A stretch of DNA of 64,000 nt from a virus: positions 1 to 64,000 of the IMG/VR virus record IMGVR_UViG_3300023223_001361. One strand, written 5' to 3'. Below are positions 1 through 64,000 of the stretch, piece after piece; within the stretch, counting starts at the first letter, position 1; the number at the start of each line of letters is the position of its first letter. The position numbers were made by a program, and so were the translations under genes. Under the pieces are notes generated by a model that did no database searches, was not told where the DNA came from, and saw nothing but the letters and a program-made list of their open reading frames with translations.

Positions 1-2
1 AA

Positions 3-3000
3 GTAACGGGACCAAATAGTATTCGATTTAGGGATCTATCTGGTCTTGGTGTTGGTGTTGGAGATGAAATTGCTGCTGTAATAACAATTAGAAAGAATGA
101 AACTGCTGCTGAAGAAAAAGGAAAAGATTTAGAAACGAATCAAATTATTCATTCTACTCCTAGTGAAACACAATTAAGAGAAATTTTCATCAGAGACTTT
201 GATGGCCCTCTCGGTGCTGGCGGTGGAACTCAAGAATTTTTTGCAGATATTTTTCAAATTAATTCGATAACTATGTCTGCGGATTTTACAACTGCCGCTT
301 TGTCTAGTGATACAGATATTACAGATCGTTATATTTTAGATGATGGTCAAAGAGATAATTTTTATGGTCCAGGGAAATTACTTTTAAAGAATACAGCTCC
401 GCCTCCCATTGGAAGAATCCGGGTAGATTTTGATTTTTTCTCTCATGAATTAAATAAGAATTATTTTTCGGTAGATTCATATGACATTCCTTATGAAGAT
501 ATCCCATCGTATATTTCTCCAGAAAACGGAGTTAAATATGAATTAAGAGATTGTTTAGATTTTCGACCAAGAATTAATAGCACTAATACGGGCTTTGATA
601 ATATTACAGGTTCTCTTGTAGAAGTTGTAAAGGGGGATTTTGTAACTGCCGATTATTCATTTTATCTTAATCGAATAGATAAAGTATTTGTTGATCGCGG
701 TGGGGAATTTCATATTCTTAATGGTGTTTCTGATATTATACCAGTTCCCCCAAGTGATCCAACAGATGGAATGGTTCTCTATCGTTTGAATGTTAGAGCT
801 TTTACTCTTGATCAGAAAGAAATATTTGTTGATTTTGTTGAAAATAAACGTTTTACTATGAGAGATATTGGTAAGTTGGAACAGAGAATTGAAAACTTAG
901 AATTTTTTACTTCTCTTTCTCTTCTTGAAAAAGAAACAAAAGAATTTGAAATTAGAGATGAAGAAGGCTTTAATAGATTTAAAAATGGATTTATTGTAGA
1001 TCCGTTTCGTGGTCATGGTATTGGTGACGTGTTAAATCCCGATTATAGTGTATCTGTTGATGCTTCTAGAGAAGAACTTCGCCCAGTATTTACTTTAGAT
1101 AATATTAATCTTATACCGGTTGATGCTTCTACACCTGGAGCTGTAAATCTAGGTCACTTGAACAGTGGAAGTTTCAAACAAACTGGTGATTTGTTTACTT
1201 TAGATTATACTAATAAGTTAATGATTGAACAACCATTGGCAACTAATGCTGTAAATGTCAATCCATTTGCTGTTTTTAATTTTCTTGGAAATATTCAATT
1301 AGATCCACCAAACGATGAATGGAAGGAAACAGACCTTGCTCCTGATTTAATTATAAACCAAGAAGGTAATTTTGATGCGATTACTCAATTAGCTGATACT
1401 TATGGAACAGTTTGGAATGAATGGGAAACCGAATGGGCTGGCGTGGTTAGATTTGAAGGTGTTGAAAATCTTGGTGAACCTATTCGTGAAGTTGCTTTAG
1501 ATCGACAGCAACATAGAGATATCGAAGGAAATATTGATGATCCTAATTGGTGGAATACATCTACCGATATTCCAACATGGCCTGTTCGATTTACACAAAT
1601 TCAAAGAACAACAACTATTACTGATGAAAGTCAAACTCGTAGGGGTGTGAGAGCAAATGTTGTTCCAAAAACTGTAAGAGAAAATCTTGGTGAAAGAGTA
1701 ATTAATATTTCATATATTCCTTTCATGAGAACAAGAGATGTTGTATTTGTTGCGAAGGGATTTAAACCAGAAACAAGACTTTTTGGTTTTTTTGATGAAT
1801 CAAATGTTAATACAAATATTATTGCTCTGCCCCAAACTTTTGAGATTGGAGATTCCTTACCAGCCGTAAATCAATATGGAGATACTATCCCACCTGCAAG
1901 TCCAAGTGGGACACCTTCTTTAATTTCTGGTGCTGTTACTATAGATAATTTAGCAAATCAACTAATAACAGATTCTAGAGGTCAATGTTCTGGTTTATTT
2001 CGAATTCCAAATACAGATGCATTAAGATTTAAAACTGGTGAAAGATTATTAGTTCTGACTGATCAATCAGATAATAATGATAATCATTCATCTTTTGGCT
2101 CAGTAAGATATACGGCTTCTGGTTTACTAGAGACAAAACAAACTACTATCTTATCTACAAGAAATGCTGAAATTGTTCCAGAACAATTAGTCGAAAATAG
2201 GGTTATTAGCGATACTGAAATTGGTGTTTCGGTTTTCCAAACGCCTTGGATTGATCCTGTTGCTCAAAGTTTTTTAGTTGATGTAGATGGTGGTGCTTTT
2301 ATCACCAAAATTGGTGCTTACTTTAAAACAAAAGATGAAAATATTCCAATAACTATGCAAATTCGAGAAATGGTCAATGGATTTCCAGGACCAAGAATTC
2401 TTCCATTTGGAACCGTAACTAAAGATGCTGCTGATGTCAATATTAATGATCTAGGTCAAGATGCTTTTGGAGATGATGTAGTATTAATTAATGGTGTGGA
2501 ACAAACTGGTCAACCTGTTGATGCTTCGACTTTTCAAGCTACAGAATTTGTTTTTGATTCTCCAGTTTTTTTGCAACAAGGAATTGAATATTGCTTTGTT
2601 ATAATGGCTAACAGTAATGAATATGAAGTATGGATTGCCACCGCTGGAGCAGGCTTCGCGAAGTTTGGAACAGAACTTCCAATTCTCGATCAACCTTATG
2701 CTGGTGTACTTTTTAAATCACAGAACGCATCAACATGGACAGAAGATCAATTAGCAGATATGATGTTTGACATCTATCAAGCTGACTTTGATATCTCTAC
2801 AACAGGAAATATTTTCTTTTCTAATGATGATATTCCAGGTAGATTTCTTAGCAATAATCCATTACAATTTAGAGATGGGAGTCCATATATTAGAGTAAAT
2901 CACAGAAATCATGGTCATAGAACTGTATCTAGTCAAATAACTAAAGTGACTATTTCTGGGGTCGATACAACTTATTTTGGTGTTCCCGCCGCAGAAATAA

Positions 3001-4292
3001 ATGGTACACATGAAATTCTTCCGGTAAGTTCTCCTCCTGATAATCTTGCTCAATTTAGTCCCGATCTTGATAGCTATATCATTAAGGTAACTACTCCAGC
3101 CGTTGTTGCAGGCGGTGGAAATTCTTTTGGTGGTGGTCTTGATGTTGTAGCTACAGAAAATAAACCGTTTGAAACACTTCATTCTGTAATTGGAGACATG
3201 ACATTTGCTGGAACTAGTGTTGTTTATGGTGTAAAAACTACTTCGGGTCAATCTGTTCATTCTATTCCTTTAGCGGCTATCCCACCACAACAAATTGAAG
3301 ACGACTTTACAAATGTTATCGCAAATAGAAATATTAGTTTCTTTCAACCAAGAGCTATTTTATCTCCAATAAATGAAGATGATGATTCAATTACTAACGT
3401 AGTTGGTCCAAGCAAATCATTTTGGTTACAAGCAACTCTTGCCTCAGATAATCCGAATATTTCACCTGTGATTGATATTAATCGTTTAAGTGCTACGGTA
3501 GTAGGAAATAGAATAGATGATCCTTCTTTTACTGGTGTAGATAGTATTAATGTTATTAGCCCCGATGCTGGTGTAACTATAGGATTAGATGATCTTGCTC
3601 TTTTAAGTGATGTAGATGTCAATGTGCCTGCTATGGATAGTAAGGTTACTTTCAATGATACAACAAATGAAATTACTGTAACTGGTGATCCATCGGAAGC
3701 TTCTGCTTTGTCTATAGCTTCTGAGGGTAAATACCTAACAGTCAGTGGAGTAACAGGAGGACCGTCTGTATTGAATGGGGAATTCTTTAGAGTTGTTAGT
3801 GTAACACATGATCCTAGTTCTGGTGATGCAACTGTTGTTATTGGTGAAGAAACTCCAATTCCTTCTGGTGGACCTCATATTCCTACAGATGGAGAGTTAA
3901 TATTATTAAATAGATATATTAATGAAAGAGCATCAACTGGTGGGAGTAATACTTCAACTTATATGACTAAAAGAGTCGTACTTGCCCAATCTTCTACAGC
4001 TTTGAAGATTAACTTTGGTGCATATAGAAATGTTGAAACTACAATTGATATTTATTTTAAGGTTAAGCTAGTAGATGATACTAGAAATTTTGATGATATT
4101 CCTTGGGAATTCTCAAATTGTGATTTTGTAACTCCACCATCACAAAACCCAAACGAGATTAGAGATTATGAATGTTCAATTGATGGATTACCAGATTTCA
4201 CATCTGTTTCAGTTAAAGTGATATTGAGAGGGGGCGATCCTGCAAATCCACCTAGAGTTCAGGATTTAAGAGTAATCGCACTTGATGCATAA
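3..4292 (+). CDS. Large virion structural protein, DUF4815-like (5' end outside window)
   Basis: The reading frame is open from base 3, so the gene begins upstream of the window; the first in-window ATG at 273 is internal. At least 1429 residues are visible. The segment near residues 110-190 of the visible part, with YILDDGQRDNFY and ELRDCLDFRPRIN, resembles the DUF4815 region of very large structural proteins in T4-like cyanophages. A later part (PWIDPVAQSFLVD, GIEYCFVIMANS) looks like a beta-rich receptor-contact or baseplate/fibre domain. The last codons overlap the next gene (TAATG). It heads the tail-fibre block, so a baseplate or tail-fibre role is inferred. The exact T4 counterpart is not identifiable from sequence alone. 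Confidence 0.7.
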   Translation, partial: VTGPNSIRFRDLSGLGVGVGDEIAAVITIRKNETAAEEKGKDLETNQIIHSTPSETQLREIFIRDFDGPLGAGGGTQEFFADIFQINSITMSADFTTAALSSDTDITDRYILDDGQRDNFYGPGKLLLKNTAPPPIGRIRVDFDFFSHELNKNYFSVDSYDIPYEDIPSYISPENGVKYELRDCLDFRPRINSTNTGFDNITGSLVEVVKGDFVTADYSFYLNRIDKVFVDRGGEFHILNGVSDIIPVPPSDPTDGMVLYRLNVRAFTLDQKEIFVDFVENKRFTMRDIGKLEQRIENLEFFTSLSLLEKETKEFEIRDEEGFNRFKNGFIVDPFRGHGIGDVLNPDYSVSVDASREELRPVFTLDNINLIPVDASTPGAVNLGHLNSGSFKQTGDLFTLDYTNKLMIEQPLATNAVNVNPFAVFNFLGNIQLDPPNDEWKETDLAPDLIINQEGNFDAITQLADTYGTVWNEWETEWAGVVRFEGVENLGEPIREVALDRQQHRDIEGNIDDPNWWNTSTDIPTWPVRFTQIQRTTTITDESQTRRGVRANVVPKTVRENLGERVINISYIPFMRTRDVVFVAKGFKPETRLFGFFDESNVNTNIIALPQTFEIGDSLPAVNQYGDTIPPASPSGTPSLISGAVTIDNLANQLITDSRGQCSGLFRIPNTDALRFKTGERLLVLTDQSDNNDNHSSFGSVRYTASGLLETKQTTILSTRNAEIVPEQLVENRVISDTEIGVSVFQTPWIDPVAQSFLVDVDGGAFITKIGAYFKTKDENIPITMQIREMVNGFPGPRILPFGTVTKDAADVNINDLGQDAFGDDVVLINGVEQTGQPVDASTFQATEFVFDSPVFLQQGIEYCFVIMANSNEYEVWIATAGAGFAKFGTELPILDQPYAGVLFKSQNASTWTEDQLADMMFDIYQADFDISTTGNIFFSNDDIPGRFLSNNPLQFRDGSPYIRVNHRNHGHRTVSSQITKVTISGVDTTYFGVPAAEINGTHEILPVSSPPDNLAQFSPDLDSYIIKVTTPAVVAGGGNSFGGGLDVVATENKPFETLHSVIGDMTFAGTSVVYGVKTTSGQSVHSIPLAAIPPQQIEDDFTNVIANRNISFFQPRAILSPINEDDDSITNVVGPSKSFWLQATLASDNPNISPVIDINRLSATVVGNRIDDPSFTGVDSINVISPDAGVTIGLDDLALLSDVDVNVPAMDSKVTFNDTTNEITVTGDPSEASALSIASEGKYLTVSGVTGGPSVLNGEFFRVVSVTHDPSSGDATVVIGEETPIPSGGPHIPTDGELILLNRYINERASTGGSNTSTYMTKRVVLAQSSTALKINFGAYRNVETTIDIYFKVKLVDDTRNFDDIPWEFSNCDFVTPPSQNPNEIRDYECSIDGLPDFTSVSVKVILRGGDPANPPRVQDLRVIALDA

Positions 4293-4540
4293 TGCGTAAA
4301 AATAAATTTGAAAATCATAAGCCAGTCGAAGATAATCCAGGTTGGTTTAGAGATCCTCAGAGTGGTGCTGTAGTGAGAATTGATAATCGTGCAAGAGAAA
4401 AATATCAGAAGCAGAAAGATAAAATAAATAAGAGGAAGCAAGTTGAAGTAGATAGAGAACAAAGACTTTCAAATGTAGAAGATAAATTAGATTATCTCAC
4501 ACAATTACTTGAAAAGACTTTGGAAAAGGATAAAGATTAA
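4292..4540 (+). CDS. Small conserved phage protein with C-terminal coiled coil
   Basis: An 82-residue, highly charged protein whose ATG overlaps the stop of the upstream structural gene (TAATG). Residues 18-30 (GWFRDPQSGAVVR) resemble a short motif seen in small proteins of T4-like marine phages, where it precedes a lysine-rich helix. Residues 45-80 form heptads consistent with a coiled coil (LSNVEDKLDYLTQLLEKTL). Position suggests a virion or assembly role. No function is assigned. Confidence 0.7.
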   Translation: MRKNKFENHKPVEDNPGWFRDPQSGAVVRIDNRAREKYQKQKDKINKRKQVEVDREQRLSNVEDKLDYLTQLLEKTLEKDKD

Positions 4541-4746
4541 TGGCAATACCAGTAGTAGTAAAAGAAGATAGTTTTGGGATTTGGAGAGAGAAAACTAATC
4601 TGATTGCAGCTTTAGAAGGAGATTTAGATCTGTTACTTACAACAGTAAAGACAGACCTGGTATCTGCTATTAATGAACTATTTACAGCAATTGTAGATAT
4701 TGAACAGGATTCTCTAATATTTGCAGTTGCAATGTCTGGAGGCTAA
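4540..4746 (+). CDS. Small structural-type protein, function unknown
   Basis: A 68-residue protein starting at an ATG overlapping the previous stop (TAATG). The stretch KTDLVSAINELF is of a kind common in phage fibre and adhesin proteins, usually near trimerisation or connector regions. No catalytic motif or membrane segment is evident. Context between fibre genes suggests a minor tail component; this is inference. Confidence 0.6.
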   Translation: MAIPVVVKEDSFGIWREKTNLIAALEGDLDLLLTTVKTDLVSAINELFTAIVDIEQDSLIFAVAMSGG

Positions 4747-4759
4747 TCGGAGATAATAA

Positions 4760-5119
4760 ATGGCGAAAGAATTTAAAAGTAATGCAGAAATTGGAATTGT
4801 TGATTCATTTCGAACATTATTAACATCTAATGGTTCTACTGTTCTAACTGGTCTGTTAGTGTGTAGCACAATCAATACTGGTGTGACAGTAGATGTCAGA
4901 GTGACAAAGTTTATAGGTGGAACGGTAGTATTTCTTGGTAAAGCATTGCCTGTTCCTTTAGGTTCAAGTTTACAAGTGGTAGCTGGAGAAAAGATAATCT
5001 TAGAAGATCAGGATATCATTGAGATCCAATCTTCAAGTGCTGATACTTCAGGAAATGGTAGTGGTAACGTAGATGCGTTACTCTCTTATATGCAGAATGT
5101 TAACAATCCACCAGTATAA
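4760..5119 (+). CDS. Conserved small virion-associated protein
   Basis: A 119-residue protein preceded by GGAG nine bases before its ATG. It is beta-rich (VTVDVRVTKFIGG, LGSSLQVVAGEKIILEDQD) with a Ser/Gly/Asn-rich stretch near residues 95-104. Similar small proteins occur beside fibre genes of T4-like marine phages and are usually called hypothetical structural proteins. The fold may be a small beta sandwich. Function is unassigned. Confidence 0.65.
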   Translation: MAKEFKSNAEIGIVDSFRTLLTSNGSTVLTGLLVCSTINTGVTVDVRVTKFIGGTVVFLGKALPVPLGSSLQVVAGEKIILEDQDIIEIQSSSADTSGNGSGNVDALLSYMQNVNNPPV

Positions 5120-5144
5120 TAGAAGTTCTTAAAGAAGGAGCATT

Positions 5145-7712
5145 ATGGGAGATTATATTGGCAACAAGCCAAGTTTTCAGGTTTTTCCTGAAAATACGAA
5201 AGATGATTTAATTCCTTTTGGTCTTAATGATCTGAGTGGAACGGGAAATACGTTTCTTCTTTCACAAGAAGTTCCAGGCGGGTATGAAGGAAACGTTCAA
5301 GTTGTTGTCAACAATGTAATTCAAGATATAGAAACTGCTTATACAATTGGTGGTATAGGTGTTAATCTTAATAGAGAGATTACATTTGTTGATGCATTAG
5401 CCAGTGCTGATACTGCTTATGTTATTCATCGTGGCAATGCCACACATAATTTTGTTCCATCTCCAAATTCTGTATCCCCAGAATCGCTTTCTTTCAATCT
5501 TAGAAATTTTGTAGTTGATAAGTTTGACGATACTACGAGTCCTTTTGATACAGATGGAATTAATGATGAATTTCTTTTAACTCAAAGTCCAGTAACTTCT
5601 AGTTCTCTGATTGTTACTTTAGATACTGGTGGTGGTCCAGTTATCCAAGATAATGATGATGCTAATATTGGTGATAATGGTGATTATAGAATTTCCGGTG
5701 AAATTCTTTTAAGAGTTGAACCTAGTGAACTTCCTTTGGGTCCATATGTTATTGGTGAAATTCTTGATATTAAACAAGGTGTCACTGTTATTGGAACTGG
5801 GAGAATTCTTTCTATTTCCTCTAATGAAATTACAGTTCAATCGATTGATGGTGTTTATCTGGATGCTGATAATATTGAAGGTCAAACTAGTTCAGAAACT
5901 AATACTCTTCAAGTTCTGGATCCTGTAGTTGAATTTCCTAAAGATTTAATTCAGTTTATTACTCCTCCCGCAATCGCAGCAAAAATTCGAGTTCTCCATC
6001 TTGGTTTTTCAACAGTAAGTCGTCGGTCAAATCTTACAGAAGTTGGTGTTCCACCTGGAGGTGTTGGAACTCTTGAATTAGAAGATGGATCAGTTACTAC
6101 TCCAAAACTTGCTGAGTTAGCGGTAACAAATTCAAAGATTGCTAATGATACTATCCAAGGAACAAAGATTCTTCTTGAGAATAACCAATATTTACGAGGA
6201 AGACTTTTTGCAGGAACAATTCAAAACATTCTCGCGATTCTTACTGATGATAGTCTTCGTTTTGAATCTGTTGCTGGTTTTACCTGGAGAGATGTAGGAA
6301 CAAATATTTTAAATTTGGCTGCCTTGGCTTTGAAACCATTAGTTGACAACGTGATGGATCTTGGTGGTATCGGTGAAAGATTCAAAGATGCTTTTATTGC
6401 TGGTGATATTGCATTAAATGGTAGTATCAACATGGATGCCTCAGAAACAGTTGATGGTGTGGATGTTTCTCAACTCAAATCCGATTTTGATGATGCTGTA
6501 TCGAATGGTGGGATTGCTCCTGTTGGAACAATTGTTATGTTTGGCGGTTCTGCGGCTCCTACGGGATGGCTTCTTTGTGATGGCACAAATTTTCCAACAG
6601 CAACTCATCCTATATTGGATTCTGTAATTGGAACTACTTTTGGTGGAAATCCTGGAGTAGATTTTGATGTTCCAGATTTCAGACAAAGATTTCCTATTGG
6701 TGTTAATGCCGGAGTACCAGCTTTGGGTGGTGTAGGTGGTTCTTGGAATCACGTTCATAGTATCCCTCTTCATGATCATGATGTCGTTCAAAATATTACA
6801 ATGCCAGCACATGTACATAATGCTCCAGGTGGAAATTTACGTGGAACATATAATCATAAACATAGACTTGATAGACATCATCACACAACAACACATGAAC
6901 ATTTTCTTAGAGGTCACGGTCATGCTGTTTTTGGTAATTCTGGAACTAGATCTATAGGTATTAGACCATCAATAGAAGTATTTACTGGTGAAGTTATGCA
7001 ACCATTAAATCATGGCCAATTTACAACACTTCAACCTGGTGCTAGAGATTATCATGCTCATAGAATAGGAGCATATCATTTAAGTGGCACAACTTTTACA
7101 AGTGCCTTTGCAGGAAGTGATACAATTGCTGGTGTTGCTTTAATACGAACTGGTGTAGCAGGTACGAATGTTAAACCTTTATTGACTGACTTTGCCCATA
7201 GTAATACCATGCCTGGATTTGGCGGTTTGACAGGAAGTTTTACTTCTGGTCCACACGGTCATGATCCTCTTATGTTTTTTGGTAGAGTTGGAGCATCAGG
7301 TGCATCGCAAGGAGCTGCAAATGTCCCTGGAAGTGGAATAATTACAGCGCCAACTGGAGATGATGAACAAGGATCTGCCGAAGCATCAGATTATCTTGCT
7401 ACTGGAGCAACTACTCAAGCTTCTGCTGAAGATGGAGATTTTGGAAGAGCTACTGCTGGTTTGGACAGTGGATCTTTTAATAGTACAAATGCAATTGTTT
7501 CTGCTGGTGGTTCAACTATTAGTGGTTTTGCCGCAACAGATGATCCAGATATTACAACAGTAAATATAACTGCTGGTGTAACTGGTCCGATAAATTCTGC
7601 ACCAAACATCGCGGTGAATCAAACAAGTGGAGATCAAAATCAAGGATCACAAGATACTGGAACAAATAATCCACCGTTTTTAGCAGTGAATTTCATAATT
7701 AAGCATGACTAA
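5145..7712 (+). CDS. Tail fibre/collar protein with His-rich tip
   Basis: 855 residues, ATG preceded by AAGGAG. Residues about 457-520 form a phage tail-collar domain (IVMFGGSAAPTGWLLCDG, DVPDFRQRFPIG), as found in T4 gp12/gp37-type fibres and other adhesins. Residues about 535-595 are densely packed with histidines in H-x-H and HHH patterns (HDHD, HVHN, HKH, HEH, HGH), recalling the metal-binding HxH repeats of T4 fibre tips. The N-terminal 300 residues are beta-rich and end in a GSVTTPKLAELAVTNSKI motif shared in style with the next gene. It probably forms a trimeric host-recognition fibre. The late-gene context supports this; which fibre it is remains unknown. Confidence 0.85.
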   Translation: MGDYIGNKPSFQVFPENTKDDLIPFGLNDLSGTGNTFLLSQEVPGGYEGNVQVVVNNVIQDIETAYTIGGIGVNLNREITFVDALASADTAYVIHRGNATHNFVPSPNSVSPESLSFNLRNFVVDKFDDTTSPFDTDGINDEFLLTQSPVTSSSLIVTLDTGGGPVIQDNDDANIGDNGDYRISGEILLRVEPSELPLGPYVIGEILDIKQGVTVIGTGRILSISSNEITVQSIDGVYLDADNIEGQTSSETNTLQVLDPVVEFPKDLIQFITPPAIAAKIRVLHLGFSTVSRRSNLTEVGVPPGGVGTLELEDGSVTTPKLAELAVTNSKIANDTIQGTKILLENNQYLRGRLFAGTIQNILAILTDDSLRFESVAGFTWRDVGTNILNLAALALKPLVDNVMDLGGIGERFKDAFIAGDIALNGSINMDASETVDGVDVSQLKSDFDDAVSNGGIAPVGTIVMFGGSAAPTGWLLCDGTNFPTATHPILDSVIGTTFGGNPGVDFDVPDFRQRFPIGVNAGVPALGGVGGSWNHVHSIPLHDHDVVQNITMPAHVHNAPGGNLRGTYNHKHRLDRHHHTTTHEHFLRGHGHAVFGNSGTRSIGIRPSIEVFTGEVMQPLNHGQFTTLQPGARDYHAHRIGAYHLSGTTFTSAFAGSDTIAGVALIRTGVAGTNVKPLLTDFAHSNTMPGFGGLTGSFTSGPHGHDPLMFFGRVGASGASQGAANVPGSGIITAPTGDDEQGSAEASDYLATGATTQASAEDGDFGRATAGLDSGSFNSTNAIVSAGGSTISGFAATDDPDITTVNITAGVTGPINSAPNIAVNQTSGDQNQGSQDTGTNNPPFLAVNFIIKHD

Positions 7713-7722
7713 GGATTAAGAT

Positions 7723-8667
7723 ATGGCTTTTGGTTACATAGGAAGAGCAAATATTATTGGAGTTTTCCAAAAACAAATCCTCACTCCTAATGGGAGTACG
7801 ACGGATTTCTTATTGGACTTCCAAGTTGCATCTTCTAATTCAATTTTAGTCATCTATGGTGGTGTTGTTCAAGAAGCAGGAGAATCATACGCCGTAGCTC
7901 AAGGTGGTACAAGAATTCAATTTACTTTCGTGCCACAAACTAGTGTATCTCTTCACCTAACTTATCTTGGCCGAGAACTTGCAGTTCCTCGAACTGTAGG
8001 AAATGAGCCAGTTGTTCAGCAGTTTATTGCTACTTCTGGTCAAACAGTTCATAATGTAGGAGCAGATGGTCCAGTAGATGAAGCATCTATTTTAGTCTTT
8101 GTTAATAATACAATGCTGAGTCCTTTTACAGAGTATACTGTAGTTAATAATGTTGATGTAACTTTTACAACTCCATTAACACTTTTGGATAATGTAGATA
8201 TTTACTTTCATGGTAAAGAAAGAACAGAGTTTGATTCTCTTCAAGATGATGTTGTTACTACTCCAGCAATTGCAAATTTAGCAGTAACAAATGAAAAGAT
8301 TAATCTAACTTGGAAGACAGATTGGGTGCCTTCTTTTCAGACTTTTGATGGAATGATAATAAATAACTTGATTATTCATCATGCAAAATATATTGTTCAG
8401 GGTAAGAAGGTTGATATTGATTTAAGATTTAGTTGTGATTTTATTACAGCACTATCTAATAGAGTTAGATTTGAATTACCAGTCGATAATAATGGTGATA
8501 TTGCTGCTGGTTTATATGGGTCATTGACAACAGCCACTATTATCGAGCAACCAGTTGGAGTATGGGCCGGTGTTGATGTATTTGATATTTTTAGAAGTCA
8601 TGGAGTGGATTACAACCTAACTGAAAATTGGGATATCAAAGTTAAAGCAACTTATGAGGCAGATTAA
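7723..8667 (+). CDS. Tail fibre-associated protein with C-terminal TDWVP-type domain
   Basis: 314 residues. The N-terminal part is beta-rich, with ANLAVTNEKI echoing the TPKLAELAVTNSKI motif of the upstream fibre protein. The C-terminal third (from about residue 200, LTWKTDWVPSFQTFDG then HHAKYIVQGKKVDID) is homologous to the complete 142-residue protein at 15266 and, more distantly, to the 128-residue protein at 9004. This suggests a duplicated beta-sandwich adhesin module. It overlaps the next gene by one base (TAATG). A host-recognition role is inferred. Confidence 0.7.
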   Translation: MAFGYIGRANIIGVFQKQILTPNGSTTDFLLDFQVASSNSILVIYGGVVQEAGESYAVAQGGTRIQFTFVPQTSVSLHLTYLGRELAVPRTVGNEPVVQQFIATSGQTVHNVGADGPVDEASILVFVNNTMLSPFTEYTVVNNVDVTFTTPLTLLDNVDIYFHGKERTEFDSLQDDVVTTPAIANLAVTNEKINLTWKTDWVPSFQTFDGMIINNLIIHHAKYIVQGKKVDIDLRFSCDFITALSNRVRFELPVDNNGDIAAGLYGSLTTATIIEQPVGVWAGVDVFDIFRSHGVDYNLTENWDIKVKATYEAD

Positions 8668-9002
8668 TGACTAAAAAGAAAGCAGAAGTAAAACTAACTT
8701 CAGATATTTTGAAGGTTAATGTTCGACAATTAACAAAAGAGTTAGAAGCTGAAAAAGGAGTTGCGGTGAAATCTGTTAGTAAAGCAAGAACGGAAACTCC
8801 TAGAAGTAAAGCTGGTTCTGAGCTCAAACCAAAAGTTTATCCTACTGAAGTTCAATTGGTTTGTGAAAAGAAACCAACGAAATCAAAGCTTGAAAAGCTT
8901 CAGAATATCGTAGATTCTCATAAGCCTAGAGGTCGTTCAAAAAAGGATATCTTATCTGAAGCTAAGAGATTATTAAAACAATTAGATTCATTAAGAGACT
9001 AG
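8667..9002 (+). CDS. Lysine-rich hypothetical protein
   Basis: 111 residues, very basic, starting in a TAATG overlap with the preceding fibre gene and ending one base before the next ATG. Predicted mostly helical with a flexible KSVSKARTETPRSKAG stretch in the middle. No family recognised. Tight packing inside the fibre operon suggests a minor virion or assembly factor. Confidence 0.65.
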   Translation: MTKKKAEVKLTSDILKVNVRQLTKELEAEKGVAVKSVSKARTETPRSKAGSELKPKVYPTEVQLVCEKKPTKSKLEKLQNIVDSHKPRGRSKKDILSEAKRLLKQLDSLRD

Positions 9003-9003
9003 T

Positions 9004-9390
9004 ATGCAAAGCAGAATTCCAGATCAACAAATAGAATTAACATGGGATACTTTTGTGGTAGGTCCAGTTGTGGGTATTGATGCTCCAACGACCAATCATG
9101 CTCGATTTATCAAATCGGGTCAAAAGGTAGATATGTTGGTCAATATTGGAGGCACAATAAGTATTGCTCCTGTTGAATTAACTTTTACTTTACCTGTTCC
9201 AGTAGTTACTGCTGGTGGTATTAAATCTCTTACTTGTTTATTTACTGAGGATGGCGGAGCGACTTGGGATCCTGCTGTTTGTTTGGTTACTATGTCAGAT
9301 AATCTGTGTCATATACAGAAATCAGGTGGGATTGCTTTTGTAAATGGACCAATTGAGATATCCGTTAATGGGGCATACGAGGTGGCTTAG
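9004..9390 (+). CDS. Small adhesin-like protein (TDWVP-module family)
   Basis: 128 residues, beta-rich. The pattern IELTWDTFVVGP...NHARFIKSGQKVDMLVNI parallels LTWKTDWVP...HHAKYIVQGKKVDID in the 7723 gene and LQWQTDWVP...QYAKYNIIGNVLDF in the 15266 gene, so these are three copies of one module. Only one base separates it from the previous stop. It may be a fibre-tip or capsid-decorating domain. Function is inferred from position only. Confidence 0.65.
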   Translation: MQSRIPDQQIELTWDTFVVGPVVGIDAPTTNHARFIKSGQKVDMLVNIGGTISIAPVELTFTLPVPVVTAGGIKSLTCLFTEDGGATWDPAVCLVTMSDNLCHIQKSGGIAFVNGPIEISVNGAYEVA

Positions 9391-9487
9391 AACCTATCTT
9401 ATAGTAATCGTTAGGATTTCAATGAAAGATATTGATCCTTTCCTAAATAGTAAGAACACGACGATCAACGAAAAAGTTTAGGTTTTC
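9391..9487 (+). other. Short intergenic leader before the 1145-residue fibre gene
   Basis: This 97-base gap holds CCTAAATAG near 9444, which resembles but does not match the late-promoter core TATAAATA. A 19-codon ATG frame is also present but lacks support. No clear hairpin seen. Confidence 0.3.
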
Positions 9488-12400
9488 ATGGCAATTACGA
9501 CAATTACATCGCCCATTCTTGGGGTTGATAACGAAATTCTTGAGCTATTATTAGCAGGGATTGGTCTGACTGTTCTTGAAATTCGACCATTTCATATAGT
9601 TGGCATAACTCCAATTTCTACAGAAGTTGATCTAGACGGAACAATCATTCCGCCACTTCTTACCAATGCTCAAACCATCATCGATAATCATATTACATTT
9701 AAAGATTCTAATGTTCGTTTATTTGGTCGAGATCAAGTAGTAATTGCAACAGTTAATATTGGTAATATCCTTTTAAGTATTGATGGTACTAATACTTGGG
9801 AAGTAGATGTTAATGGTGATTTGTTACCTGCTGGAACTAGAAATTTTGGTAGTGCTTCTCGACCAATAAATCAAATTTATGCAAATGAGATTATTGGTGG
9901 TGCTCCAAGTATTACTCTTGCAAATGATACTTATTTAGAAAGTCGGAATTTTACCGATTCTGCTGATCTTGGATTAGTTAAAGGGAATACTTCTGATAAT
10001 ACTGAAGTTAACACAATAGCAGATGGGGATTTACTTTTTACTGAAGATGGGACTCTTATTGGTCGTTTTACTCAAACGGTTGATGGATATTCATTAGAAA
10101 TTGTTTCCGAAGCCTCAACTGATATTCTTCCTCTTTCTGGTAATGCTGTAGTTATTCCTGATACTGCTGGTAATAGAAGTTCAGTTCGATTTGTAAATGA
10201 TAGTGGTGGAAATCTTGGTGGTATTGTAGGTGAAGTTGAAACTGTTGGTGGAGATGGAACAAGTGTTGGGAGTTTGCAAGCTGTTATTGTAAATGCCGCA
10301 GTAGATACACCAGTTCAAACTTGGTTACATAACAATATTGATTTTTCCCCCGGTGGATTAAGCCGATGGTCTGTTGATTCGGGTGGTCAGTTTATTCAAA
10401 ATGCAACTAACGGCGGAGATATTGTATTTCAAAATTCTGCAACTGGATTAGATACAACTGCAATCGATTTAGAATTTCGTGTTGGTGGAATACTTTCTTG
10501 GTTAATGGCTAACACAGGAAACGATTTGGTTGCAAAGGTTGATGGTCTTGCTATTCGGCAAGATGCAACAGATAAACATCTTTATATTTCTGGTGGTTCT
10601 GGAATAGTCACAACTGGAGGCGCATTAATTGCCCTTTATGGTAATACACATGCTAATACTGGAAGATTAGATATTGCTGCTGGTAATGCTGGTATTATTC
10701 AATTTATTACAAATGGATCGAATGTCTGGCAAATTGCAAATGATGGCGCCTTACAATCAAATTCAAATGATCTTGTTTTTACTACAGCAGATGGATTAAT
10801 TAGAACTGATAGTGTTGATGCTACAGATACAAGAAGACTTTCAATTACTTCTGCTTCCGCAGCATCATCTACTCGTGGTGCATTTATTAATCTTCATGGT
10901 AATGAACATGTTTCAAGTGCTGGTGAATTAATTCTTGAAGCTGGGAATGTAGCCGGTGGTTTAATTCGTTTTAATACTGGTGGTGTTACGAATTGGAGAC
11001 TCGAAAATAATGGGAATTTAGTAGGTCTTAATACAGCAACAATTATTCGAACTAACGCAGATACGAAATCAATTTTTATATCTGGTGGTAGTTCAGCAGG
11101 AGTTGCCGATAGTGCTATTCTTGCTGCATATGGAAATACCCATGCAACTTTTCCAGGTCAACTCCATTTAACATCCAGTACTGATGGTACTGGTGGGATT
11201 CTTTTAACAACGACTTCTGCGCCAATTAAATTTATCCCAAATGGAGTTGAAGCTTGGCATATAGAATCTGATGGAGATGTAATTCCACAAACCACTAATA
11301 ATTATAATGTTGGTGCTTCAGGGAATTTGGTTGCAACTGTTTTTTCAAGAATTTTTCAGACAGAAAATGGAGCAAGAATTGGAAAATATGAAGCTGGGGC
11401 TTCTTCTGTAGATTTAGGAACAACGTCTAGTCATGATTTAAATTTTATCTCGAATGATTTAGCTAGATGGCAATTAGATTCTTCAAGTGGGAATTTAGTT
11501 TCTCTTGCAACTAATGGCGGCGATATTGTTTTTTCTGATAATCTGCGTGGCATTCTTCAAGGAACTTCTGATGCTGCTGATGATAATTCATTAGAGTTTT
11601 CTGGCGGTGGGGCTTTTCGTTCTGTAACGAGAGGTGCATATCTTAGTTTACATGGTAATGAACATGGAACTCGACCAGGTCATTTAAATCTTCGAGCCGC
11701 TGGATCCAGCGGCATCATTACTCTTGGGAATAATACACTAGATGCAGCATGGACTCTTGATGCTTCAAGTCATTTATTTCCTGGAACTAATGGAAACCAA
11801 GATATTGGAAAAAATACCAATCATGTAAGAACTTTATATGTTGATTCGATTGTTGGTACAAGTTTTGGTGTTACGTCAAATAATATTTGGATACAATGGC
11901 GTAATGCTGCTGATGATGCAGATATTAATGTTCTTCAAGTAGATTCAACTGATGATACGAATCTTCGATCTGACACAAGTAATGATATTAATCTTCTTCC
12001 TGGTGGAACTGAAAGATGGATATTTGAAGGTGGTTCAGATCCAGTATTAATTTATACAAATGGTAGTGGAATTATTCGAGCTTCTACTGCTGATGCATCA
12101 GATAATGCAAATATTAGTATTGCTGGCGGCGGCGGCAATTCTCATACTAGAGGGGCAATACTTACTTTATATGGTAATGAAGATAATTCCCAATCAGTAC
12201 CAGGATGGCTAGTTTGTGATACCGGTGATGCGGCAAACGCGAATATGTTATGGAGACTCCGCGGAACAACTGGAGGTTTCCAATGGCATACTGACGGTGC
12301 CACTGGCGCAGAAGGTTGGAGAATTGATGGATCAACAAATGAATTTAAACCATTAGCTGATGGTACTCATGATATCGGAACTACTTCAGCTCATGTTCAA

Positions 12401-12925
12401 GAAGTTTTTGCTCATCAGATTGCCAGAAGCGGCGGAATTTTTACAGTAGGAACTTTAACGAGTCATGATTTACAGTTTCTAATTAATAACACTCTTCGAT
12501 GGCAAATAACAAGTTCTGGACAGACAGAATTAAAATCACATGATAATTTTACCGGTTCTGGACATTTTACTTTAACAGATGCGATTCAAACAACTGATGC
12601 AACTGTAACAACGATGACCGATGTTGCTGTTCCAGACAATACAGTAATGGCATTTGAAATTATAATTGTAGCTAGGTTTGAAAACCTTTTAACAGATAAA
12701 AGTTATTGGTATAAAACAACAGGCGCAGTAAGAAGAAATAATGGTGGATCAGCCGTTATTGTCGGAACTCCATTAGAAATTGAGGATGATGAAGGTATTC
12801 CAGGTTATATTGCTAGTGTTGGAGTCAGTGGAAATAATTTAAGAATTTCAGTAACAGGAGCTTCCTCAGAAGATGTTAATTGGGGATCAACAATAAAATA
12901 TCAAGGAATATCACTTTCAGCATAA
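9488..12925 (+). CDS. Long repeat tail fibre protein
   Basis: 1145 residues built of about five degenerate repeats of 100-150 residues. Each carries a core like [RG]GAxLxLYGNxH..GxLxL followed by an ITNGxxxWQI or WRLENNGNL segment, for example GGALIALYGNTHANTG, RGAFINLHGNEHVSSAG, DSAILAAYGNTHATFPG, RGAYLSLHGNEHGTRPG and RGAILTLYGNEDNSQSVPG. Such repeats are typical of phage fibre shafts that fold as trimeric beta structures. The C-terminal 120 residues differ and may be the tip or trimerisation domain. Weak RBS; start chosen at the first ATG after the previous stop. Function is inferred from repeat architecture and context. Confidence 0.75.
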   Translation: MAITTITSPILGVDNEILELLLAGIGLTVLEIRPFHIVGITPISTEVDLDGTIIPPLLTNAQTIIDNHITFKDSNVRLFGRDQVVIATVNIGNILLSIDGTNTWEVDVNGDLLPAGTRNFGSASRPINQIYANEIIGGAPSITLANDTYLESRNFTDSADLGLVKGNTSDNTEVNTIADGDLLFTEDGTLIGRFTQTVDGYSLEIVSEASTDILPLSGNAVVIPDTAGNRSSVRFVNDSGGNLGGIVGEVETVGGDGTSVGSLQAVIVNAAVDTPVQTWLHNNIDFSPGGLSRWSVDSGGQFIQNATNGGDIVFQNSATGLDTTAIDLEFRVGGILSWLMANTGNDLVAKVDGLAIRQDATDKHLYISGGSGIVTTGGALIALYGNTHANTGRLDIAAGNAGIIQFITNGSNVWQIANDGALQSNSNDLVFTTADGLIRTDSVDATDTRRLSITSASAASSTRGAFINLHGNEHVSSAGELILEAGNVAGGLIRFNTGGVTNWRLENNGNLVGLNTATIIRTNADTKSIFISGGSSAGVADSAILAAYGNTHATFPGQLHLTSSTDGTGGILLTTTSAPIKFIPNGVEAWHIESDGDVIPQTTNNYNVGASGNLVATVFSRIFQTENGARIGKYEAGASSVDLGTTSSHDLNFISNDLARWQLDSSSGNLVSLATNGGDIVFSDNLRGILQGTSDAADDNSLEFSGGGAFRSVTRGAYLSLHGNEHGTRPGHLNLRAAGSSGIITLGNNTLDAAWTLDASSHLFPGTNGNQDIGKNTNHVRTLYVDSIVGTSFGVTSNNIWIQWRNAADDADINVLQVDSTDDTNLRSDTSNDINLLPGGTERWIFEGGSDPVLIYTNGSGIIRASTADASDNANISIAGGGGNSHTRGAILTLYGNEDNSQSVPGWLVCDTGDAANANMLWRLRGTTGGFQWHTDGATGAEGWRIDGSTNEFKPLADGTHDIGTTSAHVQEVFAHQIARSGGIFTVGTLTSHDLQFLINNTLRWQITSSGQTELKSHDNFTGSGHFTLTDAIQTTDATVTTMTDVAVPDNTVMAFEIIIVARFENLLTDKSYWYKTTGAVRRNNGGSAVIVGTPLEIEDDEGIPGYIASVGVSGNNLRISVTGASSEDVNWGSTIKYQGISLSA

Positions 12926-12936
12926 AGAGATCAATT

Positions 12937-13194
12937 ATGGCAAGAATTAGAGGTGCCGATGAGGTATTTCAAGTAGATACATATGTTATTCGAGAAATCC
13001 CTTCTGGAACTATTAATGGAGCCAATACCGATTTCACCTTAGCAAATACTCCACAATCCAATACGGAAACGATAATGTTGAATGGGATGGTATTAAATGT
13101 TACAGATGATTATACAATTCTAGGCGATACGATAACATTTATTAATGCACCAATTTCTGGGGATAGAATATTAGTTACTTATTTAAAGCAATAA
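12937..13194 (+). CDS. Free-standing fibre C-terminal module (85 aa)
   Basis: The ATG at 12937 is chosen because the frame upstream of it lies inside the preceding gene. The whole 85-residue protein aligns with the C-terminal 70 residues of the 446-residue fibre-like protein at 13241: IPSGTINGANTDFTLANTP against VPSGLINGANTTYTLANTP, and ISGDRILVTYLKQ against QTNDKLIVTYRK. It therefore looks like a detached fibre-tip or attachment module. Similar C-terminal modules occur on many phage fibre proteins. Confidence 0.7.
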   Translation: MARIRGADEVFQVDTYVIREIPSGTINGANTDFTLANTPQSNTETIMLNGMVLNVTDDYTILGDTITFINAPISGDRILVTYLKQ

Positions 13195-13198
13195 TTTG

Positions 13199-13206
13199 TA
13201 TAAATA
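13199..13206 (+). promoter_or_regulatory. T4-type late promoter
   Basis: A perfect TATAAATA, the established T4 late-promoter core recognised by gp55-RNA polymerase, lies 35 bases upstream of the ATG at 13241. The encoded gp55 homologue at 36896 makes this self-consistent. Confidence 0.75.
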
Positions 13207-13240
13207 TAAGAGATTAATTCAATTAATAAGGGGAAAATAA

Positions 13241-14581
13241 ATGGCAGTCACAAAAATTCGTGGTAATGTACAAATTCAAGATGGTACTGTTGATAATGCT
13301 CAAATTGGTGCATCTGCTGCTATTGCAACTAGTAAATTAGCCGACGCTGCTGAATTTTTACAACGTGATGGTTCTATTGCTTTAACGGGGGATTTAAGTG
13401 CTGGCTCAAATAAGATTACAAATCTTGCAGCTCCGACTAGTGATAATGATGCCGCTCGGAAAGTTGATGTTGATCTAGCAACTGCTGGTCTTGATGTAAA
13501 AGATAGTGTCCGTCTCGCTTCAACAGCTAATGTTGTAATTGCAAGTGCTTTAGAATCAGGAGATACTATTGATGGAGTCGTTCTTGCTGAAGGAGATAGA
13601 GTATTACTCAAAGATCAAAGTTCTGGAGATGAAAATGGTATTTATGTTGCAGTTGCCGCTGCCGCTGGAGCCGCTTCTCGTTCAACAGATGCGGATACAG
13701 ATGCTAAAGTAAATGCAAATATGTTTATGTTTGTTGAGGAAGGATCCGCAAATGCTGATACAGCATGGGTTTTAACTACAAATGAGCCAATTGTTTTAGA
13801 TACAACTGTTTTAGTGTTTACTCAATTTGCTGGCAATGGCGCTGGAGCTGTGAATAGCGCTTCCAATGTTAATGTTGGAGGTGTTGGTGTATTCAAACAA
13901 CTTAACGCTTCTGATTTAGAATTTCGTGGTATTAATACCTCTGATTCTATTATTACTGTTACTCTTGATGCTGCTAATAATGAGATTGATCTTGCTATTG
14001 CTTCTGATTCTATCACTAATACTGAAATTAATTCTTCTGCGGCAATTGCTCGTTCGAAGCTTGCTAGTGGAACTCTTAATCATGTTTTGATTAATGATGG
14101 TTCTGGAGTAATGAGTTCTGAAGCAACTCTTGCTGTCAGTCGTGGTGGTACAAATGCTGGAACGGCTTTGAATAATAACCGTGTTTTGCAAAGTTCTGGT
14201 GATGCTATTGTCGAAGCTGCGGCAATTACTGGAAGTCGTGCTTTAGAGTCAGATTCAAACGGAATTCCGGTTGCTTCTGCTGTAACAGCTACAGAGTTGG
14301 GTCATCTTGATGGTGTAACTTCTGCTCTACAAACTCAGTTGGATGCTAAAATGGCTGAAGCTGATTTTGTTGATAAGGAAGTTCCTTCAGGATTAATTAA
14401 TGGGGCGAATACTACTTATACCCTTGCGAATACTCCTATTGCTGGAAGTGATCATGTTTATCTTAATGGTATTCTCCAACAAGAAGGTGCTGGAAATGAC
14501 TATACTATTTCTGGTTTAACTATTACTTACTTGGCTGCACCACAAACGAATGACAAACTTATTGTAACTTATAGAAAATAA
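13241..14581 (+). CDS. Tail fibre-like structural protein
   Basis: 446 residues after AAGGGG RBS and a perfect late promoter. The N-terminus (MAVTKIRGNVQIQDGTVDNAQIG, then AAIATSKLADAAEFLQRDGS) resembles fibre-like proteins of T4-like marine phages. The middle has a VKDSVRLAST...GDRVLLKDQSSGDENGIY region commonly seen in phage fibres. The C-terminal 70 residues are the module shared with the 12937 gene. A trimeric fibre or capsid-associated adhesin is likely; the precise T4 equivalent is not assignable. Confidence 0.75.
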   Translation: MAVTKIRGNVQIQDGTVDNAQIGASAAIATSKLADAAEFLQRDGSIALTGDLSAGSNKITNLAAPTSDNDAARKVDVDLATAGLDVKDSVRLASTANVVIASALESGDTIDGVVLAEGDRVLLKDQSSGDENGIYVAVAAAAGAASRSTDADTDAKVNANMFMFVEEGSANADTAWVLTTNEPIVLDTTVLVFTQFAGNGAGAVNSASNVNVGGVGVFKQLNASDLEFRGINTSDSIITVTLDAANNEIDLAIASDSITNTEINSSAAIARSKLASGTLNHVLINDGSGVMSSEATLAVSRGGTNAGTALNNNRVLQSSGDAIVEAAAITGSRALESDSNGIPVASAVTATELGHLDGVTSALQTQLDAKMAEADFVDKEVPSGLINGANTTYTLANTPIAGSDHVYLNGILQQEGAGNDYTISGLTITYLAAPQTNDKLIVTYRK

Positions 14582-14618
14582 TTTCAGAATGTGAATAACA
14601 GCTTAATTGGAGAATAGA

Positions 14619-14843
14619 ATGTCTGATGTAATTACAACGGTTGATAATAGTTACGACACAGAATTGGATAATGCTTTTTTAGAGTTCTTTGATAATCCTG
14701 ATGGTTTAACTGGTCGTCAACTTCTCAAATTACATGTTGATAACTTCCTTATGGATTGCCTAAATCGTTATAGGAAGAAGTCTGCTATAGACTCTGCTGT
14801 TTCTGGTGTCATTAAAGCAACTGATCTTTCTGTAGCAGAATAA
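14619..14843 (+). CDS. Small hypothetical protein
   Basis: 74 residues; the ATG at 14619 is chosen over an upstream TTG because TTGGAG at 14607-14612 is the ribosome-binding site. Acidic N-terminus, helical C-terminal half (FLMDCLNRYRKKSAIDSAV). No family recognised. Its stop overlaps AATAAATA (14839-14846), one mismatch from a late-promoter core. Confidence 0.6.
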   Translation: MSDVITTVDNSYDTELDNAFLEFFDNPDGLTGRQLLKLHVDNFLMDCLNRYRKKSAIDSAVSGVIKATDLSVAE

Positions 14844-14912
14844 ATATTGATTTATTTGTGATCATATATAACTATGTGTGTTTTTAATACCTTAAAATAA
14901 TGGAGACTTATT

Positions 14913-15260
14913 ATGTCTATTGAATTTAATGTTGATGTAGATGTGGATGAATTGAAACTGAATCCTATGGAAAAAAGAATTGTTGAAGCTCAAGGTGTAA
15001 CTACTGTATTTGAAGGTCTTTTAACTGGACTTCTTCAGCAAAAAAATCCTGAAGGTTTGAAAGGTCAGGATCGTAAAATCTTTAATCGTATTTTGAATAA
15101 GCTTGATGCAACAGAGAATGCTTCAATTGAACTTGAATGTGCTGAAGTGGATTTGTTAAAATCCGTATTTAATGATGAAACTCCTGTTCCTCCACAATCG
15201 GTCCGAGTATTCAGTGTATTTGAAAGTAGGGTTGAACAAGCGGTAAAAGAAGTAAAGTAA
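14913..15260 (+). CDS. Hypothetical protein between fibre genes
   Basis: 115 residues preceded by TGGAG. Acidic N-terminus (VDVDVDELKLNP), helical middle with LLTGLLQQKNPEGLKGQDRK. No catalytic motif, signal peptide or membrane segment seen. Five bases separate it from the next gene, so co-expression with the adhesin-like gene at 15266 is likely. Function unknown. Confidence 0.65.
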   Translation: MSIEFNVDVDVDELKLNPMEKRIVEAQGVTTVFEGLLTGLLQQKNPEGLKGQDRKIFNRILNKLDATENASIELECAEVDLLKSVFNDETPVPPQSVRVFSVFESRVEQAVKEVK

Positions 15261-15265
15261 AATAA

Positions 15266-15694
15266 ATGGGTTTAACAAAAACAGATGCAAGCGTTGTTGA
15301 TCTTCAATGGCAAACTGATTGGGTGCCATTTTTTGGCGCACTTGGAGGTATGACAGTAATTAATTCTGTTATTCAATATGCAAAATATAATATTATTGGT
15401 AATGTTTTAGATTTTAGTCTTGTTGCATCTATGGAAACCGTTGGACCTGCTTCGGATACGATCACATTCACATTACCTAACACTCAAATTTTCACGTTAC
15501 CCCTTTCCAATGCTGTTGATTCTCCTGGTGATATTTCTATTTCAGAAGATAATGGTGTTACCTGGATTGGAGGTTCCGCTCGTCTGCAAAATACTTTAAT
15601 GGAAATTGGGATATTTGATAGTTCAAATTTTGCTATTACTACAGATATTTTGATCAGTTGTTCTTCCAAATACGAAATTGAACCTCCATCTTAA
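15266..15694 (+). CDS. Stand-alone TDWVP-module adhesin-like protein
   Basis: 142 residues, beta-rich. Residues 10-50 (VDLQWQTDWVPFFGALGG, then QYAKYNIIGNVLDFSL) match the C-terminal domain of the 314-residue protein at 7723 and weakly the 128-residue protein at 9004. It is the third copy of this module in the fibre region. No enzymatic residues are evident. A minor fibre-tip or decoration role is inferred. Confidence 0.65.
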   Translation: MGLTKTDASVVDLQWQTDWVPFFGALGGMTVINSVIQYAKYNIIGNVLDFSLVASMETVGPASDTITFTLPNTQIFTLPLSNAVDSPGDISISEDNGVTWIGGSARLQNTLMEIGIFDSSNFAITTDILISCSSKYEIEPPS

Positions 15695-15702
15695 GAGATA
15701 TT

Positions 15703-15867
15703 ATGACTGAATTGAAAATTGAAAAGATAAATAAAGCTAGTGGTGAACTCAAACAGAATTTAAAAGTTCTTGATATAGAACTGGAAAATTGTATAGAAAC
15801 CCATAAGAATGGTAATGGTAAAAAGCTTTGTAATGGTGAGGGTCAGAAACATGATCATACGGAGTAA
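15703..15867 (+). CDS. Short coiled-coil hypothetical protein
   Basis: A 54-residue ATG frame that fills the space between 15694 and the ATG at 15870. The first 35 residues form charged heptads (KIEKINKASGELKQNLKVLD), followed by a Gly/Asn/His-rich tail with two cysteines. Tight spacing on both sides supports it being real. No family recognised. Confidence 0.5.
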   Translation: MTELKIEKINKASGELKQNLKVLDIELENCIETHKNGNGKKLCNGEGQKHDHTE

Positions 15868-15869
15868 TA

Positions 15870-16286
15870 ATGTCAGACGACAACGAAAAGGATTCCAAAC
15901 CATTAAACGATTTGATGGGTGCTTTGGAATCGACCACATCATTAATACAAACACTTCTGCTAGACTTGAGAGCAAATTCTACTGCTTTAGGTTCTCTCGA
16001 AACTCAAGTCGATAGTATCCAAAAAGATTTAGATGAAATAGATTCTCTAGTTCGCGGTGGTGATATGCCATTGTTAACTAAGTTTGCTTTGGTTGCAAAG
16101 GATATCGAAAATATTCAAGAGCAATTGAGTGATTTATTGAAAAAATTAGAGAAAGAAGAAGTTAAACTAGATGATGCAAATAAGAAATCAAATAAGATTC
16201 AGTGGCGTATTATAGGTACTGTCATCACTGGTTTGCTAGGGATTATAGCTAGTATGGTAACATATTTTTTATCACAAGGAAACTAA
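15870..16286 (+). CDS. Coiled-coil protein with C-terminal membrane anchor (XhlA-like topology)
   Basis: 138 residues. Residues 20-105 are long heptad-repeat helices (LETQVDSIQKDLDEIDSL, IQEQLSDLLKKLEKEEV); residues about 112-134 (IIGTVITGLLGIIASMVTYF) form a single transmembrane segment near the C-terminus. This topology matches the haemolysin XhlA-type holin-associated family. The endolysin lies far away at 56519, so a lysis role is only a hypothesis. An alternative is a membrane-tethered assembly factor for the adjacent neck genes. Three bases separate it from gene 13. Confidence 0.6.
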   Translation: MSDDNEKDSKPLNDLMGALESTTSLIQTLLLDLRANSTALGSLETQVDSIQKDLDEIDSLVRGGDMPLLTKFALVAKDIENIQEQLSDLLKKLEKEEVKLDDANKKSNKIQWRIIGTVITGLLGIIASMVTYFLSQGN

Positions 16287-16289
16287 ACA

Positions 16290-17309
16290 ATGTCTTTACC
16301 AACCTGTAGAGAAGAATTGAAATATTGGGCTTTGCGAAAACTTGGTTATCCTGTTCTTAAGATCAATGTTGATGATGAACAATTAGAGGATCGTTTGTGT
16401 GAGGCATTAGATTATTTCCACCAGTTCCATGGTGATGGAACAGAAAAACTTTTTCTAAGACATAAAGTAACAGCATCTAGTTTAACTTTTGATGCCGCTT
16501 TAGTTGGTAAAATTCCTTCAGGTGGTAAAATAACTGGCCAAACGAGCGGAGCAGAAGGATTTGTTATTGATCAAGCTGATGATGATTTATCTTTGAGATT
16601 TCAATATAAGGATGGATTGCTTGTAGAAGATACAACTACTATTACAACTGTTCAGTTTGAAGAAGGTGAAGTAATTGAAAATGATGGTGCAACTATTACC
16701 GGAACCATTTCTGCCGGCGGTTATATTGTTGGAGACTTAGATAATCGTTTCATAACAGTTCCAGAAGATATTATAGCTGTAACGAATATATTTCCAGTTG
16801 GAAGTAGTATTTCTGGAGATGCTCATATCTTTGATGTTAGATATCAATTTGCTTTAAATAATATTCATGACTTAGTTAGTAGTCGGAGCGGTTTTGGATC
16901 AACACTTGTTGACTATACAAATACTTTACGTCATTTTGAATTACTAGAACAACTTTTTATTGGTTTTAAACCTCTTCGATTTAATAGATTGCAACAAAGA
17001 ATTTATATTGATTTTGATTGGGATGTGGATGCTATTGTTGATAGCTTTTTGGTATTTGAGGTTTATGCTGCTTTAGATGTCGATTCATTTACTAAAACTT
17101 TTGGTGATATTTGGCTTAGAAAATATACCACAGCTCTTTTTAAATGTCAATGGGGAGCTAACTTAATTAAATTTGGAGGTATGCAACTTCCAGGTGGAAT
17201 TGTCTTTAATGGTCAAACAATTTACGACCAAGCAATTCAAGAAATAAAAGATCTTGAAGAAGAAATAGAAAAGAAATGGCAATTGCCTGTAGATTTTATT
17301 GTAGGATAA
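16290..17309 (+). CDS. gp13: Neck protein gp13
   Basis: 339 residues. The N-terminus (CREELKYWALRKLGYPVLKINVDDEQLEDRLCEALDYFHQFHGDG, residues 5-49) is the signature of T4-like neck protein gp13, which joins head and tail after packaging. It is somewhat longer than T4 gp13 (about 310 residues); a Gly/Thr-rich insert near residues 75-145 (KITGQTSGAEGFVID) may account for this. It is followed directly by gene 14, the usual pairing. The C-terminus is rich in charged residues. Confidence 0.9.
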   Translation: MSLPTCREELKYWALRKLGYPVLKINVDDEQLEDRLCEALDYFHQFHGDGTEKLFLRHKVTASSLTFDAALVGKIPSGGKITGQTSGAEGFVIDQADDDLSLRFQYKDGLLVEDTTTITTVQFEEGEVIENDGATITGTISAGGYIVGDLDNRFITVPEDIIAVTNIFPVGSSISGDAHIFDVRYQFALNNIHDLVSSRSGFGSTLVDYTNTLRHFELLEQLFIGFKPLRFNRLQQRIYIDFDWDVDAIVDSFLVFEVYAALDVDSFTKTFGDIWLRKYTTALFKCQWGANLIKFGGMQLPGGIVFNGQTIYDQAIQEIKDLEEEIEKKWQLPVDFIVG

Positions 17310-17316
17310 TCATGTT

Positions 17317-18198
17317 ATGGCGAAGAATCCATATTTCGAAAATCTATCATGCGAAAATGAACAAGAATTATTAGAATGTCTTAATATCGAAGCTATTGAG
17401 ATATTTGGTTTCGAGTTCATTTATCTTCCTAGAGAATTTGTCAAAGAAGATATGTTATTTGGTGAAGATGTTCTTTCTAAATTCACAGAAGCATTCAAAA
17501 TAGAAGCATATATTGAAAACGTAGATGGCTTTGAGGGTGATGGTGATATACTTTCAAAGTTTGGTCTAGAGATTCGTGATGCTGCAACTATTGTTATTTC
17601 TCAAAAGAGATGGGATGAAGTTCTTTGTAAGTTTCCTAATATAACGAGAACTCGACCGAAGGAAGGAGACTTAATTTTCTTTCCCTTGAATAATAAAATG
17701 TTTGAAATTATGTTTGTTGAGCATGAAGATCCTTTTTATCAGTTGGGTAAGACATATGTTTACAAAGTGAAGATCGAAATGTTTGAGCATAGTGATGAAG
17801 ATATTGATACAGGTGCTCCAGATATTGATGCGGTTGATGATGTTAATTCTTATCAAATTGGAGTTGAACTTGGAGCCGGAGTTGGAAATTATGAAGTTGA
17901 GGAGAGTGTTTTTCAGGGTATTGATTTAGTTAATGGAACATTTACTGGAGAGGTTATTTCTTGGGATCCAACCGCTTTACCTAATCCTTTACTTATTCTA
18001 AAGAATATTACAGGTGTAGCAAATTTGACTGATCAGTTAGTTGGTGAAACTTCTGCTGCAAGTTATGCACTTGCTAATGCTCCAGACACACAAGAAAATC
18101 TTGGAGATCCTTTTCAAGATAATGTAATTATAGAAGTTGAAGCTGATGGTATTTTTGATTTTACTGAGATTGATCCATTTTCTGAGGGTGATTTCTAA
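17317..18198 (+). CDS. gp14: Neck protein gp14
   Basis: 293 residues. The N-terminus (NPYFENLSCENEQELLECLNIEAIEIFGFEFIYLPR) and the IRDAATIVISQKRW / RPKEGDLIFFPLNNKMFEI motifs match T4-like gp14, the second neck component. The downstream third is more variable and acidic. It lies seven bases after gene 13, and its stop overlaps the ATG of a 20-codon frame. The role, with gp13, is sealing the filled head before tail joining (known for T4). Confidence 0.9.
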   Translation: MAKNPYFENLSCENEQELLECLNIEAIEIFGFEFIYLPREFVKEDMLFGEDVLSKFTEAFKIEAYIENVDGFEGDGDILSKFGLEIRDAATIVISQKRWDEVLCKFPNITRTRPKEGDLIFFPLNNKMFEIMFVEHEDPFYQLGKTYVYKVKIEMFEHSDEDIDTGAPDIDAVDDVNSYQIGVELGAGVGNYEVEESVFQGIDLVNGTFTGEVISWDPTALPNPLLILKNITGVANLTDQLVGETSAASYALANAPDTQENLGDPFQDNVIIEVEADGIFDFTEIDPFSEGDF

Positions 18199-18260
18199 TG
18201 AAAAGTTTTGAAGAATTTAACGAAGAAGAATTAATAACTATTTCTGGGTTGGATCAATAG
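18198..18260 (+). CDS. Possible 20-residue micropeptide
   Basis: A 20-codon frame starting in a TAATG overlap with gene 14 and encoding MKSFEEFNEEELITISGLDQ. An opening MKSF/MKTF-EEF is frequent at the start of small T4-like phage proteins. It could be a real micropeptide or a translational bridge to gene 15. Short length keeps confidence low. Confidence 0.3.
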   Translation: MKSFEEFNEEELITISGLDQ

Positions 18261-18272
18261 AGGAAGAATTAG

Positions 18273-19100
18273 ATGTTTGGACATATCTTTTATCATCAAA
18301 CAATGAGAAAGCTCGTTGTCGGTTTTGGATCGTTGTTTAATGACATCACAATTGTTAGGACAGATAGTACTGGTGCCGAAAAAGAGAGAATAAAAGTTCC
18401 TCTTAATTATGGACCTAAAGCTAAATATATTGTTCGCATGAAACAAGATCCAAATCTTCTTAGGGATGTTGCTCTCACTGTTCCGAGGATGTCATTTGAG
18501 ATTCAAAACGTAGAATATGATGGTTCAAGAAAGCTTCAAACTATTACTAGAAATGTAAGAACTAAAGATCAAACCACAAAGTTAGTTCAATTTACACCAG
18601 TTCCTTATAATATTAATTTTGAATTGGGTATTCTTTGTAAGCATCAGGACGATGCTTTGCAAGTGGTAGAACAAATACTTCCATTCTTTACACCAGATTT
18701 TACCTATACGTATTTTGCTATTCCTACTATGGATATTAAGCATGATATTCCCATAGTATTAAACAATGTCTCGCATGAAGATATTTACGATGGAGATTTC
18801 ACAGCAAGAAGAGTTCTTACATGGACTTTATCTTTTACATCGAAAGCATACATATATGGACCAATCAAAGAGGATGGAGTTATTACAAAGATCCAAGTGG
18901 ATCAATTAATTCCGGCTGGAGATGTTGATGATCCAGTTGTTAGATCTGAAACTCCAAGAGTGGCAAGAGAAACTATTACACCTGATCCGCCTACTGCTAC
19001 TGCTGATGATGATTTCGGGTTTATGATTGACTTTGAAGAATTTGATGATGGTTTAAAATATAACCCCGTTTCAGGAGTTGATGAAGATCCACCAATTTAA
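18273..19100 (+). CDS. gp15: Tail completion and sheath stabiliser protein gp15
   Basis: 275 residues. The start (MFGHIFYHQTMRKLVVGFGSLFNDI) and internal blocks KVPLNYGPKAKYIVRM, PRMSFEIQNVEYDGSRK, YNINFELGILCKHQDDALQVVEQILPFF and ARRVLTWTLSFTSKAY follow T4 gp15, the hexameric tail terminator that caps the sheath and tube. It sits in canonical order between genes 14 and 16. The C-terminal 60 residues are Pro/Asp-rich and probably disordered. RBS GAGGAAG precedes the ATG. Confidence 0.93.
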   Translation: MFGHIFYHQTMRKLVVGFGSLFNDITIVRTDSTGAEKERIKVPLNYGPKAKYIVRMKQDPNLLRDVALTVPRMSFEIQNVEYDGSRKLQTITRNVRTKDQTTKLVQFTPVPYNINFELGILCKHQDDALQVVEQILPFFTPDFTYTYFAIPTMDIKHDIPIVLNNVSHEDIYDGDFTARRVLTWTLSFTSKAYIYGPIKEDGVITKIQVDQLIPAGDVDDPVVRSETPRVARETITPDPPTATADDDFGFMIDFEEFDDGLKYNPVSGVDEDPPI

Positions 19101-19102
19101 TT

Positions 19103-19276
19103 ATGATATACCACGTTTATAAATTTACTAATATGATAAACAATAAAGTTTATATAGGCCAAAGTGGTGACATTGCCACTCGATATTCTTCTCCCAAGAA
19201 CATGTATTCCGTAGCAAGTGGAAAGAAAACACATCATAATGGTTGGAAGTGTTGGAAGTATGAAGAAGAAAGATAA
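19103..19276 (+). pseudogene. Remnant of a GIY-YIG homing endonuclease between genes 15 and 16
   Basis: A 57-codon frame. Residues 2-22 (IYHVYKFTNMINNKVYIGQS) match the N-terminal GIY...YIG core of GIY-YIG endonucleases. Residues 31-52 (SPKNMYSVASGKKTHHNGW) match the helical DNA-binding NUMOD-type repeat found at the C-terminus of such enzymes. The roughly 100-200 residues that should lie between, including the catalytic Arg and Glu region, are missing. The simplest reading is an internally deleted, inactive mobile endonuclease. Its 3' end overlaps the start of gene 16 by 17 bases, so it may now provide that gene's translational context. Confidence 0.7.
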
Positions 19277-19790
19277 AGAAGAATTACTAGACGAAATTTT
19301 AGCAGATGCACACGAAGATTTGTCATCTGCAAATATTTCTAATATCATTGACTGCCCATCAGAGGATTTTGTCCGCTTACGCCCAAAAAAAGATACAACA
19401 CCAGAAGTTGTAGAGAAAAAAGAATTGATTCCTGGTGATAATGATCTAGAAGATGATGTAAAATATATTCGAGAAAATCTTCATCAAGTAATTGAACAAA
19501 ATCAACAAGCTATCAAAGATCTTTTGGGGTTTGCTCAACAGGGTCAGAGTGCTCGTTCTTATGAAGTTGTAGCAGCATTGATTAAAACTTTAAATGAAAG
19601 TAATAAAGATCTACTAGAACTGTATAGAACAAAGAATAAAATCGAAGAAGGTCCATCAGCTGGAAATGGTCCAGGACCAAAAAGCGTTCATCAAACAGCT
19701 ATTTTTCTTGGTAGTACAAATGATTTAGATGAAATGCTTTCAGATGCTATAAAGAAGATGATTCCGGTCGATGCAACAGTTAAAAAATAA
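19260..19790 (+). CDS. gp16: Terminase small subunit gp16
   Basis: 176 residues from ATG 19260. The segment DLEDDVKYIRENLHQVIEQNQQAIKDLLGFA and the following ARSYEVVAALIKTLNESNKDLLELYRTK helices match T4 gp16, the ring-forming small terminase that regulates packaging. The C-terminal QTAIFLGSTNDLDEML also matches gp16. An in-frame GTG at 19218 and an ATG at 19239 lie inside the endonuclease remnant; ATG 19260 is preferred because the MKKKDKEELLDEIL start is plausible, though GGAAG lies very close to it. It overlaps gene 17 by 20 bases. Confidence 0.9.
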   Translation: MKKKDKEELLDEILADAHEDLSSANISNIIDCPSEDFVRLRPKKDTTPEVVEKKELIPGDNDLEDDVKYIRENLHQVIEQNQQAIKDLLGFAQQGQSARSYEVVAALIKTLNESNKDLLELYRTKNKIEEGPSAGNGPGPKSVHQTAIFLGSTNDLDEMLSDAIKKMIPVDATVKK

Positions 19791-21489
19791 AAATTATTCT
19801 AAAAAGATAAAAAGATATCTGAACAATGCCAATCTCAAAGCTGAAAACCAACGAATGGAATTCACTGATGAGCAGGTTGCTGAATATCTGAAATGTAAGA
19901 ATGATGTAATTCATTTTATTAGAACTCATGTAAAGATTAGAAATCTTGATAATGACATTATTAATTTCGATCTATATGATTTCCAAGAAGAACTTCTGAA
20001 TATAATTCATTCTAATCGATTTACTATTGTAAAGTTTCCGAGGCAGGTTGGAAAAAGTACTACAATTGTTGCTTACCTTCTTTGGGTTATTCTATTTCAT
20101 CCATTTAATGAGATTGCTATTCTTGCTAACAAAGGTGATAGTGCAAGAGGTATTCTTAATCGCTTGCGCATGGCATATGAATATATTCCTCTATGGATGC
20201 AACAAGGAGTTCTTCAATGGAACAAAGGTTTCATTGAATTAGAAAATAAATCTTCTATTGTCGCGGCTTCCACTAATTCAAGTGCTGGTCGTTCAGGCTC
20301 ATATAATATTGTCATGTTAGATGAGTTTGCATTTATCCCATCAAATATAGCTCATGATTTTTTCAAATCTGTTTTTCCGACTGTATCTTCAGGTATGAAC
20401 TCTAAGGTTATCATAGTTTCAACACCAAATGGAATGAATTTATTTCACAGAAAGTGGATTGATTCTAAAAAAGGCAGAAGTGGTTTTGTTCCTTACGAAG
20501 CTCACTGGTGGGATGTTCCTTGGAGAGACGAAGAATGGAAAGAAAATGAAATTAAAGAACTTGGTGAAGAAGGTTTTCAACAAGAACATGGTGGAGAATT
20601 TCTTGGTGCTACAAATACTCTTATTGCTGCAAGCAAATTAAAAAGTCTTTCTCCTTTATTTGAAGATCCTAAATGGTCGAATGGGGGTTTTGAGATGTAT
20701 GAGGCCCCAACAGAAAAAGGAATTTATATTTTGATTGTTGATCCTTCAGAGGGTCAAGGTTTAGATTATTCAGCTTTTACTGTTATAGATGTCACTGAGA
20801 TGCCGTATAAAGTGGTAGCAAAATATAGAAGTTCTACTATTTCTCCTTTGATTTTTCCTAGTGTTATAGCTGGTGCTGGAGAAAAATATAATCAAGCTCA
20901 TATTTTAGTAGAAGTTAATTTGATCGGAGGAGAGATTGCTAATATTTTACATTATGAATTAGAGTATGAGAATATATTTAAAACGACTAATGCTGGTGGT
21001 AGAGGTGGTCAACAAGTATCTTCTGGTCATACTAACAAATCTAAGTACGGGGTGAAAACGACCGCTTCTGTGAAAAGTATAGGTTGTTCAACTCTAAAAT
21101 CTTTAATAGAAATGGATCAGCTTTTCATCAGTGATTTTGATATTTTGTCTGAATTAACTACCTTTATTGCAAAAGGAAAGAGTTTCCAAGCTGAGCCTGG
21201 ATGTAATGATGACTTAGTTATGACACTTGTTTTATTTTCTTGGTTATCAAATCAGAGCTATTTCAAAGACTTAACTGATTCAAATATTCGATTACGTTTG
21301 ATGAAAGAAGAGAAAAGAAAGGAGGAAGAAGAGATGCTTCCATTTGGTTTCATAGTAAATGCTGCGGAAAGTGAGGTCACAATTGATAAAGATGGGACTG
21401 TTTGGCATGACGCTCCAGACTGGGCAACAGAGGAACAGATAGTAGCAAGAGATTTTTGGAATATATTTAAGAACAATGATGAGTTTTAG
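19771..21489 (+). CDS. gp17: Terminase large subunit gp17
   Basis: 572 residues: packaging ATPase and headful nuclease. Walker A is FPRQVGKST (89-97), Walker B is MLDEF (182-186), and the motif III region is IIVSTPNGMN. The nuclease domain begins at IVDPSEGQGLDYSAF with its acidic Asp, and the later CNDDLVMTLVLFSWL carries the metal-binding Asp pair. The start is kept at 19771 because YLNNANLKAEN aligns with the T4 gp17 segment just before the ATPase domain. It is slightly shorter than T4 gp17 (610). No intron or endonuclease interrupts it. Confidence 0.96.
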   Translation: MQQLKNKNYSKKIKRYLNNANLKAENQRMEFTDEQVAEYLKCKNDVIHFIRTHVKIRNLDNDIINFDLYDFQEELLNIIHSNRFTIVKFPRQVGKSTTIVAYLLWVILFHPFNEIAILANKGDSARGILNRLRMAYEYIPLWMQQGVLQWNKGFIELENKSSIVAASTNSSAGRSGSYNIVMLDEFAFIPSNIAHDFFKSVFPTVSSGMNSKVIIVSTPNGMNLFHRKWIDSKKGRSGFVPYEAHWWDVPWRDEEWKENEIKELGEEGFQQEHGGEFLGATNTLIAASKLKSLSPLFEDPKWSNGGFEMYEAPTEKGIYILIVDPSEGQGLDYSAFTVIDVTEMPYKVVAKYRSSTISPLIFPSVIAGAGEKYNQAHILVEVNLIGGEIANILHYELEYENIFKTTNAGGRGGQQVSSGHTNKSKYGVKTTASVKSIGCSTLKSLIEMDQLFISDFDILSELTTFIAKGKSFQAEPGCNDDLVMTLVLFSWLSNQSYFKDLTDSNIRLRLMKEEKRKEEEEMLPFGFIVNAAESEVTIDKDGTVWHDAPDWATEEQIVARDFWNIFKNNDEF

Positions 21490-21619
21490 ACTATTGTAAA
21501 GTCTAGTATTTTATAAATAATATTAGACTAAGTGTAGATTAAGGCTTTGACTGAAGCTCTAAACTGTGCCAGTTTTTGAGATTTTTCAAAATTACTAGAA
21601 ATTTAGAGGAGATAAAAAC
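21490..21619 (+). other. Intergenic region between genes 17 and 18
   Basis: 130 bases. A hairpin TAGACT-attgtaa-AGTCTA (21486-21504) directly follows the gene 17 stop and could be a weak terminator. A second weak hairpin, AACTG-tgc-CAGTT at 21562-21574, is followed by TTT. The late promoter (separate entry) lies between them. AGAGGAG at 21606-21612 is the gene 18 RBS. Confidence 0.45.
21501..21528 (+). promoter_or_regulatory. Late promoter within an inverted repeat, upstream of gene 18
   Basis: Perfect TATAAATA at 21512-21519, the T4 late core. It is flanked by GTCTAGTATT (21501-21510) and AATATTAGAC (21519-21528), which pair in all ten positions if one G-T is allowed. The promoter sits about 100 bases before the sheath gene, giving a long leader. 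Drives the most highly expressed tail genes, sheath and tube, by inference. Confidence 0.75.
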
Positions 21620-23722
21620 ATGGGATTCCAGATTTCGCCGGGTGTAAATGTAACCGAGATCGATCTCACCAATATCGTTCCTGCTGTCTCTACGACAGAT
21701 GGCGCTCTTGCTGGAGCTTTCCAATGGGGTCCGGTAGAAGAGATTAAGCTTGTTGCAAATGAAGACATCTTAGTTGAACGCTTTGGTCGACCAGACGATA
21801 ACACATACATAGATTTTTTTACTGCCGCAAACTTTTTAGCATACGGAAACAAACTTCGTCTCGTTCGAGTGATTGATTCTGCTACTGCTGTTAACTCTAG
21901 TGTTTCTGGAGATTCTGACGTTCTTATTAAAAATGAAGATGACTACGATGCAAATTGGTCTGCCGGACCGGGTTCTGCACCTGCTGATGCTGATGAATTT
22001 GCTGGTAAATATCCAGGAACAAGAGTAGAAGGTGTTGAGCTTTCCGTTTGTGGATCTGCTCAAGCTTTTGAACAAGCAAGAACTCTTAGTTCAACTGGTA
22101 CAGCACTACATGAAAGTACAACTCTCGTACCTGGAGATGACTTAGAAGATGTTGTCGAAGTGGGAACTATAGTTTCTGATACGGTTTCTGGAGAAGAAAG
22201 AAGCGTAGCTTCTATCACTGCTGGAACTTCTGAAGCATTAACAACTACTGGAACTGATATTGATGGAACAGCTACAGCTTTTCTAACAACTCTTTCTGTG
22301 GGTATGATGCTAGAATCTGGTGGAGAGCGTAGAGTTGTTGTGGCAATTGCTGATGATACAAACGCAACTCTTGATGCTGCTTTCACGGTTGATGTTTCAC
22401 CTGCTGCTGCACTTCCAACTTTAGTTGTAGTCCTTGCTTCAGCATTTACTGTTGACTTAGCTTCTTCTGCAACTTTGCTTCAGTGGAAACATAAAAGTCT
22501 TTTTGGGATAGCTCCAGGAACTTCCGATTATGTTGCTGCAAGAGGTGGTTCTAATGACGAAATGCATATAGTTCTTATTGATGCTGCTGGAAATGTTACA
22601 GGTCGAGATGGAGAAGTTTTAGAACTTTTCTCATTTATTTCTGCTGCCAGTGATGCCAAATCAGAAGATGGATCTTCACTCTATTATGTGGATGTTCTTA
22701 ATCGACAATCAGAAATTGTCTGGTGGACAGATCATCCTGCCGCTGGTGTCAATTGGGGTTCTGTTGCAAGTGGAACTGCTTTTACTGAGCCAACTACTAC
22801 TATCACTCTTACTCTTACAGGGGGAGTTGATGGAAACTCAATTAGTGATGCTGATAAAATTAATGGATACGATCTTTTCAAGAATACTGAAGAAGTAGAT
22901 GTTTCTTTAGTTCTTGGATCAGATGCTAGTCCTGCTGTAGCTATTCATTTAATCAATAATATTTGTGAATTTAGATTGGATTGCATTGCACTTCTTTCGC
23001 CTGAGTTTGCAGATGTTGTAAACAATGCCGGAGATGAAGTTGATGATATTATCACTTATCGTTCAGCATTACCATCAAGTTCTTTTGGCGTATTAGATAG
23101 CGGCTGGAAGTTTCAATTTGACAAATACAATGATACTATGAGATGGGTTCCCCTTAACGGAGATATTGGTGGTTTAATTGTTCGTACAGATATAACAAGA
23201 GATCCTTGGTGGAGTCCTGCTGGATTGAATAGAGGTCAAATTAAAAATTCTATCAAGCTTGCATTTAATCCTAATAAGGCTGAAAGAGATGATCTATATG
23301 CGAGAAGCGTTAATTCAGTTGTAACTTTTCCGGGTGAAGGAACTGTTCTTTTTGGTGATAAAACATTACTTTCAAAACCAAGTGCTTTTGATCGAATTAA
23401 TGTTCGTCGATTGTTTATTGTTCTTGAAAAAGCGATTGCAACTGCTGCTAAATTCCTACTGTTCGAATTTAATGATGAGTTCACTAGACAGTCATTCAGA
23501 AATTTGGTTGAACCTTTCTTGAGAGATGTTCAAGGTCGTCGTGGGATTTTTGACTTCCGTGTTATTGCTGATGAGACAAATAACACACCAGAAGTAATTG
23601 ATCGAAATGAATTTGTTGGAGATATCTATATTAAACCAGCTCGTTCTATCAACTTCATACAGCTTAATTTCATCGCTGTAAGAACTGGGGTAGAATTTTC
23701 AGAAATTGTCGGTCAGTTCTAA
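21620..23722 (+). CDS. gp18: Tail sheath protein gp18
   Basis: 700 residues. The N-terminus (ISPGVNVTEIDLTNIVPAVSTTDGALAGAFQWGP) is the hallmark of T4-like contractile sheath proteins. The conserved C-terminal domain (WWSPAGLNRGQIKN, RSVNSVVTFPGEGTVLFGDKT, INVRRLFIVLEKAI, FEFNDEFTRQSFRNLVEPFL) forms the inner sheath layer that contracts. The central Ser/Thr/Ala-rich part corresponds to the surface-exposed variable domains. A strong AGAGGAG RBS and perfect late promoter precede it. Confidence 0.96.
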   Translation: MGFQISPGVNVTEIDLTNIVPAVSTTDGALAGAFQWGPVEEIKLVANEDILVERFGRPDDNTYIDFFTAANFLAYGNKLRLVRVIDSATAVNSSVSGDSDVLIKNEDDYDANWSAGPGSAPADADEFAGKYPGTRVEGVELSVCGSAQAFEQARTLSSTGTALHESTTLVPGDDLEDVVEVGTIVSDTVSGEERSVASITAGTSEALTTTGTDIDGTATAFLTTLSVGMMLESGGERRVVVAIADDTNATLDAAFTVDVSPAAALPTLVVVLASAFTVDLASSATLLQWKHKSLFGIAPGTSDYVAARGGSNDEMHIVLIDAAGNVTGRDGEVLELFSFISAASDAKSEDGSSLYYVDVLNRQSEIVWWTDHPAAGVNWGSVASGTAFTEPTTTITLTLTGGVDGNSISDADKINGYDLFKNTEEVDVSLVLGSDASPAVAIHLINNICEFRLDCIALLSPEFADVVNNAGDEVDDIITYRSALPSSSFGVLDSGWKFQFDKYNDTMRWVPLNGDIGGLIVRTDITRDPWWSPAGLNRGQIKNSIKLAFNPNKAERDDLYARSVNSVVTFPGEGTVLFGDKTLLSKPSAFDRINVRRLFIVLEKAIATAAKFLLFEFNDEFTRQSFRNLVEPFLRDVQGRRGIFDFRVIADETNNTPEVIDRNEFVGDIYIKPARSINFIQLNFIAVRTGVEFSEIVGQF

Positions 23723-23728
23723 TAAATA
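23721..23728 (+). promoter_or_regulatory. Probable late promoter upstream of gene 19
   Basis: AATAAATA, one mismatch from TATAAATA, overlaps the gene 18 stop codon 34 bases before the gene 19 ATG. Its spacing resembles that of the perfect late promoter at 13199. Confidence 0.4.
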
Positions 23729-23761
23729 AGATTGAACTTAATCTAAGAAGGAGATAAAAAT

Positions 23762-24316
23762 ATGGCGTTTAACATAGACGATTTTAGAGCGAATCTAAAT
23801 CTAGGTGGCGCACGTCCAACTCTTTTCGATGTATTGATTACAAATAAAATTGATGGATCAGCAGATCAAAAGATGCAGTTTACTTGTAAAGCTGCTCAAC
23901 TTCCTGCTGCAACACTTGGAACTATTGAAGGTCCATATTTTGGTCGCAAGGTCAAACTTGCTGGAGATAAGACTTTTGCTGAGTGGACGGTTACAGTAAT
24001 TAATGATGAAGATTTTTTGGTAAGAAATGCTATGGAAGCATGGCATCAAGCAATTAACTCTCATTTACCAAATCTTCGGGAAGGTGGAGCCACTTCAGCG
24101 CCCGCCACCTATAAAAGTCAAGCACAGGTTAGACAGTATGGTAAAGATGGAGCACTAATTAAAACTTACAACTTTGATGGTCTTTGGCCTTCAGAAGTTG
24201 GAGCAATTGATGTTTCATGGGAAAGTAATGATACCCTTGAAGAATTTACAGTTACTTTCCAATATGATTTTTGGGAAAGTGGTGCTAATATTGGTGGCGT
24301 TCCAAGAATTCTCTAA
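23762..24316 (+). CDS. gp19: Tail tube protein gp19
   Basis: 184 residues. FNIDDFRANLNLGGARPTLFDVLI, CKAAQLPAATLGTIEGPYFGRKVKLAGDKTF and the C-terminal DVSWESNDTLEEFTVTFQYDFWE are characteristic of T4-like tail tube proteins that stack as hexameric rings inside the sheath. An AAGGAG RBS lies eight bases before the ATG. A terminator-like hairpin follows the stop. The size is close to T4 gp19 (163). Confidence 0.95.
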   Translation: MAFNIDDFRANLNLGGARPTLFDVLITNKIDGSADQKMQFTCKAAQLPAATLGTIEGPYFGRKVKLAGDKTFAEWTVTVINDEDFLVRNAMEAWHQAINSHLPNLREGGATSAPATYKSQAQVRQYGKDGALIKTYNFDGLWPSEVGAIDVSWESNDTLEEFTVTFQYDFWESGANIGGVPRIL

Positions 24317-24335
24317 TATCCACAGCTTGAATAAG

Positions 24336-24362
24336 TGGAGCCTAGATATTAGGTTCCATTTA
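24336..24362 (+). terminator. Terminator-like hairpin after gene 19
   Basis: TGGAGCCTA pairs with TAGGTTCCA (nine pairs, one G-T) around a GATAT loop, followed by TTT then AAAATAT. The short U-run suggests a weak or attenuating terminator before the portal gene. Confidence 0.5.
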
Positions 24363-24385
24363 AAATATACTAATTATGGAGTGGT

Positions 24386-25987
24386 ATGAGATTACTCGAA
24401 AATTTATTTGCGTTTCAAACAACAGCTAAGGATAAAAGCCGAGAAGAAAGAGAAAACGAAAAACGTGCTTCTTTTGCTTTACCTGCTGATGATCCTTCAT
24501 TAATTACCACAGCAGGCTCTTTTGGTGTTCAGTTCTTTGATGCCAATCCATATTTTAGTAATGAATTTCAACTAATCACTCAATATAGAGAAATGGCTTT
24601 ACACGCTGAAACGGATGCTGCAATATCTGATGTTGTAGATGAATCTCTTGTAATGGATTCAATTAATCCCCCGGTTAGTATAAACTTAGAAGAAGTTCCA
24701 CTAAAAGCTGTAATAAAAGAAAAAATAAAAAAGTCTTTTGAGGAAATTCTTATTCTATTGAATTTTAGAAAGCAAGGATATGATATTTACAAAAATTGGT
24801 ATGTTGATGGCAGACTCTACTACCATGTTATTGTTGATACTGATGACGAAAAAAAAGGTATCATTGAATTGAAATATATCGATCCTAGACAAATTCGTAA
24901 AGTCAAAGAAATAGAAAAAACTGTTGATGAAAAGACTGGTGTTCCTTTATTTGTGACTAAAAATGAATTTTTTGTTTACAATGCCGAAGGGATCCAAGTC
25001 GCTCAACCTAAGAATGGTATAGAGATTGATAAAGATGCTATAGCTTTTGTTCATTCAGGTATGTTTGATCAACATCACAAAATGATTATTTCTCATCTTC
25101 ATAAAGCAATTAAACCCTTGAATCAAGTTCGAATGATTGAAGATGCTCAAGTTATTTATCGTATTTCTAGAGCTCCAGAGCGTAGAATCTTTTATATCGA
25201 CGTGGGATCATTACCAAAAGGTAAAGCTGAACAGTATTTACAGTCTATGATGGCTAAATATAAGAACAAGTTAGCCTATAACCCTGATACCGGAGAAGTT
25301 CGAGATAAGAATAGAAGATATCAGACTATGCTTGAAGATTTCTGGCTTCCAAGGAGAGAAGGTAGCCAAGGCACAGAGATACAAACTTTGCCGGCAGGTC
25401 AGAATCTAGGAGAGATTGAGGATATTGAATATTTCCTCAAGAAACTTTATAAAGCTCTTAATGTTCCAGTCAGTAGATTAGAACAGAATAAGGGTTTCAG
25501 TCTTGGAAGAAGTTCTGAAATCCAAAGAGATGAATTGAAGTTTACGAAATTTGTTAATAGACTTAGAACAAGATTTTCTCATTTGTTTGATACACTTTTA
25601 GAGAAACAACTTATTTTAAAGAATATCATTCTTCCCGAGGAATGGGAAACAATAGGTCAAACTGTTAGGTATGAATTTCAAACTGATTCTCAATTTACTG
25701 AGTTGAAAGAGAGTGAAATTTGGACAGAAAGGTTTAATCTTTTGAGTGCTGCACAAGAAGCTATTGATACTGGATATGTTTCTAGACAATGGATCAAAGA
25801 TAACATTTTGAGATTAGCTCCAGAAGAACAGAAAACCATTGATAAAGAGATTAAAACTGAAAGTGGAGAACGAGAAGAATTTCCAACTCCAGCCGAAAGG
25901 GAAACACAAGATGCTGAAAAGCAACCAGTAGATCCTGATAAAATTAATACTGATGACTTTGAAGGAGATAATAATAATGGCTCGTAG
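24386..25987 (+). CDS. gp20: Portal vertex protein gp20
   Basis: 533 residues. Conserved blocks include AETDAAISDVVDESLV, YYHVIVDTDDEKKGIIELKYIDPRQIRKVKE, FVHSGMFDQHHKMIISHLHKAIKPLNQVRMIEDAQVIYRI, RAPERRIFYIDVGSLPKGKAEQYL and EDFWLPRREGSQGTEIQTLPAGQNLGEIED, all typical of T4-like gp20, the dodecameric portal through which DNA is packaged. The length matches T4 gp20 (524). The C-terminal tail is Glu/Pro/Asp-rich. It overlaps the next gene by 11 bases. TGGAG RBS. Confidence 0.96.
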   Translation: MRLLENLFAFQTTAKDKSREERENEKRASFALPADDPSLITTAGSFGVQFFDANPYFSNEFQLITQYREMALHAETDAAISDVVDESLVMDSINPPVSINLEEVPLKAVIKEKIKKSFEEILILLNFRKQGYDIYKNWYVDGRLYYHVIVDTDDEKKGIIELKYIDPRQIRKVKEIEKTVDEKTGVPLFVTKNEFFVYNAEGIQVAQPKNGIEIDKDAIAFVHSGMFDQHHKMIISHLHKAIKPLNQVRMIEDAQVIYRISRAPERRIFYIDVGSLPKGKAEQYLQSMMAKYKNKLAYNPDTGEVRDKNRRYQTMLEDFWLPRREGSQGTEIQTLPAGQNLGEIEDIEYFLKKLYKALNVPVSRLEQNKGFSLGRSSEIQRDELKFTKFVNRLRTRFSHLFDTLLEKQLILKNIILPEEWETIGQTVRYEFQTDSQFTELKESEIWTERFNLLSAAQEAIDTGYVSRQWIKDNILRLAPEEQKTIDKEIKTESGEREEFPTPAERETQDAEKQPVDPDKINTDDFEGDNNNGS

Positions 25988-26276
25988 AGGTGGTAGAAGA
26001 AATAAAGGCAGAGGAGTTATTCCTTATGCCCCAGCAAGAGAAGTTCTGACTGAACCAGCTCCAGAAGACGCTGTAAATCCTGGCTCGAAAATTGTTTTAG
26101 ATTCAAAAGAATCTGATGGAGTTTTGAGAGAATTGCTTACTGAACCAGCTCCAGGAGATCGTTTAGAAGAGGAGAGAATTGCTGCAATGGTTAATGAAGG
26201 TTCACCAGTAAAGCTCAAGGCTAAACGAAAAAAGAAATACCCAAATAGCAATGAAGGAAAATACGATGTCAGATAA
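25977..26276 (+). CDS. Small basic protein of the prohead gene cluster
   Basis: 99 residues from ATG 25977, preceded by GGAG in the end of gene 20. Arg/Gly-rich start (ARRGGRRNKGRG). Two imperfect repeats, REVLTEPAPEDA and RELLTEPAPGDR, each contain L-T-E, the P3-P1 pattern of the T4 prohead protease. The Lys-rich tail overlaps the next start. Position between genes 20 and 67 suggests an internal prohead protein. No T4 homologue recognised. Confidence 0.65.
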   Translation: MARRGGRRNKGRGVIPYAPAREVLTEPAPEDAVNPGSKIVLDSKESDGVLRELLTEPAPGDRLEEERIAAMVNEGSPVKLKAKRKKKYPNSNEGKYDVR

Positions 26277-26430
26277 AATTAATGATCTTGTTCAAGCGTG
26301 TCAAAAACAAGAACCAGTATCGGCGAAAGCAGCTTTTACTGATGCTATTAAAGCTAAACTCCAAACTGCATTAGCAGATAAAAAGACCGAAGTAGCTACT
26401 ACGCTTTTAACAAAGTCGAATGAAAAATAA
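26266..26430 (+). CDS. gp67: Prohead core protein gp67
   Basis: 54 residues. NDLVQACQKQEPVSAKAAFTDAIKAKL resembles the N-terminal pattern of T4 gp67 (a helix with two-residue hydrophobic spacing, A-x-x-x-F-x-x-A). It overlaps the previous gene by 11 bases and the next by 11. It lacks the long acidic tail of T4 gp67 (80 residues); here the scaffold gp22 carries an expanded acidic tract instead. gp67 is a scaffold-core component cleaved by gp21 in T4. Confidence 0.65.
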   Translation: MSDKINDLVQACQKQEPVSAKAAFTDAIKAKLQTALADKKTEVATTLLTKSNEK

Positions 26431-26800
26431 TATTCTTAGTTTAATTGAATTGGCTGCAAAGAGAAATGTTATTGCTTTTGAACAAGAAGCAAAGAAGACA
26501 CTCAATAGAGTAAAGGAATCAAAATTACAAAAATTTGGCTCCATAATAAAGAAAGAGTTTTTGAATACTAAAGGTTTTAATAAAGATACTTTAAGAAGTA
26601 TTGTTGAAACAAAGAATGCAAGAAGAGTAAGATTTATAGATGGTAGCACAGCTAGAATTGATTTTTTCAGTGCAAATACTTTAGTGAAAATTTATGATGC
26701 TTTGATATCCGAGAATCAAGAGAAAATGATGAAGACTCTTGGTAAAAACGAAGCAGAGTATAAAAAAATACTCAATTTTGCTTTAAGCCATACGGGATAA
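26420..26800 (+). CDS. gp68: Prohead core protein, gp68-like
   Basis: 126 residues, ATG inside the end of gene 67. The C-terminal segment RVRFIDGSTARIDFFSANTLVKIYDALISENQEKMMKTLG matches a domain common in small prohead core proteins of T4-like phages (DG-x3-D-F-x-A-x3-V-YDAL). The N-terminal 60 residues form basic helices. Canonical place between 67 and 21. Assignment rests on position and the C-terminal motif. Confidence 0.6.
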   Translation: MKNNILSLIELAAKRNVIAFEQEAKKTLNRVKESKLQKFGSIIKKEFLNTKGFNKDTLRSIVETKNARRVRFIDGSTARIDFFSANTLVKIYDALISENQEKMMKTLGKNEAEYKKILNFALSHTG

Positions 26801-26807
26801 ACGACAA

Positions 26808-27464
26808 ATGAAATTAATTGTAGAAACTATAGATGATGTAGAATTTATCAGTGAAGGAACTGGTGAAGGTAAGCAATTTTTTATTGAAGGTATCTTTATG
26901 CAAGCTGATATTACCAATAGAAATGGCAGAAGATATCCAATGGGTATTTTAGAGAATGAGGTTAATAGATACGTTAGGGAAAAGATCAAAACTGGTAGAG
27001 CCTTTGGTGAACTAGGTCATCCAGAGGGACCACAAATTAATCTTGATAGAGCTTCCCATATTATTGTAGATCTTCATCGAGAAGGGAATGATTTTATTGG
27101 GAAAGCAAAAATTATGAATACTCCGATGGGAAATATTGCTCGTAATATTATGGAGAGTGGTGGAAAATTAGGAGTTTCTTCAAGAGGTATGGGTTCTTTG
27201 AGAGCTAGTGGTGGTGTAAATGAAGTTCAAAAAGATTTTCATCTAGCTACTGCTGCTGATATAGTAGCTGATCCATCAGCGCCTAAAGCATTTGTTAATG
27301 GAATACTTGAAGGAAAAGAATGGGTTATAGTAGATGGTAAGATTAAAGAACAGACCATTGAAGAATATAAAAAACAGTTTAATAATTGTAAAATGAATGA
27401 ATTCGAGAGTTTAATGATAACATTATTCGAAGATTATTTGAAAAAAGTTGACTTAAAATTATAA
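26808..27464 (+). CDS. gp21: Prohead core protease gp21
   Basis: 218 residues, matching the T4 gp21 size. The motifs are NRNGRRYPMGILENEVNRY, the histidine motif GELGHPEGPQINLDRASHI, and the serine motif GKLGVSSRGMGSLR; these are the nucleophile and base regions of the herpesvirus-protease-like phage prohead proteases. ATADIVADPSAPKAFVNGILEGKEW follows. It cleaves scaffold and capsid proteins after L/I-x-E sites. Located directly before gene 22, as expected. Confidence 0.95.
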   Translation: MKLIVETIDDVEFISEGTGEGKQFFIEGIFMQADITNRNGRRYPMGILENEVNRYVREKIKTGRAFGELGHPEGPQINLDRASHIIVDLHREGNDFIGKAKIMNTPMGNIARNIMESGGKLGVSSRGMGSLRASGGVNEVQKDFHLATAADIVADPSAPKAFVNGILEGKEWVIVDGKIKEQTIEEYKKQFNNCKMNEFESLMITLFEDYLKKVDLKL

Positions 27465-27468
27465 AATT

Positions 27469-27476
27469 CATAAATA
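27469..27476 (+). promoter_or_regulatory. Probable late promoter upstream of gene 22
   Basis: CATAAATA, one mismatch from TATAAATA, lies just after the gene 21 stop and about 60 bases before the scaffold gene ATG. T4 also has a late promoter serving 22-23. Confidence 0.45.
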
Positions 27477-27536
27477 TATTAGATTAAAGAGTTTTCAATT
27501 GAGCTTCCAGTTTTAATGACTATAGGAGAGTAACAG

Positions 27537-28907
27537 ATGTCACATAGAATGTCCTTGGACGAAAAAATTGCTGCCCTCGTCGAACAGAAGAAAGCAGAAA
27601 AGGATCCTAAAAAGAAGGATCCCGACATGGATGAAGTCCATGACAGAGAAGATGCATCAAAGTCTAAGAAAGACAAGAAAGACGATAAGGACATGGATGA
27701 AAGTGATGCTAAGCATAAACGCCCTGCTGACAAAGATCAAAAAGAAAAAGAAGAAGTTAGTAAGACTAAACAAGTAGGTGTCAAAGAGGATGATGAAGAT
27801 GATGAGGATGAAGAAGACATGGATGAGAGGAAAGATGAAGATGATGAGGATGAAGATAAAAAAGTAGCTGAACAAAAAGATGATGAAGATGATGAGGATG
27901 AAGAAGACATGGATGAGAGGAAAGATGAAGATGATGAGGATGAAGAAGACATGGATGAGAGGAAAGATGAAGATGATGAGGATGAAGATAGTGTTCCTAC
28001 TGCTAAGAAAAATAAGAAGAATATGAAAGAAAGCGATGCTGCGCATAGGCGAAAAGCTGATAAAGAGCAACGCGAAAAACATCCTCCAATGAAGAAAGCA
28101 AAAGGCCAAGATTCAGCTCAACAAACTGATCCAGATAATAAAAAAGCTTTTGACTACACACAAACGAAACCTAACTTTTCTGTTGGTGAGGATATTGAAG
28201 CTCTTTTTAATGGCGAAGATCTTTCAGAAGAATTCAAAACCAAAGCAACCACGATTCTTGAAGCTGCTGTGAATCGACATCTGGATAAAGCTCTTGAGCA
28301 AATTCAAGAAGATGTTGATGCAAGACTCCAAGAGGAAGATGAAGCTCGCACTAAAGCTTTAGTTGAACAAGTGAGTAAGTATCTTGATTATGTTGTAGAA
28401 GAGTGGTTGGAAGAAAACAAATTAGCAATTGAGCGCGGGTATGCGATTGAAACAACTCAAGATTTCATTACTGGTTTGAAAGGTCTTTTTCAAGAACACT
28501 ATATTGAAGTGCCAGATGTACCAAAAAATGTTCTTGATGAACTTCAAGATAAACTTTATCAACAAGAAAAAGATCTCAATGAAGCTCTTAATAGAATCAT
28601 TGATTTGAGTACAGATAATGAAGAAAAAAAGAAAGAGCAAATCTTTTCTGATGTAACTTCGGAACTTACTGATACTCAAGTAGACAAATTTCGGGAGCTT
28701 TCAGAAAGCGTAGAGTTTTCTGGAGACGAAGATTATCGTGACAAACTTGACACGATTAAGACAAACTATTTCCCTAACGAGCAAAAGTCCGGACAGGAAA
28801 TTGGAGATTCGGTAGATGGAGGCTTTGAACCCAAAGCACCGTCGACGCCACAAGTTAAAGCGTACGCTGATGCCCTTACGAGAACATTGGCGCACAAAAA
28901 ATTGTAA
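27537..28907 (+). CDS. gp22: Prohead scaffold protein gp22
   Basis: 456 residues, well above T4 gp22 (269). Residues 80-155 are an acidic expansion made of repeated EEDMDERKDEDDEDE units. The C-terminal 240 residues are long helices (EDIEALFNGEDLSEEFKTKATTILEAA, ARLQEEDEARTKALVEQVSKYLDYVVEEWLEENKLAIERGY) typical of gp22 scaffolds, ending in AYADALTRTLAH. It forms the internal core on which gp23 assembles and is destroyed by gp21. GGAG RBS. Position between 21 and 23 makes this secure. Confidence 0.92.
   Translation: MSHRMSLDEKIAALVEQKKAEKDPKKKDPDMDEVHDREDASKSKKDKKDDKDMDESDAKHKRPADKDQKEKEEVSKTKQVGVKEDDEDDEDEEDMDERKDEDDEDEDKKVAEQKDDEDDEDEEDMDERKDEDDEDEEDMDERKDEDDEDEDSVPTAKKNKKNMKESDAAHRRKADKEQREKHPPMKKAKGQDSAQQTDPDNKKAFDYTQTKPNFSVGEDIEALFNGEDLSEEFKTKATTILEAAVNRHLDKALEQIQEDVDARLQEEDEARTKALVEQVSKYLDYVVEEWLEENKLAIERGYAIETTQDFITGLKGLFQEHYIEVPDVPKNVLDELQDKLYQQEKDLNEALNRIIDLSTDNEEKKKEQIFSDVTSELTDTQVDKFRELSESVEFSGDEDYRDKLDTIKTNYFPNEQKSGQEIGDSVDGGFEPKAPSTPQVKAYADALTRTLAHKKL
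27789..27988 (+). repeat. 45-bp in-frame tandem repeats in gene 22
   Basis: A 45-bp unit, encoding EEDMDERKDEDDEDE, occurs at least three times, with copies beginning near 27811, 27901 and 27946; the first two are separated by a diverged 45-bp stretch encoding DKKVAEQKDDEDDED. All are multiples of three, so the frame is kept. Looks like recent slippage or unequal recombination. Confidence 0.85.
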
Positions 28908-28947
28908 TTGATACTTTAATAGTAAAAATAGAAGGAGAAAATTACTA

Positions 28948-30324
28948 ATGTATCTTAATGAAAACCTAAAAGAAAAATGGTCTGGGGTTCTTGATCACGA
29001 AGATTGTGAACCAATCAAAGATCCATATCGAAAGGGTGTTATAGCGCATCTACTTGAGAATACCGAAGAGGCAATCCGTCAGGATAATGAACAGTCTGGT
29101 TTTTTCACAGGAACTCTTACTGAGGCACCTGCTAACCAATCTGGGGCGTTTCCAAATAATCCAAACCTCCAAGGTTATAATCCAGTTTTGATTTCACTTT
29201 TGCGCCGTGCAATGCCAAATCTTATTGCATTTGATGTCGCTGGTGTTCAACCAATGTCTGGTCCTACTGGTCTTATTTTCGCGCTACGCTCTAAGTACAC
29301 ATCGCAAGGTGGAACTGAAGCCCTTTTTAACGAAGCTGATACTGAATTCTCTTCAGATGATACGCCTCCACATGAAGGAACTTCGGATGACTTCTTGCCA
29401 CTTGCTGGAACAACTATCGCTCCCGGTACGGATCTCGAATCCTTTGTTGGTGGTGGTGCTCAAAGTTACTCCCGTGGAGCTGGCTTGGATACCCTAGAAG
29501 GTGAATCTCTTGGTGATGGTTCTGCCCCTGAGTTTGCTGAAATGGCATTCAGTATCGACAAAGTAGTTGTTGAAGCAAAGACTCGCGCACTTAAAGCCGA
29601 GTACACAATGGAACTTGCTCAAGACTTGAAAGCTATTCATAACTTAGATGCTGAAACTGAGCTTGCAAATATTCTATCAGCGGAATTGCTTTTCGAAATT
29701 AACCGAGAGCTTATCCGTTCGATTTACTTGATTGCTGTTCCTGGTGCCCAAGAAGGCGATATCGCTTCTCCTGGAGTATTCGATCTTAATGCTGATGCTG
29801 ATGGTCGTTGGTCTGTAGAGCGATGGAAAGGTCTTATGTATCAGCTCGAAAGAGATGCTAATGCTATTGCTAAGTCAACCCGTCGAGGACGTGGTAACTT
29901 CATGATTTGTTCATCGAATGTTGCCTCTGCTCTGTCGATTGCTGGTTTACTTGCCTCTGCTACTGCACTCAAAGATAACTTGAGCCATGACGGTGATAAC
30001 GGTAACACTTTCGTAGGTGTTCTTAATGGACGTATCAAGGTTTATGTAGATCCATATTCCGATACTGCTGGAAAAGATTACTACGTTATGGGATATCGTG
30101 GTTCATCTGCAATGGATGCTGGACTTTTCTACTGCCCATACGTACCACTTCAAATGGTTCGTGCGGTTGGCGAAAATAGCTTCCAACCTAAAATCGGTTT
30201 CAAAACTCGTTACGGAATGAGAGTAAATCCATTCTCCAATGCAACGGGTGATGCTGATGGTGTGTTGAGACTATCAAGCAACATTTACTACAGACGTGTC
30301 CAAGTAGATAATATTCTTGTATAA
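28948..30324 (+). CDS. gp23: Major capsid protein gp23
   Basis: 458 residues. ALRRAMPNLIAFDVAGVQPMSGPTGLIFALR-type sequence, TRALKAEYTMELAQDLKAIHNLDAETELANILS, RGRGNFMICSSNVASAL, YYVMGYRGSSAMDAGLFYCPYVPL and GFKTRYGMRVNPF are all strongly conserved in T4-like gp23. A probable maturation site L57-T58-E59 followed by A60 fits the gp21 consensus, removing a 59-residue propeptide. AAGGAG RBS. A strong terminator follows. Length is shorter than T4 gp23 (521), as in marine T4-like phages. Confidence 0.97.
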   Translation: MYLNENLKEKWSGVLDHEDCEPIKDPYRKGVIAHLLENTEEAIRQDNEQSGFFTGTLTEAPANQSGAFPNNPNLQGYNPVLISLLRRAMPNLIAFDVAGVQPMSGPTGLIFALRSKYTSQGGTEALFNEADTEFSSDDTPPHEGTSDDFLPLAGTTIAPGTDLESFVGGGAQSYSRGAGLDTLEGESLGDGSAPEFAEMAFSIDKVVVEAKTRALKAEYTMELAQDLKAIHNLDAETELANILSAELLFEINRELIRSIYLIAVPGAQEGDIASPGVFDLNADADGRWSVERWKGLMYQLERDANAIAKSTRRGRGNFMICSSNVASALSIAGLLASATALKDNLSHDGDNGNTFVGVLNGRIKVYVDPYSDTAGKDYYVMGYRGSSAMDAGLFYCPYVPLQMVRAVGENSFQPKIGFKTRYGMRVNPFSNATGDADGVLRLSSNIYYRRVQVDNILV

Positions 30325-30352
30325 ATCTGAGTAAACAGATAAATTCTTTGAA

Positions 30353-30382
30353 AGAGCTAGTGTTACACTAGCTCTTTTTTTG
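30353..30382 (+). terminator. Strong intrinsic terminator after gene 23
   Basis: AGAGCTAGTG (30353-30362), loop TTA, CACTAGCTCT (30366-30375), then a run of Ts to 30381. The stem is a perfect 10-bp pairing. It closes the late structural block. Confidence 0.92.
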
Positions 30383-30460
30383 TTTAATAGTTGGATAACT
30401 ACTTATAATTATTAAAGAATTAAGGATAGTGACAGAATTGATGTCTTTGGATAAATACTC

Positions 30461-30489
30461 TTGACATATTGATTGGAATTTGAGATAAT
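30461..30489 (+). promoter_or_regulatory. Sigma70-type promoter after gene 23
   Basis: TTGACA (30461-30466), 17-bp spacer, GATAAT (30484-30489), 17 bases before the ATG at 30506. This is a near-consensus host promoter placed directly after the capsid-gene terminator, marking the switch to early/middle-type genes. A GATAAATA at 30450-30457, one mismatch from the late core, overlaps its upstream side. Confidence 0.8.
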
Positions 30490-30505
30490 AGTAAATAGGT
30501 TTATT

Positions 30506-30748
30506 ATGAATGAAAGAAGAATGTATCAATTGAAGAATAAGATTTCTGGTCATTGGTGGGCAGGTAATCGTGGTTGGTCGAAAAATCCAAAGATATATAA
30601 AAGACTTTGTGATTTGAGATCTGCTATCACATACCATAAAGATTGGTGGATTAGATTGAACAAAGAAGCTAATAAAACTGTTATCGATTTGGTCATTGTG
30701 GAATTTAAAATAGAGAAACATTCAACTTATCCTGTAAACATGGAGTAA
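30506..30748 (+). CDS. Small early-type phage protein
   Basis: 80 residues; ATG 30506 is chosen because it follows the promoter and the upstream frame crosses the -10 box. It has a basic, Trp-rich N-terminus (YQLKNKISGHWWAGNRGWSKNPKIYKRLCDLRSAI) resembling a widespread family of small phage proteins of unknown function. The C-terminus is beta-like (VIDLVIVEFKI). First gene of the transcription unit starting at 30461. Confidence 0.65.
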   Translation: MNERRMYQLKNKISGHWWAGNRGWSKNPKIYKRLCDLRSAITYHKDWWIRLNKEANKTVIDLVIVEFKIEKHSTYPVNME

Positions 30749-30751
30749 TAA

Positions 30752-31291
30752 ATGCCTCTTCAACCAGACAATATAAACTTTCTTCACAACAATAAGTTTC
30801 AATTAAACTTTGCTATTCTTCCAGGAATAACTTATTTTGGAACTGGTGTTACTTTACCTGGATTAACTTTACCCACTGCTGATTTCCCTAATCCTCATGC
30901 GAATATCAGAATTCATGGTGACACCCTACAGTTCGATGATTGGTTAGTTACTTTTAATGTTGATGAGGAATTGTCTTCATGGTTTCAGATTTTTGATTGG
31001 ATGAATGGTTTAGGAAAACCACAAAATTTTCAACAGTTCAAATCAAGAAAAGGAAAAGAGAATTTACCTAAAGGTGTTATTCTGCCTACAACAGAAAATG
31101 CTGCATTGTATTCTGATGCCACTTTGTTAATACAAACAAGTGCCAAAAACCCAAAAATTGAATGCCACTTTGTTAATATTTCTCCTACAGCTTTAGGTGG
31201 TGTGGAACTCACCTCACAAGATAATGATACAAATGTTATTTCAGCAACCGCAAATTTTGTATACGATTACTACACTATAGACATCAATTAA
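30752..31291 (+). CDS. Tail tube-superfamily protein, possibly tail completion (gp3 position)
   Basis: 179 residues. Blocks NNKFQLNFAILPGITYFGTGVTLPGLTLP, PHANIRIHGDTLQFDDWLVTFNVDEELSSWFQIFDWMNGLG and ISATANFVYDYYTIDI follow the T4-type tail-tube fold shared by gp19 and tube-initiator proteins (LPG...P, DxL.FxxLxVxFxVDEEL). In T4-like marine phages a tail-completion gene 3 is annotated between gene 23 and uvsY, which matches this place. It could equally be a baseplate tube-initiator relative. The exact role is inferred. Confidence 0.6.
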   Translation: MPLQPDNINFLHNNKFQLNFAILPGITYFGTGVTLPGLTLPTADFPNPHANIRIHGDTLQFDDWLVTFNVDEELSSWFQIFDWMNGLGKPQNFQQFKSRKGKENLPKGVILPTTENAALYSDATLLIQTSAKNPKIECHFVNISPTALGGVELTSQDNDTNVISATANFVYDYYTIDIN

Positions 31292-31331
31292 ATTATGAGA
31301 TGTATTTGTTATGACATTGATGAGAGGAATG

Positions 31332-31694
31332 ATGGCTAAGAAAATTATAAAGTTGCCTATTGATAATTTGAAGATAGGCTATGCTGATTTCAAGCTCACT
31401 GCTTTGACTGAGAAGGATGCCGGACGAAGATTGATTGATGGTGAATGTCACTTGAAGGAACAAGAAATTGATTACGATTCAGCAATGCATGAACAATTAA
31501 TAATGAATACAATTTTACATGAAGCTGGTCATGCTATGGTTCATGTATTTGGAATGAAATTCAAAGATGATGATCATGAAGAACATTTAGTCAATGCTTT
31601 AATGGGCGGAGTCATCACTCTATTCAGAGACAATCCAAAATTATATCGAGAAGTTGGTCGAGTATTTAATCTACTTGAAAAAGAGGAAGAATAA
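31332..31694 (+). CDS. Small HExxH zinc metallopeptidase-like protein
   Basis: 120 residues from ATG 31332, chosen for its spacing after GAGAGG. The sequence NTILHEAGHAMVHVFG contains an HEAGH zinc-binding motif followed by an acidic stretch (DDDHEEHLVNAL) that could supply the third ligand. This is a minimal gluzincin or IrrE-type arrangement. No membrane segment. It overlaps the next gene (TAATG). Substrate unknown. One of three HExxH proteins in the window. Confidence 0.65.
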   Translation: MAKKIIKLPIDNLKIGYADFKLTALTEKDAGRRLIDGECHLKEQEIDYDSAMHEQLIMNTILHEAGHAMVHVFGMKFKDDDHEEHLVNALMGGVITLFRDNPKLYREVGRVFNLLEKEEE

Positions 31695-32032
31695 TGGAAG
31701 AAGTTTTATTGGATTTAGTTGATTATAATGGTATAACTGTTGTTACTCAGCACCCGCACGGTTTTCAAGGTTGGGAGATGCCTGATACAGACAAACCAGT
31801 GTGGCAAACCCTAGATGGATCGTATGTTCCTCTAAGGGTGATGACAGATGATCATGTAATAGCTTGCTATCAAATGATAAATGAAAGTATGAAAGAGGAT
31901 AATATTCTCAAAAGTATTTTTGGTCATGAGCCAGAATCTTTGAAGCACAGAAATGAATGTTGGATGGCTTGGGAAGAAGCTCTTTTTAATGAAGCAAATA
32001 ACAGGGGTTTCGTCACTAAGTTATATGACTAA
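31694..32032 (+). CDS. Hypothetical protein
   Basis: 112 residues, ATG overlapping the metallopeptidase stop. Trp- and His-containing, acidic (TQHPHGFQGWEMPDTDKPVWQ). No known domain recognised, no membrane segment. The C-terminal half is helical. It probably belongs to the same early operon as its neighbours. Confidence 0.6.
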   Translation: MEEVLLDLVDYNGITVVTQHPHGFQGWEMPDTDKPVWQTLDGSYVPLRVMTDDHVIACYQMINESMKEDNILKSIFGHEPESLKHRNECWMAWEEALFNEANNRGFVTKLYD

Positions 32033-32050
32033 AACAATAGAGGAAAGTAA

Positions 32051-32233
32051 ATGATTAAAATATGGTTAAAGAAATTATTATTTGGTTTTGTATCTTGTAA
32101 ATGTAGAGATTGTAAAGATTTAGTATTTCCAGATGATATGTCAAACAGACATCCTATTTGTGTGAATTGCGAAATGAAATCCAAATACCAAACAAAGAAA
32201 ACATCATCTTATTTGAAAGGTTTCGGTTTATAA
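32051..32233 (+). CDS. Small zinc-ribbon-like protein
   Basis: 60 residues. Two CxxC-type pairs (CKCRDC near residues 16-21 and CVNC near 37-40) separated by about 16 residues suggest a single zinc ribbon. The N-terminus is amphipathic and basic (IKIWLKKLLFGFV). The GAGGAAAG RBS is seven bases from the ATG. Function unknown, perhaps nucleic-acid or protein binding. Confidence 0.6.
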   Translation: MIKIWLKKLLFGFVSCKCRDCKDLVFPDDMSNRHPICVNCEMKSKYQTKKTSSYLKGFGL

Positions 32234-32631
32234 TGAAAAAGAAAAGTCTTGGAATTAAAATAATTCCAACTGTTCATTATGCTCCAGGTCAAATGCTCGC
32301 TGGCACCAGTGAAGATTATGGAGAAGAAGAGGTGGAATTTTTTGAATATGAATGTGAGTATTGTAGTCATACAAGTAGAGATGAAATAGAAATAAAAAAC
32401 TGTGAAAGGAGATGTATTATTCGAGAGAAACAGTTGAAATGCAAACATAAAAATAAAAATTATCATGTATCTGAAGATAATTTATTAATATGTTATTGTT
32501 TAGATTGTAATATTCGTTTTGAGGGCATTGATATTGGATATAATAATCTTCATACATGTTACCCAGAAGAATATGAAATGTTACAACAATGCTTACAAAC
32601 AATATGGGAGAAACATGGGGAAAGCAAGTGA
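32233..32631 (+). CDS. Cysteine-rich probable zinc-binding protein
   Basis: 132 residues; ATG 32233 overlaps the previous stop (TAATG), so the longer upstream frame is rejected. Cysteines fall in CEYC, CERRC and CYCLDC clusters with nearby histidines, suggesting one or two zinc sites. The N-terminal basic segment MKKKSLGIKIIP precedes PTVHYAPGQ. It is coupled to uvsY by a GTGA overlap. No family recognised. Confidence 0.6.
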   Translation: MKKKSLGIKIIPTVHYAPGQMLAGTSEDYGEEEVEFFEYECEYCSHTSRDEIEIKNCERRCIIREKQLKCKHKNKNYHVSEDNLLICYCLDCNIRFEGIDIGYNNLHTCYPEEYEMLQQCLQTIWEKHGESK

Positions 32632-33065
32632 AGTTAGACGAAATTTTAGGTCTGTGGAGGGTTGATACTAAGATTGATCGTGGCAAACTGGATGAAGAAT
32701 CTTTAAAGATTCCAGAACTCCATCATAAATATTATAAGATTTTTTGTCAAGAACGTATGCTTTTAAAAAAGAAGCAACTGGATTATAAAAAGCTCTACAG
32801 ACAGAAGATGGAATATTATGAGGGTAGACTTGATAAAGATGAGCTTGATGAAAATGAATGGGAACAATTTGATATTAAAGTTTTGAAAAAAGATGTTCCT
32901 ATCTATATAGAGGGTGATACCGATATAGTTAATCATCTTTTGGGGATGCAATATCAAGAAGAGAAGGTAGATCTATTGAAAAGTATATTGAATACTATTA
33001 ATGCCAGATCTTTTCACATAAAAGATGCAATTGAATTTCTTAAATTCACCCAGGGAAATTTTTAA
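32628..33065 (+). CDS. uvsY: Recombination mediator UvsY
   Basis: 145 residues from a GTG at 32628 that overlaps the previous TGA; GGGGAAAG is the RBS. LDEILGLWRVDTKIDRGKLDEESLKIPELHHKYYKIFCQERMLLKK matches UvsY of T4-like marine phages, as do YKKLYRQKMEYYEGRLD and the C-terminal INARSFHIKDAIEFLKF. In T4, UvsY loads UvsX recombinase onto gp32-coated single strands. Canonical position upstream of uvsW. The ATG at 32604 is an alternative start. Confidence 0.9.
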   Translation: MKLDEILGLWRVDTKIDRGKLDEESLKIPELHHKYYKIFCQERMLLKKKQLDYKKLYRQKMEYYEGRLDKDELDENEWEQFDIKVLKKDVPIYIEGDTDIVNHLLGMQYQEEKVDLLKSILNTINARSFHIKDAIEFLKFTQGNF

Positions 33066-33163
33066 TGGAAAAATTACTGAAATATTTTTTAGAAAATATG
33101 CAGGATATAGAACTTGAATTTGTTGATGTTGTAGAAGAAGATTTTTGGGAGCTGTTAGCATAA
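33065..33163 (+). CDS. 32-residue acidic peptide downstream of uvsY
   Basis: Starts in a TAATG overlap with uvsY and ends in a TAATG overlap with the next gene, leaving no gap; this packing is the main support. Very acidic and hydrophobic (IELEFVDVVEEDFWELL). No family recognised. T4 also has tiny reading frames beside uvsY, but homology is not claimed. Confidence 0.45.
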   Translation: MEKLLKYFLENMQDIELEFVDVVEEDFWELLA

Positions 33164-33375
33164 TGGAAATAGAGGAACAGGATCCTGAGATACTTGTCGA
33201 TATATTCGCTAAAGTTGTGGGAGGATTTTTAGAAAACATGGAAGCTATTCATGTTGAGTGGGAAAATTTTAGGTATATGGTTTATCGCCAAGAAGATACT
33301 ATCCATGTTGTTGGTGTTGAAGATGATGAAGACTTTGAAGATCTTACAAAGTTTATGTTAGTAGAGATGCACTAA
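33163..33375 (+). CDS. Small acidic hypothetical protein
   Basis: 70 residues from ATG 33163 (TAATG overlap). Acidic throughout, with a beta-like centre (HVEWENFRYMVYRQEDTIHVVGV). No motif recognised. TAATG overlap with the next gene. Confidence 0.55.
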   Translation: MEIEEQDPEILVDIFAKVVGGFLENMEAIHVEWENFRYMVYRQEDTIHVVGVEDDEDFEDLTKFMLVEMH

Positions 33376-33626
33376 TGACAAACGAAGAAGCGCTGGCAAA
33401 AATAATATCTGATGGGATTCTTCGAGATTTAGATTTACTTGCTGGTGGAAGAGAGAATTTACTTATGACTATACATGATATAAAAGAAGAACGTTTAGGA
33501 GCGGATTTCGGAGTGGATTTTATTCGGTTGGCTCACATACCAACTGGGATTTATGTTGAAGGTGATTCGGATAGACGATATGAATTAATTAAAGAGTTAT
33601 GTGAATTATTGAGAGAACCTTTATGA
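33375..33626 (+). CDS. Small hypothetical protein
   Basis: 83 residues, TAATG start. N-terminal helices (EEALAKIISDGILRDLDLLAGG), C-terminal IKELCELL helix. No recognised family. Overlaps the SLOG-type gene by four bases, implying coupled translation. Confidence 0.55.
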   Translation: MTNEEALAKIISDGILRDLDLLAGGRENLLMTIHDIKEERLGADFGVDFIRLAHIPTGIYVEGDSDRRYELIKELCELLREPL

Positions 33627-34141
33627 AATTGATAGTTGCCGGTTCCAGAGATTTCACAAATGGAGAACTGATTTACCATATTCTTGATCTCTGGAAGCCT
33701 AAGATAACAGAGATTGTATCTGGCAAAGCCAAAGGTGTTGATAATTTTGGAGAAACTTGGGCACTTAAAAACCAAATTCCTATTAAAGAATTTCCTGCTG
33801 ATTGGAAACGTAAAGGCAAATCTGCTGGTCCAATTCGTAATGGGAAGATGGCTGAATATGCTGATGTTCTGTTTGCTTTTCATGAACCAACTAGTAGAAG
33901 TGGCGGCAAAGGCACTCTGAATATGATAAATTGGATGAAGGAATCTGGAAAAGCTTATATCATTTGGGAAAATTCTCACAACATACCACTGGAACAAATT
34001 TTAACATCAGGTCACACTTTTGGTATTCATCCTGAAGAAACAAAAGTCGAGAAGAAACCAAATCCTTTTAAGGTTATCGAAAGTGATACCATCGCAGTCG
34101 ACAAGTCTATATTCGATCCTATCAAACACTTACTAGGATAA
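33623..34141 (+). CDS. SLOG/YspA-type (DUF2493) nucleotide-binding protein
   Basis: 172 residues. MKLIVAGSRDF opens the Rossmann-like fold; VSGKAKGVDNFGETWA, IKEFPADWKRKGKSAGPIRNGKMAEYADVLFAF are the conserved SLOG/DUF2493 glycine and phosphate-contact motifs. Family members bind nucleotide-derived ligands, and some SLOG proteins act as sensors in bacterial conflict systems. A C-terminal 45-residue extension is variable. ATGA overlap with the previous gene. The ligand here is unknown. Confidence 0.8.
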   Translation: MKLIVAGSRDFTNGELIYHILDLWKPKITEIVSGKAKGVDNFGETWALKNQIPIKEFPADWKRKGKSAGPIRNGKMAEYADVLFAFHEPTSRSGGKGTLNMINWMKESGKAYIIWENSHNIPLEQILTSGHTFGIHPEETKVEKKPNPFKVIESDTIAVDKSIFDPIKHLLG

Positions 34142-34172
34142 TCTCTTCAAAATTACCCACCTAAATATTTTC

Positions 34173-35678
34173 GTGGATATTATTAAAATATACAAGAAAG
34201 ATGAAGTGTACATGTATATTGCCACTTCGTCATCGATTGACCATGAGTTGCAGGAATTTTTCAAATTCCGTGTTCCAGGGTGTAAGTTTATGCCAAAATA
34301 TAAAAGTGGTCAATGGGATGGATTTATTAGATTATTTAATAAATTCACAAAAGAACTTTACCTTGGCTTGTTTCCCTACGTTATTCGTTTCGCAAAAGAA
34401 AGAGATTATGAGATAGAAGTTGATGATGTTATTCTCGAAAGGGAATATCTCTCTCTTGTGGATGCTGAGAAATTTTATAAGAAATTGAAGCTGCCAGTTG
34501 TAGCAAGAGATTATCAAATAGAAGCTTTATCTAAATCAGTAACCAGTAAGAGAAGATTAATTCTTTCGCCAACTGCTTCTGGAAAATCATTAATCATTTA
34601 TGCACTTGCTCGATATTATAATAAAAAAACTTTATTGATTGTCCCAACTGTATCTCTCGTTTCTCAAATGTATAATGACTTTGATGAATATTCATCTAAA
34701 GATAAGAGTTTCAATGTAGAAAAGAAGTGTCATAAAATCTTTGAAGGTCAGAAGAAAACTTCCGACAAACAAATTTTTATTTCGACTTGGCAATCATTGT
34801 ATCGGCTACCGAAGAAATATTTTCAACAGTTTGATGTTGTGATTGGTGATGAAGCCCATCTAATGACAGCTGATTCCTTGAAAACTATTTTGTCTAATCT
34901 TTCTAATGCAAAATATAGATTTGGCACAACAGGAACAATAGAAGAGAGTAAAACCCACAAGTTAGTTCTAGAGGGGTTATTTGGTAATTTGTACCAAGCC
35001 ACAACTACCAAAGAATTAATGGATAGGAAAGAACTTGCAAACCTAAATATTAAGTGTATAGTTTTGAAATATAGTGAGGAAACTAGAAATCAAAACAAGA
35101 AATTAAAATATCAGGAAGAAATAAAATTCTTAGTGGAGAATAAAAATAGGAATGAGTTTCTTGCAAACCTTGTTGTAAAAATGGAATCAAATTCTTTGAT
35201 TCTTTTTCGACTTATTAATCATGGTAAATTACTAGCTCAATTAATTGAAAAAAAAGTCGATAAAAGAAGAAAGGTATTTTTAGTATATGGTGGAACAGAT
35301 AAGGAAACTAGGGAAGAAGTTCGGAAGATCACTGAAAAAGAAAAAAATGCAATTATTGTTGCTTCAGTTGGTGTCTTTAGTACTGGCGTTAATATTAAAA
35401 ATCTTGTTAACATAATCTTCGCATCTCCGTCTAAGTCTCGCATCAGAACTTTACAATCTATAGGAAGAGGCTTACGAATAGGAAGAAAAGATTATGCTAA
35501 TTTATATGATATAGTTGATGATATGTCTTACAAATCTCGTAAGAATTTTGCCTTGATTCATTTTGTTGAACGGATGAAGATATACAATTCAGAAAAGTTT
35601 CAGTATAAAATCTTCAAATTGCAACTAAGGGAACACTCAAATGGCAATCCGAATACTAAAGCTATTAAACGGAGATAA
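34173..35678 (+). CDS. uvsW: DNA/RNA helicase UvsW
   Basis: 501 residues from a GTG at 34173; the N-terminal part (HELQEFFKFRVPGCKFMPKYKSGQWDGFIRLF) aligns with T4 UvsW. Superfamily 2 motifs: I LSPTASGKS, Ia IVPTVSLVSQM, II GDEAH, III FGTTGT, V SVGVFSTGVNIKNL, VI QSIGRGLRIG. In T4, UvsW unwinds R-loops and branched DNA, ending origin-dependent initiation. RBS is weak; an upstream CTAAATATTT resembles a poor late core, and T4 uvsW is a late gene. Its end overlaps the next gene by 38 bases. Confidence 0.94.
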   Translation: MDIIKIYKKDEVYMYIATSSSIDHELQEFFKFRVPGCKFMPKYKSGQWDGFIRLFNKFTKELYLGLFPYVIRFAKERDYEIEVDDVILEREYLSLVDAEKFYKKLKLPVVARDYQIEALSKSVTSKRRLILSPTASGKSLIIYALARYYNKKTLLIVPTVSLVSQMYNDFDEYSSKDKSFNVEKKCHKIFEGQKKTSDKQIFISTWQSLYRLPKKYFQQFDVVIGDEAHLMTADSLKTILSNLSNAKYRFGTTGTIEESKTHKLVLEGLFGNLYQATTTKELMDRKELANLNIKCIVLKYSEETRNQNKKLKYQEEIKFLVENKNRNEFLANLVVKMESNSLILFRLINHGKLLAQLIEKKVDKRRKVFLVYGGTDKETREEVRKITEKEKNAIIVASVGVFSTGVNIKNLVNIIFASPSKSRIRTLQSIGRGLRIGRKDYANLYDIVDDMSYKSRKNFALIHFVERMKIYNSEKFQYKIFKLQLREHSNGNPNTKAIKRR

Positions 35679-36018
35679 TGTAATTTGTGAGCTTATAGAA
35701 ATCCTCAATGGGGAATATAGAGTAAGAAACGTATTAAGAATAATCGAAAACTATAACAAGAAACAGAAAGCTCATAATATATTCCTTGTTCAATGGTTGC
35801 CATACACACAAGAAGTAATATTCCGGATTCCAAAAAATCATGTGGTGGTCATGGTTACTCCCACAGAAGGTATGCCAGATCATTATTATCGAAGAGTTGA
35901 TGAGGTATTTGGATTCCCTGAAGATGAGATACATCTTACAGAAGAAGATATCCTTTTGCTCCAAGATTTTGAGGATGCTATGGCAGAATTACCCGATGAT
36001 GACGATATTATTCACTAA
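35641..36018 (+). CDS. Sm-like small phage protein
   Basis: 125 residues starting inside the end of uvsW. The N-terminal MAIRILKLLNGDNVICELIE...EYRVRNVLRI pattern resembles an Sm-type beta barrel seen in T4-like marine phages, and it parallels the 115-residue protein at 57047 (LVHTHLGEDIVADVEE). The C-terminus is strongly acidic. Function is unknown; RNA binding is a guess from the fold resemblance. Confidence 0.55.
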   Translation: MAIRILKLLNGDNVICELIEILNGEYRVRNVLRIIENYNKKQKAHNIFLVQWLPYTQEVIFRIPKNHVVVMVTPTEGMPDHYYRRVDEVFGFPEDEIHLTEEDILLLQDFEDAMAELPDDDDIIH

Positions 36019-36040
36019 TCAAAAAATTCGTGTTTTATTC

Positions 36041-36080
36041 TCCTTTAATTCCGGGTACTTATTGGGGGTAAATTAAAGGA
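36041..36080 (+). repeat. Perfect 10-bp inverted repeat with 20-base loop
   Basis: TCCTTTAATT (36041-36050) pairs exactly with AATTAAAGGA (36071-36080). The loop is CCGGGTACTTATTGGGGGTA. It lies 23 bases after the 36018 stop, but no T-tract follows, so it may be an RNA-stabilising or processing structure rather than a terminator. Confidence 0.55.
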
Positions 36081-36202
36081 AAATTGTGTTAAGGTATCCG
36101 AGATAAGGTTAGTTCTATTTTTAGGTGTTTCAATTTAATGGGATGTGTTAAGATCCCAAAAATATTATACTTTTATACCATATATTTCATCTTATATTTT
36201 TC

Positions 36203-36231
36203 TTGACTTAGTTGCGAGATTACAGTATACT
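36203..36231 (+). promoter_or_regulatory. Sigma70-type promoter
   Basis: TTGACT (36203-36208), 17-bp spacer, TATACT (36226-36231), 37 bases before the ATG at 36268. Near-consensus elements in non-coding DNA. Confidence 0.8.
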
Positions 36232-36267
36232 GAAAGTATTATTTTAATATAATCATAAAAAGGTAGT

Positions 36268-36825
36268 ATGTTCCATAAGCAATATAAAGAGTCTTTATGT
36301 CAAGTTGTTTTTGATGAGATGCAAAAGGTTTATCAAAGTTTCGATCAAGGTGTGAATAATATTATTCATCAAATGAAAACTCAGACATTTTGCTTCCAAT
36401 CGGGTATGCCTCAGTATCTTTATGTAGATGGTCAAGAAACACAAATTAAAGAAGTTCTCAAAGAATATTATGATACTGGCGTTGGTCTTGAAGCCACAGT
36501 AGATAAGATTGAAAAGATTTTCTATCCTAAATTAGAGGAAACAATTTCTTGTGGACTTTTAGATATTGCTATCAAAGCTGAAAATAGATTCCAGTCTGGA
36601 TTTATTGATTCATCAAAAACTGATGAGTTGTGTTGTGGAGATCCTAATTCTTGTGGTAAGAAACCTTGTAGCATACTTCTTGAAAGTATAAGCGATGATC
36701 CAGATAGTAATCTTAATGATTGGGTCCCAAACGCTTTCGGCTCAGCTTTAATATATGAAATAATAGAAAACCCGTACAGGACTTATCCTGTAATTTTAAC
36801 TTACCAAAAAAGACTGCTTACCTGA
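36268..36825 (+). CDS. Hypothetical protein expressed from its own promoter
   Basis: 185 residues. Helical first 100 residues (ESLCQVVFDEMQKVYQSFDQGVNNIIHQM), then a cysteine cluster (ELCCGDPNSCGKKPCS, residues 124-139) that could bind metal or form disulphides. No known family. AAAGGTAG serves as RBS. A TACAGGA/TCCTGTA hairpin lies inside the last codons (36775-36792). It is monocistronic between two promoters, next to gene 55. Confidence 0.65.
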   Translation: MFHKQYKESLCQVVFDEMQKVYQSFDQGVNNIIHQMKTQTFCFQSGMPQYLYVDGQETQIKEVLKEYYDTGVGLEATVDKIEKIFYPKLEETISCGLLDIAIKAENRFQSGFIDSSKTDELCCGDPNSCGKKPCSILLESISDDPDSNLNDWVPNAFGSALIYEIIENPYRTYPVILTYQKRLLT

Positions 36826-36856
36826 TGAAATTCCAGAAGATTTTTAAATAAAAAGC

Positions 36857-36885
36857 TTGCATTAAGTTTTATTTTCTGTTATACT
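36857..36885 (+). promoter_or_regulatory. Sigma70-type promoter for gene 55
   Basis: TTGCAT (36857-36862), 17-bp spacer, TATACT (36880-36885), only 10 bases before the gene 55 ATG, implying a very short leader. Confidence 0.75.
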
Positions 36886-36895
36886 TCAAGTATGT

Positions 36896-37441
36896 ATGGA
36901 AAAGAAAATTAAAAAAAATCATTATATAAACAATGAAAAATTTCTCAAAGAAATGGTTTCGTGGTTGGAAGATGTCAAAAAAGCTAAGAGGAAAGGTCAA
37001 CCTAGACCGAAAGTTCCTGATTATATTGGCGAATGTTTGTTAGCTATTGCAACTAATCTATCATACAAACCCAACTTTATTAATTATCAGTATCGAGATG
37101 ATATGGTGATGGATGGAGTAGAAAATTGTCTTCAATATATTACTAATTTTGATCCAGAAAAATCTAGTAATCCTTTTTCATATTTTACACAGATATCTTA
37201 TTGGGCATTTGTAAGGAGAATTGAACGAGAAAAAAAACAACTCTATGTAAAATTGAAATCAATTCAAGATAATATTATTCACGATGAAAAAGTAACAGTC
37301 ACTCAATACGGAAGTGATCACGCAAATTCACAGATGGAGCAGTTTATACAACAGTTTGAAGAAAAGAAAAAAGCTAAGAAGAAAGTCAAAGAAAAGAAAT
37401 CCAAGTCGGCCATAACTGATCTTATCAACAGAGTTGATTGA
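36896..37441 (+). CDS. gp55: Late-transcription sigma factor gp55
   Basis: 181 residues. YRDDMVMDGVENCLQYITNFDPEKSSNPFSYFTQISYWAFVRRIEREKKQ is the sigma region 2-like core shared by T4-like gp55, which directs host RNA polymerase to TATAAATA late promoters together with the sliding clamp. The C-terminus is Lys-rich and ends ITDLINRVD. Own promoter; short 5' leader without a clear strong SD. Gene 33, the co-activator, is not in the window. Confidence 0.95.
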   Translation: MEKKIKKNHYINNEKFLKEMVSWLEDVKKAKRKGQPRPKVPDYIGECLLAIATNLSYKPNFINYQYRDDMVMDGVENCLQYITNFDPEKSSNPFSYFTQISYWAFVRRIEREKKQLYVKLKSIQDNIIHDEKVTVTQYGSDHANSQMEQFIQQFEEKKKAKKKVKEKKSKSAITDLINRVD

Positions 37442-37449
37442 AATAGAAT

Positions 37450-38514
37450 ATGAAAATAGCTGTAATCGCGGATACACATTGCGGTGCTCGTAATGATACA
37501 GAAGTATTTAATGCTCATTTTCTTAAATTTTTTCATGAGCAGTTTTTTCCATATCTAGATGAGCATAATATCAAAACTATTATTCATCTTGGCGATGTAT
37601 TTGATCGTCGTAAATATGTTAATCTAAAAACTTTAAGTAGTTGGAAGAATAATGTGTTTGATGCCCTTGAAGAAAGAGGTATCGAAATGCATATTATTAT
37701 TGGAAACCATGATACTTATTTTAAGTCAACTAATGAAGTGAATTCCCCAACAGAACTTTTATCCGAATATTCCAATATTATAGTTCACACAAAACCAACA
37801 ACTATTCAAATAGATGGTTTGGATATTTGTATTTTGCCATGGATCAATGATGATAACTTAGACGATACAGTAAAAGAAATAGAAACCACCAAAGCTGAAA
37901 TCGCAATGGGTCATCTTGAGATACTAGGTTTTGAACAAGTAAAAGGACATATTAATTATGATAAAGGGTTTGACAGAACTCAGTTTAATAAATTTGATGC
38001 TGTATTCAGTGGCCATTATCATCATCGGTCTAATGGGGGGAATATTTGGTATGTCGGATCTCCTTATGGTTTTGTGTGGTCTGATTGGAATGATAGTAGA
38101 GGCTTTCATATACTTGAAACGAAATCCAGAGAAATGGAATTCATTGAAAATCCGAATGAAATCTTCCACAAAATATATTATAGAGATGGTGCAAAAACTT
38201 ACGAAACCATAAGAGATACAGATTATTCTTATATTAAAGATTGTTATGTAAAAGTTATAGTAGAAGAGAAAACAAATCCTTATTTGTTTGAACAGTTTCT
38301 TGATAAACTTTATCAACAAAATCCTGCCGACTTAAATGTAGTTGATGGATATGATGATTTGGATGATGAAGATCCTGAAGCAATTGATCAAGCTAAAGAT
38401 ACTTTGACTATTCTTCGGGAATATATTCATCAGATAGATGTGAGTGAAGATAAGAATGAATTAATAACTCTTATGCATGAGTTGTATAGTGAAGCTGCCG
38501 ATATAGAGGTGTAA
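37450..38514 (+). CDS. gp47: Recombination nuclease subunit gp47 (Mre11-like)
   Basis: 354 residues. Metallophosphoesterase motifs: ADTHCG (residues 7-12), HLGDVFDRR, IIGNHDTY, MGHLE, and GHYHHRSNG. These match T4 gp47, which with gp46 forms the Mre11/Rad50-type complex that resects ends for recombination-dependent replication. The C-terminal acidic segment probably contacts gp46. The size is close to T4 gp47 (339). Eight bases after gene 55. Confidence 0.96.
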   Translation: MKIAVIADTHCGARNDTEVFNAHFLKFFHEQFFPYLDEHNIKTIIHLGDVFDRRKYVNLKTLSSWKNNVFDALEERGIEMHIIIGNHDTYFKSTNEVNSPTELLSEYSNIIVHTKPTTIQIDGLDICILPWINDDNLDDTVKEIETTKAEIAMGHLEILGFEQVKGHINYDKGFDRTQFNKFDAVFSGHYHHRSNGGNIWYVGSPYGFVWSDWNDSRGFHILETKSREMEFIENPNEIFHKIYYRDGAKTYETIRDTDYSYIKDCYVKVIVEEKTNPYLFEQFLDKLYQQNPADLNVVDGYDDLDDEDPEAIDQAKDTLTILREYIHQIDVSEDKNELITLMHELYSEAADIEV

Positions 38515-38515
38515 T

Positions 38516-38848
38516 GTGGATAATACTATTAGTATACACGTTAAAGAAAAGGAAATTTGTCGAATCGATGAACTTGGAATTTGGTTAACAAAATATTCTT
38601 GGTGTCAAGATCCAAAGACTGTTGCTGACTTCCTGTTTGATGTTTTTGAACGGTGTTGGCATGGAAGCTTTCAAAGTAATCCAATATTAAATCGAACAGT
38701 TGATATGAGAGTTGAAAATAAACTAGTATGTTTAATTAGTAGGGATAATATATGGTTCAATTCTGATTTAGTTATACCAGATTACTTTACCGAAGAAACA
38801 ATACGACTATTACAAAAGAGATGGAGAGAAACTTTATCTAAAAAGTAA
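38516..38848 (+). CDS. Hypothetical protein between genes 47 and 46
   Basis: 110 residues from a GTG at 38516, which is two bases after the gene 47 stop; the ATG at 38514 is in another frame and gives only 24 residues. Mixed alpha/beta with WCQDPKTVADFLFDVFERCW. T4 also has small genes between 47 and 46, but no homology is claimed. Function unknown. Confidence 0.6.
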   Translation: MDNTISIHVKEKEICRIDELGIWLTKYSWCQDPKTVADFLFDVFERCWHGSFQSNPILNRTVDMRVENKLVCLISRDNIWFNSDLVIPDYFTEETIRLLQKRWRETLSKK

Positions 38849-38855
38849 TTATACT

Positions 38856-40568
38856 ATGATTTATTTTGAAAAGATTCGATGGAAGAACTTTCTAGCTACT
38901 GGAAATCACTTCATCGAAATCGAACTTGACAAATCTAAGACCAGTATTCTACTTGGTCCGTCTGGGAGTGGTAAGAGCACGTTGCTCGACGCAATGTGTT
39001 TTGCTTTATTTGGTCGTGCCTTCCGAGCGATAAACAGAGATCAATTAGTCAACTCAGTCAATGAAAAGGATTGCTTAGTTGAAATTGAATTCAAAATTGG
39101 AACCAAAGAATATGTGGTGCGACGTGGCATCAAACCAAATATTTTTGAAATCTATCGTAATGATAGAATGATTGAACAGGATGCAAGCGTTCATGATTAC
39201 CAGATGAAGTTAGAGAAACAGATATTAAAGTTTAATCGTAAGACATTTACCCAAATTGTTGTATTGGGAGCATCAAATTTTACACCATTTATGCAATTGA
39301 AGCCTTCAGATAGAAGAATTATTATTGAGGAACTTCTGGATATTGAAATTTTTTCCGTAATGCATAATCTTTTGAAAGAAAGAATTTCTAAGTTGAAAGA
39401 AGAAACTACAGAAAATGAAATGCAAATTAAGATGCTTGAAAAAGAAATAGAATTGCATGAGCAGTATGTTAAAAGTTTAGCAAGCGACAAGAATTCAAAG
39501 ATCGAAAAAAATGAAGAAGATATAGTCGAGAATACTTTACAGATACAAGCATTGCAGAAAATTATTGATGATTCTAAGGATATATTGGATGGTTTAAAGA
39601 AAGATATCGAGGATCAAAAAGAGGTTGATAAAAATATCCAAAAGTTTTATGATTTAGAAGATCAAATCGAACGTAATATCAAGAAGACTAAAAAAGAAAT
39701 AACTTTCTATGAAGATCATGATGATTGCCCAACATGTAATCAACCAATTAATGAACAGTTTAAGTTAGAGGAAATAGGAAGAAAAGAAAATAAGCTTTCT
39801 GATTTTGCTGCTGGTATTAAACAGATTCAAGATAATATATCAACACTCCAAAAAAGATTATGTGATATTTATTCTACTAAAGGTGTAATAAATGACAAAG
39901 AAAGGGAAAGAACTAGAAATATATCTTCTGTAAATGCTTTAAGAAACTATGTCAAGAAATTGGAAGATGAAAACGAAGAGTTAAAGAAACCAAAGAAATC
40001 AATTTCAGATGAAAAGGATAATATTAGAAGTATGTATGGTGATAAAGTTGAGTGTACAGATAAAGCACAATCTTTTTCATATAAAAAAGCTTTGTATGAT
40101 ACCACCTCAAATCTTCTAAGAGATGGTGGAATTAAGTCTAGGATTATAAAACAATACTTGCCTTTAATTAACAAATATGTTAATAAATATCTTAATTCCA
40201 TGAATTTTTTTGTCAGTTTCCATTTGGATGAAGAGTTTAATGAGAGTATAAAATCTAGAGGAAGAGATATTTTTTCTTATGAAAACTTTTCCGAAGGAGA
40301 AAAACAAAGAATTGATTTAGCTTTACTCTTCACTTGGCGTGCAATAGCACGTATGAAAAACTCAGTAAATACTAATTTGCTTATCATGGATGAAGTATTT
40401 GATAGTTATTTGGATAATGCTGCAACTGAGAATGTTATTGAGTTATTAAACTCAGATTTGTTTCGCAATACTAATATTTTTGTAATTTCACATAAAGATA
40501 CTATTGCTGATAAATTTCATCGATTAATTCGTTTTACTAAAGTTAAAAGTTTTAGCAGGGTAGAATAA
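38856..40568 (+). CDS. gp46: Recombination nuclease subunit gp46 (Rad50-like)
   Basis: 570 residues. Walker A GPSGSGKST (34-42); long coiled-coil arms interrupted by the zinc-hook CPTC (C291, C294); ABC signature FSEGEKQRIDLAL; Walker B LLIMDEVFDSYLD; H-loop VISHKD. This is the T4 gp46 architecture (560 residues) and pairs with gp47 to process DNA ends. It overlaps the next gene (TAATG). Confidence 0.97.
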   Translation: MIYFEKIRWKNFLATGNHFIEIELDKSKTSILLGPSGSGKSTLLDAMCFALFGRAFRAINRDQLVNSVNEKDCLVEIEFKIGTKEYVVRRGIKPNIFEIYRNDRMIEQDASVHDYQMKLEKQILKFNRKTFTQIVVLGASNFTPFMQLKPSDRRIIIEELLDIEIFSVMHNLLKERISKLKEETTENEMQIKMLEKEIELHEQYVKSLASDKNSKIEKNEEDIVENTLQIQALQKIIDDSKDILDGLKKDIEDQKEVDKNIQKFYDLEDQIERNIKKTKKEITFYEDHDDCPTCNQPINEQFKLEEIGRKENKLSDFAAGIKQIQDNISTLQKRLCDIYSTKGVINDKERERTRNISSVNALRNYVKKLEDENEELKKPKKSISDEKDNIRSMYGDKVECTDKAQSFSYKKALYDTTSNLLRDGGIKSRIIKQYLPLINKYVNKYLNSMNFFVSFHLDEEFNESIKSRGRDIFSYENFSEGEKQRIDLALLFTWRAIARMKNSVNTNLLIMDEVFDSYLDNAATENVIELLNSDLFRNTNIFVISHKDTIADKFHRLIRFTKVKSFSRVE

Positions 40569-40765
40569 TGGATTTGCCAATAAAATATACTGTGTTTATC
40601 ACTACCAATAAAATAGGTAGGAGAGCTGTTCATTGGTCAAGTAGCAATCCAAAAGCAAAGGTAACACGTTCAACAATTGCTAAAGATATTCAACAGCTTT
40701 TACCATCGTGGGAAGAAACATGGGGAAAGATATTAAAGATTGAAATAGTTAGGGGTGATTACTAA
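40568..40765 (+). CDS. Small hypothetical protein downstream of gene 46
   Basis: 65 residues, basic, starting and ending in TAATG overlaps with genes 46 and the AAA+/M41 gene. Sequence features: VFITTNKIGRRAVHWSSSNPKAKV, then a helical WEETWGKILKIEIV. No family recognised. It is part of the same translationally coupled series. Confidence 0.55.
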   Translation: MDLPIKYTVFITTNKIGRRAVHWSSSNPKAKVTRSTIAKDIQQLLPSWEETWGKILKIEIVRGDY

Positions 40766-42741
40766 TGGATACAAAAAAGATAGCAGAAATCGAAGCGAAG
40801 CAAGAGCATCTCAAATGGGTCAACAAAAAACTTAAGGAACACTTTGTTGGGATTGACAATATTATAGATGATGTCACAGATAGTCTTGAAGCTTGGTATG
40901 TCATGCCAGAACTTCAGATGCGACCTACTGTTATTTGTTTGTGGGGTATGACTGGTGTCGGCAAAACTGATCTAGTAAATCGTTTGGTAAAACTTCTTGG
41001 TTGGGATGATTCCTTTTTAAAGATTGAACTAGGGGATAGGACAAATTATTTCAAATCTATTCTTTCTCAGTTGAAAGATCAGAGTAATATTATGAATGGT
41101 ACTTCTGGTATTCTTTTATTTGATGAGATACAAAAATTTAGAACTGTTGATGAAGACAGAAAAGAAAAACCTGATGCCGGCTATAGTGATTTTTGGGAAA
41201 TGCTTTCTGATGGTCATATCGACCAACGTCATATTATTAAGGATATTATTGATACCCTTTCAGCAAAGATACGTCAACAGGAAAAAAAGAAAGCTGAAAA
41301 AGCTTTAGGGGAAAACAAAGAAACAAGAAAGAAAGGAATAAATCAGAGTCTTCGAGAGATAATTGGCGGTGGTGATGATGAAGAAGATGTTGAGGAGGAT
41401 GTTGATGTGAAAATATATAGTTACGATGCTGAAAAAATAATTTATTATCTTGGTTTAGATAAGATGCATAGTTCTGATATTACTGGCATTGGTGAAAAAG
41501 AATTGGTAGAATTTTGCAAAAAATTATTGAATAGCTCAAACAAACACTTCTTCGATATGTCAAAGACATTAGTATTTATTTCGGGAAATTTGGATGAAGC
41601 ATACTCATTTGCAAAAACTGTTCAGGATGCTGATACACATGCAGATATTTATCATGAGCTTTCAAAAAAGATTAGTTTTCTTGATATTAAGGAAGCATTA
41701 TTGCAAAGATTTCGTGCTGAGCAGATAGCAAGATTTGGGAATTTTCATTTAGTATATCCTTCTTTATCCAGTAAATCTTATAAGGAGATCATTAAAAGAA
41801 GATTAAAAACAGTTTCGAATAACGTTTTGGATAAACATAATATCGATGTTCAATATGATGATAGTATATACAAATATATTTATGATAATGGTGTTTTTCC
41901 CACACAAGGTACACGCCCTGTGTTTTCTACGATACAAATGGTTGTAGAGAATAATCTTCCAAAGATTTTATTAAATTGTTTCAAAACTTCTATTCTTAAT
42001 GTAAAACTATTTTCCGAAGATGGGAAAATTGTTGCAAAGTATGGTGATAAGACTTTACATATTCCTTATGTTGGTCAAATTGATTCAATTCGGAAGAAGA
42101 AAACACTAGATCAACTTGCGATGGTTAGTGTGCATGAAGCTGGTCATGCTCTTGCAATAGGTAAACTCTTTGGTGTTGCACCATCACAGATTAGCGCACG
42201 AGCCTCTAAGTCTGATGTTGATGGATTTGTTTTCATGCCTTATATTAAAATGTCAAAGGGCAATATATTGAAAAAGATTATATGTGCTTTAGCTGGTCGA
42301 GTAGCAGAAGAATTTTATTTTAAAGATGAAATGATATCTCCTGGTGCTGCTGAAGATATTGCACACGCAACAGAGATGGCTTGTCTCATGATGAACGATT
42401 GGGCAATGACAGAATGTAAAGATGGTATTCCTTATAGAACTGGTACAAGAAATTTTAATGAAAGAGGTAATTATATCCCAACACAGGATGAAATGTATTC
42501 CGATTCAACATTTATTATAAGAGAATCATATAAAAAAGCACAACAAATTATTGAAGAGCATTCGGAGTTGTTGAAAGATTTGGTTGAAATATTGATTCGA
42601 GATACTACTATTAGTCCTGAAAATTTTGTTATATTATGTGATGCTAATGGTATGGATAACATTCGAGTTATGAAAGATGGTGAAGAAATCTCTGACAGTT
42701 ATTCGGATGCCTTAAAAGTGAAGCATGATCGCAAAAACTAA
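40765..42741 (+). CDS. AAA+ ATPase fused to an FtsH-type (M41) zinc metallopeptidase
   Basis: 658 residues. The N-terminal half is a Clp/HslU-like AAA+ module: HFVGIDNIIDDV, Walker A GMTGVGKT (61-68), Walker B ILLFDEI (116-122), a charged insert (QREKKKAEKALGE type, near 175-215) and a sensor region FGNFHLVYP/TQGTRPVFS. The C-terminal half has HEAGH (457-461) and SPGAAEDIAHATEMA (residues 525-539), where D531 is the expected third zinc ligand, as in FtsH/M41 peptidases. No transmembrane segment is present, unlike FtsH. The protein probably unfolds and degrades particular proteins in the cytoplasm. Overlaps the DruA-like gene by 17 bases. The ATPase is not of the FtsH subtype, so the fusion is unusual. 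Confidence 0.8.
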   Translation: MDTKKIAEIEAKQEHLKWVNKKLKEHFVGIDNIIDDVTDSLEAWYVMPELQMRPTVICLWGMTGVGKTDLVNRLVKLLGWDDSFLKIELGDRTNYFKSILSQLKDQSNIMNGTSGILLFDEIQKFRTVDEDRKEKPDAGYSDFWEMLSDGHIDQRHIIKDIIDTLSAKIRQQEKKKAEKALGENKETRKKGINQSLREIIGGGDDEEDVEEDVDVKIYSYDAEKIIYYLGLDKMHSSDITGIGEKELVEFCKKLLNSSNKHFFDMSKTLVFISGNLDEAYSFAKTVQDADTHADIYHELSKKISFLDIKEALLQRFRAEQIARFGNFHLVYPSLSSKSYKEIIKRRLKTVSNNVLDKHNIDVQYDDSIYKYIYDNGVFPTQGTRPVFSTIQMVVENNLPKILLNCFKTSILNVKLFSEDGKIVAKYGDKTLHIPYVGQIDSIRKKKTLDQLAMVSVHEAGHALAIGKLFGVAPSQISARASKSDVDGFVFMPYIKMSKGNILKKIICALAGRVAEEFYFKDEMISPGAAEDIAHATEMACLMMNDWAMTECKDGIPYRTGTRNFNERGNYIPTQDEMYSDSTFIIRESYKKAQQIIEEHSELLKDLVEILIRDTTISPENFVILCDANGMDNIRVMKDGEEISDSYSDALKVKHDRKN

Positions 42742-44008
42742 GAAAGATTATGATGAAGAATTTCAAGAGTGGTTAAAAAAGAATCCCACTAGTGAAGTTC
42801 CTGATATAGATTTTCATGATACTCGTGAGAAAGTCATAGATATATTGTCTTATGTTTCTCAGATGACTGTTCAGGAATATACTTTGTATGAGAAGTGGCA
42901 AGAAATTCGGAGAAAGTATCCGACAGAAATTATGAGTACTTTAGATCATGATAAATCAACAGAAGTTCTTTTGGATCCTAAAAAGATTTTAGAAGTTAAA
43001 AAATGTAAGAATAGTATTTGGATTCCAGAATCACCTGAAGATTATTTAAAGCTTCAACCGGAAATTCTTTACACAAATAATGGGGAAGAAGCTGATCATC
43101 TTATGACAGAGTGGTCTAATTTGAGGTTATTGATTCACACGATGCCTTATAATAGTGCGGTCGGTCGTAATATGCATTTCATTATCAAAGATAAAGTTTC
43201 AGAAAAATATCTTGGTATTATTTGTATCTCTTCAGATTTTATGGATCTAACCTGTAGAGATAATTATATTGGCTGGACCAGACAGATTAAGACAGATGAG
43301 CGTATGATTAACCATATAGCGATAGGTTCAACTATCGTTCCAACACAACCACTTGGATTTAACTTCTTGGGTGGGAAATTATGCGCTTTACTTTGTCTAT
43401 CTGATGAAGTTCAAACTGCTTGGAAAGACTCATATAATCAGATTTTAGTAGGCTTGACAACTACTTCATTATATGGTACACTATCACAATATAACAGTTT
43501 ACAATACTGGAACAAGCGAGGAGCTACAAAGGGTAGCATCGGATATAATCCGGGTCGCCATTTAAGAAAACAGATGATGTACTGGCTCCAAAAGAATGAG
43601 CCAAGAATGTATTGGGATTGGTATCATGCCATGAATGAAAAGAATCAAAGATCGAAACGGGATTACCGGAATCGAGCTTTGCTTTTTGCTTATAGAAAGT
43701 TTAATATACCAAAGGAATTAATACATACCAAGCATCAACGGGGCGTATATTTTTCCCCTTTGTATAATAATACTTGTGATTTTTTGAGAAAGGAAATAGA
43801 TAAGGATGGTTTGGTGAAGAGAATGGATACTTCCGTCGATCATTTGGTTCAGGTTTGGAAAGATAGATATGCATCAAAGAGAGCAGAAAAGATGGTAAAG
43901 CAAGGAAGATACAATACTGAGACTCTTTTTTATGGTGATTTGATTTATATGGATAATTTTGAGGACGTTAAGGCTAAATATCTTTCTAAAGTAGGTATTG
44001 ATAGATGA
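42725..44008 (+). CDS. DruA-like (DUF4338) protein
   Basis: 427 residues. The central region, YLGIICISSDFMDLTCRDNYIGWTR, MINHIAIGSTIVPTQPLGFNFLGGKLCAL and YNQILVGLTTTSLYG, has the conserved pattern of DUF4338, the family of DruA in Druantia anti-phage systems, also seen in phage genomes and suggested to be GNAT-like. A charged N-terminal 150 residues and a basic C-terminus follow phage-type versions. Druantia partner DruE is absent. It starts inside the end of the AAA+/M41 gene, so the two are co-translated. The biochemical role of DruA-like proteins is not settled. Confidence 0.7.
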   Translation: MIAKTKKDYDEEFQEWLKKNPTSEVPDIDFHDTREKVIDILSYVSQMTVQEYTLYEKWQEIRRKYPTEIMSTLDHDKSTEVLLDPKKILEVKKCKNSIWIPESPEDYLKLQPEILYTNNGEEADHLMTEWSNLRLLIHTMPYNSAVGRNMHFIIKDKVSEKYLGIICISSDFMDLTCRDNYIGWTRQIKTDERMINHIAIGSTIVPTQPLGFNFLGGKLCALLCLSDEVQTAWKDSYNQILVGLTTTSLYGTLSQYNSLQYWNKRGATKGSIGYNPGRHLRKQMMYWLQKNEPRMYWDWYHAMNEKNQRSKRDYRNRALLFAYRKFNIPKELIHTKHQRGVYFSPLYNNTCDFLRKEIDKDGLVKRMDTSVDHLVQVWKDRYASKRAEKMVKQGRYNTETLFYGDLIYMDNFEDVKAKYLSKVGIDR

Positions 44009-44094
44009 TTGAGTGGCTTACAGAACCAGCTTTATTTAGTCGATTAGAAATGGCATTAATGTTATTTGGGTTGTATTTGGTTCTTAATAAATAA
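44005..44094 (+). CDS. Possible 29-residue membrane peptide
   Basis: ATGA overlap with the DruA-like gene; residues 14-27 (LEMALMLFGLYLVL) form a hydrophobic helix. No RBS needed if translation is coupled. Supported only by packing and hydrophobicity. Confidence 0.35.
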   Translation: MIEWLTEPALFSRLEMALMLFGLYLVLNK

Positions 44095-44100
44095 TTAAAT

Positions 44101-44174
44101 GCGCTTGTAGTATAATGGCATTATGTCTGCCTTCCAAGCAGAAGACCACAGTTCGATTCTGTGTTGGCGCTCCA
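44101..44174 (+). tRNA. tRNA-Gly (anticodon TCC)
   Basis: 74 bases including encoded CCA. Anticodon stem TCTGC/GCAGA encloses CTTCCAA, giving anticodon TCC. T arm CACAG-TTCGATT-CTGTG is perfect. Acceptor GCGCTTG/TTGGCGC with U discriminator as in bacterial tRNA-Gly, but has a T-T mismatch at pair 6-67 and wobble at 5-68 and 7-66. The D-loop contains GG. Likely functional; T4 also carries tRNA-Gly(TCC). Confidence 0.92.
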
Positions 44175-44214
44175 ACTAAATAGCAATGTAATAAAATTAA
44201 CTTAGAGGAATAAA

Positions 44215-44445
44215 ATGGCAGAAGGAAAACATGCTTTCGCAATTACGCCGGATGATGGAAACGATTTGCCGGAAGTTGCTTTGAAATTATATGTTGATGT
44301 TGGTGGAGATGTTGTTGTTACTTTGTCTGCTGATACTGTTTCGATAACTTTATCAGTTGCTTCTAATTCGTTTATAGATGATTTGCGGATTAAGAAGGTT
44401 CATGCAGCTGGAACAACTGCAACTGGTTTAATCGGATTTAACTAA
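44215..44445 (+). CDS. Spike-base-like small structural protein, copy 1
   Basis: 76 residues. FAITPDDGNDLPEVALKLYVDVGGDVVVTLSADTVSITLSV and the final KKVHAAGTTATGLIGF follow the RCAP_Rcc01079-type spike-base protein family known from gene transfer agents and phages. Paralogous to the next gene along its entire length. RBS AGAGGA. A structural protein placed between tRNAs in an accessory block is unusual. A late-promoter-like CTAAATAG occurs at 44177. Confidence 0.7.
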   Translation: MAEGKHAFAITPDDGNDLPEVALKLYVDVGGDVVVTLSADTVSITLSVASNSFIDDLRIKKVHAAGTTATGLIGFN

Positions 44446-44455
44446 GGAGAAAATA

Positions 44456-44692
44456 ATGGGAGATTCAAGAAATTCGGTAAGCATCACTCCTAATGATGGT
44501 GCCGATTTAACAAATCTTGTTAATAAAATTCGTGTAGATGGGCTTGCTGGAGATGTTGTTGTTACACTTGCTGGTGATTCAACCTCACTAACTTTTGCTC
44601 TTGCTGCTGGAGAATTATTAGAAGGATTTCTAATTAAGAAAGTACACGCAACTGGAACAACTGCAACTGTTTTGGTTGGATTTTACGAGTAA
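44456..44692 (+). CDS. Spike-base-like small structural protein, copy 2
   Basis: 78 residues, preceded by AAGGAG. VSITPNDGADLTNLVNKIRV, GDVVVTLAGDSTSLTFALAAGE and IKKVHATGTTATVLVGF align with the neighbouring 76-residue protein, showing a tandem duplication. Family resemblance to spike-base proteins suggests a capsid or tail-spike attachment role, by inference. Confidence 0.7.
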   Translation: MGDSRNSVSITPNDGADLTNLVNKIRVDGLAGDVVVTLAGDSTSLTFALAAGELLEGFLIKKVHATGTTATVLVGFYE

Positions 44693-44769
44693 ATAATGAA
44701 AAATGTATCTTGTCAATTTTGGTTACTATTGTTACTCGCGTAAGCGAGATAATATAGTTACGATCAAAT

Positions 44770-44845
44770 GGCAGGGTACGCAAACGGTATAGCGGTTAGT
44801 TTTAGAAACTAATGATTGTGGGTCCGAATCCCTCCCCTGCTACCA
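44770..44845 (+). tRNA. tRNA with anticodon TAG (Leu by codon), class I variable arm
   Basis: 76 bases ending in encoded ACCA. Anticodon stem TTAGT/ACTAA around TTTAGAA gives anticodon TAG, reading the Leu codon CUA. D stem CGC/GCG with GG in its loop. Acceptor GGCAGGG/CCCTGCT pairs fully with G1-U72 wobble. T arm GTGGG-TCCGAAT-CCCTC has one T-T mismatch and C at position 55. The variable region is only five bases (TGATT), whereas bacterial tRNA-Leu is normally class II with a long arm, so the charging identity is uncertain. A CTCGC/GCGAG hairpin lies upstream at 44735-44748. Confidence 0.8.
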
Positions 44846-44974
44846 TTCTACCCCAAAAAAGCTGAAAAATCTAATTCCTACAGATTCCGACAAATTATTT
44901 TTCCCAAAATTTTTCCGCAAGGGTCGAAAAAGTAAATTATTTAAATTTTTCAATAATTACGGATATTTAATGTC
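44846..44974 (+). other. A+T-rich spacer after the tRNA
   Basis: 129 bases with no reading frame of note. Runs of A and T (ATTTTTCCCAAAATTTTTCC) may act in tRNA 3' processing or termination, but no clean hairpin is visible. Confidence 0.4.
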
Positions 44975-45003
44975 TTGACAAGCTTTATGGGGTATGAGAT
45001 AAT
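44975..45003 (+). promoter_or_regulatory. Sigma70-type promoter upstream of the VWA operon
   Basis: TTGACA (44975-44980), 17-bp spacer, GATAAT (44998-45003), followed by AGGGAGG RBS and the ATG at 45028. Exact -35 consensus. Confidence 0.85.
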
Positions 45004-45027
45004 GATAATGTAATAGGGAGGAAACGA

Positions 45028-45123
45028 ATGAAAAACGACAAAATATTCCCGATTTTTTTGGTGATTTTTGATGTGACAATAATTCTTTTTAATGTTGTTG
45101 CACTAGCAATAACGGTTTATTGA
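45028..45123 (+). CDS. 31-residue membrane peptide leader gene
   Basis: A strong AGGGAGG RBS lies six bases before the ATG. After MKNDK the sequence is continuously hydrophobic (IFPIFLVIFDVTIILFNVV), predicting one transmembrane helix. It ends two bases before the ATG of the VWA metallopeptidase gene, so its translation may couple to it. The excellent promoter-RBS arrangement argues that it is real. Confidence 0.6.
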   Translation: MKNDKIFPIFLVIFDVTIILFNVVALAITVY

Positions 45124-45125
45124 TA

Positions 45126-47315
45126 ATGTCTAAAGTTGATATATCAGTAAAAGATATTCTTGCTCAGCTTATGGCAACAGAAAAACTTTCGATTGAACAT
45201 CGTTCTGGTGCTCATACTGCTGCTTTTGATTTAAAAAACAGAATTCTCATTTTGCCAATTTGGAAAGAAATGGATGACCATCTTTATAATATGTTGATAG
45301 GTCATGAAGTTGGTCATGCTCTTTATACTCCTCAAGATTACATTGAAGAAGTGAAGAAAAATGCTTCACTTAGTTCGTATCTCAATGTTGTTGAGGATGC
45401 TAGAATCGAAAAAATCATCAAAAATGATTTTCCAGGAATTCGACGATCTTTTAGAGAAGCTTACCAACAATTAAATAAGAGAGATTTCTTTGGTAGACAA
45501 AAAACAGGTAATCTTAAGAAATATGATTTAATTGATCGAATCAATCTCCATTTCAAATTGAATTCTTACATCTCTGAAGAGATTGCTTTTACTGATGAAG
45601 AAAAGTTTTGGGTTGAAAAAGTGGATTCGTGTAAAACTTTTTCTGATGTTGTTAGAGTAGCAAAAGAACTTTTTAAATACCAAAAAGAACAAAACCAACA
45701 ACAACAAAAAGCCAAAATTTCAGAAGATGGTGATGGAAAAATTGATTCAGGAACTATGGAAAAGGATAATTCTGAAGAAAATAGTTCCACTTCTGATAGT
45801 TCTGAAGAATTTCAAGATTCTGAAACCAATCAATCCAAAGCTGATCAGGATTCTGATGAAAAAGATAAGAATTTGCAAGATCCCTTTTCCGAAACAGATC
45901 AAAATCTTCAGGAAAATTTAAAAAATCTACGAGATGAATTTGCTGATGAATATGCCTATGTTGATTTTCCAAATCTCTCAAAGGAAGAAATTAGTAATTA
46001 TATAATTCCTTTCCAGACAGTTCATAGACAAATTCGAGAGCATTACATTAAAGAATATGAAAGAAATCTTTCTTATACTGAATCTCATCGTGGAGAAAAT
46101 TGTTGTTGCTTAAATGAACTTAAAGAGGCAGAAAATAGACTTTCTCAATTTAAATCGGAGAGTATTAAAGTTGTTAATTATCTTGTCAAAGAATTTGAAA
46201 TGAAAAAAGCAGCACATATCCATGACAAAACGAGGATTTCTAAAACTGGCGTTATTGATATGAATAAACTTTTTTCTTACAAATATAATGACGATATTTT
46301 TAAAAGAAGTTCAGTTGTTTCCACAGGAAAAAATCATGGTATTTTAATTTTTTTTGATATGTCAAATTCGATGTCTTCTCATATGGCAGGAACTATAGAA
46401 CAAATGATAAATCTCGTTTTGTTCTGTAAGAAAGTTCAAATCCCTTTTGAAGTTTATGGTTTTACGACTTGCGATAATAATTCTCGAATTGATTCAGCCC
46501 CAAACGTACCAAAGAAGGAAATTATTTTAGGAAACCATTTTACATTAAGGAATTATTTTTCTCATCGAATGAATTCTGGACAATTTCAAAATGCTTTAGT
46601 CAACATGATGGCAATTTTACATTATTATGAAATCGCAAAGGAGTATCCCACAAAAAAATATAGTTTACCTACTTCTGAACAATTACACTATACTCCATTG
46701 AATCAAACAATAATTATTGCTACTCATCTTGTTCCACTCATTCAAAGGAAATATAATATTGAGATAATGAATTGTATCTTCATTACTGATGGATGTCATT
46801 ATACAGGTGGTCAAGATTTGAGATTTATAGATTATGATGGTTTTTCGAAATCTTTATGTCAATATCAGAAAATCTTCATCAAAAAAGATAATAAACAATA
46901 TGAATCGAATTCGCGGGAAGATAATTTTACAAAAATCTATTTTGAAATATTAAAAAAATCTTGTCAAACAAATAATATTGGCTTCTTTATCCTCCAATCT
47001 GGTAAAAGTGGATTTGAATCTGTGATTTCCCAAAAAGATAATAATCTCCAAAATAAAAGTAAAACAGAAAAGAAAGATATCATTAATAAGTTATATGATC
47101 AATATCAAAATGATGGTTTCTTTAATGTTCAAACTGCTGGCTATGATGATTATTTTGTTGTTCCGGGTGGTGATCAGTTAAGAACTCATCAAGGTTATAT
47201 CCCAGTCAAGCCAGGAGCTTCACGACTCAAGATAACGAAAGCATTCAAAAAGAGTCAAGCTATTATGATAACTAGTAGAGTTATGCTTTCCAAATTTATC
47301 GACAGGATAGTATAA
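45126..47315 (+). CDS. Zinc metallopeptidase-VWA domain protein (CobT-like annotation)
   Basis: 730 residues from ATG 45126. HEVGH at residues 60-64 with a downstream NVVEDARIEK motif (acidic third ligand) forms an N-terminal gluzincin-like domain. Residues about 195-270 are a low-complexity Gln/Ser/Glu/Asp linker. A C-terminal VWA domain contains the MIDAS D411-x-S413-x-S415 (FFDMSNS) and the later FITDG metal-contact. This layout resembles phage proteins annotated as peptidase or CobT-like in T4-like marine phages. With the MoxR/CobS-like ATPase at 47648 it forms a MoxR-VWA pair. True cobaltochelatase activity is unlikely. Confidence 0.8.
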   Translation: MSKVDISVKDILAQLMATEKLSIEHRSGAHTAAFDLKNRILILPIWKEMDDHLYNMLIGHEVGHALYTPQDYIEEVKKNASLSSYLNVVEDARIEKIIKNDFPGIRRSFREAYQQLNKRDFFGRQKTGNLKKYDLIDRINLHFKLNSYISEEIAFTDEEKFWVEKVDSCKTFSDVVRVAKELFKYQKEQNQQQQKAKISEDGDGKIDSGTMEKDNSEENSSTSDSSEEFQDSETNQSKADQDSDEKDKNLQDPFSETDQNLQENLKNLRDEFADEYAYVDFPNLSKEEISNYIIPFQTVHRQIREHYIKEYERNLSYTESHRGENCCCLNELKEAENRLSQFKSESIKVVNYLVKEFEMKKAAHIHDKTRISKTGVIDMNKLFSYKYNDDIFKRSSVVSTGKNHGILIFFDMSNSMSSHMAGTIEQMINLVLFCKKVQIPFEVYGFTTCDNNSRIDSAPNVPKKEIILGNHFTLRNYFSHRMNSGQFQNALVNMMAILHYYEIAKEYPTKKYSLPTSEQLHYTPLNQTIIIATHLVPLIQRKYNIEIMNCIFITDGCHYTGGQDLRFIDYDGFSKSLCQYQKIFIKKDNKQYESNSREDNFTKIYFEILKKSCQTNNIGFFILQSGKSGFESVISQKDNNLQNKSKTEKKDIINKLYDQYQNDGFFNVQTAGYDDYFVVPGGDQLRTHQGYIPVKPGASRLKITKAFKKSQAIMITSRVMLSKFIDRIV

Positions 47316-47355
47316 ATGTTTGAAATTATTGAATAAATTTTAAATGGTTAAATGT

Positions 47356-47384
47356 TTGACAGATGTTTATGAATATGACATAAT
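47356..47384 (+). promoter_or_regulatory. Sigma70-type promoter
   Basis: TTGACA (47356-47361), 17-bp spacer, CATAAT (47379-47384), 24 bases before the ATG at 47408 with AAGGAG RBS. Confidence 0.82.
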
Positions 47385-47407
47385 ATAAGAGTAAGAAGGA
47401 GATAAAA

Positions 47408-47635
47408 ATGTCACTCAATTTAAAATATGTTAAAGTAGGTGATTTGGTCCAACTGGTTGCTCAATCTGATGCTTATTCAAATCGTATTAAACGACAAATG
47501 GCTTCAGTTGAAAAAATTACTAATAGGATTTATCTTTTTGCCCTTCGGAATAGTTTAAGAAATTTGAGTTTTAGTAATGTGATTTTTGATGTGAAATCTT
47601 ATGGGAAAGATTGGTATCTTGAAAATATTGAATAA
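47408..47635 (+). CDS. Small hypothetical protein before the MoxR-like ATPase
   Basis: 75 residues, strong AAGGAG RBS. Begins SLNLKYVKVGDLVQLVAQSDAYSNRIKRQMASVEKI, which is compatible with a small beta barrel (KOW or SH3-like pattern), but no family is asserted. Twelve bases separate it from the ATPase gene; both share the 47356 promoter. Confidence 0.6.
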   Translation: MSLNLKYVKVGDLVQLVAQSDAYSNRIKRQMASVEKITNRIYLFALRNSLRNLSFSNVIFDVKSYGKDWYLENIE

Positions 47636-47647
47636 TTTGGAGGTATA

Positions 47648-48844
47648 ATGCGTTTAGCTAAAAGAAATAAAGTTCATGAAGAGAGAAAAAATTTTGCTGA
47701 GCTTGCTTATGAAGAATATGGTTCCCCAATTAACAGAAATCAACTTGAATATTTTTGTGCTAAACATGGTTACAGTTGGCCTTCTTGGTTAGTGAAAGGT
47801 CATGAATATCGAGCTGGTTACGGTTTATATTATTTACCTGTAGGAGATTTTGAAAGCGCTTTACCTGAAAAATCAGTTTCAAAAAAACAAAAAGTAGAGA
47901 GTATTACAACTTCAATTGAAAATTATACCAATTTAGAAGAAAAGATAATCCCGGATAAAGATCCTCTTTATGTTCCTTTTGGTCAATTTGAGTTAGTTGA
48001 AAAAATAGTTGCTTCAGGAATTTACTATCCCTTATTTGTCACTGGTCTTTCTGGTAACGGGAAAACTTTTATGATTGAACAGGTTTGTGCCCAAACGAAA
48101 AGGAATCTTTTCCGAGTTAATATTACAATTGAAACTGATGAGGATGATTTACTAGGTGGTTTTCGGTTGATTGATGGTGAAACAGTTTGGTTTAATGGTC
48201 CTGTTATTAAAGCTATGCTTACTGGATCAGTTTTACTTTTAGATGAAATTGATCTTGCAAGTTCTAAAATTCTTTGTTTGCAACCAGTTCTTGAAGGTAA
48301 AGGTGTTTTTCTCAAAAAGATTAATCAATTTGTGAAACCTGCTCCTGGTTTTACTGTTCTCGCAACAGCTAATACTAAAGGTAAAGGTTCTGAAGATGGT
48401 CGTTTTATTGGAACTAATATTTTAAATGAAGCTTTTCTTGAACGCTTTCCTGTAACAATTGAGCAAGAATATCCTGGTCGATCCGTAGAAGTCAAGATTT
48501 TGAGACGTGTTTTAAAAAGTCACAATATTAATAATCTCGATTTTGCAAAGAGACTTGCAGAATGGGCAGATGCAATTCGTGATACATTTTTTGATGGTGT
48601 GATTGATGAATTAGTTTCAACTCGTCGCCTGGTACATATCGTTAATGCTTATGCGATTGTTAAAGATAAAGAAGAAGCAATCAGACTTTGTATCAATCGT
48701 TTTGATGCTAAGACGAAAGAAGCTTTCATGCAACTTTGGTCAATGTTTAATCTGTCCCCGGAAGAATTAGAAAGAAATCAACAAAGTGAAAGAGATGAAG
48801 AATGGCTAGAAGAAACGGAAAAAGCAACAACTATTCCTTTTTAA
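47648..48844 (+). CDS. cobS: MoxR/CobS-like AAA+ ATPase
   Basis: 398 residues. Walker A GLSGNGKT (133-140), Walker B LLLDEID (196-202), ETDEDDLLGGFRLIDGETVWFNGPVIKAM and FTVLATANTKGKGSEDGRF with FLERFPVTIEQEYP (arginine-finger region) are typical of MoxR/CobS ATPases. Homologues in marine T4-like phages are usually labelled cobS. The N-terminal 100 residues contain a NRNQLEYFCAKHGYSWPSWL helix-turn-helix-like segment. It is next to the VWA metallopeptidase, the usual MoxR partner type, suggesting a chaperone or metal-insertion machine. Confidence 0.85.
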   Translation: MRLAKRNKVHEERKNFAELAYEEYGSPINRNQLEYFCAKHGYSWPSWLVKGHEYRAGYGLYYLPVGDFESALPEKSVSKKQKVESITTSIENYTNLEEKIIPDKDPLYVPFGQFELVEKIVASGIYYPLFVTGLSGNGKTFMIEQVCAQTKRNLFRVNITIETDEDDLLGGFRLIDGETVWFNGPVIKAMLTGSVLLLDEIDLASSKILCLQPVLEGKGVFLKKINQFVKPAPGFTVLATANTKGKGSEDGRFIGTNILNEAFLERFPVTIEQEYPGRSVEVKILRRVLKSHNINNLDFAKRLAEWADAIRDTFFDGVIDELVSTRRLVHIVNAYAIVKDKEEAIRLCINRFDAKTKEAFMQLWSMFNLSPEELERNQQSERDEEWLEETEKATTIPF

Positions 48845-48865
48845 TAATTATTAACTCCCTGCTAT

Positions 48866-48884
48866 ACTTACGAAATTCGTAAGT
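48866..48884 (+). promoter_or_regulatory. 19-bp palindrome, candidate operator
   Basis: ACTTACGAA-A-TTCGTAAGT: a perfect 9-bp inverted repeat around one base. It lies 27 bases upstream of the -35 box of the promoter at 48912, which serves the winged-helix protein gene. Arm length and symmetry fit a dimeric repressor site; no T-run follows, so it is unlikely to be a terminator. Confidence 0.55.
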
Positions 48885-48911
48885 TATTGGAATTCTTCGA
48901 AAAAATATCTC

Positions 48912-48940
48912 TTGACTTCTACTAAGGATTATAGTATTAT
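48912..48940 (+). promoter_or_regulatory. Sigma70-type promoter for the winged-helix gene
   Basis: TTGACT (48912-48917), 17-bp spacer, TATTAT (48935-48940), in the gap between the MoxR-like ATPase and the 48991 gene. Confidence 0.75.
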
Positions 48941-48990
48941 AATAATTGAAAAGAAAAAGTGAAATTATTAACTTAATGAAAAGGAAAATT

Positions 48991-49245
48991 ATGATGGCTA
49001 AAACACAAATTGAAAAGGTGCTGAATTTCCTAGCTTCGGGAAAGCAGCTCACAGTAAGTGAAGCTCGTAGTCGTTTTGGTGTGCAGAATCTTCGATCGAT
49101 AATTGATCGGCTGCGAAACCGAGATGGTTTTACTATCTACACAAACCAAAAAACATTTAGTCGTGGTCTTCATCGAGGTCGAATGGTTACTACTTATCGT
49201 CTTGATAATGCAGATCAAGAGTTTGTTCTTTCTGGTAGAGGATAA
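48991..49245 (+). CDS. Winged-helix DNA-binding protein
   Basis: 84 residues from ATG 48991 (the adjacent ATG 48994 is possible); AAGGA at 48979-48984 is the RBS. KTQIEKVLNFLASGKQLTVSEARSRFGVQNLRSIIDRLRNRDGFTIYTN is a helix-turn-helix with a following wing (GRMVTTYRL), a small family widespread in T4-like marine phages. It is monocistronic, with its own promoter, an upstream palindrome and a downstream terminator, which suggests a regulator. Confidence 0.78.
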   Translation: MMAKTQIEKVLNFLASGKQLTVSEARSRFGVQNLRSIIDRLRNRDGFTIYTNQKTFSRGLHRGRMVTTYRLDNADQEFVLSGRG

Positions 49246-49273
49246 TTCCAGAAAGTGATTTGAAATGATTCCG

Positions 49274-49318
49274 CCAAGCGGCGCTTGACAAGCGGGAGTA
49301 GACTACTCCCGCTTTATT
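49274..49318 (+). terminator. Strong terminator between the winged-helix gene and gene 45
   Basis: AAGCGGGAGTAG (49290-49301), a single A, CTACTCCCGCTT (49303-49314): a perfect 12-bp inverted repeat followed by TATT. A smaller hairpin CAAGC/GCTTG (49274-49287) precedes it. The G+C-rich stem stands out in this A+T-rich DNA. Confidence 0.85.
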
Positions 49319-49341
49319 CAACTATTTAAGGCAATTATATT

Positions 49342-50034
49342 ATGAAAATTTCTTCTGATACTCTTACCGTCCTAAAGAATTTTGCTTCTATTAATCAAGC
49401 TTTGCTGGTGAGAAAAGGAGACGTTCTACAAACTATTTCCCCACAAAATATTATTGTTTCTGAAGCTATTGTTGATGACTCCTTTCCACAAGATTTTGCA
49501 ATCTATGATTTAAATAAATTGATTAATGTTGAAAGTTTGCTTGAAGAACCTGATTTCTCATTTAAGAAAACTAATTTACATATTGTTAGCGGAAATCGTT
49601 CAGTAAATTATATTTATGCAGATCCTTCTAACATTCATACTTTGCCTGAAGGTTTGAAAGAAAAACTTGCAAGTTACCTTTCAAAAGCTGAGATTTCTTT
49701 TAAGTTTTCTGAAGATGATTTTTCTGGAGTTCTAAAAGCTTCTTCGGTAATGGGTTTTGAACATCTTGTAGTTGTTGGAAATGGTGAAGTTATTAGTCTT
49801 GTTGCTGAATCATCTGGCCCTAAGAAAAAGACACAAGGAAATTTTGTTATTTCTCTTCAAGATACAACAATTCATACATTTAAGATTGTTTTTAATATTG
49901 AGCATTTAAAACTTCTGCCTGGAAATTATGATGTCAATATTTCATCAAAAGGTATTGGTCATTTTCAGAACAAGGATGTACAAGTTGAATATTGGATTAC
50001 AGCTCAGAAAGAACTAACCGAATTTGGAGAATAG
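49342..50034 (+). CDS. gp45: Sliding clamp gp45
   Basis: 230 residues, the T4 gp45 size (228). MKISSDTLTVLKNFASINQALLVRKGDVLQTIS, DFAIYDLNKLINVESLLEEPDF and the C-terminal GIGHFQNKDVQVEYWIT are characteristic. Trimeric clamp giving polymerase processivity and activating late transcription through gp55/gp33. Its promoter is not evident in the short gap after the terminator, so it may be read through or use a weak site. Confidence 0.95.
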   Translation: MKISSDTLTVLKNFASINQALLVRKGDVLQTISPQNIIVSEAIVDDSFPQDFAIYDLNKLINVESLLEEPDFSFKKTNLHIVSGNRSVNYIYADPSNIHTLPEGLKEKLASYLSKAEISFKFSEDDFSGVLKASSVMGFEHLVVVGNGEVISLVAESSGPKKKTQGNFVISLQDTTIHTFKIVFNIEHLKLLPGNYDVNISSKGIGHFQNKDVQVEYWITAQKELTEFGE

Positions 50035-50035
50035 A

Positions 50036-50308
50036 ATGACTGACACAAAACAACTAAGCGACGAACAACTGGCGGAATTCAAGTCTTATGTGCCTGAAGG
50101 GCCTATCGACAATGTTAGTGTTGATATTAGATACGCGCACGGCGCGATCAGGGAGCTCCTCACAGAAATCTCCCGACTGCGGAAGACGGGCACAAAACTA
50201 AACGAGGTAGCAGCAGAAGCATATCAATACATCGGTTCCAACGGTGAAGGATGGTCGGAAAAACAAACAGTAGAGTTGTTGGACAAGCTTACGGAACAAA
50301 TCAAATGA
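50036..50308 (+). CDS. G+C-rich hypothetical protein between genes 45 and 44
   Basis: 90 residues from ATG 50036, preceded by GGAG in the end of gene 45. Helical, with FKSYVPEGPIDNVSVDIRYAHGAIRELLTEI. Bases 50101-50220 contain 63 G+C of 120 (about 52%), compared with 18 of 60 (30%) in a typical line of gene 45, and codons such as GCG, CGC and CTC are used. This suggests recent acquisition. Overlaps the next gene by four bases. Confidence 0.65.
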   Translation: MTDTKQLSDEQLAEFKSYVPEGPIDNVSVDIRYAHGAIRELLTEISRLRKTGTKLNEVAAEAYQYIGSNGEGWSEKQTVELLDKLTEQIK

Positions 50309-50565
50309 CTGACAAAAAACCAGAAGTTACACCAAAAGAAACTGTTCAAGAAAATATGGTGCGTCCCAGACCACCAGTAGGAACTTATAATTCTTATGAG
50401 AATGAATTTTTAACTGTTTTGCATCTTCTTAAATATAATCTACATCTTAATGCTAAAGCAATTGTATTTGCTGGTCTTTTAGCTAAAACATCTACTACTG
50501 AAGAAGCTGTTGAGGCTACTCAAAGAGTTATGGAAGCAATGAGATTGAAAGACGACGTAAAATAA
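50305..50565 (+). CDS. Small hypothetical protein upstream of gene 44
   Basis: 86 residues from ATG 50305 (ATGA overlap). Acidic/Lys-rich start, then NEFLTVLHLLKYNLHLNAKAIVFAGLLAKTSTTEEAVEATQRV. Base composition returns to A+T-rich in its second half, unlike the preceding gene. No family recognised. Confidence 0.6.
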   Translation: MTDKKPEVTPKETVQENMVRPRPPVGTYNSYENEFLTVLHLLKYNLHLNAKAIVFAGLLAKTSTTEEAVEATQRVMEAMRLKDDVK

Positions 50566-50596
50566 TCATTTGGCAACTTGAACGGAAAAATTTATT

Positions 50597-51541
50597 ATGT
50601 CTAAGCGTGAATCCTTTTTGTGGACCGAGAAATATCGACCTGCCACAATATCCGATTGTATTTTACCCAAACATATTAAAGATGTATTTCGTGGATCACT
50701 GAAAAGTGGTGAGATTACTAACTTTCTACTTTGTGGTAAACCGGGCATGGGAAAGACCACTGTAGCAAAAGCTCTTTGTTCTGAATTGAAACTTGATTAT
50801 CAGTTTATCAATGGTTCAGAACAAAACGGCATTGATGTTCTAAGAACTATGGTGAAGGATTTCGCTTCTTCTGTAAGTCTTATCAGTGATAAAAAGGTTG
50901 TCATTATTGATGAAGCGGATTATATTACTGCTAATGCTCAAGCTGCTTTGCGTGGAATGATTGAAGAATTTTCATCTAATTGTACTTTTATCTTTACTTG
51001 TAATTTTGAGAATAAAATCATTGACGCTATACACTCTAGATGTGCTGTTGTTCAGTTTGTCGTGAGAGATAAAGATAAACTATCTCTTATACAGGATTTC
51101 TACAAAAGAACTTCTCATATTTTAGAGAAAGAAAATGTGGAGTTTAATAAGGAAGTTCTAGGTAAAGTAATTGTTGATAATTTTCCAGATTTCCGAAGAA
51201 CTATCAATGAGCTACAAAGATTTGCTACAGCAAACGGAAAGATTGATGAAGGTATTTTAGCTCAAACGTCAAACATCAATATTGATAGTTTGTTTAAAGC
51301 GATCACAAATAAAAAATATGGTGATTTACGTGAGTGGGTTGTTGAATCTCTTGATAATGATTCGACAAAGATTTATCGACAAATCTATGATGCACTTGCG
51401 GATTATTTGGAGCCTGGTAGCGTGCCAATGGCAGTTATGATTCTTGGAGATTATCAATATAAAGCTGCATTTGCGGCAGATCACGAAATCAATTTACTAG
51501 CTTGTTTAACTGAAATTTGGAAAGATTGTGAGTTTAAGTAA
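50597..51541 (+). CDS. gp44: Clamp loader large subunit gp44
   Basis: 314 residues, matching T4 gp44 (319). LWTEKYRPATISDCILP, Walker A GKPGMGKTTVAKAL, Walker B VVIIDEADYI, sensor 1 FIFTCNFENKI with SRC arginine finger (DAIHSRCAVVQF), and sensor 2 FPDFRRTINELQRF are RFC/AAA+ motifs. It loads gp45 with gp62. TAATG overlap with the next gene. Normally gene 62 follows directly; here several accessory genes intervene. Confidence 0.96.
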   Translation: MSKRESFLWTEKYRPATISDCILPKHIKDVFRGSLKSGEITNFLLCGKPGMGKTTVAKALCSELKLDYQFINGSEQNGIDVLRTMVKDFASSVSLISDKKVVIIDEADYITANAQAALRGMIEEFSSNCTFIFTCNFENKIIDAIHSRCAVVQFVVRDKDKLSLIQDFYKRTSHILEKENVEFNKEVLGKVIVDNFPDFRRTINELQRFATANGKIDEGILAQTSNINIDSLFKAITNKKYGDLREWVVESLDNDSTKIYRQIYDALADYLEPGSVPMAVMILGDYQYKAAFAADHEINLLACLTEIWKDCEFK

Positions 51542-52008
51542 TGTCCGCACGATATGAAGCTGAGCTAAAGAGATTAAGTATGTTGCTCAAACAATTAGTT
51601 GGCGAAGAAGTGGAATGGCAAGCGCAAGAAGGTAGACGCGCTGCCGACCTGAAGCGGTTGGAGGAGCTGGAGGACTCGCTTACAGGCAAAGCAACTACTC
51701 CGCTTGAATTAATAGAAGAGCTTGATTTTGTTTGCAAACAAAAGGACGAAGTAATCGAAATAGCCCGTCGTGCGAGCGCCGGAGATGGAGAACCGGTCCG
51801 GACTGTGGTCCATCCACCGCTCTTTGTGAATACGAAAGTATTTGAAGAACAATGCCGAAAATGGGCGAAGAAACCATCAGCCGAGCAATTGAAGCGGTGG
51901 AAGAACGCGATACAGAATTTTGAGTGGTTTTCTCATGTAGAAGCACCACTTTATGATGCCGCCCGTGAAATGCTGGATTTTTTAAAAGATGACAAAAGAA
52001 CCAACTAA
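51541..52008 (+). CDS. G+C-rich hypothetical protein with repeated C-terminal helix module
   Basis: 155 residues. N-terminal coiled coil (YEAELKRLSMLLKQLVGEEVEWQAQEGRRAADLKRLEELEDSL). The C-terminus SAEQLKRWKNAIQNFEWFSHVEAPLYDAAREMLDFL is paralogous to the next 59-residue gene. Bases 51781-51840 are 32 of 60 G+C, well above the neighbours. A recent insertion between 44 and 62 is inferred. Function unknown. Confidence 0.65.
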   Translation: MSARYEAELKRLSMLLKQLVGEEVEWQAQEGRRAADLKRLEELEDSLTGKATTPLELIEELDFVCKQKDEVIEIARRASAGDGEPVRTVVHPPLFVNTKVFEEQCRKWAKKPSAEQLKRWKNAIQNFEWFSHVEAPLYDAAREMLDFLKDDKRTN

Positions 52009-52168
52009 AGAACAATTAGAGCGGTGGGAAGCATTTCTCAATCAGGTAGTAATAATGGAAACGTCTCCACTTCTTTCGACTATCGAAAGTATCTATGTTC
52101 GAAATATACATGAAGCACTAGGTGCCGCCAAAGAAATGTTGGAGTTGTTGAAAGGTGAAAGCAGATGA
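51989..52168 (+). CDS. 59-residue paralogue of the preceding C-terminal module
   Basis: ATG inside the end of the previous gene. KEQLERWEAFLNQVV and IYVRNIHEALGAAKEMLELLK align with EQLKRWKNAIQNF and LYDAAREMLDFLK of the upstream protein. It therefore looks like a duplicated helical module. Short but supported by homology and coupled start. Confidence 0.6.
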   Translation: MTKEPTKEQLERWEAFLNQVVIMETSPLLSTIESIYVRNIHEALGAAKEMLELLKGESR

Positions 52169-52189
52169 CAACGCCTGGAGGTGGATTAA

Positions 52190-52844
52190 GTGAATAATTG
52201 GCAAGAAATACTTTCCGAAGAATGTAAAAGGGATTACTTTATTAAAATTCAATCTTTTCTTCGGGAAAAGAGAAAAGAAGGCATTACTGTTTACCCAAAG
52301 AAAGAAGATTTATTTGCTGCTTTTTCTCTTACACCATTTGAAAAGATTAAAGTTGTAATTTTAGGTCAAGATCCTTATCATGGTATGAATCAAGCTCATG
52401 GTTTGGCTTTTTCAGTACATGATAAGATTCAAATTCCACCATCTTTGCAAAATATTTTCAAAGAATTGATGCGTGATGTTGGTAATGTGACTATTTGTGA
52501 AGGTGGATGTCTTATTAATTGGGCAAAACAAGGTGTGTTATTGTTAAATTCAGTTTTTAGTGTAGAAGCCGGTCACCCAGGGTCACATTCTAATATTTGT
52601 TGGCAGCGTTTTAGTGATTTTGTTATCGAATCAATTAATAAAGAACATAAAGGAATTATTTTTCTTCTTTGGGGGTGCATATGCACAATCAAAAGAAAAT
52701 CTTATTGATAAGAAAAAACATTATGTATTGAAAACTTCTCACCCTTCTCCTTTATCTGCCCATCATGGATTTTTGGGATGTGGTCATTTTTCAGAAGTAA
52801 ATCGTATTTTATGTGAACAGAACAAACAAGAAATTAATTGGTGA
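52190..52844 (+). pseudogene. ung: Uracil-DNA glycosylase with a frameshift
   Basis: A GTG start at 52190 after GGAGGTGG opens a family-1 UNG: GQDPYHG (59-65, catalytic D61), LINWAKQGVLLLNSVFSVE with HPGSHSN, and IIFLLWG. The frame then breaks at a run of five Gs (52671-52675). The rest, AYAQSKENLIDKKKHYVLKTSHPSPLSAHHGFLGCGHFSEVNRIL, continues in the +1 frame to 52844. Removing one G restores WGAYAQ and a full-length enzyme of about 217 residues. The catalytic His is in the second part (HPSPLSAH). Either a homopolymer sequencing error or a recent inactivating insertion; neither half alone would be active. Confidence 0.85.
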
Positions 52845-52849
52845 TTAAA

Positions 52850-53230
52850 ATGAAAGAAACATTAGTTCAAATTGGAGACGTTATTAAATCCGAAATGTTT
52901 GGTTGTGTTTCTGTGCTGGGTCGACAGGTTCCTATCAAAAAAGGTAAACATGGCGTGATGCAAGTGGTTGAATTTATCGATGAAACTTTAGCTGATGCAG
53001 AGTTTGTTGTCGAGGAGACAAAATCTAAGGGAGGGGGAATCGGACATGGTCCACATGACATTTATCCAAATGGATGGCATGTTACTGCAAGAAAATTATC
53101 AAAAGATGGAAGTTATAATCCAGATGGTGAGGTTATCAAATTTTACCAAAGTGGTGCTTTCTCAAATAAGATATCAGAAGTGGAAGTTGTGGGCAAGATG
53201 GAAATAAGTAAAAGTTTTGTAAGATTATAA
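52850..53230 (+). CDS. Conserved-looking phage protein of unknown function
   Basis: 126 residues from ATG 52850, five bases after the UNG stop. VQIGDVIKSEMFGCVSVLGRQVP...GVMQVVEFIDETLADAEFVVEETKSKGGGIGHGPHDIYPNGWHV suggests a beta-rich fold with a Gly/His-rich loop at residues 62-73. Similar KxGDVV-type small proteins occur in many T4-like phages, without known function. One base before gene 62. Confidence 0.6.
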   Translation: MKETLVQIGDVIKSEMFGCVSVLGRQVPIKKGKHGVMQVVEFIDETLADAEFVVEETKSKGGGIGHGPHDIYPNGWHVTARKLSKDGSYNPDGEVIKFYQSGAFSNKISEVEVVGKMEISKSFVRL

Positions 53231-53231
53231 T

Positions 53232-53618
53232 ATGGCAGAAATAAAGCTATTTGATTTTCTCAATTCCATTAACTTCACGAAAGAAGATATTTTGACTGAA
53301 GAAAATCAGAAAGAGTATACACCTTATGTCATTAATCATTTTTTATCTGGGACGATGGATACCATTCTTGCTGCCAATGAGATGAATATTAGACATCATC
53401 TAGATAAACGAATGCAATATGATTTTTTGAAAAGGATTGTTCGTAAAAGGAAAAGATTTACTAAGTGGTTGAAACCAGATAAGTTTGATAAGATAGATGC
53501 TATCAAAGAATATTATGGTTACAGTAACAATAAAGCTAAGTCCGTTGCAGATTTAGTCTCGGATGAGGAATTAGAACATATGCTCAAACGCCTGGAAAAA
53601 GGAGGCGTCAAAAAGTAA
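53232..53618 (+). CDS. gp62: Clamp loader small subunit gp62
   Basis: 128 residues, shorter than T4 gp62 (187). FDFLNSINFTKEDIL, YVINHFLSGTMDTILAANEMNIRHHLDKRMQYDFLKRIVRKRKRFTKWLKPD and the DAIKEYYGYSNNKAKSVADLVSDEELEHML tail match gp62, the partner of gp44. Marine T4-like phages also have the short form. Canonical place before regA, though separated from gene 44 by accessory genes. Confidence 0.92.
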   Translation: MAEIKLFDFLNSINFTKEDILTEENQKEYTPYVINHFLSGTMDTILAANEMNIRHHLDKRMQYDFLKRIVRKRKRFTKWLKPDKFDKIDAIKEYYGYSNNKAKSVADLVSDEELEHMLKRLEKGGVKK

Positions 53619-53621
53619 AAA

Positions 53622-53672
53622 TCCTATTATCCTAAATAATTACAGTATTATTTTACATTACTGATGATAGGA
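53622..53672 (+). promoter_or_regulatory. Inverted repeat that can mask the regA ribosome-binding site
   Basis: TCCTATTATC (53622-53631) pairs with GATGATAGGA (53663-53672) at nine of ten positions. The 3' arm contains AGGA, the regA Shine-Dalgarno six bases before the ATG. Such a stem could sequester it. RegA in T4 is an autogenous translational repressor, which makes a regulated leader plausible. Confidence 0.5.
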
Positions 53673-53678
53673 TTGAAA

Positions 53679-54116
53679 ATGAGCAATGTTGTAGATGATT
53701 TAATTGAGGTGAAGTTAAAAGCTCCAGATGATTTTTTGAAAGTTCGAGAGACTCTAACAAGAATCGGTGTTGCTTCCCGGCACGAAAAAACTCTCTATCA
53801 GAGTTGTCATATTCTTCATAAACGAGACAAAAAAGTTAAAGATGAAACTACAGGTTTAGGCTTGAGCAGATATTATATAGTTCATTTCAAGGAACTTTTT
53901 AAATTGGATGGAAAACCTACTAATATGGATGAAAGTGATATTGCTCGGAGAAATACAATAGCTAATATTTTGGAAGAGTGGGGCTTAGTTGAATTAGTTG
54001 ATTCGGAGAAAAGTGAAAATCCAGTAGCACCAATCAGTCAGATTAAAATACTTCCTTTTAAAGAAAAAGAAAACTGGACTCTAGCAGCAAAATATAATAT
54101 CGGTAATAAAAAATAA
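53679..54116 (+). CDS. regA: Translational repressor RegA
   Basis: 145 residues from ATG 53679 (upstream in-frame ATG 53664 overlaps the inverted repeat). IEVKLKAPDDFLKVRETLTRIGVASRHEKTLYQSCHILHKR, YYIVHFKELFKLDGKPTNMDESDIARRNTIANILEEWGLVE and the final ENWTLAAKYNIGNK follow T4 RegA (122 residues) closely, with about 12 extra residues (KKVKDETTGLGLSR) inserted after CHILHKR and an extended loop near residue 120. RegA binds early mRNA start regions and blocks translation. Confidence 0.95.
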   Translation: MSNVVDDLIEVKLKAPDDFLKVRETLTRIGVASRHEKTLYQSCHILHKRDKKVKDETTGLGLSRYYIVHFKELFKLDGKPTNMDESDIARRNTIANILEEWGLVELVDSEKSENPVAPISQIKILPFKEKENWTLAAKYNIGNKK

Positions 54117-54250
54117 TGATTTTAATAATTGGTTATACCGTTTTAATTTCTTTGTTGATATATCAAATTATCTTCACAGTCAATTTAAACAAAACAAGAA
54201 AGAAACGAAAAATAAATGTAGAGGAAATTATTAAAAAATATTTTGATTGA
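54116..54250 (+). CDS. 44-residue single-pass membrane peptide
   Basis: TAATG overlap with regA. Residues 2-21 (ILIIGYTVLISLLIYQIIF) form a transmembrane helix; the rest is Lys/Arg-rich and would face the cytoplasm (KTRKKRKINVEEII). Coupled translation and clear topology support it. Function unknown. Confidence 0.5.
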   Translation: MILIIGYTVLISLLIYQIIFTVNLNKTRKKRKINVEEIIKKYFD

Positions 54251-54270
54251 TTATTTACAGGTGATTTATT

Positions 54271-54777
54271 ATGAACGAATTTTTTCGTGTTAGTGATCAA
54301 GTTATTCCTCCAAAATATGCTACAGATGGTTCTTCTTGTTTTGATATTTGTGCTTATTTGCCAGCAGAAAAACATGTTCAATTCAAAATGTCCAGCAATA
54401 TAAATTTTTTTCGCATGGTAATGAATAGTCATACAGTTATATCTCCAGGAGAAAGAGCTCTTATTCCAACAGGTTTACATTTTAATATTCATTCAGGATA
54501 CGAATTAAAACTTTATTCTCGTTCCGGCATTCCTTGGAAACACAATATTACTGTTCATAATGGTGTTGGTGTTATTGATAGTGATTATATTAATGAGCTT
54601 TTTGTGATGTTACAGAATCATGGTAGTAAGACTTTTATTATCAATCATGGTGATAGGATTGCTCAAGCTCAGTTTGTAAAGATTTTGAGAAAACCTTTAA
54701 AAGAAACTGTGATTAAACCTACTCAAAAAACTAGTAGAATTGGTGGTTTTGGATCAACTGGAGTAAATAAATTATGA
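54271..54777 (+). CDS. dut: dUTP diphosphatase (dUTPase)
   Basis: 168 residues. The five trimeric dUTPase motifs are visible: YATDGSSCFDI (I), YSRSGIPWKH (II), NGVGVIDSDY (III), GDRIAQAQF (IV), and RIGGFGSTG (V). It hydrolyses dUTP to dUMP, keeping uracil out of phage DNA and supplying dTMP synthesis. An insert of roughly 15-20 residues after motif I (AEKHVQFKMSSNINFFRMVMN) is longer than usual. Its closeness to ung makes a uracil-management pair. ATGA overlap with the next gene. Confidence 0.94.
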   Translation: MNEFFRVSDQVIPPKYATDGSSCFDICAYLPAEKHVQFKMSSNINFFRMVMNSHTVISPGERALIPTGLHFNIHSGYELKLYSRSGIPWKHNITVHNGVGVIDSDYINELFVMLQNHGSKTFIINHGDRIAQAQFVKILRKPLKETVIKPTQKTSRIGGFGSTGVNKL

Positions 54778-54983
54778 GAATCTATGAAATGAAATCTATA
54801 CCTGGCCTTAAAATTGATTTAGAGAAAATTTCTTGTTTTTCTGTTGATGATATTTCTTTTGATATTCGTGTTGATGGAGTAACTTTCCATTCTTATCATG
54901 TAGCAAAAAATCAAGAAGTTTTTGATGCAGATGTATATTTTATTAATAAGTTTTTAGATTCGAGGAAATGTAATGCCTTCTAA
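54774..54983 (+). CDS. Small hypothetical protein
   Basis: 69 residues, ATGA overlap with dut and overlapping the pnkp start by 11 bases. Beta-rich (ISCFSVDDISFDIRVDGVTFHSYHV). No family recognised; coupled translation supports it. Confidence 0.55.
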   Translation: MRIYEMKSIPGLKIDLEKISCFSVDDISFDIRVDGVTFHSYHVAKNQEVFDADVYFINKFLDSRKCNAF

Positions 54984-55836
54984 ATTAATTATGACAAAAG
55001 GCTTGCCTGGTTCTGGGAAAAGCACTTGGGCAAAACAAATGGTAGAAGAATCTGGGTTCAAAAGGGTGAATAAAGATGACTTACGTGCAATGATTGATGG
55101 TGGAAAATGGTCAAAAGCTAATGAGAAGTTTATATTAAATATCAGAGATAGGATTGTTCAACATGCTTTGCTAGCTAGACATAATATTATTGTAGATGAT
55201 ACCAATCTCCATCCAAAACATGAAGAAAATCTCAGGGCGGAAGCAAAATCTAATGGAGCAGAATTCAAAATAAAAGATTTTACTGATGTTCCATTGCAGA
55301 CTTGTATAGAAAGGGATTTACTTCGACAGGTTTCGGTTGGCAAAGATGTTATCTTAAAAATGCATCGAGAATTTTTGAAAGACAAATCAGGTAGGCGGAC
55401 TCCAGAATATAATCACACTTTACCAAATTGCATTATTGTAGACATTGATGGAACACTTGCTATCAATGATGGTCATCGTCAATTTTATGAATGGGATAAA
55501 GTTGGTCTTGACAAACCGAATAAACCGGTTGTTAACTTAGTTCGATATTGTGATGATTTAACAACACGCATTATTGTTTTTTCTGGTCGAGATGGTTCAT
55601 GTATAGATTTATCTAGAGAATGGTTAATTGCGAACGAAATCCCTTTTGATGCTTTATATCAAAGAGCTTCTGGTGATAGTCGTAAGGACAACATAGTAAA
55701 GCGGGAATTATATGATGCTCATGTGTTGGGAGTATACAACGTTTTATTTGTTTTGGATGATAGGAATCAAGTTGTTGATATGTGGAGGAATGAACTAGGT
55801 TTGACTTGCCTGCAAGTAGCTGAAGGAAATTTCTAA
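54973..55836 (+). CDS. pseT: Polynucleotide kinase/3'-phosphatase (Pnkp, PseT-like)
   Basis: 287 residues, like T4 Pnkp (301). N-terminal kinase P-loop GLPGSGKS (10-17), RVNKDDLRAM (acceptor-binding Asp), IIVDDTNLHPKH, and the lid arginine region. C-terminal HAD phosphatase DIDGT (157-161) with VFSGRDGS and VLDDRNQVVDMWR. It repairs RNA/DNA ends with 5'-OH and 3'-phosphate, in T4 countering anticodon nucleases. The partner RNA ligase 1 is not in the window. Overlaps the next gene (TAATG). Confidence 0.95.
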   Translation: MPSKLIMTKGLPGSGKSTWAKQMVEESGFKRVNKDDLRAMIDGGKWSKANEKFILNIRDRIVQHALLARHNIIVDDTNLHPKHEENLRAEAKSNGAEFKIKDFTDVPLQTCIERDLLRQVSVGKDVILKMHREFLKDKSGRRTPEYNHTLPNCIIVDIDGTLAINDGHRQFYEWDKVGLDKPNKPVVNLVRYCDDLTTRIIVFSGRDGSCIDLSREWLIANEIPFDALYQRASGDSRKDNIVKRELYDAHVLGVYNVLFVLDDRNQVVDMWRNELGLTCLQVAEGNF

Positions 55837-56522
55837 TGACTAAGTTTGTTTGTATTTCAGATACACATGCTACAGAAAATCGACTGCATTATCCTATTCC
55901 CGATGGAGATGTTTTATTGTTTGCTGGCGATGTTATGACTTGTGGTTATAGGGAATATGAAATTGTTGAATTTCTCAATTGGTTTTCGGCACTTCCCCAT
56001 AAACACAAAATTTGGATTGCTGGAAATCATGATAGGAAATTTGAATATAATCCTGAAAGTGTAAAAGAATTACGAGATGAAAATAGTATACTTTTGGAGA
56101 AACAAGGTTTTATATCTCCAATTTATTTACAAGATGAATCTGTTACTATTGAAGGCTGGAAAATTTATGGTTCCCCTTGGCAGCCTTGGTTTTGTGATTG
56201 GGCGTTCAATCTGCCTCGTGATGGGGAAATATTAGATGAAAAGTGGGCAGTAATTCCTGATGATACAGATATTCTTATTACTCATGGTCCACCTTTTAAA
56301 ATTCTTGATAATTCACCTGGAGTTTGTCATAGTGTTGGTTGTAAACTTCTTATGGAAAGGGTTAAGAGATTAAAGCCTAAAATTCATTTGTTTGGGCATA
56401 TTCATGGTGGTTATGGTGTTCACTTCGATGAAAACATTAATACATACTATGTTAATGCAAGTCTTGTTGACGAAAGATATGAACCGGTAAATGCCCCAAT
56501 TGTAATAGAGCTATATAAATGA
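55836..56522 (+). CDS. Calcineurin-like metallophosphoesterase
   Basis: 228 residues. CISDTHATE, LFAGDVMTCG, IAGNHDRKF, ITHGPP and FGHIHGGYG are the five metallophosphoesterase motifs binding the dinuclear metal centre. The arrangement resembles the MPPED-like group rather than protein phosphatases. Co-transcribed after pseT, so a nucleic-acid or cyclic-nucleotide substrate is possible; not determinable here. It overlaps the endolysin start by four bases. Confidence 0.88.
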   Translation: MTKFVCISDTHATENRLHYPIPDGDVLLFAGDVMTCGYREYEIVEFLNWFSALPHKHKIWIAGNHDRKFEYNPESVKELRDENSILLEKQGFISPIYLQDESVTIEGWKIYGSPWQPWFCDWAFNLPRDGEILDEKWAVIPDDTDILITHGPPFKILDNSPGVCHSVGCKLLMERVKRLKPKIHLFGHIHGGYGVHFDENINTYYVNASLVDERYEPVNAPIVIELYK

Positions 56523-57043
56523 TAAATTATTGGAAAATAGAAAAGATAAAGAAAAAACGATTTACTATCGATAAAGATGTAGATCATGAATGTAGTCAAG
56601 AATGCATCGATCTAATTAAGTATTTTGAGGGTTTTAAAAAAGAAGCTTATCCAGATACAGGTGGTGTCTGGACTATTGGTTACGGAACAACTCGTTATAG
56701 TAAATTCAAAAGAGTAAAAAAAGGCGATGTTGTTACAAAAACTCAGGCAGAAGCATATCTCAAAGAAGATGTTGCTAGATTTGTTAAAGCCGTCAATAAA
56801 CGTGTAACTGTTCCTTTAGAGCAACATCAATTTGATGCTTTAGTATGCTGGACTTATAATCTTGGCGAGACAAATTTACGAAAGTCAACTATGCTCAAGG
56901 TTTTGAATAAGGGTTTGTATGACCAAGTTCCAAATCAAATGAGAAGGTGGAATAAGGATAATGGTAAAGTAATAAGAGGATTGGTCAGGAGAAGACATGC
57001 TGAAGCTACATTATTCGAAAGTGGAATTTCTATTAGAGGATAG
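56519..57043 (+). CDS. Endolysin, GH24 (T4-type lysozyme)
   Basis: 174 residues. The catalytic triad E37-x8-D46-x5-T52 is present in YFEGFKKEAYPDTGGVWTIGYGTT, with QFDALVCWTYNLGETNLRKSTMLKVLN and RGLVRRRHAEATLFESG downstream, as in T4 gpe and phage GH24 muramidases. The Lys-rich N-terminal 25 residues are an extension before the domain. No signal peptide, so a holin is needed; none is adjacent. ATGA overlap with the phosphoesterase gene. Confidence 0.95.
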   Translation: MINYWKIEKIKKKRFTIDKDVDHECSQECIDLIKYFEGFKKEAYPDTGGVWTIGYGTTRYSKFKRVKKGDVVTKTQAEAYLKEDVARFVKAVNKRVTVPLEQHQFDALVCWTYNLGETNLRKSTMLKVLNKGLYDQVPNQMRRWNKDNGKVIRGLVRRRHAEATLFESGISIRG

Positions 57044-57046
57044 ATT

Positions 57047-57394
57047 ATGTCAGAAAAGAAAACCGAAAAGAAGAAATATAATATCAAATTGGTTCATACT
57101 CATCTTGGGGAAGATATTGTTGCTGATGTTGAAGAAAAGAAGGATTCTGTGCTTTTAACAAATCCAATTGTTATTGGTATGGTTGGCAGAGCTGGTCCAC
57201 CACAAGTAGCGGCTTCACCTTGGTTGTTATTTTCTACTGAAACTTTTGTAGATCTGGATCGATCTTTCATCATGTATATTAAAGAACCAGTTCAACAACT
57301 TCGTGATGAATGGCAAAGAATTTTCAATCCTAGCCAGATTATTCAACTATCTGGCGATAACAAAGTAGTAGTTCCTGAATTGAAAGTAAAATAG
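57047..57394 (+). CDS. Sm-like small phage protein
   Basis: 115 residues. IKLVHTHLGEDIVADVEEKKDSVLLTNPIVIGM and LLFSTETFVDLDRSFIMYIKEPVQQLRDEW resemble a group of Sm-like small proteins in T4-like marine phages; the G-E-D-I/V pattern recurs in the 35641 protein. The N-terminus is Lys-rich. Three bases after the endolysin stop. Function unknown. Confidence 0.6.
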   Translation: MSEKKTEKKKYNIKLVHTHLGEDIVADVEEKKDSVLLTNPIVIGMVGRAGPPQVAASPWLLFSTETFVDLDRSFIMYIKEPVQQLRDEWQRIFNPSQIIQLSGDNKVVVPELKVK

Positions 57395-57432
57395 TACTTT
57401 ACTAGTTTACAACATTGTGATATAGTTACATT

Positions 57433-58914
57433 ATGCGTTTTTTTACGAATTGTTTATGTATTCAGAATAAGATATATTTACGTGAAATCGTGGATGGCAA
57501 CCGCAACAAGCGCAAGCTCAATTATCAACCTACTCTATTTTTGCCAGCTAACGAAGAATCCAAGTGGAAAACTCTTGATGGTAAAGATGTCAAACCGATG
57601 CAATTCTCATCTATTAAAGATTCTAGGGAATTCATATCTCAGTATAAAGATGTAGAAAATTTTGAAATATATGGGAATACGAATTATCATTATTGTTTTA
57701 TGGGTGATGAATATCCTGGAAAGATAGAATATAATTTTGATGATTTGATTGTTTGTAATTTAGATATTGAGGTGGCAAGTGAGAATGGTTTTCCTACTGC
57801 CGATCTTGCACAAGAAGAAGTTATAGCAATCACAATGAAAGTAAAAGATTTATTTTTTGTGTTTGGCTGCGGTAATTACAAAAATTATAATCCGAAAGTG
57901 ACTTACTTTCAATGTGAAGATGAAGTTGAATTACTTTCAAGATTTCTTGATATTTGGGAAAAAATTTCTCCAGATATCATTACTGGATGGTATATAGAAG
58001 ATTTTGATATACCATATCTTGTTAATAGAATTACTAAATTGCTTGGTAATCAAGAAGTATCAAGACTTTCTCCTTGGAAATGGGTTAAGGAGAAACGGTA
58101 TTTTTATCAAGGAAAAGAAAAGATTTTGTATAATTTGGTAGGAATTTCTTGTCTGGATTATTTGACACTTTATAAGAATAAAAGTTTGAATCCTAAAGGT
58201 GCAAATAAAGAAAATTATAAGTTGAATACGATTGCTCATCTTGAACTTGGTGAAAAGAAGCTTTCCTATGAGGAATACGGAAATCTGTATAACTTATATA
58301 AGAACAATTATCAGAAGTTTATTGATTACAATATCAAGGATGTTGAGCTTGTTGATAGATTGGAAAATAAATTGAAATTTATTGAGTTAGTTGTGGGGGT
58401 CGCATATGATGCGAAAGTAAATTTTGATGATGTTTTATATCAAGTGAGAACTTGGGATACAATTATATATAATCACTTAAAAGATAGAAATATTGTTATT
58501 CCACAAAAAGAAAGACATGTTAAGAAACAACAATATGCTGGAGGGTATGTCAAAGAACCCCAGTGTGGTATGCATGATTGGGTTATGTCTTTTGATTTGA
58601 ATTCATTGTATCCTCATTTAATTGCTCAATTTAATGTATCACCCGAAACAATTCGCCCGGAAATGTTTAAAGTGGTAAATGTAGAAGGTTTGCTGAAGGG
58701 GAGTTTTGATTTATCAGATTTAAAGAATAAGAAAGTTACAATGGCAGCAAATGGTCACCATTTTGATACTACTAAAGAAGGATTTTTACCAAAGATTTTA
58801 ATGGAAATGTATTCCCTAAGAACTGTTTATAAGAACAAGATGCTTAATGCTGAAAAAAAGTTGGAAAATATCAATACTGAAATGCGCAAAAGAAAATTAG
58901 AAGTAAATGAGTAA
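57433..58914 (+). CDS. gp43A: DNA polymerase gp43, N-terminal half (exonuclease plus palm motif A)
   Basis: 493 residues. Family B polymerase: Exo I LDIEVASENG (D111, E113), Exo II TGWYIEDFDIPYLVNR, Exo III YNIKDVELVDRL, then motif A SFDLNSLYPHL with catalytic D388. It ends after the first fingers helix (MYSLRTVYKNKMLNAEKK...MRKRKLEVNE). Motifs B and C are encoded separately from 60693. The halves must assemble to give a polymerase. The stop overlaps a downstream 57-residue frame. Split gene 43 with mobile DNA is known in some Aeromonas T4-like phages. Confidence 0.95.
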   Translation: MRFFTNCLCIQNKIYLREIVDGNRNKRKLNYQPTLFLPANEESKWKTLDGKDVKPMQFSSIKDSREFISQYKDVENFEIYGNTNYHYCFMGDEYPGKIEYNFDDLIVCNLDIEVASENGFPTADLAQEEVIAITMKVKDLFFVFGCGNYKNYNPKVTYFQCEDEVELLSRFLDIWEKISPDIITGWYIEDFDIPYLVNRITKLLGNQEVSRLSPWKWVKEKRYFYQGKEKILYNLVGISCLDYLTLYKNKSLNPKGANKENYKLNTIAHLELGEKKLSYEEYGNLYNLYKNNYQKFIDYNIKDVELVDRLENKLKFIELVVGVAYDAKVNFDDVLYQVRTWDTIIYNHLKDRNIVIPQKERHVKKQQYAGGYVKEPQCGMHDWVMSFDLNSLYPHLIAQFNVSPETIRPEMFKVVNVEGLLKGSFDLSDLKNKKVTMAANGHHFDTTKEGFLPKILMEMYSLRTVYKNKMLNAEKKLENINTEMRKRKLEVNE

Positions 58915-59080
58915 TCATATACAAATTTTTAAAAAATATAAGAGTGTTTGCTGTAAAGCGCCAATTCAGAGAGAAAGCTGGCAAATTAGGTGGTTAGCTG
59001 GAACGCATCATATTTGCACCAACTGTAAAAATTTTGTTTCTGATCCTGAGATTTGTTTATCTGATAGGAAAATAAAATGA
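58907..59080 (+). CDS. 57-residue zinc-ribbon-like protein in the polymerase insertion
   Basis: Its ATG (58907) overlaps the gp43A stop and its TGA overlaps the phosphatase ATG (59077). VCCKAP at residues 14-19 and HHICTNCKNF at residues 39-48 provide Cys/His pairs for one zinc site. Coupled overlaps at both ends make it credible. Function unknown. Confidence 0.55.
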   Translation: MSNHIQIFKKYKSVCCKAPIQRESWQIRWLAGTHHICTNCKNFVSDPEICLSDRKIK

Positions 59081-59910
59081 TCGGCGAAACAAAATATGGG
59101 CCTACTGTTCCGATAACAAAAATTGATGGATATGATAGACTATTTGCTGTTGGTGACGTTCATGGTTGCAAAGCTGAATTAGATATTATTCTAAATCATC
59201 TTGTGGAAAAAGAAAAGCTCACTCAGAATGATCAATTGGTTTTCATTGGTGATTATATTGACCGTGGACCCGATTCACCTGGAGTTATCCAGACCTTAAT
59301 AGAATTCAAGAAAAAGTTTCCAAGGACGGAATTTCTTCGTGGAAATCATGAGGATATGTTGATAGGTTATCTTTATGGCGAAACGGGAATGTCTAGTTGT
59401 AGCCCAAATCGGCGCTTCGGCGGTCTATTTGGTAATATGTTTTTCTATAATGGTGGTAATGAAACTGCAACGCAATATGATCCAGATATTCATTTCAGTG
59501 AAGCAATACCGCACGACCATAAAAAATTTATATTAAATTGCAAACTAATAATTGATACACCAAATGCATATTTTGTTCATGCTGGTTTCGAGAATTTTAA
59601 GAAGGTTCCTCTTGAAGAACAAGTTCTTGGATGTGTTACATGGATGCGTTTCCCATTTCTACATGCTCAGTGTAAATTTGGAAAGACTGTTGTACATGGT
59701 CACACTCCAACAGAAAGGCTACATTGGATTACTACAAAAAATGGTGCAGATCAGGTTAATCTTGATACTGGATGCGTTTATCATGGTAAAAGAGTTAAGA
59801 ATGGAAGGTTGAGCTGTTTGAATGTTAAAGAAAAATATGCTTTCTGTGTTACTAAAGGTGAAACAGAAATTGTTGATGTTAATAGGAAAGAACTTTTTGA
59901 AAAGCAATAA
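59077..59910 (+). CDS. Serine/threonine protein phosphatase (lambda PPase/PrpA-like)
   Basis: 277 residues. FAVGDVHGC, FIGDYIDRGPDSP, FLRGNHEDM, FVHAGF and VVHGHTPT are the PPP-family metal and phosphate motifs, as in lambda phosphatase. It might dephosphorylate host proteins during infection or act on small phosphoesters. It lies inside the polymerase split and stops exactly one base before tRNA-Asn, so it appears to be cargo of the insertion. Confidence 0.92.
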   Translation: MIGETKYGPTVPITKIDGYDRLFAVGDVHGCKAELDIILNHLVEKEKLTQNDQLVFIGDYIDRGPDSPGVIQTLIEFKKKFPRTEFLRGNHEDMLIGYLYGETGMSSCSPNRRFGGLFGNMFFYNGGNETATQYDPDIHFSEAIPHDHKKFILNCKLIIDTPNAYFVHAGFENFKKVPLEEQVLGCVTWMRFPFLHAQCKFGKTVVHGHTPTERLHWITTKNGADQVNLDTGCVYHGKRVKNGRLSCLNVKEKYAFCVTKGETEIVDVNRKELFEKQ

Positions 59911-59985
59911 TCCGGGGTAGCTCAACGGTTGAGCAGACGGCTGTTAACCGTCCGGTTGCAGGTTCGAATCCTGCCCTCGGAGCCA
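59911..59985 (+). tRNA. tRNA-Asn (anticodon GTT)
   Basis: 75 bases with encoded GCCA 3' end. Acceptor TCCGGGG/CCTCGGA with one G-T; D arm GCTC/GAGC; anticodon arm GACGG-CTGTTAA-CCGTC gives GTT; T arm GCAGG-TTCGAAT-CCTGC is perfect. All conserved bases fit bacterial tRNA-Asn. It follows the phosphatase stop with no gap, in the polymerase insertion. Confidence 0.96.
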
Positions 59986-59994
59986 AAATTTGAA

Positions 59995-60696
59995 ATGAGA
60001 GAAGCAAAAATTTATATGATAGAGCATAAAACTCTCTATAGAAGATATATAGGTTTTACATTAAATTTAAATGCCAGAATTTCTTGTCATAAAAATTGTA
60101 AAGAAAATGGATTACTTCATAGAGATATAAAAAAATATGGTTGGGATGCTTTTGAAACAACAATTTTATACGAATCACCAGATGAATATCACACTTTACT
60201 ATCTATGGAGCCTTATTTTATTGGATTACATCAATCTCATGTAGCCTTTGGTGGCTATAATCAAAGTTTTGGTGGGGAACATGGTCAATTAAAATTAGAG
60301 AGTTATATTATAAGGAAAGGAGGTACGAAAAATAGGGATAGTAAGCTTTATGGTCATAATCAATTTGAAGTTCCAGGAAAGATTTACTTTCCTGAAAGTG
60401 AAAAATTTGAATTAAATCCACCATCTGTTGCTTTACCTAAGCAACCCAGAACAAAAAGATTAGAATGGAATAATCTTTTGGAGTATGTTGAAGATGCTAC
60501 ACGATGTAAAGATAATATTGGTAAATATGCAATTTCTTATAAGGATAAAATAAAAATCCTTGACAAAGAAAAATTAAAAGAGTATTGTAATAAAAATTAT
60601 TTAAATTTTTGGCATATGCTTCAAAAGGCAGAGGGAAAGAAAAATCAACATCTTAAATATCACAGTAAGTGGCATTTTATTAAAAGGATAAGATGA
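59995..60696 (+). CDS. GIY-YIG homing endonuclease in the split polymerase locus
   Basis: 233 residues from ATG 59995; the frame continues upstream through the tRNA, so that part is rejected. KIYMIEHKTLYRRYIGFTLNLNARISCHK is the GIY-YIG core with catalytic Tyr and Arg, followed by HRDIKKYGWDAFETTILYESPDEYHTLLSMEPYFI, where E (LLSMEPYFI) is the metal-binding Glu. The rest (to residue 233) is a basic DNA-binding region. RBS may be GGAG in the tRNA 3' end. It ends in an ATGA overlap with gp43B, making it the likely mobiliser of the insertion. Confidence 0.9.
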   Translation: MREAKIYMIEHKTLYRRYIGFTLNLNARISCHKNCKENGLLHRDIKKYGWDAFETTILYESPDEYHTLLSMEPYFIGLHQSHVAFGGYNQSFGGEHGQLKLESYIIRKGGTKNRDSKLYGHNQFEVPGKIYFPESEKFELNPPSVALPKQPRTKRLEWNNLLEYVEDATRCKDNIGKYAISYKDKIKILDKEKLKEYCNKNYLNFWHMLQKAEGKKNQHLKYHSKWHFIKRIR

Positions 60697-61793
60697 ATTT
60701 ACAAAACTTAACAAATCAAGAATTAAAAGCTCTACATTCCAAAACATCTGATGAAGTTTTTGAATTTAAGAACTTGCAGGAAGCTAAGAAGGTTCAGCTT
60801 AACTCAGCTTATGGTGCCTTGGGGAACCAATATTTTCGTTTTTATGATATTAGACAAGCTGAAGCTATTACACTTTCTGGTCAACTTGTGATTCAGTGGA
60901 TTGAAAAAACTTTGAATGATTTTCTAAACAAAATGCTTCATACTGAAGATATAGATTATATCATTGCAATGGATACTGATTCAGTTTATGTGAAATTGGA
61001 TAAATTAGTTGATACAGTTTTTAAAGGTAATGTACCAGAACCAAACAAAGTCGTTGACTTTTTAGATAAAGTAGCCGAACAAACTTTTAAGCCATTAATT
61101 GATAAGTCTTATCAGAAACTAGCAGATTATCTTAATGGATACGCACAAAAAATGCAAATGGATCGTGAAGTGATTGCTAGAAAGGGTATTTGGACGGCAA
61201 AGAAACGATATGCTTTACAAGTATATGATTCTGAAGGTATTCGATATAAAAAGCCAAAAATCAAAGACATGGGTTTGGAAACTGTCAAATCTAGTACACC
61301 TGAATTTTGTCGAAAAAAGCTAAAAGAAGCACTAGAAATTTTAATGGTAAAGGATGAAGTTGCAATACAAGAATTTATTGCTAAAGTAAAAGAAGAATTT
61401 GATGCACTTCCACCAGAAGAAATGGCTTTCCCGAGAGGTGTGAATAATCTAGAAAAGTATGCAAATAAAGAATTTATCTATAGTTCAGGAACACCACAAA
61501 ATGTGAAAGCTTCTCTGGTTTATAACCACTTGTTAAAAAAGCATAAATTAACCAGAAAATATCATCTGATCAAGAGCGGGGATAAGATGAAATTTTTACC
61601 TTTAATCTTGCCTAATTCTGCACAAAATGCTATAATAGGATTTTCAGATGAATTACCAAAAGAGTTTAATTTACATGATCAGATTGATTATGATAAGCAA
61701 TTTGAAAAATCTTTTCTCCATCCTTTAGTTGGATTATTAAAACATGTTGGTTGGGAAACCGAGAAAAAATCTTCTTTGTTGGATTTTTTATAA
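60693..61793 (+). CDS. gp43B: DNA polymerase gp43, C-terminal half (fingers, palm motifs B/C, thumb)
   Basis: 366 residues with its own AAAAGGAT RBS. KKVQLNSAYGALGN is motif B (N37), MDTDSVY is motif C (D94-T95-D96), and AKKRYALQVYDSEG is the KxRY thumb motif. It ends SSLLDFL, matching the clamp-binding C-terminus of T4-like polymerases. The extra N-terminal helix (LTNQELKALHSKTSDEVFEFKNLQEAKK) may help pairing with gp43A. Sum of halves is 859 residues, near the T4 gp43 length (898). Confidence 0.95.
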   Translation: MNLQNLTNQELKALHSKTSDEVFEFKNLQEAKKVQLNSAYGALGNQYFRFYDIRQAEAITLSGQLVIQWIEKTLNDFLNKMLHTEDIDYIIAMDTDSVYVKLDKLVDTVFKGNVPEPNKVVDFLDKVAEQTFKPLIDKSYQKLADYLNGYAQKMQMDREVIARKGIWTAKKRYALQVYDSEGIRYKKPKIKDMGLETVKSSTPEFCRKKLKEALEILMVKDEVAIQEFIAKVKEEFDALPPEEMAFPRGVNNLEKYANKEFIYSSGTPQNVKASLVYNHLLKKHKLTRKYHLIKSGDKMKFLPLILPNSAQNAIIGFSDELPKEFNLHDQIDYDKQFEKSFLHPLVGLLKHVGWETEKKSSLLDFL

Positions 61794-62545
61794 TGATAGA
61801 ATTATTTCTTGGTGACTGTTTAGAAATTATGAGAAATATAGATGATAATTCTATAGATATGATTCTATGTGATTTACCTTATGGTACAACAAGATGTAAA
61901 TGGGATATTCCTATTCCTTTTAAATTTCTATGGAAAGAATATGAAAGAATTACAAAAGAAACAGCTAATATTATACTAACTTCAGCTCAACCATTTACAA
62001 GTAAATTGATTTTAAGTAATCTTAATTTATTCAAATATGAATTAATTTGGAATAAACGAAAAGTTACTGGTTTCTTAAATGCTAAAAAGCGCCCTTTAGT
62101 TCAACATGAAAATATTTTAGTATTTTATAAAAAATTTGGAACTTATAATCCAATAATGCATGATAATAAACTAAAAAGAGAATTTAAAGAAGTGAAAAAA
62201 ATCGATAAGACAAAAGTTTATGGAAAACAAAAATCTCATATAAAAAATATCGAAGATAATATTTCTTATCCAAGAAGTATAATTGAAAAAGTGGGTGTTC
62301 TTGGAAATAGTGATGAAAAGGTTAATCATCCAACACAGAAACCAATCGGTTTATTTGAATATTTAATTAAAACTTATAGTAATCCTAATGATTTGGTTCT
62401 AGATAATTGTATGGGTTCAGGTACAACTGGCGTTGCTTGTAAAAGAAATAATCGCAATTTTATTGGTATAGAATTGGATAAAGGATATTTTGACATAGCT
62501 AAAGATAGGATTGATGGTGAAAATAATTTGTTGGAATTTTTATAA
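61793..62545 (+). CDS. DNA methyltransferase (N6-adenine-type, DLPY)
   Basis: 250 residues from the ATG at 61793 in a TAATG overlap; an earlier in-frame start is not supported. Catalytic motif IV DLPYGTT, and motif I LDNCMGSGTTGVACKRNNRNFIGIE, in the beta-class order (IV before I), with NHPTQKP upstream of motif I. The D-x-P-Y form favours N6-adenine. It ends NNLLEFL, strikingly like the polymerase tail SSLLDFL. No cognate restriction gene nearby, so it probably protects phage DNA from host restriction. Confidence 0.88.
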   Translation: MIELFLGDCLEIMRNIDDNSIDMILCDLPYGTTRCKWDIPIPFKFLWKEYERITKETANIILTSAQPFTSKLILSNLNLFKYELIWNKRKVTGFLNAKKRPLVQHENILVFYKKFGTYNPIMHDNKLKREFKEVKKIDKTKVYGKQKSHIKNIEDNISYPRSIIEKVGVLGNSDEKVNHPTQKPIGLFEYLIKTYSNPNDLVLDNCMGSGTTGVACKRNNRNFIGIELDKGYFDIAKDRIDGENNLLEFL

Positions 62546-62970
62546 TGGGAAACTATACTTATATGGAGCTTTGGGATATGCCTAATGTAGAAATGAGTAA
62601 ATTAGTAGGTAAGGTTTTCACTTCTATAGATGTAGGAGATGATAGTATTACATTTAAAGCAAATGATGGTTCTGAGTATGTCATGTGGCACAATCAGGAT
62701 TGTTGCGAAAATGTTTATGTTGAAAGCGTTGTTGGTGATATAATAGATTTAATAGGAAATCCTATTTTACTTGCAGAAGTAGTGAGCCAAAATGAGACAC
62801 CAAAAGGAATTTCAGATGAGGAATTATCTACTGGAGAAAGTTTTACTTGGACTTTTTACAAATTAGCAACGATTAAGGGTCATGTTGATATTCGATGGTT
62901 TGGCTCATCTAATGGTTATTATTCTGAAAGGGTTAATTTAGTCGAAACGAAAGATGCTAAAGTTGAATAA
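62545..62970 (+). CDS. DUF7448-type protein
   Basis: 141 residues. LVGKVFTSIDVGDDSITFKANDGSEYVMWHNQDCCENVYVESVVGDIIDLIGNPILLAEVV and SFTWTFYKLATIKGHVDIRWFGSSNGYYSE match the DUF7448 family (conserved HNQDCCE and TFYKLAT motifs), found widely in phages. No function is known. It lies between two methyltransferases with overlapping starts, so it may act with them, though the pairing could be incidental. Confidence 0.75.
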   Translation: MGNYTYMELWDMPNVEMSKLVGKVFTSIDVGDDSITFKANDGSEYVMWHNQDCCENVYVESVVGDIIDLIGNPILLAEVVSQNETPKGISDEELSTGESFTWTFYKLATIKGHVDIRWFGSSNGYYSERVNLVETKDAKVE

Positions 62971-63751
62971 AATATATCATGGCAATTGTCTTGAGTTGAT
63001 GAATGAACTGGATGATGGTTGTATTGATTTAACTGTAACTTCTCCACCTTATGATAACTTAAGAGATTATAACGGATATGAATTTCGATTTGATGAAATC
63101 GCAACTGAGTTGTTTCGGATTACCAAACCTGGAGGTATTGTTGTTTGGGTTGTGGGTGATGCTGTTATAAAAGGAAGTGAAACTGGCACTTCATTTCAGC
63201 AAGCATTATATTTTAAAGATATTGGTTTTCGGTTACATGATACAATGATTTGGCAGAAAAGTAATTTTTCAAATCCTAGTAAAAATAGATATCATCAAAT
63301 TTTCGAATATATGTTTGTGTTTTCAAAAGGTAAACTAAAAACATTTAATCCTATTAAAGACAAGAAGAATAAGTATGTTGGTCAAGCTACAGTGGGAAAG
63401 AATACTAGAAGATTAGCTAATGGAGAAATGGTTGAGTCAAAAAAGAATATTATTAATGAATATGGTATGAGAACAAATATTTGGTTCATGAATACAGTAG
63501 GTCAGGAATACATGTGTAAAAAGTTGCCGCATCCAGCTATGTTTCCCGAAAAACTTGTAAAGGATCATATTATCTCGTGGTCAAATAAAGGTGATTTAGT
63601 TTTGGATCCCTTTATTGGGAGTGGGACAACTGCTAAAGTAGCTATGTTGAATAATCGAAACTATATTGGGATGGATATTTCAAAAGAATATTGCGAAATG
63701 GCAAGAGCAAGAATTGATGAGAGTCAAGGATTGCTATCAGTCATGAAATAG
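62954..63751 (+). CDS. DNA methyltransferase (beta-class, TSPPY motif)
   Basis: 265 residues overlapping the previous gene by 17 bases. Motif IV TSPPYDNLRDY is the S-P-P-Y form frequent in N4-cytosine enzymes; motif I is LDPFIGSGTTAKVAMLNNRNYIGMDIS, downstream of HPAMFPEKL. An ATG at 62954 is used; an in-frame TTG at 62963 is also possible. The C-terminus ends ESQGLLSVMK. Base target cannot be settled from sequence. No restriction gene nearby. Confidence 0.88.
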   Translation: MLKLNKIYHGNCLELMNELDDGCIDLTVTSPPYDNLRDYNGYEFRFDEIATELFRITKPGGIVVWVVGDAVIKGSETGTSFQQALYFKDIGFRLHDTMIWQKSNFSNPSKNRYHQIFEYMFVFSKGKLKTFNPIKDKKNKYVGQATVGKNTRRLANGEMVESKKNIINEYGMRTNIWFMNTVGQEYMCKKLPHPAMFPEKLVKDHIISWSNKGDLVLDPFIGSGTTAKVAMLNNRNYIGMDISKEYCEMARARIDESQGLLSVMK

Positions 63752-63760
63752 GAAAAAATT

Positions 63761-64000
63761 ATGGAATGGAAATTAATTGAAACAGTAGAAGACTTTGGCA
63801 AAATTTTTGAGGTTGGTGGATTCAAAGTATGGGAAGCATCACCACTTGCTCTTTTACATGGCGCGCTTCCTTATCAAATGTTAATGGTGTTGGCTGCCGA
63901 CGAAACTAAAAAAGAATTGGCGAGTTTTTCTGATAGAGAAAATGTAGAATCTTTTATAGAAGAGGGAATGAAATTAGAAGGGATGAAATATGATGGCAAA
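63761..64000 (+). CDS. Partial gene at window end, hypothetical
   Basis: ATG 63761, GGAAAAAAT upstream; 80 codons are open to the window end. EWKLIETVEDFGKIFEVGGFKVWEASPLALLHGALPYQM is of unknown family. Follows the methyltransferase by nine bases, likely the same operon. The C-terminus is outside the window. Confidence 0.55.
   Translation, partial: MEWKLIETVEDFGKIFEVGGFKVWEASPLALLHGALPYQMLMVLAADETKKELASFSDRENVESFIEEGMKLEGMKYDGK

What the first reader, a model, noticed from the sequence alone, without database searches (positions are those of the whole stretch)
44975..48844. Metallopeptidase-VWA plus MoxR/CobS-like ATPase: a chaperone-type system mislabelled as cobalt chelatase
MIDAS (D411-x-S-x-S) and HEVGH share one polypeptide, and the MoxR-type ATPase is next door. 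MoxR-VWA pairs are known to act in protein maturation or metal insertion. No other cobalamin genes are visible. Each unit has its own consensus sigma70 promoter, and a 31-residue membrane peptide precedes the VWA gene, suggesting early expression and possible membrane recruitment.
Basis: partly seen in the sequence, partly recalled or inferred. Interest (0 to 1): 0.62.

Follow-up and report, generated by a model that had tools for sequence, protein, structure and literature searches.

The report
Phage AAA-ATPase and metallopeptidase-VWA pair
A marine T4-like phage carries a well-known two-gene module, usually labelled as a vitamin B12 cobalt chelatase, that looks instead like an ATP-driven protein-remodelling ring with a partner carrying an intact zinc-protease site, the same kind of pair that many conjugative plasmids carry next to DNA-recombination genes.

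Summary
One 729-residue protein (45126-47315) carries a zincin site (H60-E61-x-x-H64, third ligand E90) and a complete MIDAS (D411/S413/S415/T523/D555). The AAA+ ATPase (47648-48844) follows it. Two near-consensus extended -10 promoters exist (0.007 expected). The motifs are invariant in about 101 phage homologues; T523 has one exception. The genes travel together: 42/42 and 34/35 viral loci.

The label 'CobS/CobT' fails membership tests. Scores are 73 vs cutoff 558 bits (CobS) and 12 vs 759 (CobT). HExxH is absent in 20/20 true CobT, and no CobN lies on the contig. The phage AAA lies outside the CobS clade.

The MoxR-VWA chaperone reading is well supported but already published for jumbo phages (PMC7824862). 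It is a core pair of cyano- and pelagi-myophages, so this is a new member of a known kind.

What this work adds is that homologous AAA + HExxH-VWA pairs sit on IncC, IncHI and other plasmids, often with ssb-bet-exo or RecT genes. In T4-likes they sit between gp46 and gp45. Plasmids have no virions and E. coli has no CobN, so neither published role can be general. Best guess: a protein-remodelling and clipping machine serving DNA metabolism. The client is unknown. Early timing and membrane recruitment are unsupported.

The parts
44975..45003 (+). promoter-like site, TTGACA-N17-GATAAT with TG before the -10, upstream of the VWA unit
   Evidence: chance expectation
45028..45123 (+). 31-aa hydrophobic ORF with Shine-Dalgarno, 2 nt before the VWA start; possible leader/translational coupling; not conserved
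45126..47315 (+). metallopeptidase-VWA protein, 729 aa, phrog_459 ('peptidase')
   Evidence: (E 4.7e-174)
45126..45734 (+). N-terminal zincin-like domain (residues 1-203; HEVGH 60-64 on helix 51-67, E90 on helix 80-101)
46335..46923 (+). VWA domain with complete MIDAS (D411, S413, S415, T523, D555), about residues 404-600
47356..47384 (+). promoter-like site, TTGACA-N17-CATAAT with TG before the -10, upstream of the AAA unit
47408..47635 (+). 75-aa ORF between the two genes, no confident family, no relatives in the related loci
47648..48844 (+). MoxR/CobS/NorQ/midasin-type AAA+ ATPase, 398 aa, phrog_249; Walker A GLSGNGKT 133-140, Walker B LLLDEID about 196-202
37450..40568 (+). upstream context: gp47 and gp46 recombination nuclease subunits
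   Evidence: order as in annotated relatives
49342..51541 (+). downstream context: gp45 sliding clamp and gp44 clamp loader

Best explanation
The two proteins form an AAA+ ring and MIDAS-adaptor machine of the MoxR/NorQ/midasin kind. The AAA protein makes an ATP-driven ring. The VWA protein is its adaptor: its MIDAS binds an acidic residue of a client (or of the ring), and its N-terminal zincin domain can cut a peptide that is presented or pulled. ATP turnover remodels a client protein complex, with proteolytic clipping. Because homologous pairs recur on phages and conjugative plasmids beside recombination and replication genes (gp46/47 and gp45/44 in T4-likes; ssb-bet-exo on IncC; RecT-YqaJ; dnaE/ssb), the most likely client is a protein complex on or around the element's own replicating or recombining DNA. 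Shown: both motifs intact and invariant, the domain folds, obligate pairing, lack of CobN on the contig, homology to plasmid pairs. Inferred: ring assembly, zinc binding, peptidase activity, the client, and the DNA-metabolism role.
For: HExxH, E90 and MIDAS invariant in 101 homologues at about 30% identity. N-domain model pLDDT 93 with HExxH and E90 on adjacent helices; its nearest solved folds are zincins (selecase, ArdC, PprI/IrrE, ZMPSTE24, M61), all weak, E 0.06 or higher. VWA closest to NorD VWA in NorQD complexes and to the MDN1 MIDAS/UBL complex. AAA matches midasin, CobS and NorQ chains. Obligate linkage 42/42 and 34/35, VWA before AAA within 3 kb in 147/152; equal counts in 460/459 isolate records. 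Full-length profile match to plasmid proteins, 489 columns, E 1.8e-29. Plasmid neighbourhoods with ssb-bet-exo, RecT/YqaJ, primase, topoisomerase or dnaE. Place between gp46 and gp45.
Against: No biochemical data on either protein. Neighbourhood is indirect: T4-like synteny is inherited, and replication genes are common on large plasmids. T4-like phages lack the DUF3150 gene that accompanies most of the plasmid pairs, so the systems differ in composition. The R27/IncHI group has D in place of the third ligand and L124 has HExxxH, so the zinc site is not universal on plasmids. Foldseek E-values for the N-domain are weak. Several phage/chromosomal AAA and VWA sequences sit on long branches.
Confidence: 0.45

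Rival explanations
1. Viral CobST: the pair joins host CobN to make an active cobaltochelatase and raise cobalamin supply for the infection (proposed in PMC8651126).
For: Homology to CobS (TIGR01650, 73 bits) and, through plasmid proteins, to CobT. Prochlorococcus genomes do carry CobN (11 of 16 over the cutoff), so a partner exists in cyanobacterial hosts. Published proposal.
Against: Far below the CobS and CobT equivalog cutoffs. The zinc site is absent in 20/20 true CobT but invariant in phages, so selection keeps something CobT lost. The T4-like AAA lies outside the group that holds CobS and its nearest kin (99/96). No CobN/ChlH gene on this contig or 9 others. No ribonucleotide reductase large subunit on this contig. 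The same kind of pair is on E. coli plasmids, and E. coli rings for no CobN-family gene.
Confidence: 0.12
2. Virion assembly chaperone with peptidase: the pair processes structural proteins, as proposed for group 2.2 jumbo phages (PMC7824862).
For: A MoxR-VWA pair without peptidase was reported to assemble the tail of Acidianus two-tailed virus; a peptidase fits maturation cleavage. Part of the T4-like cyanophage core.
Against: Homologous pairs are on conjugative plasmids that make no virions. The genes lie in the replication/recombination cluster, not with the head and tail genes at 19.7-30.3 kb, and have sigma70-like promoters.
Confidence: 0.18
3. Metal or cofactor insertase/activase for a phage or host enzyme, as NorQD, CoxDE or CbbQO do.
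For: Closest VWA structures are NorD in NorQD complexes; AAA close to NorQ/CbbQ.
Against: No candidate metalloenzyme conserved beside the pair across phages and plasmids. Does not explain the invariant zincin site.
Confidence: 0.1
4. Host takeover or counter-defence: the pair cuts or dislodges a host protein (polymerase, nucleoid or defence protein).
For: Shared by phages and plasmids, which face the same defences; weak N-domain fold kin include the antirestriction protein ArdC of plasmid R388. Strong sigma70-like promoters would suit early action.
Against: Near-universal and single in T4-like marine phages with steady synteny, unlike most patchy counter-defence genes; no target known.
Confidence: 0.15

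Closest known systems
phrog_459 + phrog_249, the core 'peptidase' + 'CobS' pair of T4-like cyanophages and pelagiphages (Kyanoviridae)
   Same: full-length match, E 4.7e-174 and 1.8e-111; same order, same place between gp46 and gp45
   Different: diverged: VWA protein about 33% and AAA about 52-57% identical to isolates; a DruA gene and an AAA-M41 protease gene inserted upstream
MoxR AAA+ / metallopeptidase-vWA pair of group 2.2 jumbo phages (PMC7824862)
   Same: same domain architecture and pairing, as described there
   Different: authors propose virion assembly; the cited accession numbers were not compared here
AAA + DUF3150 + VWA modules of IncC, IncHI1/R27, Comamonas, P. putida and Pelobacter plasmids and of Pseudovibrio/Allochromatium elements
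   Same: HExxH (with exceptions), third-ligand helix, MIDAS, AAA partner; profile match over 489 columns
   Different: carry DUF3150, often ssb-bet-exo or RecT-YqaJ; gene order usually AAA first
Cobaltochelatase CobS/CobT
   Same: homologous AAA and VWA; CobT keeps the 'E-x-x-R' helix remnant
   Different: CobT has no HExxH; works with CobN; phage proteins far below cutoffs
NorQD and midasin (MDN1/Rea1)
   Same: AAA ring plus MIDAS domain logic; closest solved VWA folds and strong AAA matches
   Different: no metallopeptidase domain; different clients

Membership tests
Cobaltochelatase subunit CobS (TIGR01650) | score above the equivalog cutoff (558.6 bits) | tested here: not met
   73.4 bits; a true CobS scores 637.6
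Cobaltochelatase subunit CobS (TIGR01650) | falls inside the CobS clade | tested here: not met
   CobS clade 100/100, T4-like clade 100/98 outside it
Cobaltochelatase subunit CobT (TIGR01651, PF06213, PF11775) | score above the equivalog cutoff (759 bits) / Pfam match | tested here: not met
   12.3 bits; no Pfam match
Cobaltochelatase subunit CobT (TIGR01651, PF06213, PF11775) | degenerate N-domain without zinc site, as in 20/20 true CobT | tested here: not met
   HExxH + E90 intact
Cobaltochelatase complex | CobN partner available | tested here: inconclusive
   none on this contig or 9 other pair-bearing viral contigs, but many Prochlorococcus genomes have CobN; the host of this phage is unknown
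Cobaltochelatase complex | cobalt insertion into hydrogenobyrinate diamide | not testable with these tools
   needs enzymology
MoxR-type AAA+ / VWA chaperone pair | AAA+ of the MoxR/chelatase/midasin group with intact Walker motifs | tested here: met
   AAA_5 1.8e-17; G133, G136-N137-G138-K139-T140, D199-E200 conserved in at least 97% of 150
MoxR-type AAA+ / VWA chaperone pair | linked VWA protein with complete MIDAS | tested here: met
MoxR-type AAA+ / VWA chaperone pair | physical complex and ATP-dependent client remodelling | not testable with these tools
   needs purified proteins
Zincin (gluzincin-like) metallopeptidase | HExxH on the active-site helix plus downstream Glu ligand, zincin fold | tested here: met
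   motif invariant, helices 51-67 and 80-101; best fold hits are zincins but weak
Zincin (gluzincin-like) metallopeptidase | zinc binding and proteolytic activity | not testable with these tools
   needs biochemistry
phrog_459 / phrog_249 (T4-like cyanophage core pair) | full-length match and conserved synteny gp46 - pair - gp45 | tested here: met

The most novel reading that the evidence does not exclude
The phage pair belongs to a large, uncharacterised class of mobile-element machines (phages, conjugative plasmids, integrated elements): a AAA+ ring plus a MIDAS adaptor with a working zinc protease that clears or remodels proteins on the element's DNA during replication and recombination. 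The true cobaltochelatase CobST would then be a branch of this class whose protease died.
Probability: 0.3. Interest if true: 0.75.

Novelty: new member of a known kind. Interest (0 to 1): 0.45.

Why it matters
'cobS' is routinely counted as a cobalamin auxiliary metabolic gene in viral surveys. If the pair is a protein-remodelling protease machine, a widely repeated ecological claim (phages boosting vitamin B12) is wrong for most of these genes. A module conserved both in T4-like marine phages and on IncC and IncHI plasmids would be a shared, testable function of mobile DNA. The invariant protease residues give a direct genetic test.

Tried and rejected
Cobalamin context: no CobN/ChlH family gene on this contig or on nine other pair-bearing contigs, no ribonucleotide reductase large subunit on this contig, so no B12-using target was seen there. 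Membrane recruitment by the 31-aa peptide: not conserved. Cyanobacterial host: psbA absent; host left open, and absence on an incomplete contig proves little. DUF3150 analogue between VWA and AAA in phages: P-SSM2 has a pyrimidine dimer glycosylase-like ORF and syn9 nothing significant there. Direct phage-CobT profile match: only 101 columns around the VWA, so homology to CobT rests mainly on the plasmid intermediates. Literature on DUF3150: none in the library; searches for cyanophage cobS expression timing found nothing.
Full report
WHAT IS THERE. The window is the first 64 kb of a 160,399-base IMG/VR virus record. Portal, major head, sheath, terminase, gp43, gp44 and related genes make it a T4-like myovirus. 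The ORF at 45120-47315 most likely starts at ATG 45126 (729 aa). The AAA+ ORF is 47648-48844. Pfam finds AAA_5 in it (1.8e-17) and nothing in the VWA protein. PHROGs name them phrog_459 'peptidase' (4.7e-174) and phrog_249 'porphyrin biosynthesis' (1.8e-111).

MOTIFS ARE UNDER SELECTION. In 101 phage-type homologues only about 30% identical to the window protein, H60, E61, H64, N87, E90, D91, R93, D411, S413, S415 and D555 never change, and T523 changes once. In the AAA protein the Walker A and B residues are conserved in at least 97% of 150 sequences.

FOLD. AlphaFold2 on an 80-sequence alignment gave mean pLDDT 83.7 for the whole VWA protein and 93 for the N-domain, with HExxH on helix 51-67 and E90 on helix 80-101. 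Foldseek against the PDB places the VWA nearest to NorD in NorQD complexes and to the human MDN1 MIDAS/NLE1-UBL complex. The N-domain gives only weak matches (E 0.06 and up), but its best matches are zincins: selecase, ArdC, PprI/IrrE, ZMPSTE24, an M61 aminopeptidase. By sequence the AAA protein matches midasin, CobS and NorQ chains.

THE TWO GENES TRAVEL TOGETHER. In isolate phages the cyano-, pelagi- and marine-virus counts are 460 for the VWA gene and 459 for the AAA gene. In IMG/VR, 42 of 42 AAA-seeded loci with at least 4.5 kb upstream hold the VWA gene, and 34 of 35 VWA-seeded loci with at least 4.5 kb downstream hold the AAA gene (exception L056). In 147 of 152 same-strand pairs the VWA gene precedes the AAA gene by less than 3 kb. 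The pair sits between gp46 and gp45 in P-SSM2, syn9 and Ochrobactrum phage OC, and gp46 and gp45 are found on 75/87 and 68/75 related loci long enough to show them.

NOT A COBST EQUIVALOG. Scores are 73.4 bits against a CobS cutoff of 558.6 and 12.3 against a CobT cutoff of 759; the true pair of Pseudovibrio scores 637.6 and 1005. In 20 of 20 true CobT sequences the HExxH is gone while the following helix survives as a remnant. The trees put T4-like AAA and VWA proteins in their own clades. The CobS clade is nearest to a Rhizobium phage and an Acinetobacter plasmid (99/96), and CobT groups with the same two plus Vibrio phage Saratov-12 (86/94). All three of those partners still have HExxH. The trees are unrooted and some branches are long. 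The contig has no CobN/ChlH-family gene, nor do nine others. Against my own reading: many Prochlorococcus genomes do have CobN (11 of 16 over the cutoff), so the CobN-hijack idea of PMC8651126 is not excluded for cyanophages.

RELATIVES ON PLASMIDS. A Pseudovibrio element protein of this kind (L112) finds 1333 plasmid records, 1178 typed conjugative. Seven neighbourhoods were read. IncC: AAA, hypothetical, ssb, bet, exonuclease, DUF3150, VWA. R27: AAA, DUF3150, VWA, toprim. Comamonas: AAA, ssb, exonuclease, DUF3150, VWA. P. putida: VWA, MoxR, DUF3150, topoisomerase. Pelobacter: primase, MoxR, DUF3150, VWA. K. grimontii: AAA, DUF3150, VWA. Acinetobacter: VWA, AAA, dnaE. The Pseudovibrio and Allochromatium elements carry RecT-like and YqaJ-like ORFs close to the AAA and VWA genes (these two names are my reading of the sequences); DUF3150 is confirmed for Pseudovibrio. 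A Rhizobium phage has the pair with dnaE and ssb. Profile comparison joins the phage and plasmid VWA proteins over 489 columns (E 1.8e-29) and the plasmid proteins to CobT over 529 columns. Exceptions: R27 and K. grimontii have D for the third ligand, P. putida has HExxxH.

WHAT IT PROBABLY DOES. MoxR-VWA machines share a logic: the MIDAS binds a client and the AAA ring remodels it (reviewed in PMC7159879). The invariant zincin adds cutting. Two roles have been published for phage versions: cobalt chelation with host CobN (PMC8651126) and virion assembly (PMC7824862). Neither can be general if the plasmid pairs do the same job, because plasmids make no virions and E. coli, which hosts them, gives no CobN-family match (it is among the control genomes). 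The recurring neighbours are recombination and replication genes, so I favour a DNA-metabolism client. This step is inference from neighbourhood.

EXPRESSION AND PEPTIDE. Two promoter-like sites of 11/12 with extended -10 lie at 44975 and 47356; 0.007 are expected in the region. They make independent expression plausible; timing is untested. The 31-aa hydrophobic ORF has a Shine-Dalgarno and ends 2 nt before the VWA ATG, which suggests translational coupling. It is not conserved (3 of 76 loci have any hydrophobic short ORF there), so membrane recruitment is not supported.

VERDICT. A real, well-conserved, already described pair. The added value here is the protease-site contrast with true CobT and the link to plasmid modules.

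Noticed in passing
window 40765-42741: A protein with a ClpB-D2-like AAA+ domain fused to an FtsH-type M41 zinc protease; no full-length relative in isolate phages and none found in IMG/VR by pattern search.
   Followed up: partly
window 42725-44008: A DruA-domain (PF14236) protein; homologues recur near the pair in at least 15 related viral loci.
   Followed up: partly
L118 and L127-L145: In 19 of 20 alphaproteobacterial genomes the locus of the true CobS/CobT pair carries a J-domain-like ORF, directly upstream of CobS in L118; Caulobacter rings for CobT but not for the CobN family, hinting that CobST may also act without CobN in cells.
   Followed up: partly
window 57433-58914 and 60693-61793: DNA polymerase gp43 is split into two ORFs matching the N- and C-terminal parts of the profile, with two ORFs of 255-277 aa and a tRNA-Asn between.
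   Followed up: no
window 44101-44845: Two similar small ORFs (76 and 78 aa) lie between tRNA-Gly and tRNA-Leu just upstream of the pair.
   Followed up: no
L056 8980-11145: A VWA-metallopeptidase gene with no AAA partner found within 9 kb, the one exception among 35.
   Followed up: no
window 30461: The only other 11/12 extended -10 promoter-like site on the + strand of the window.
   Followed up: no
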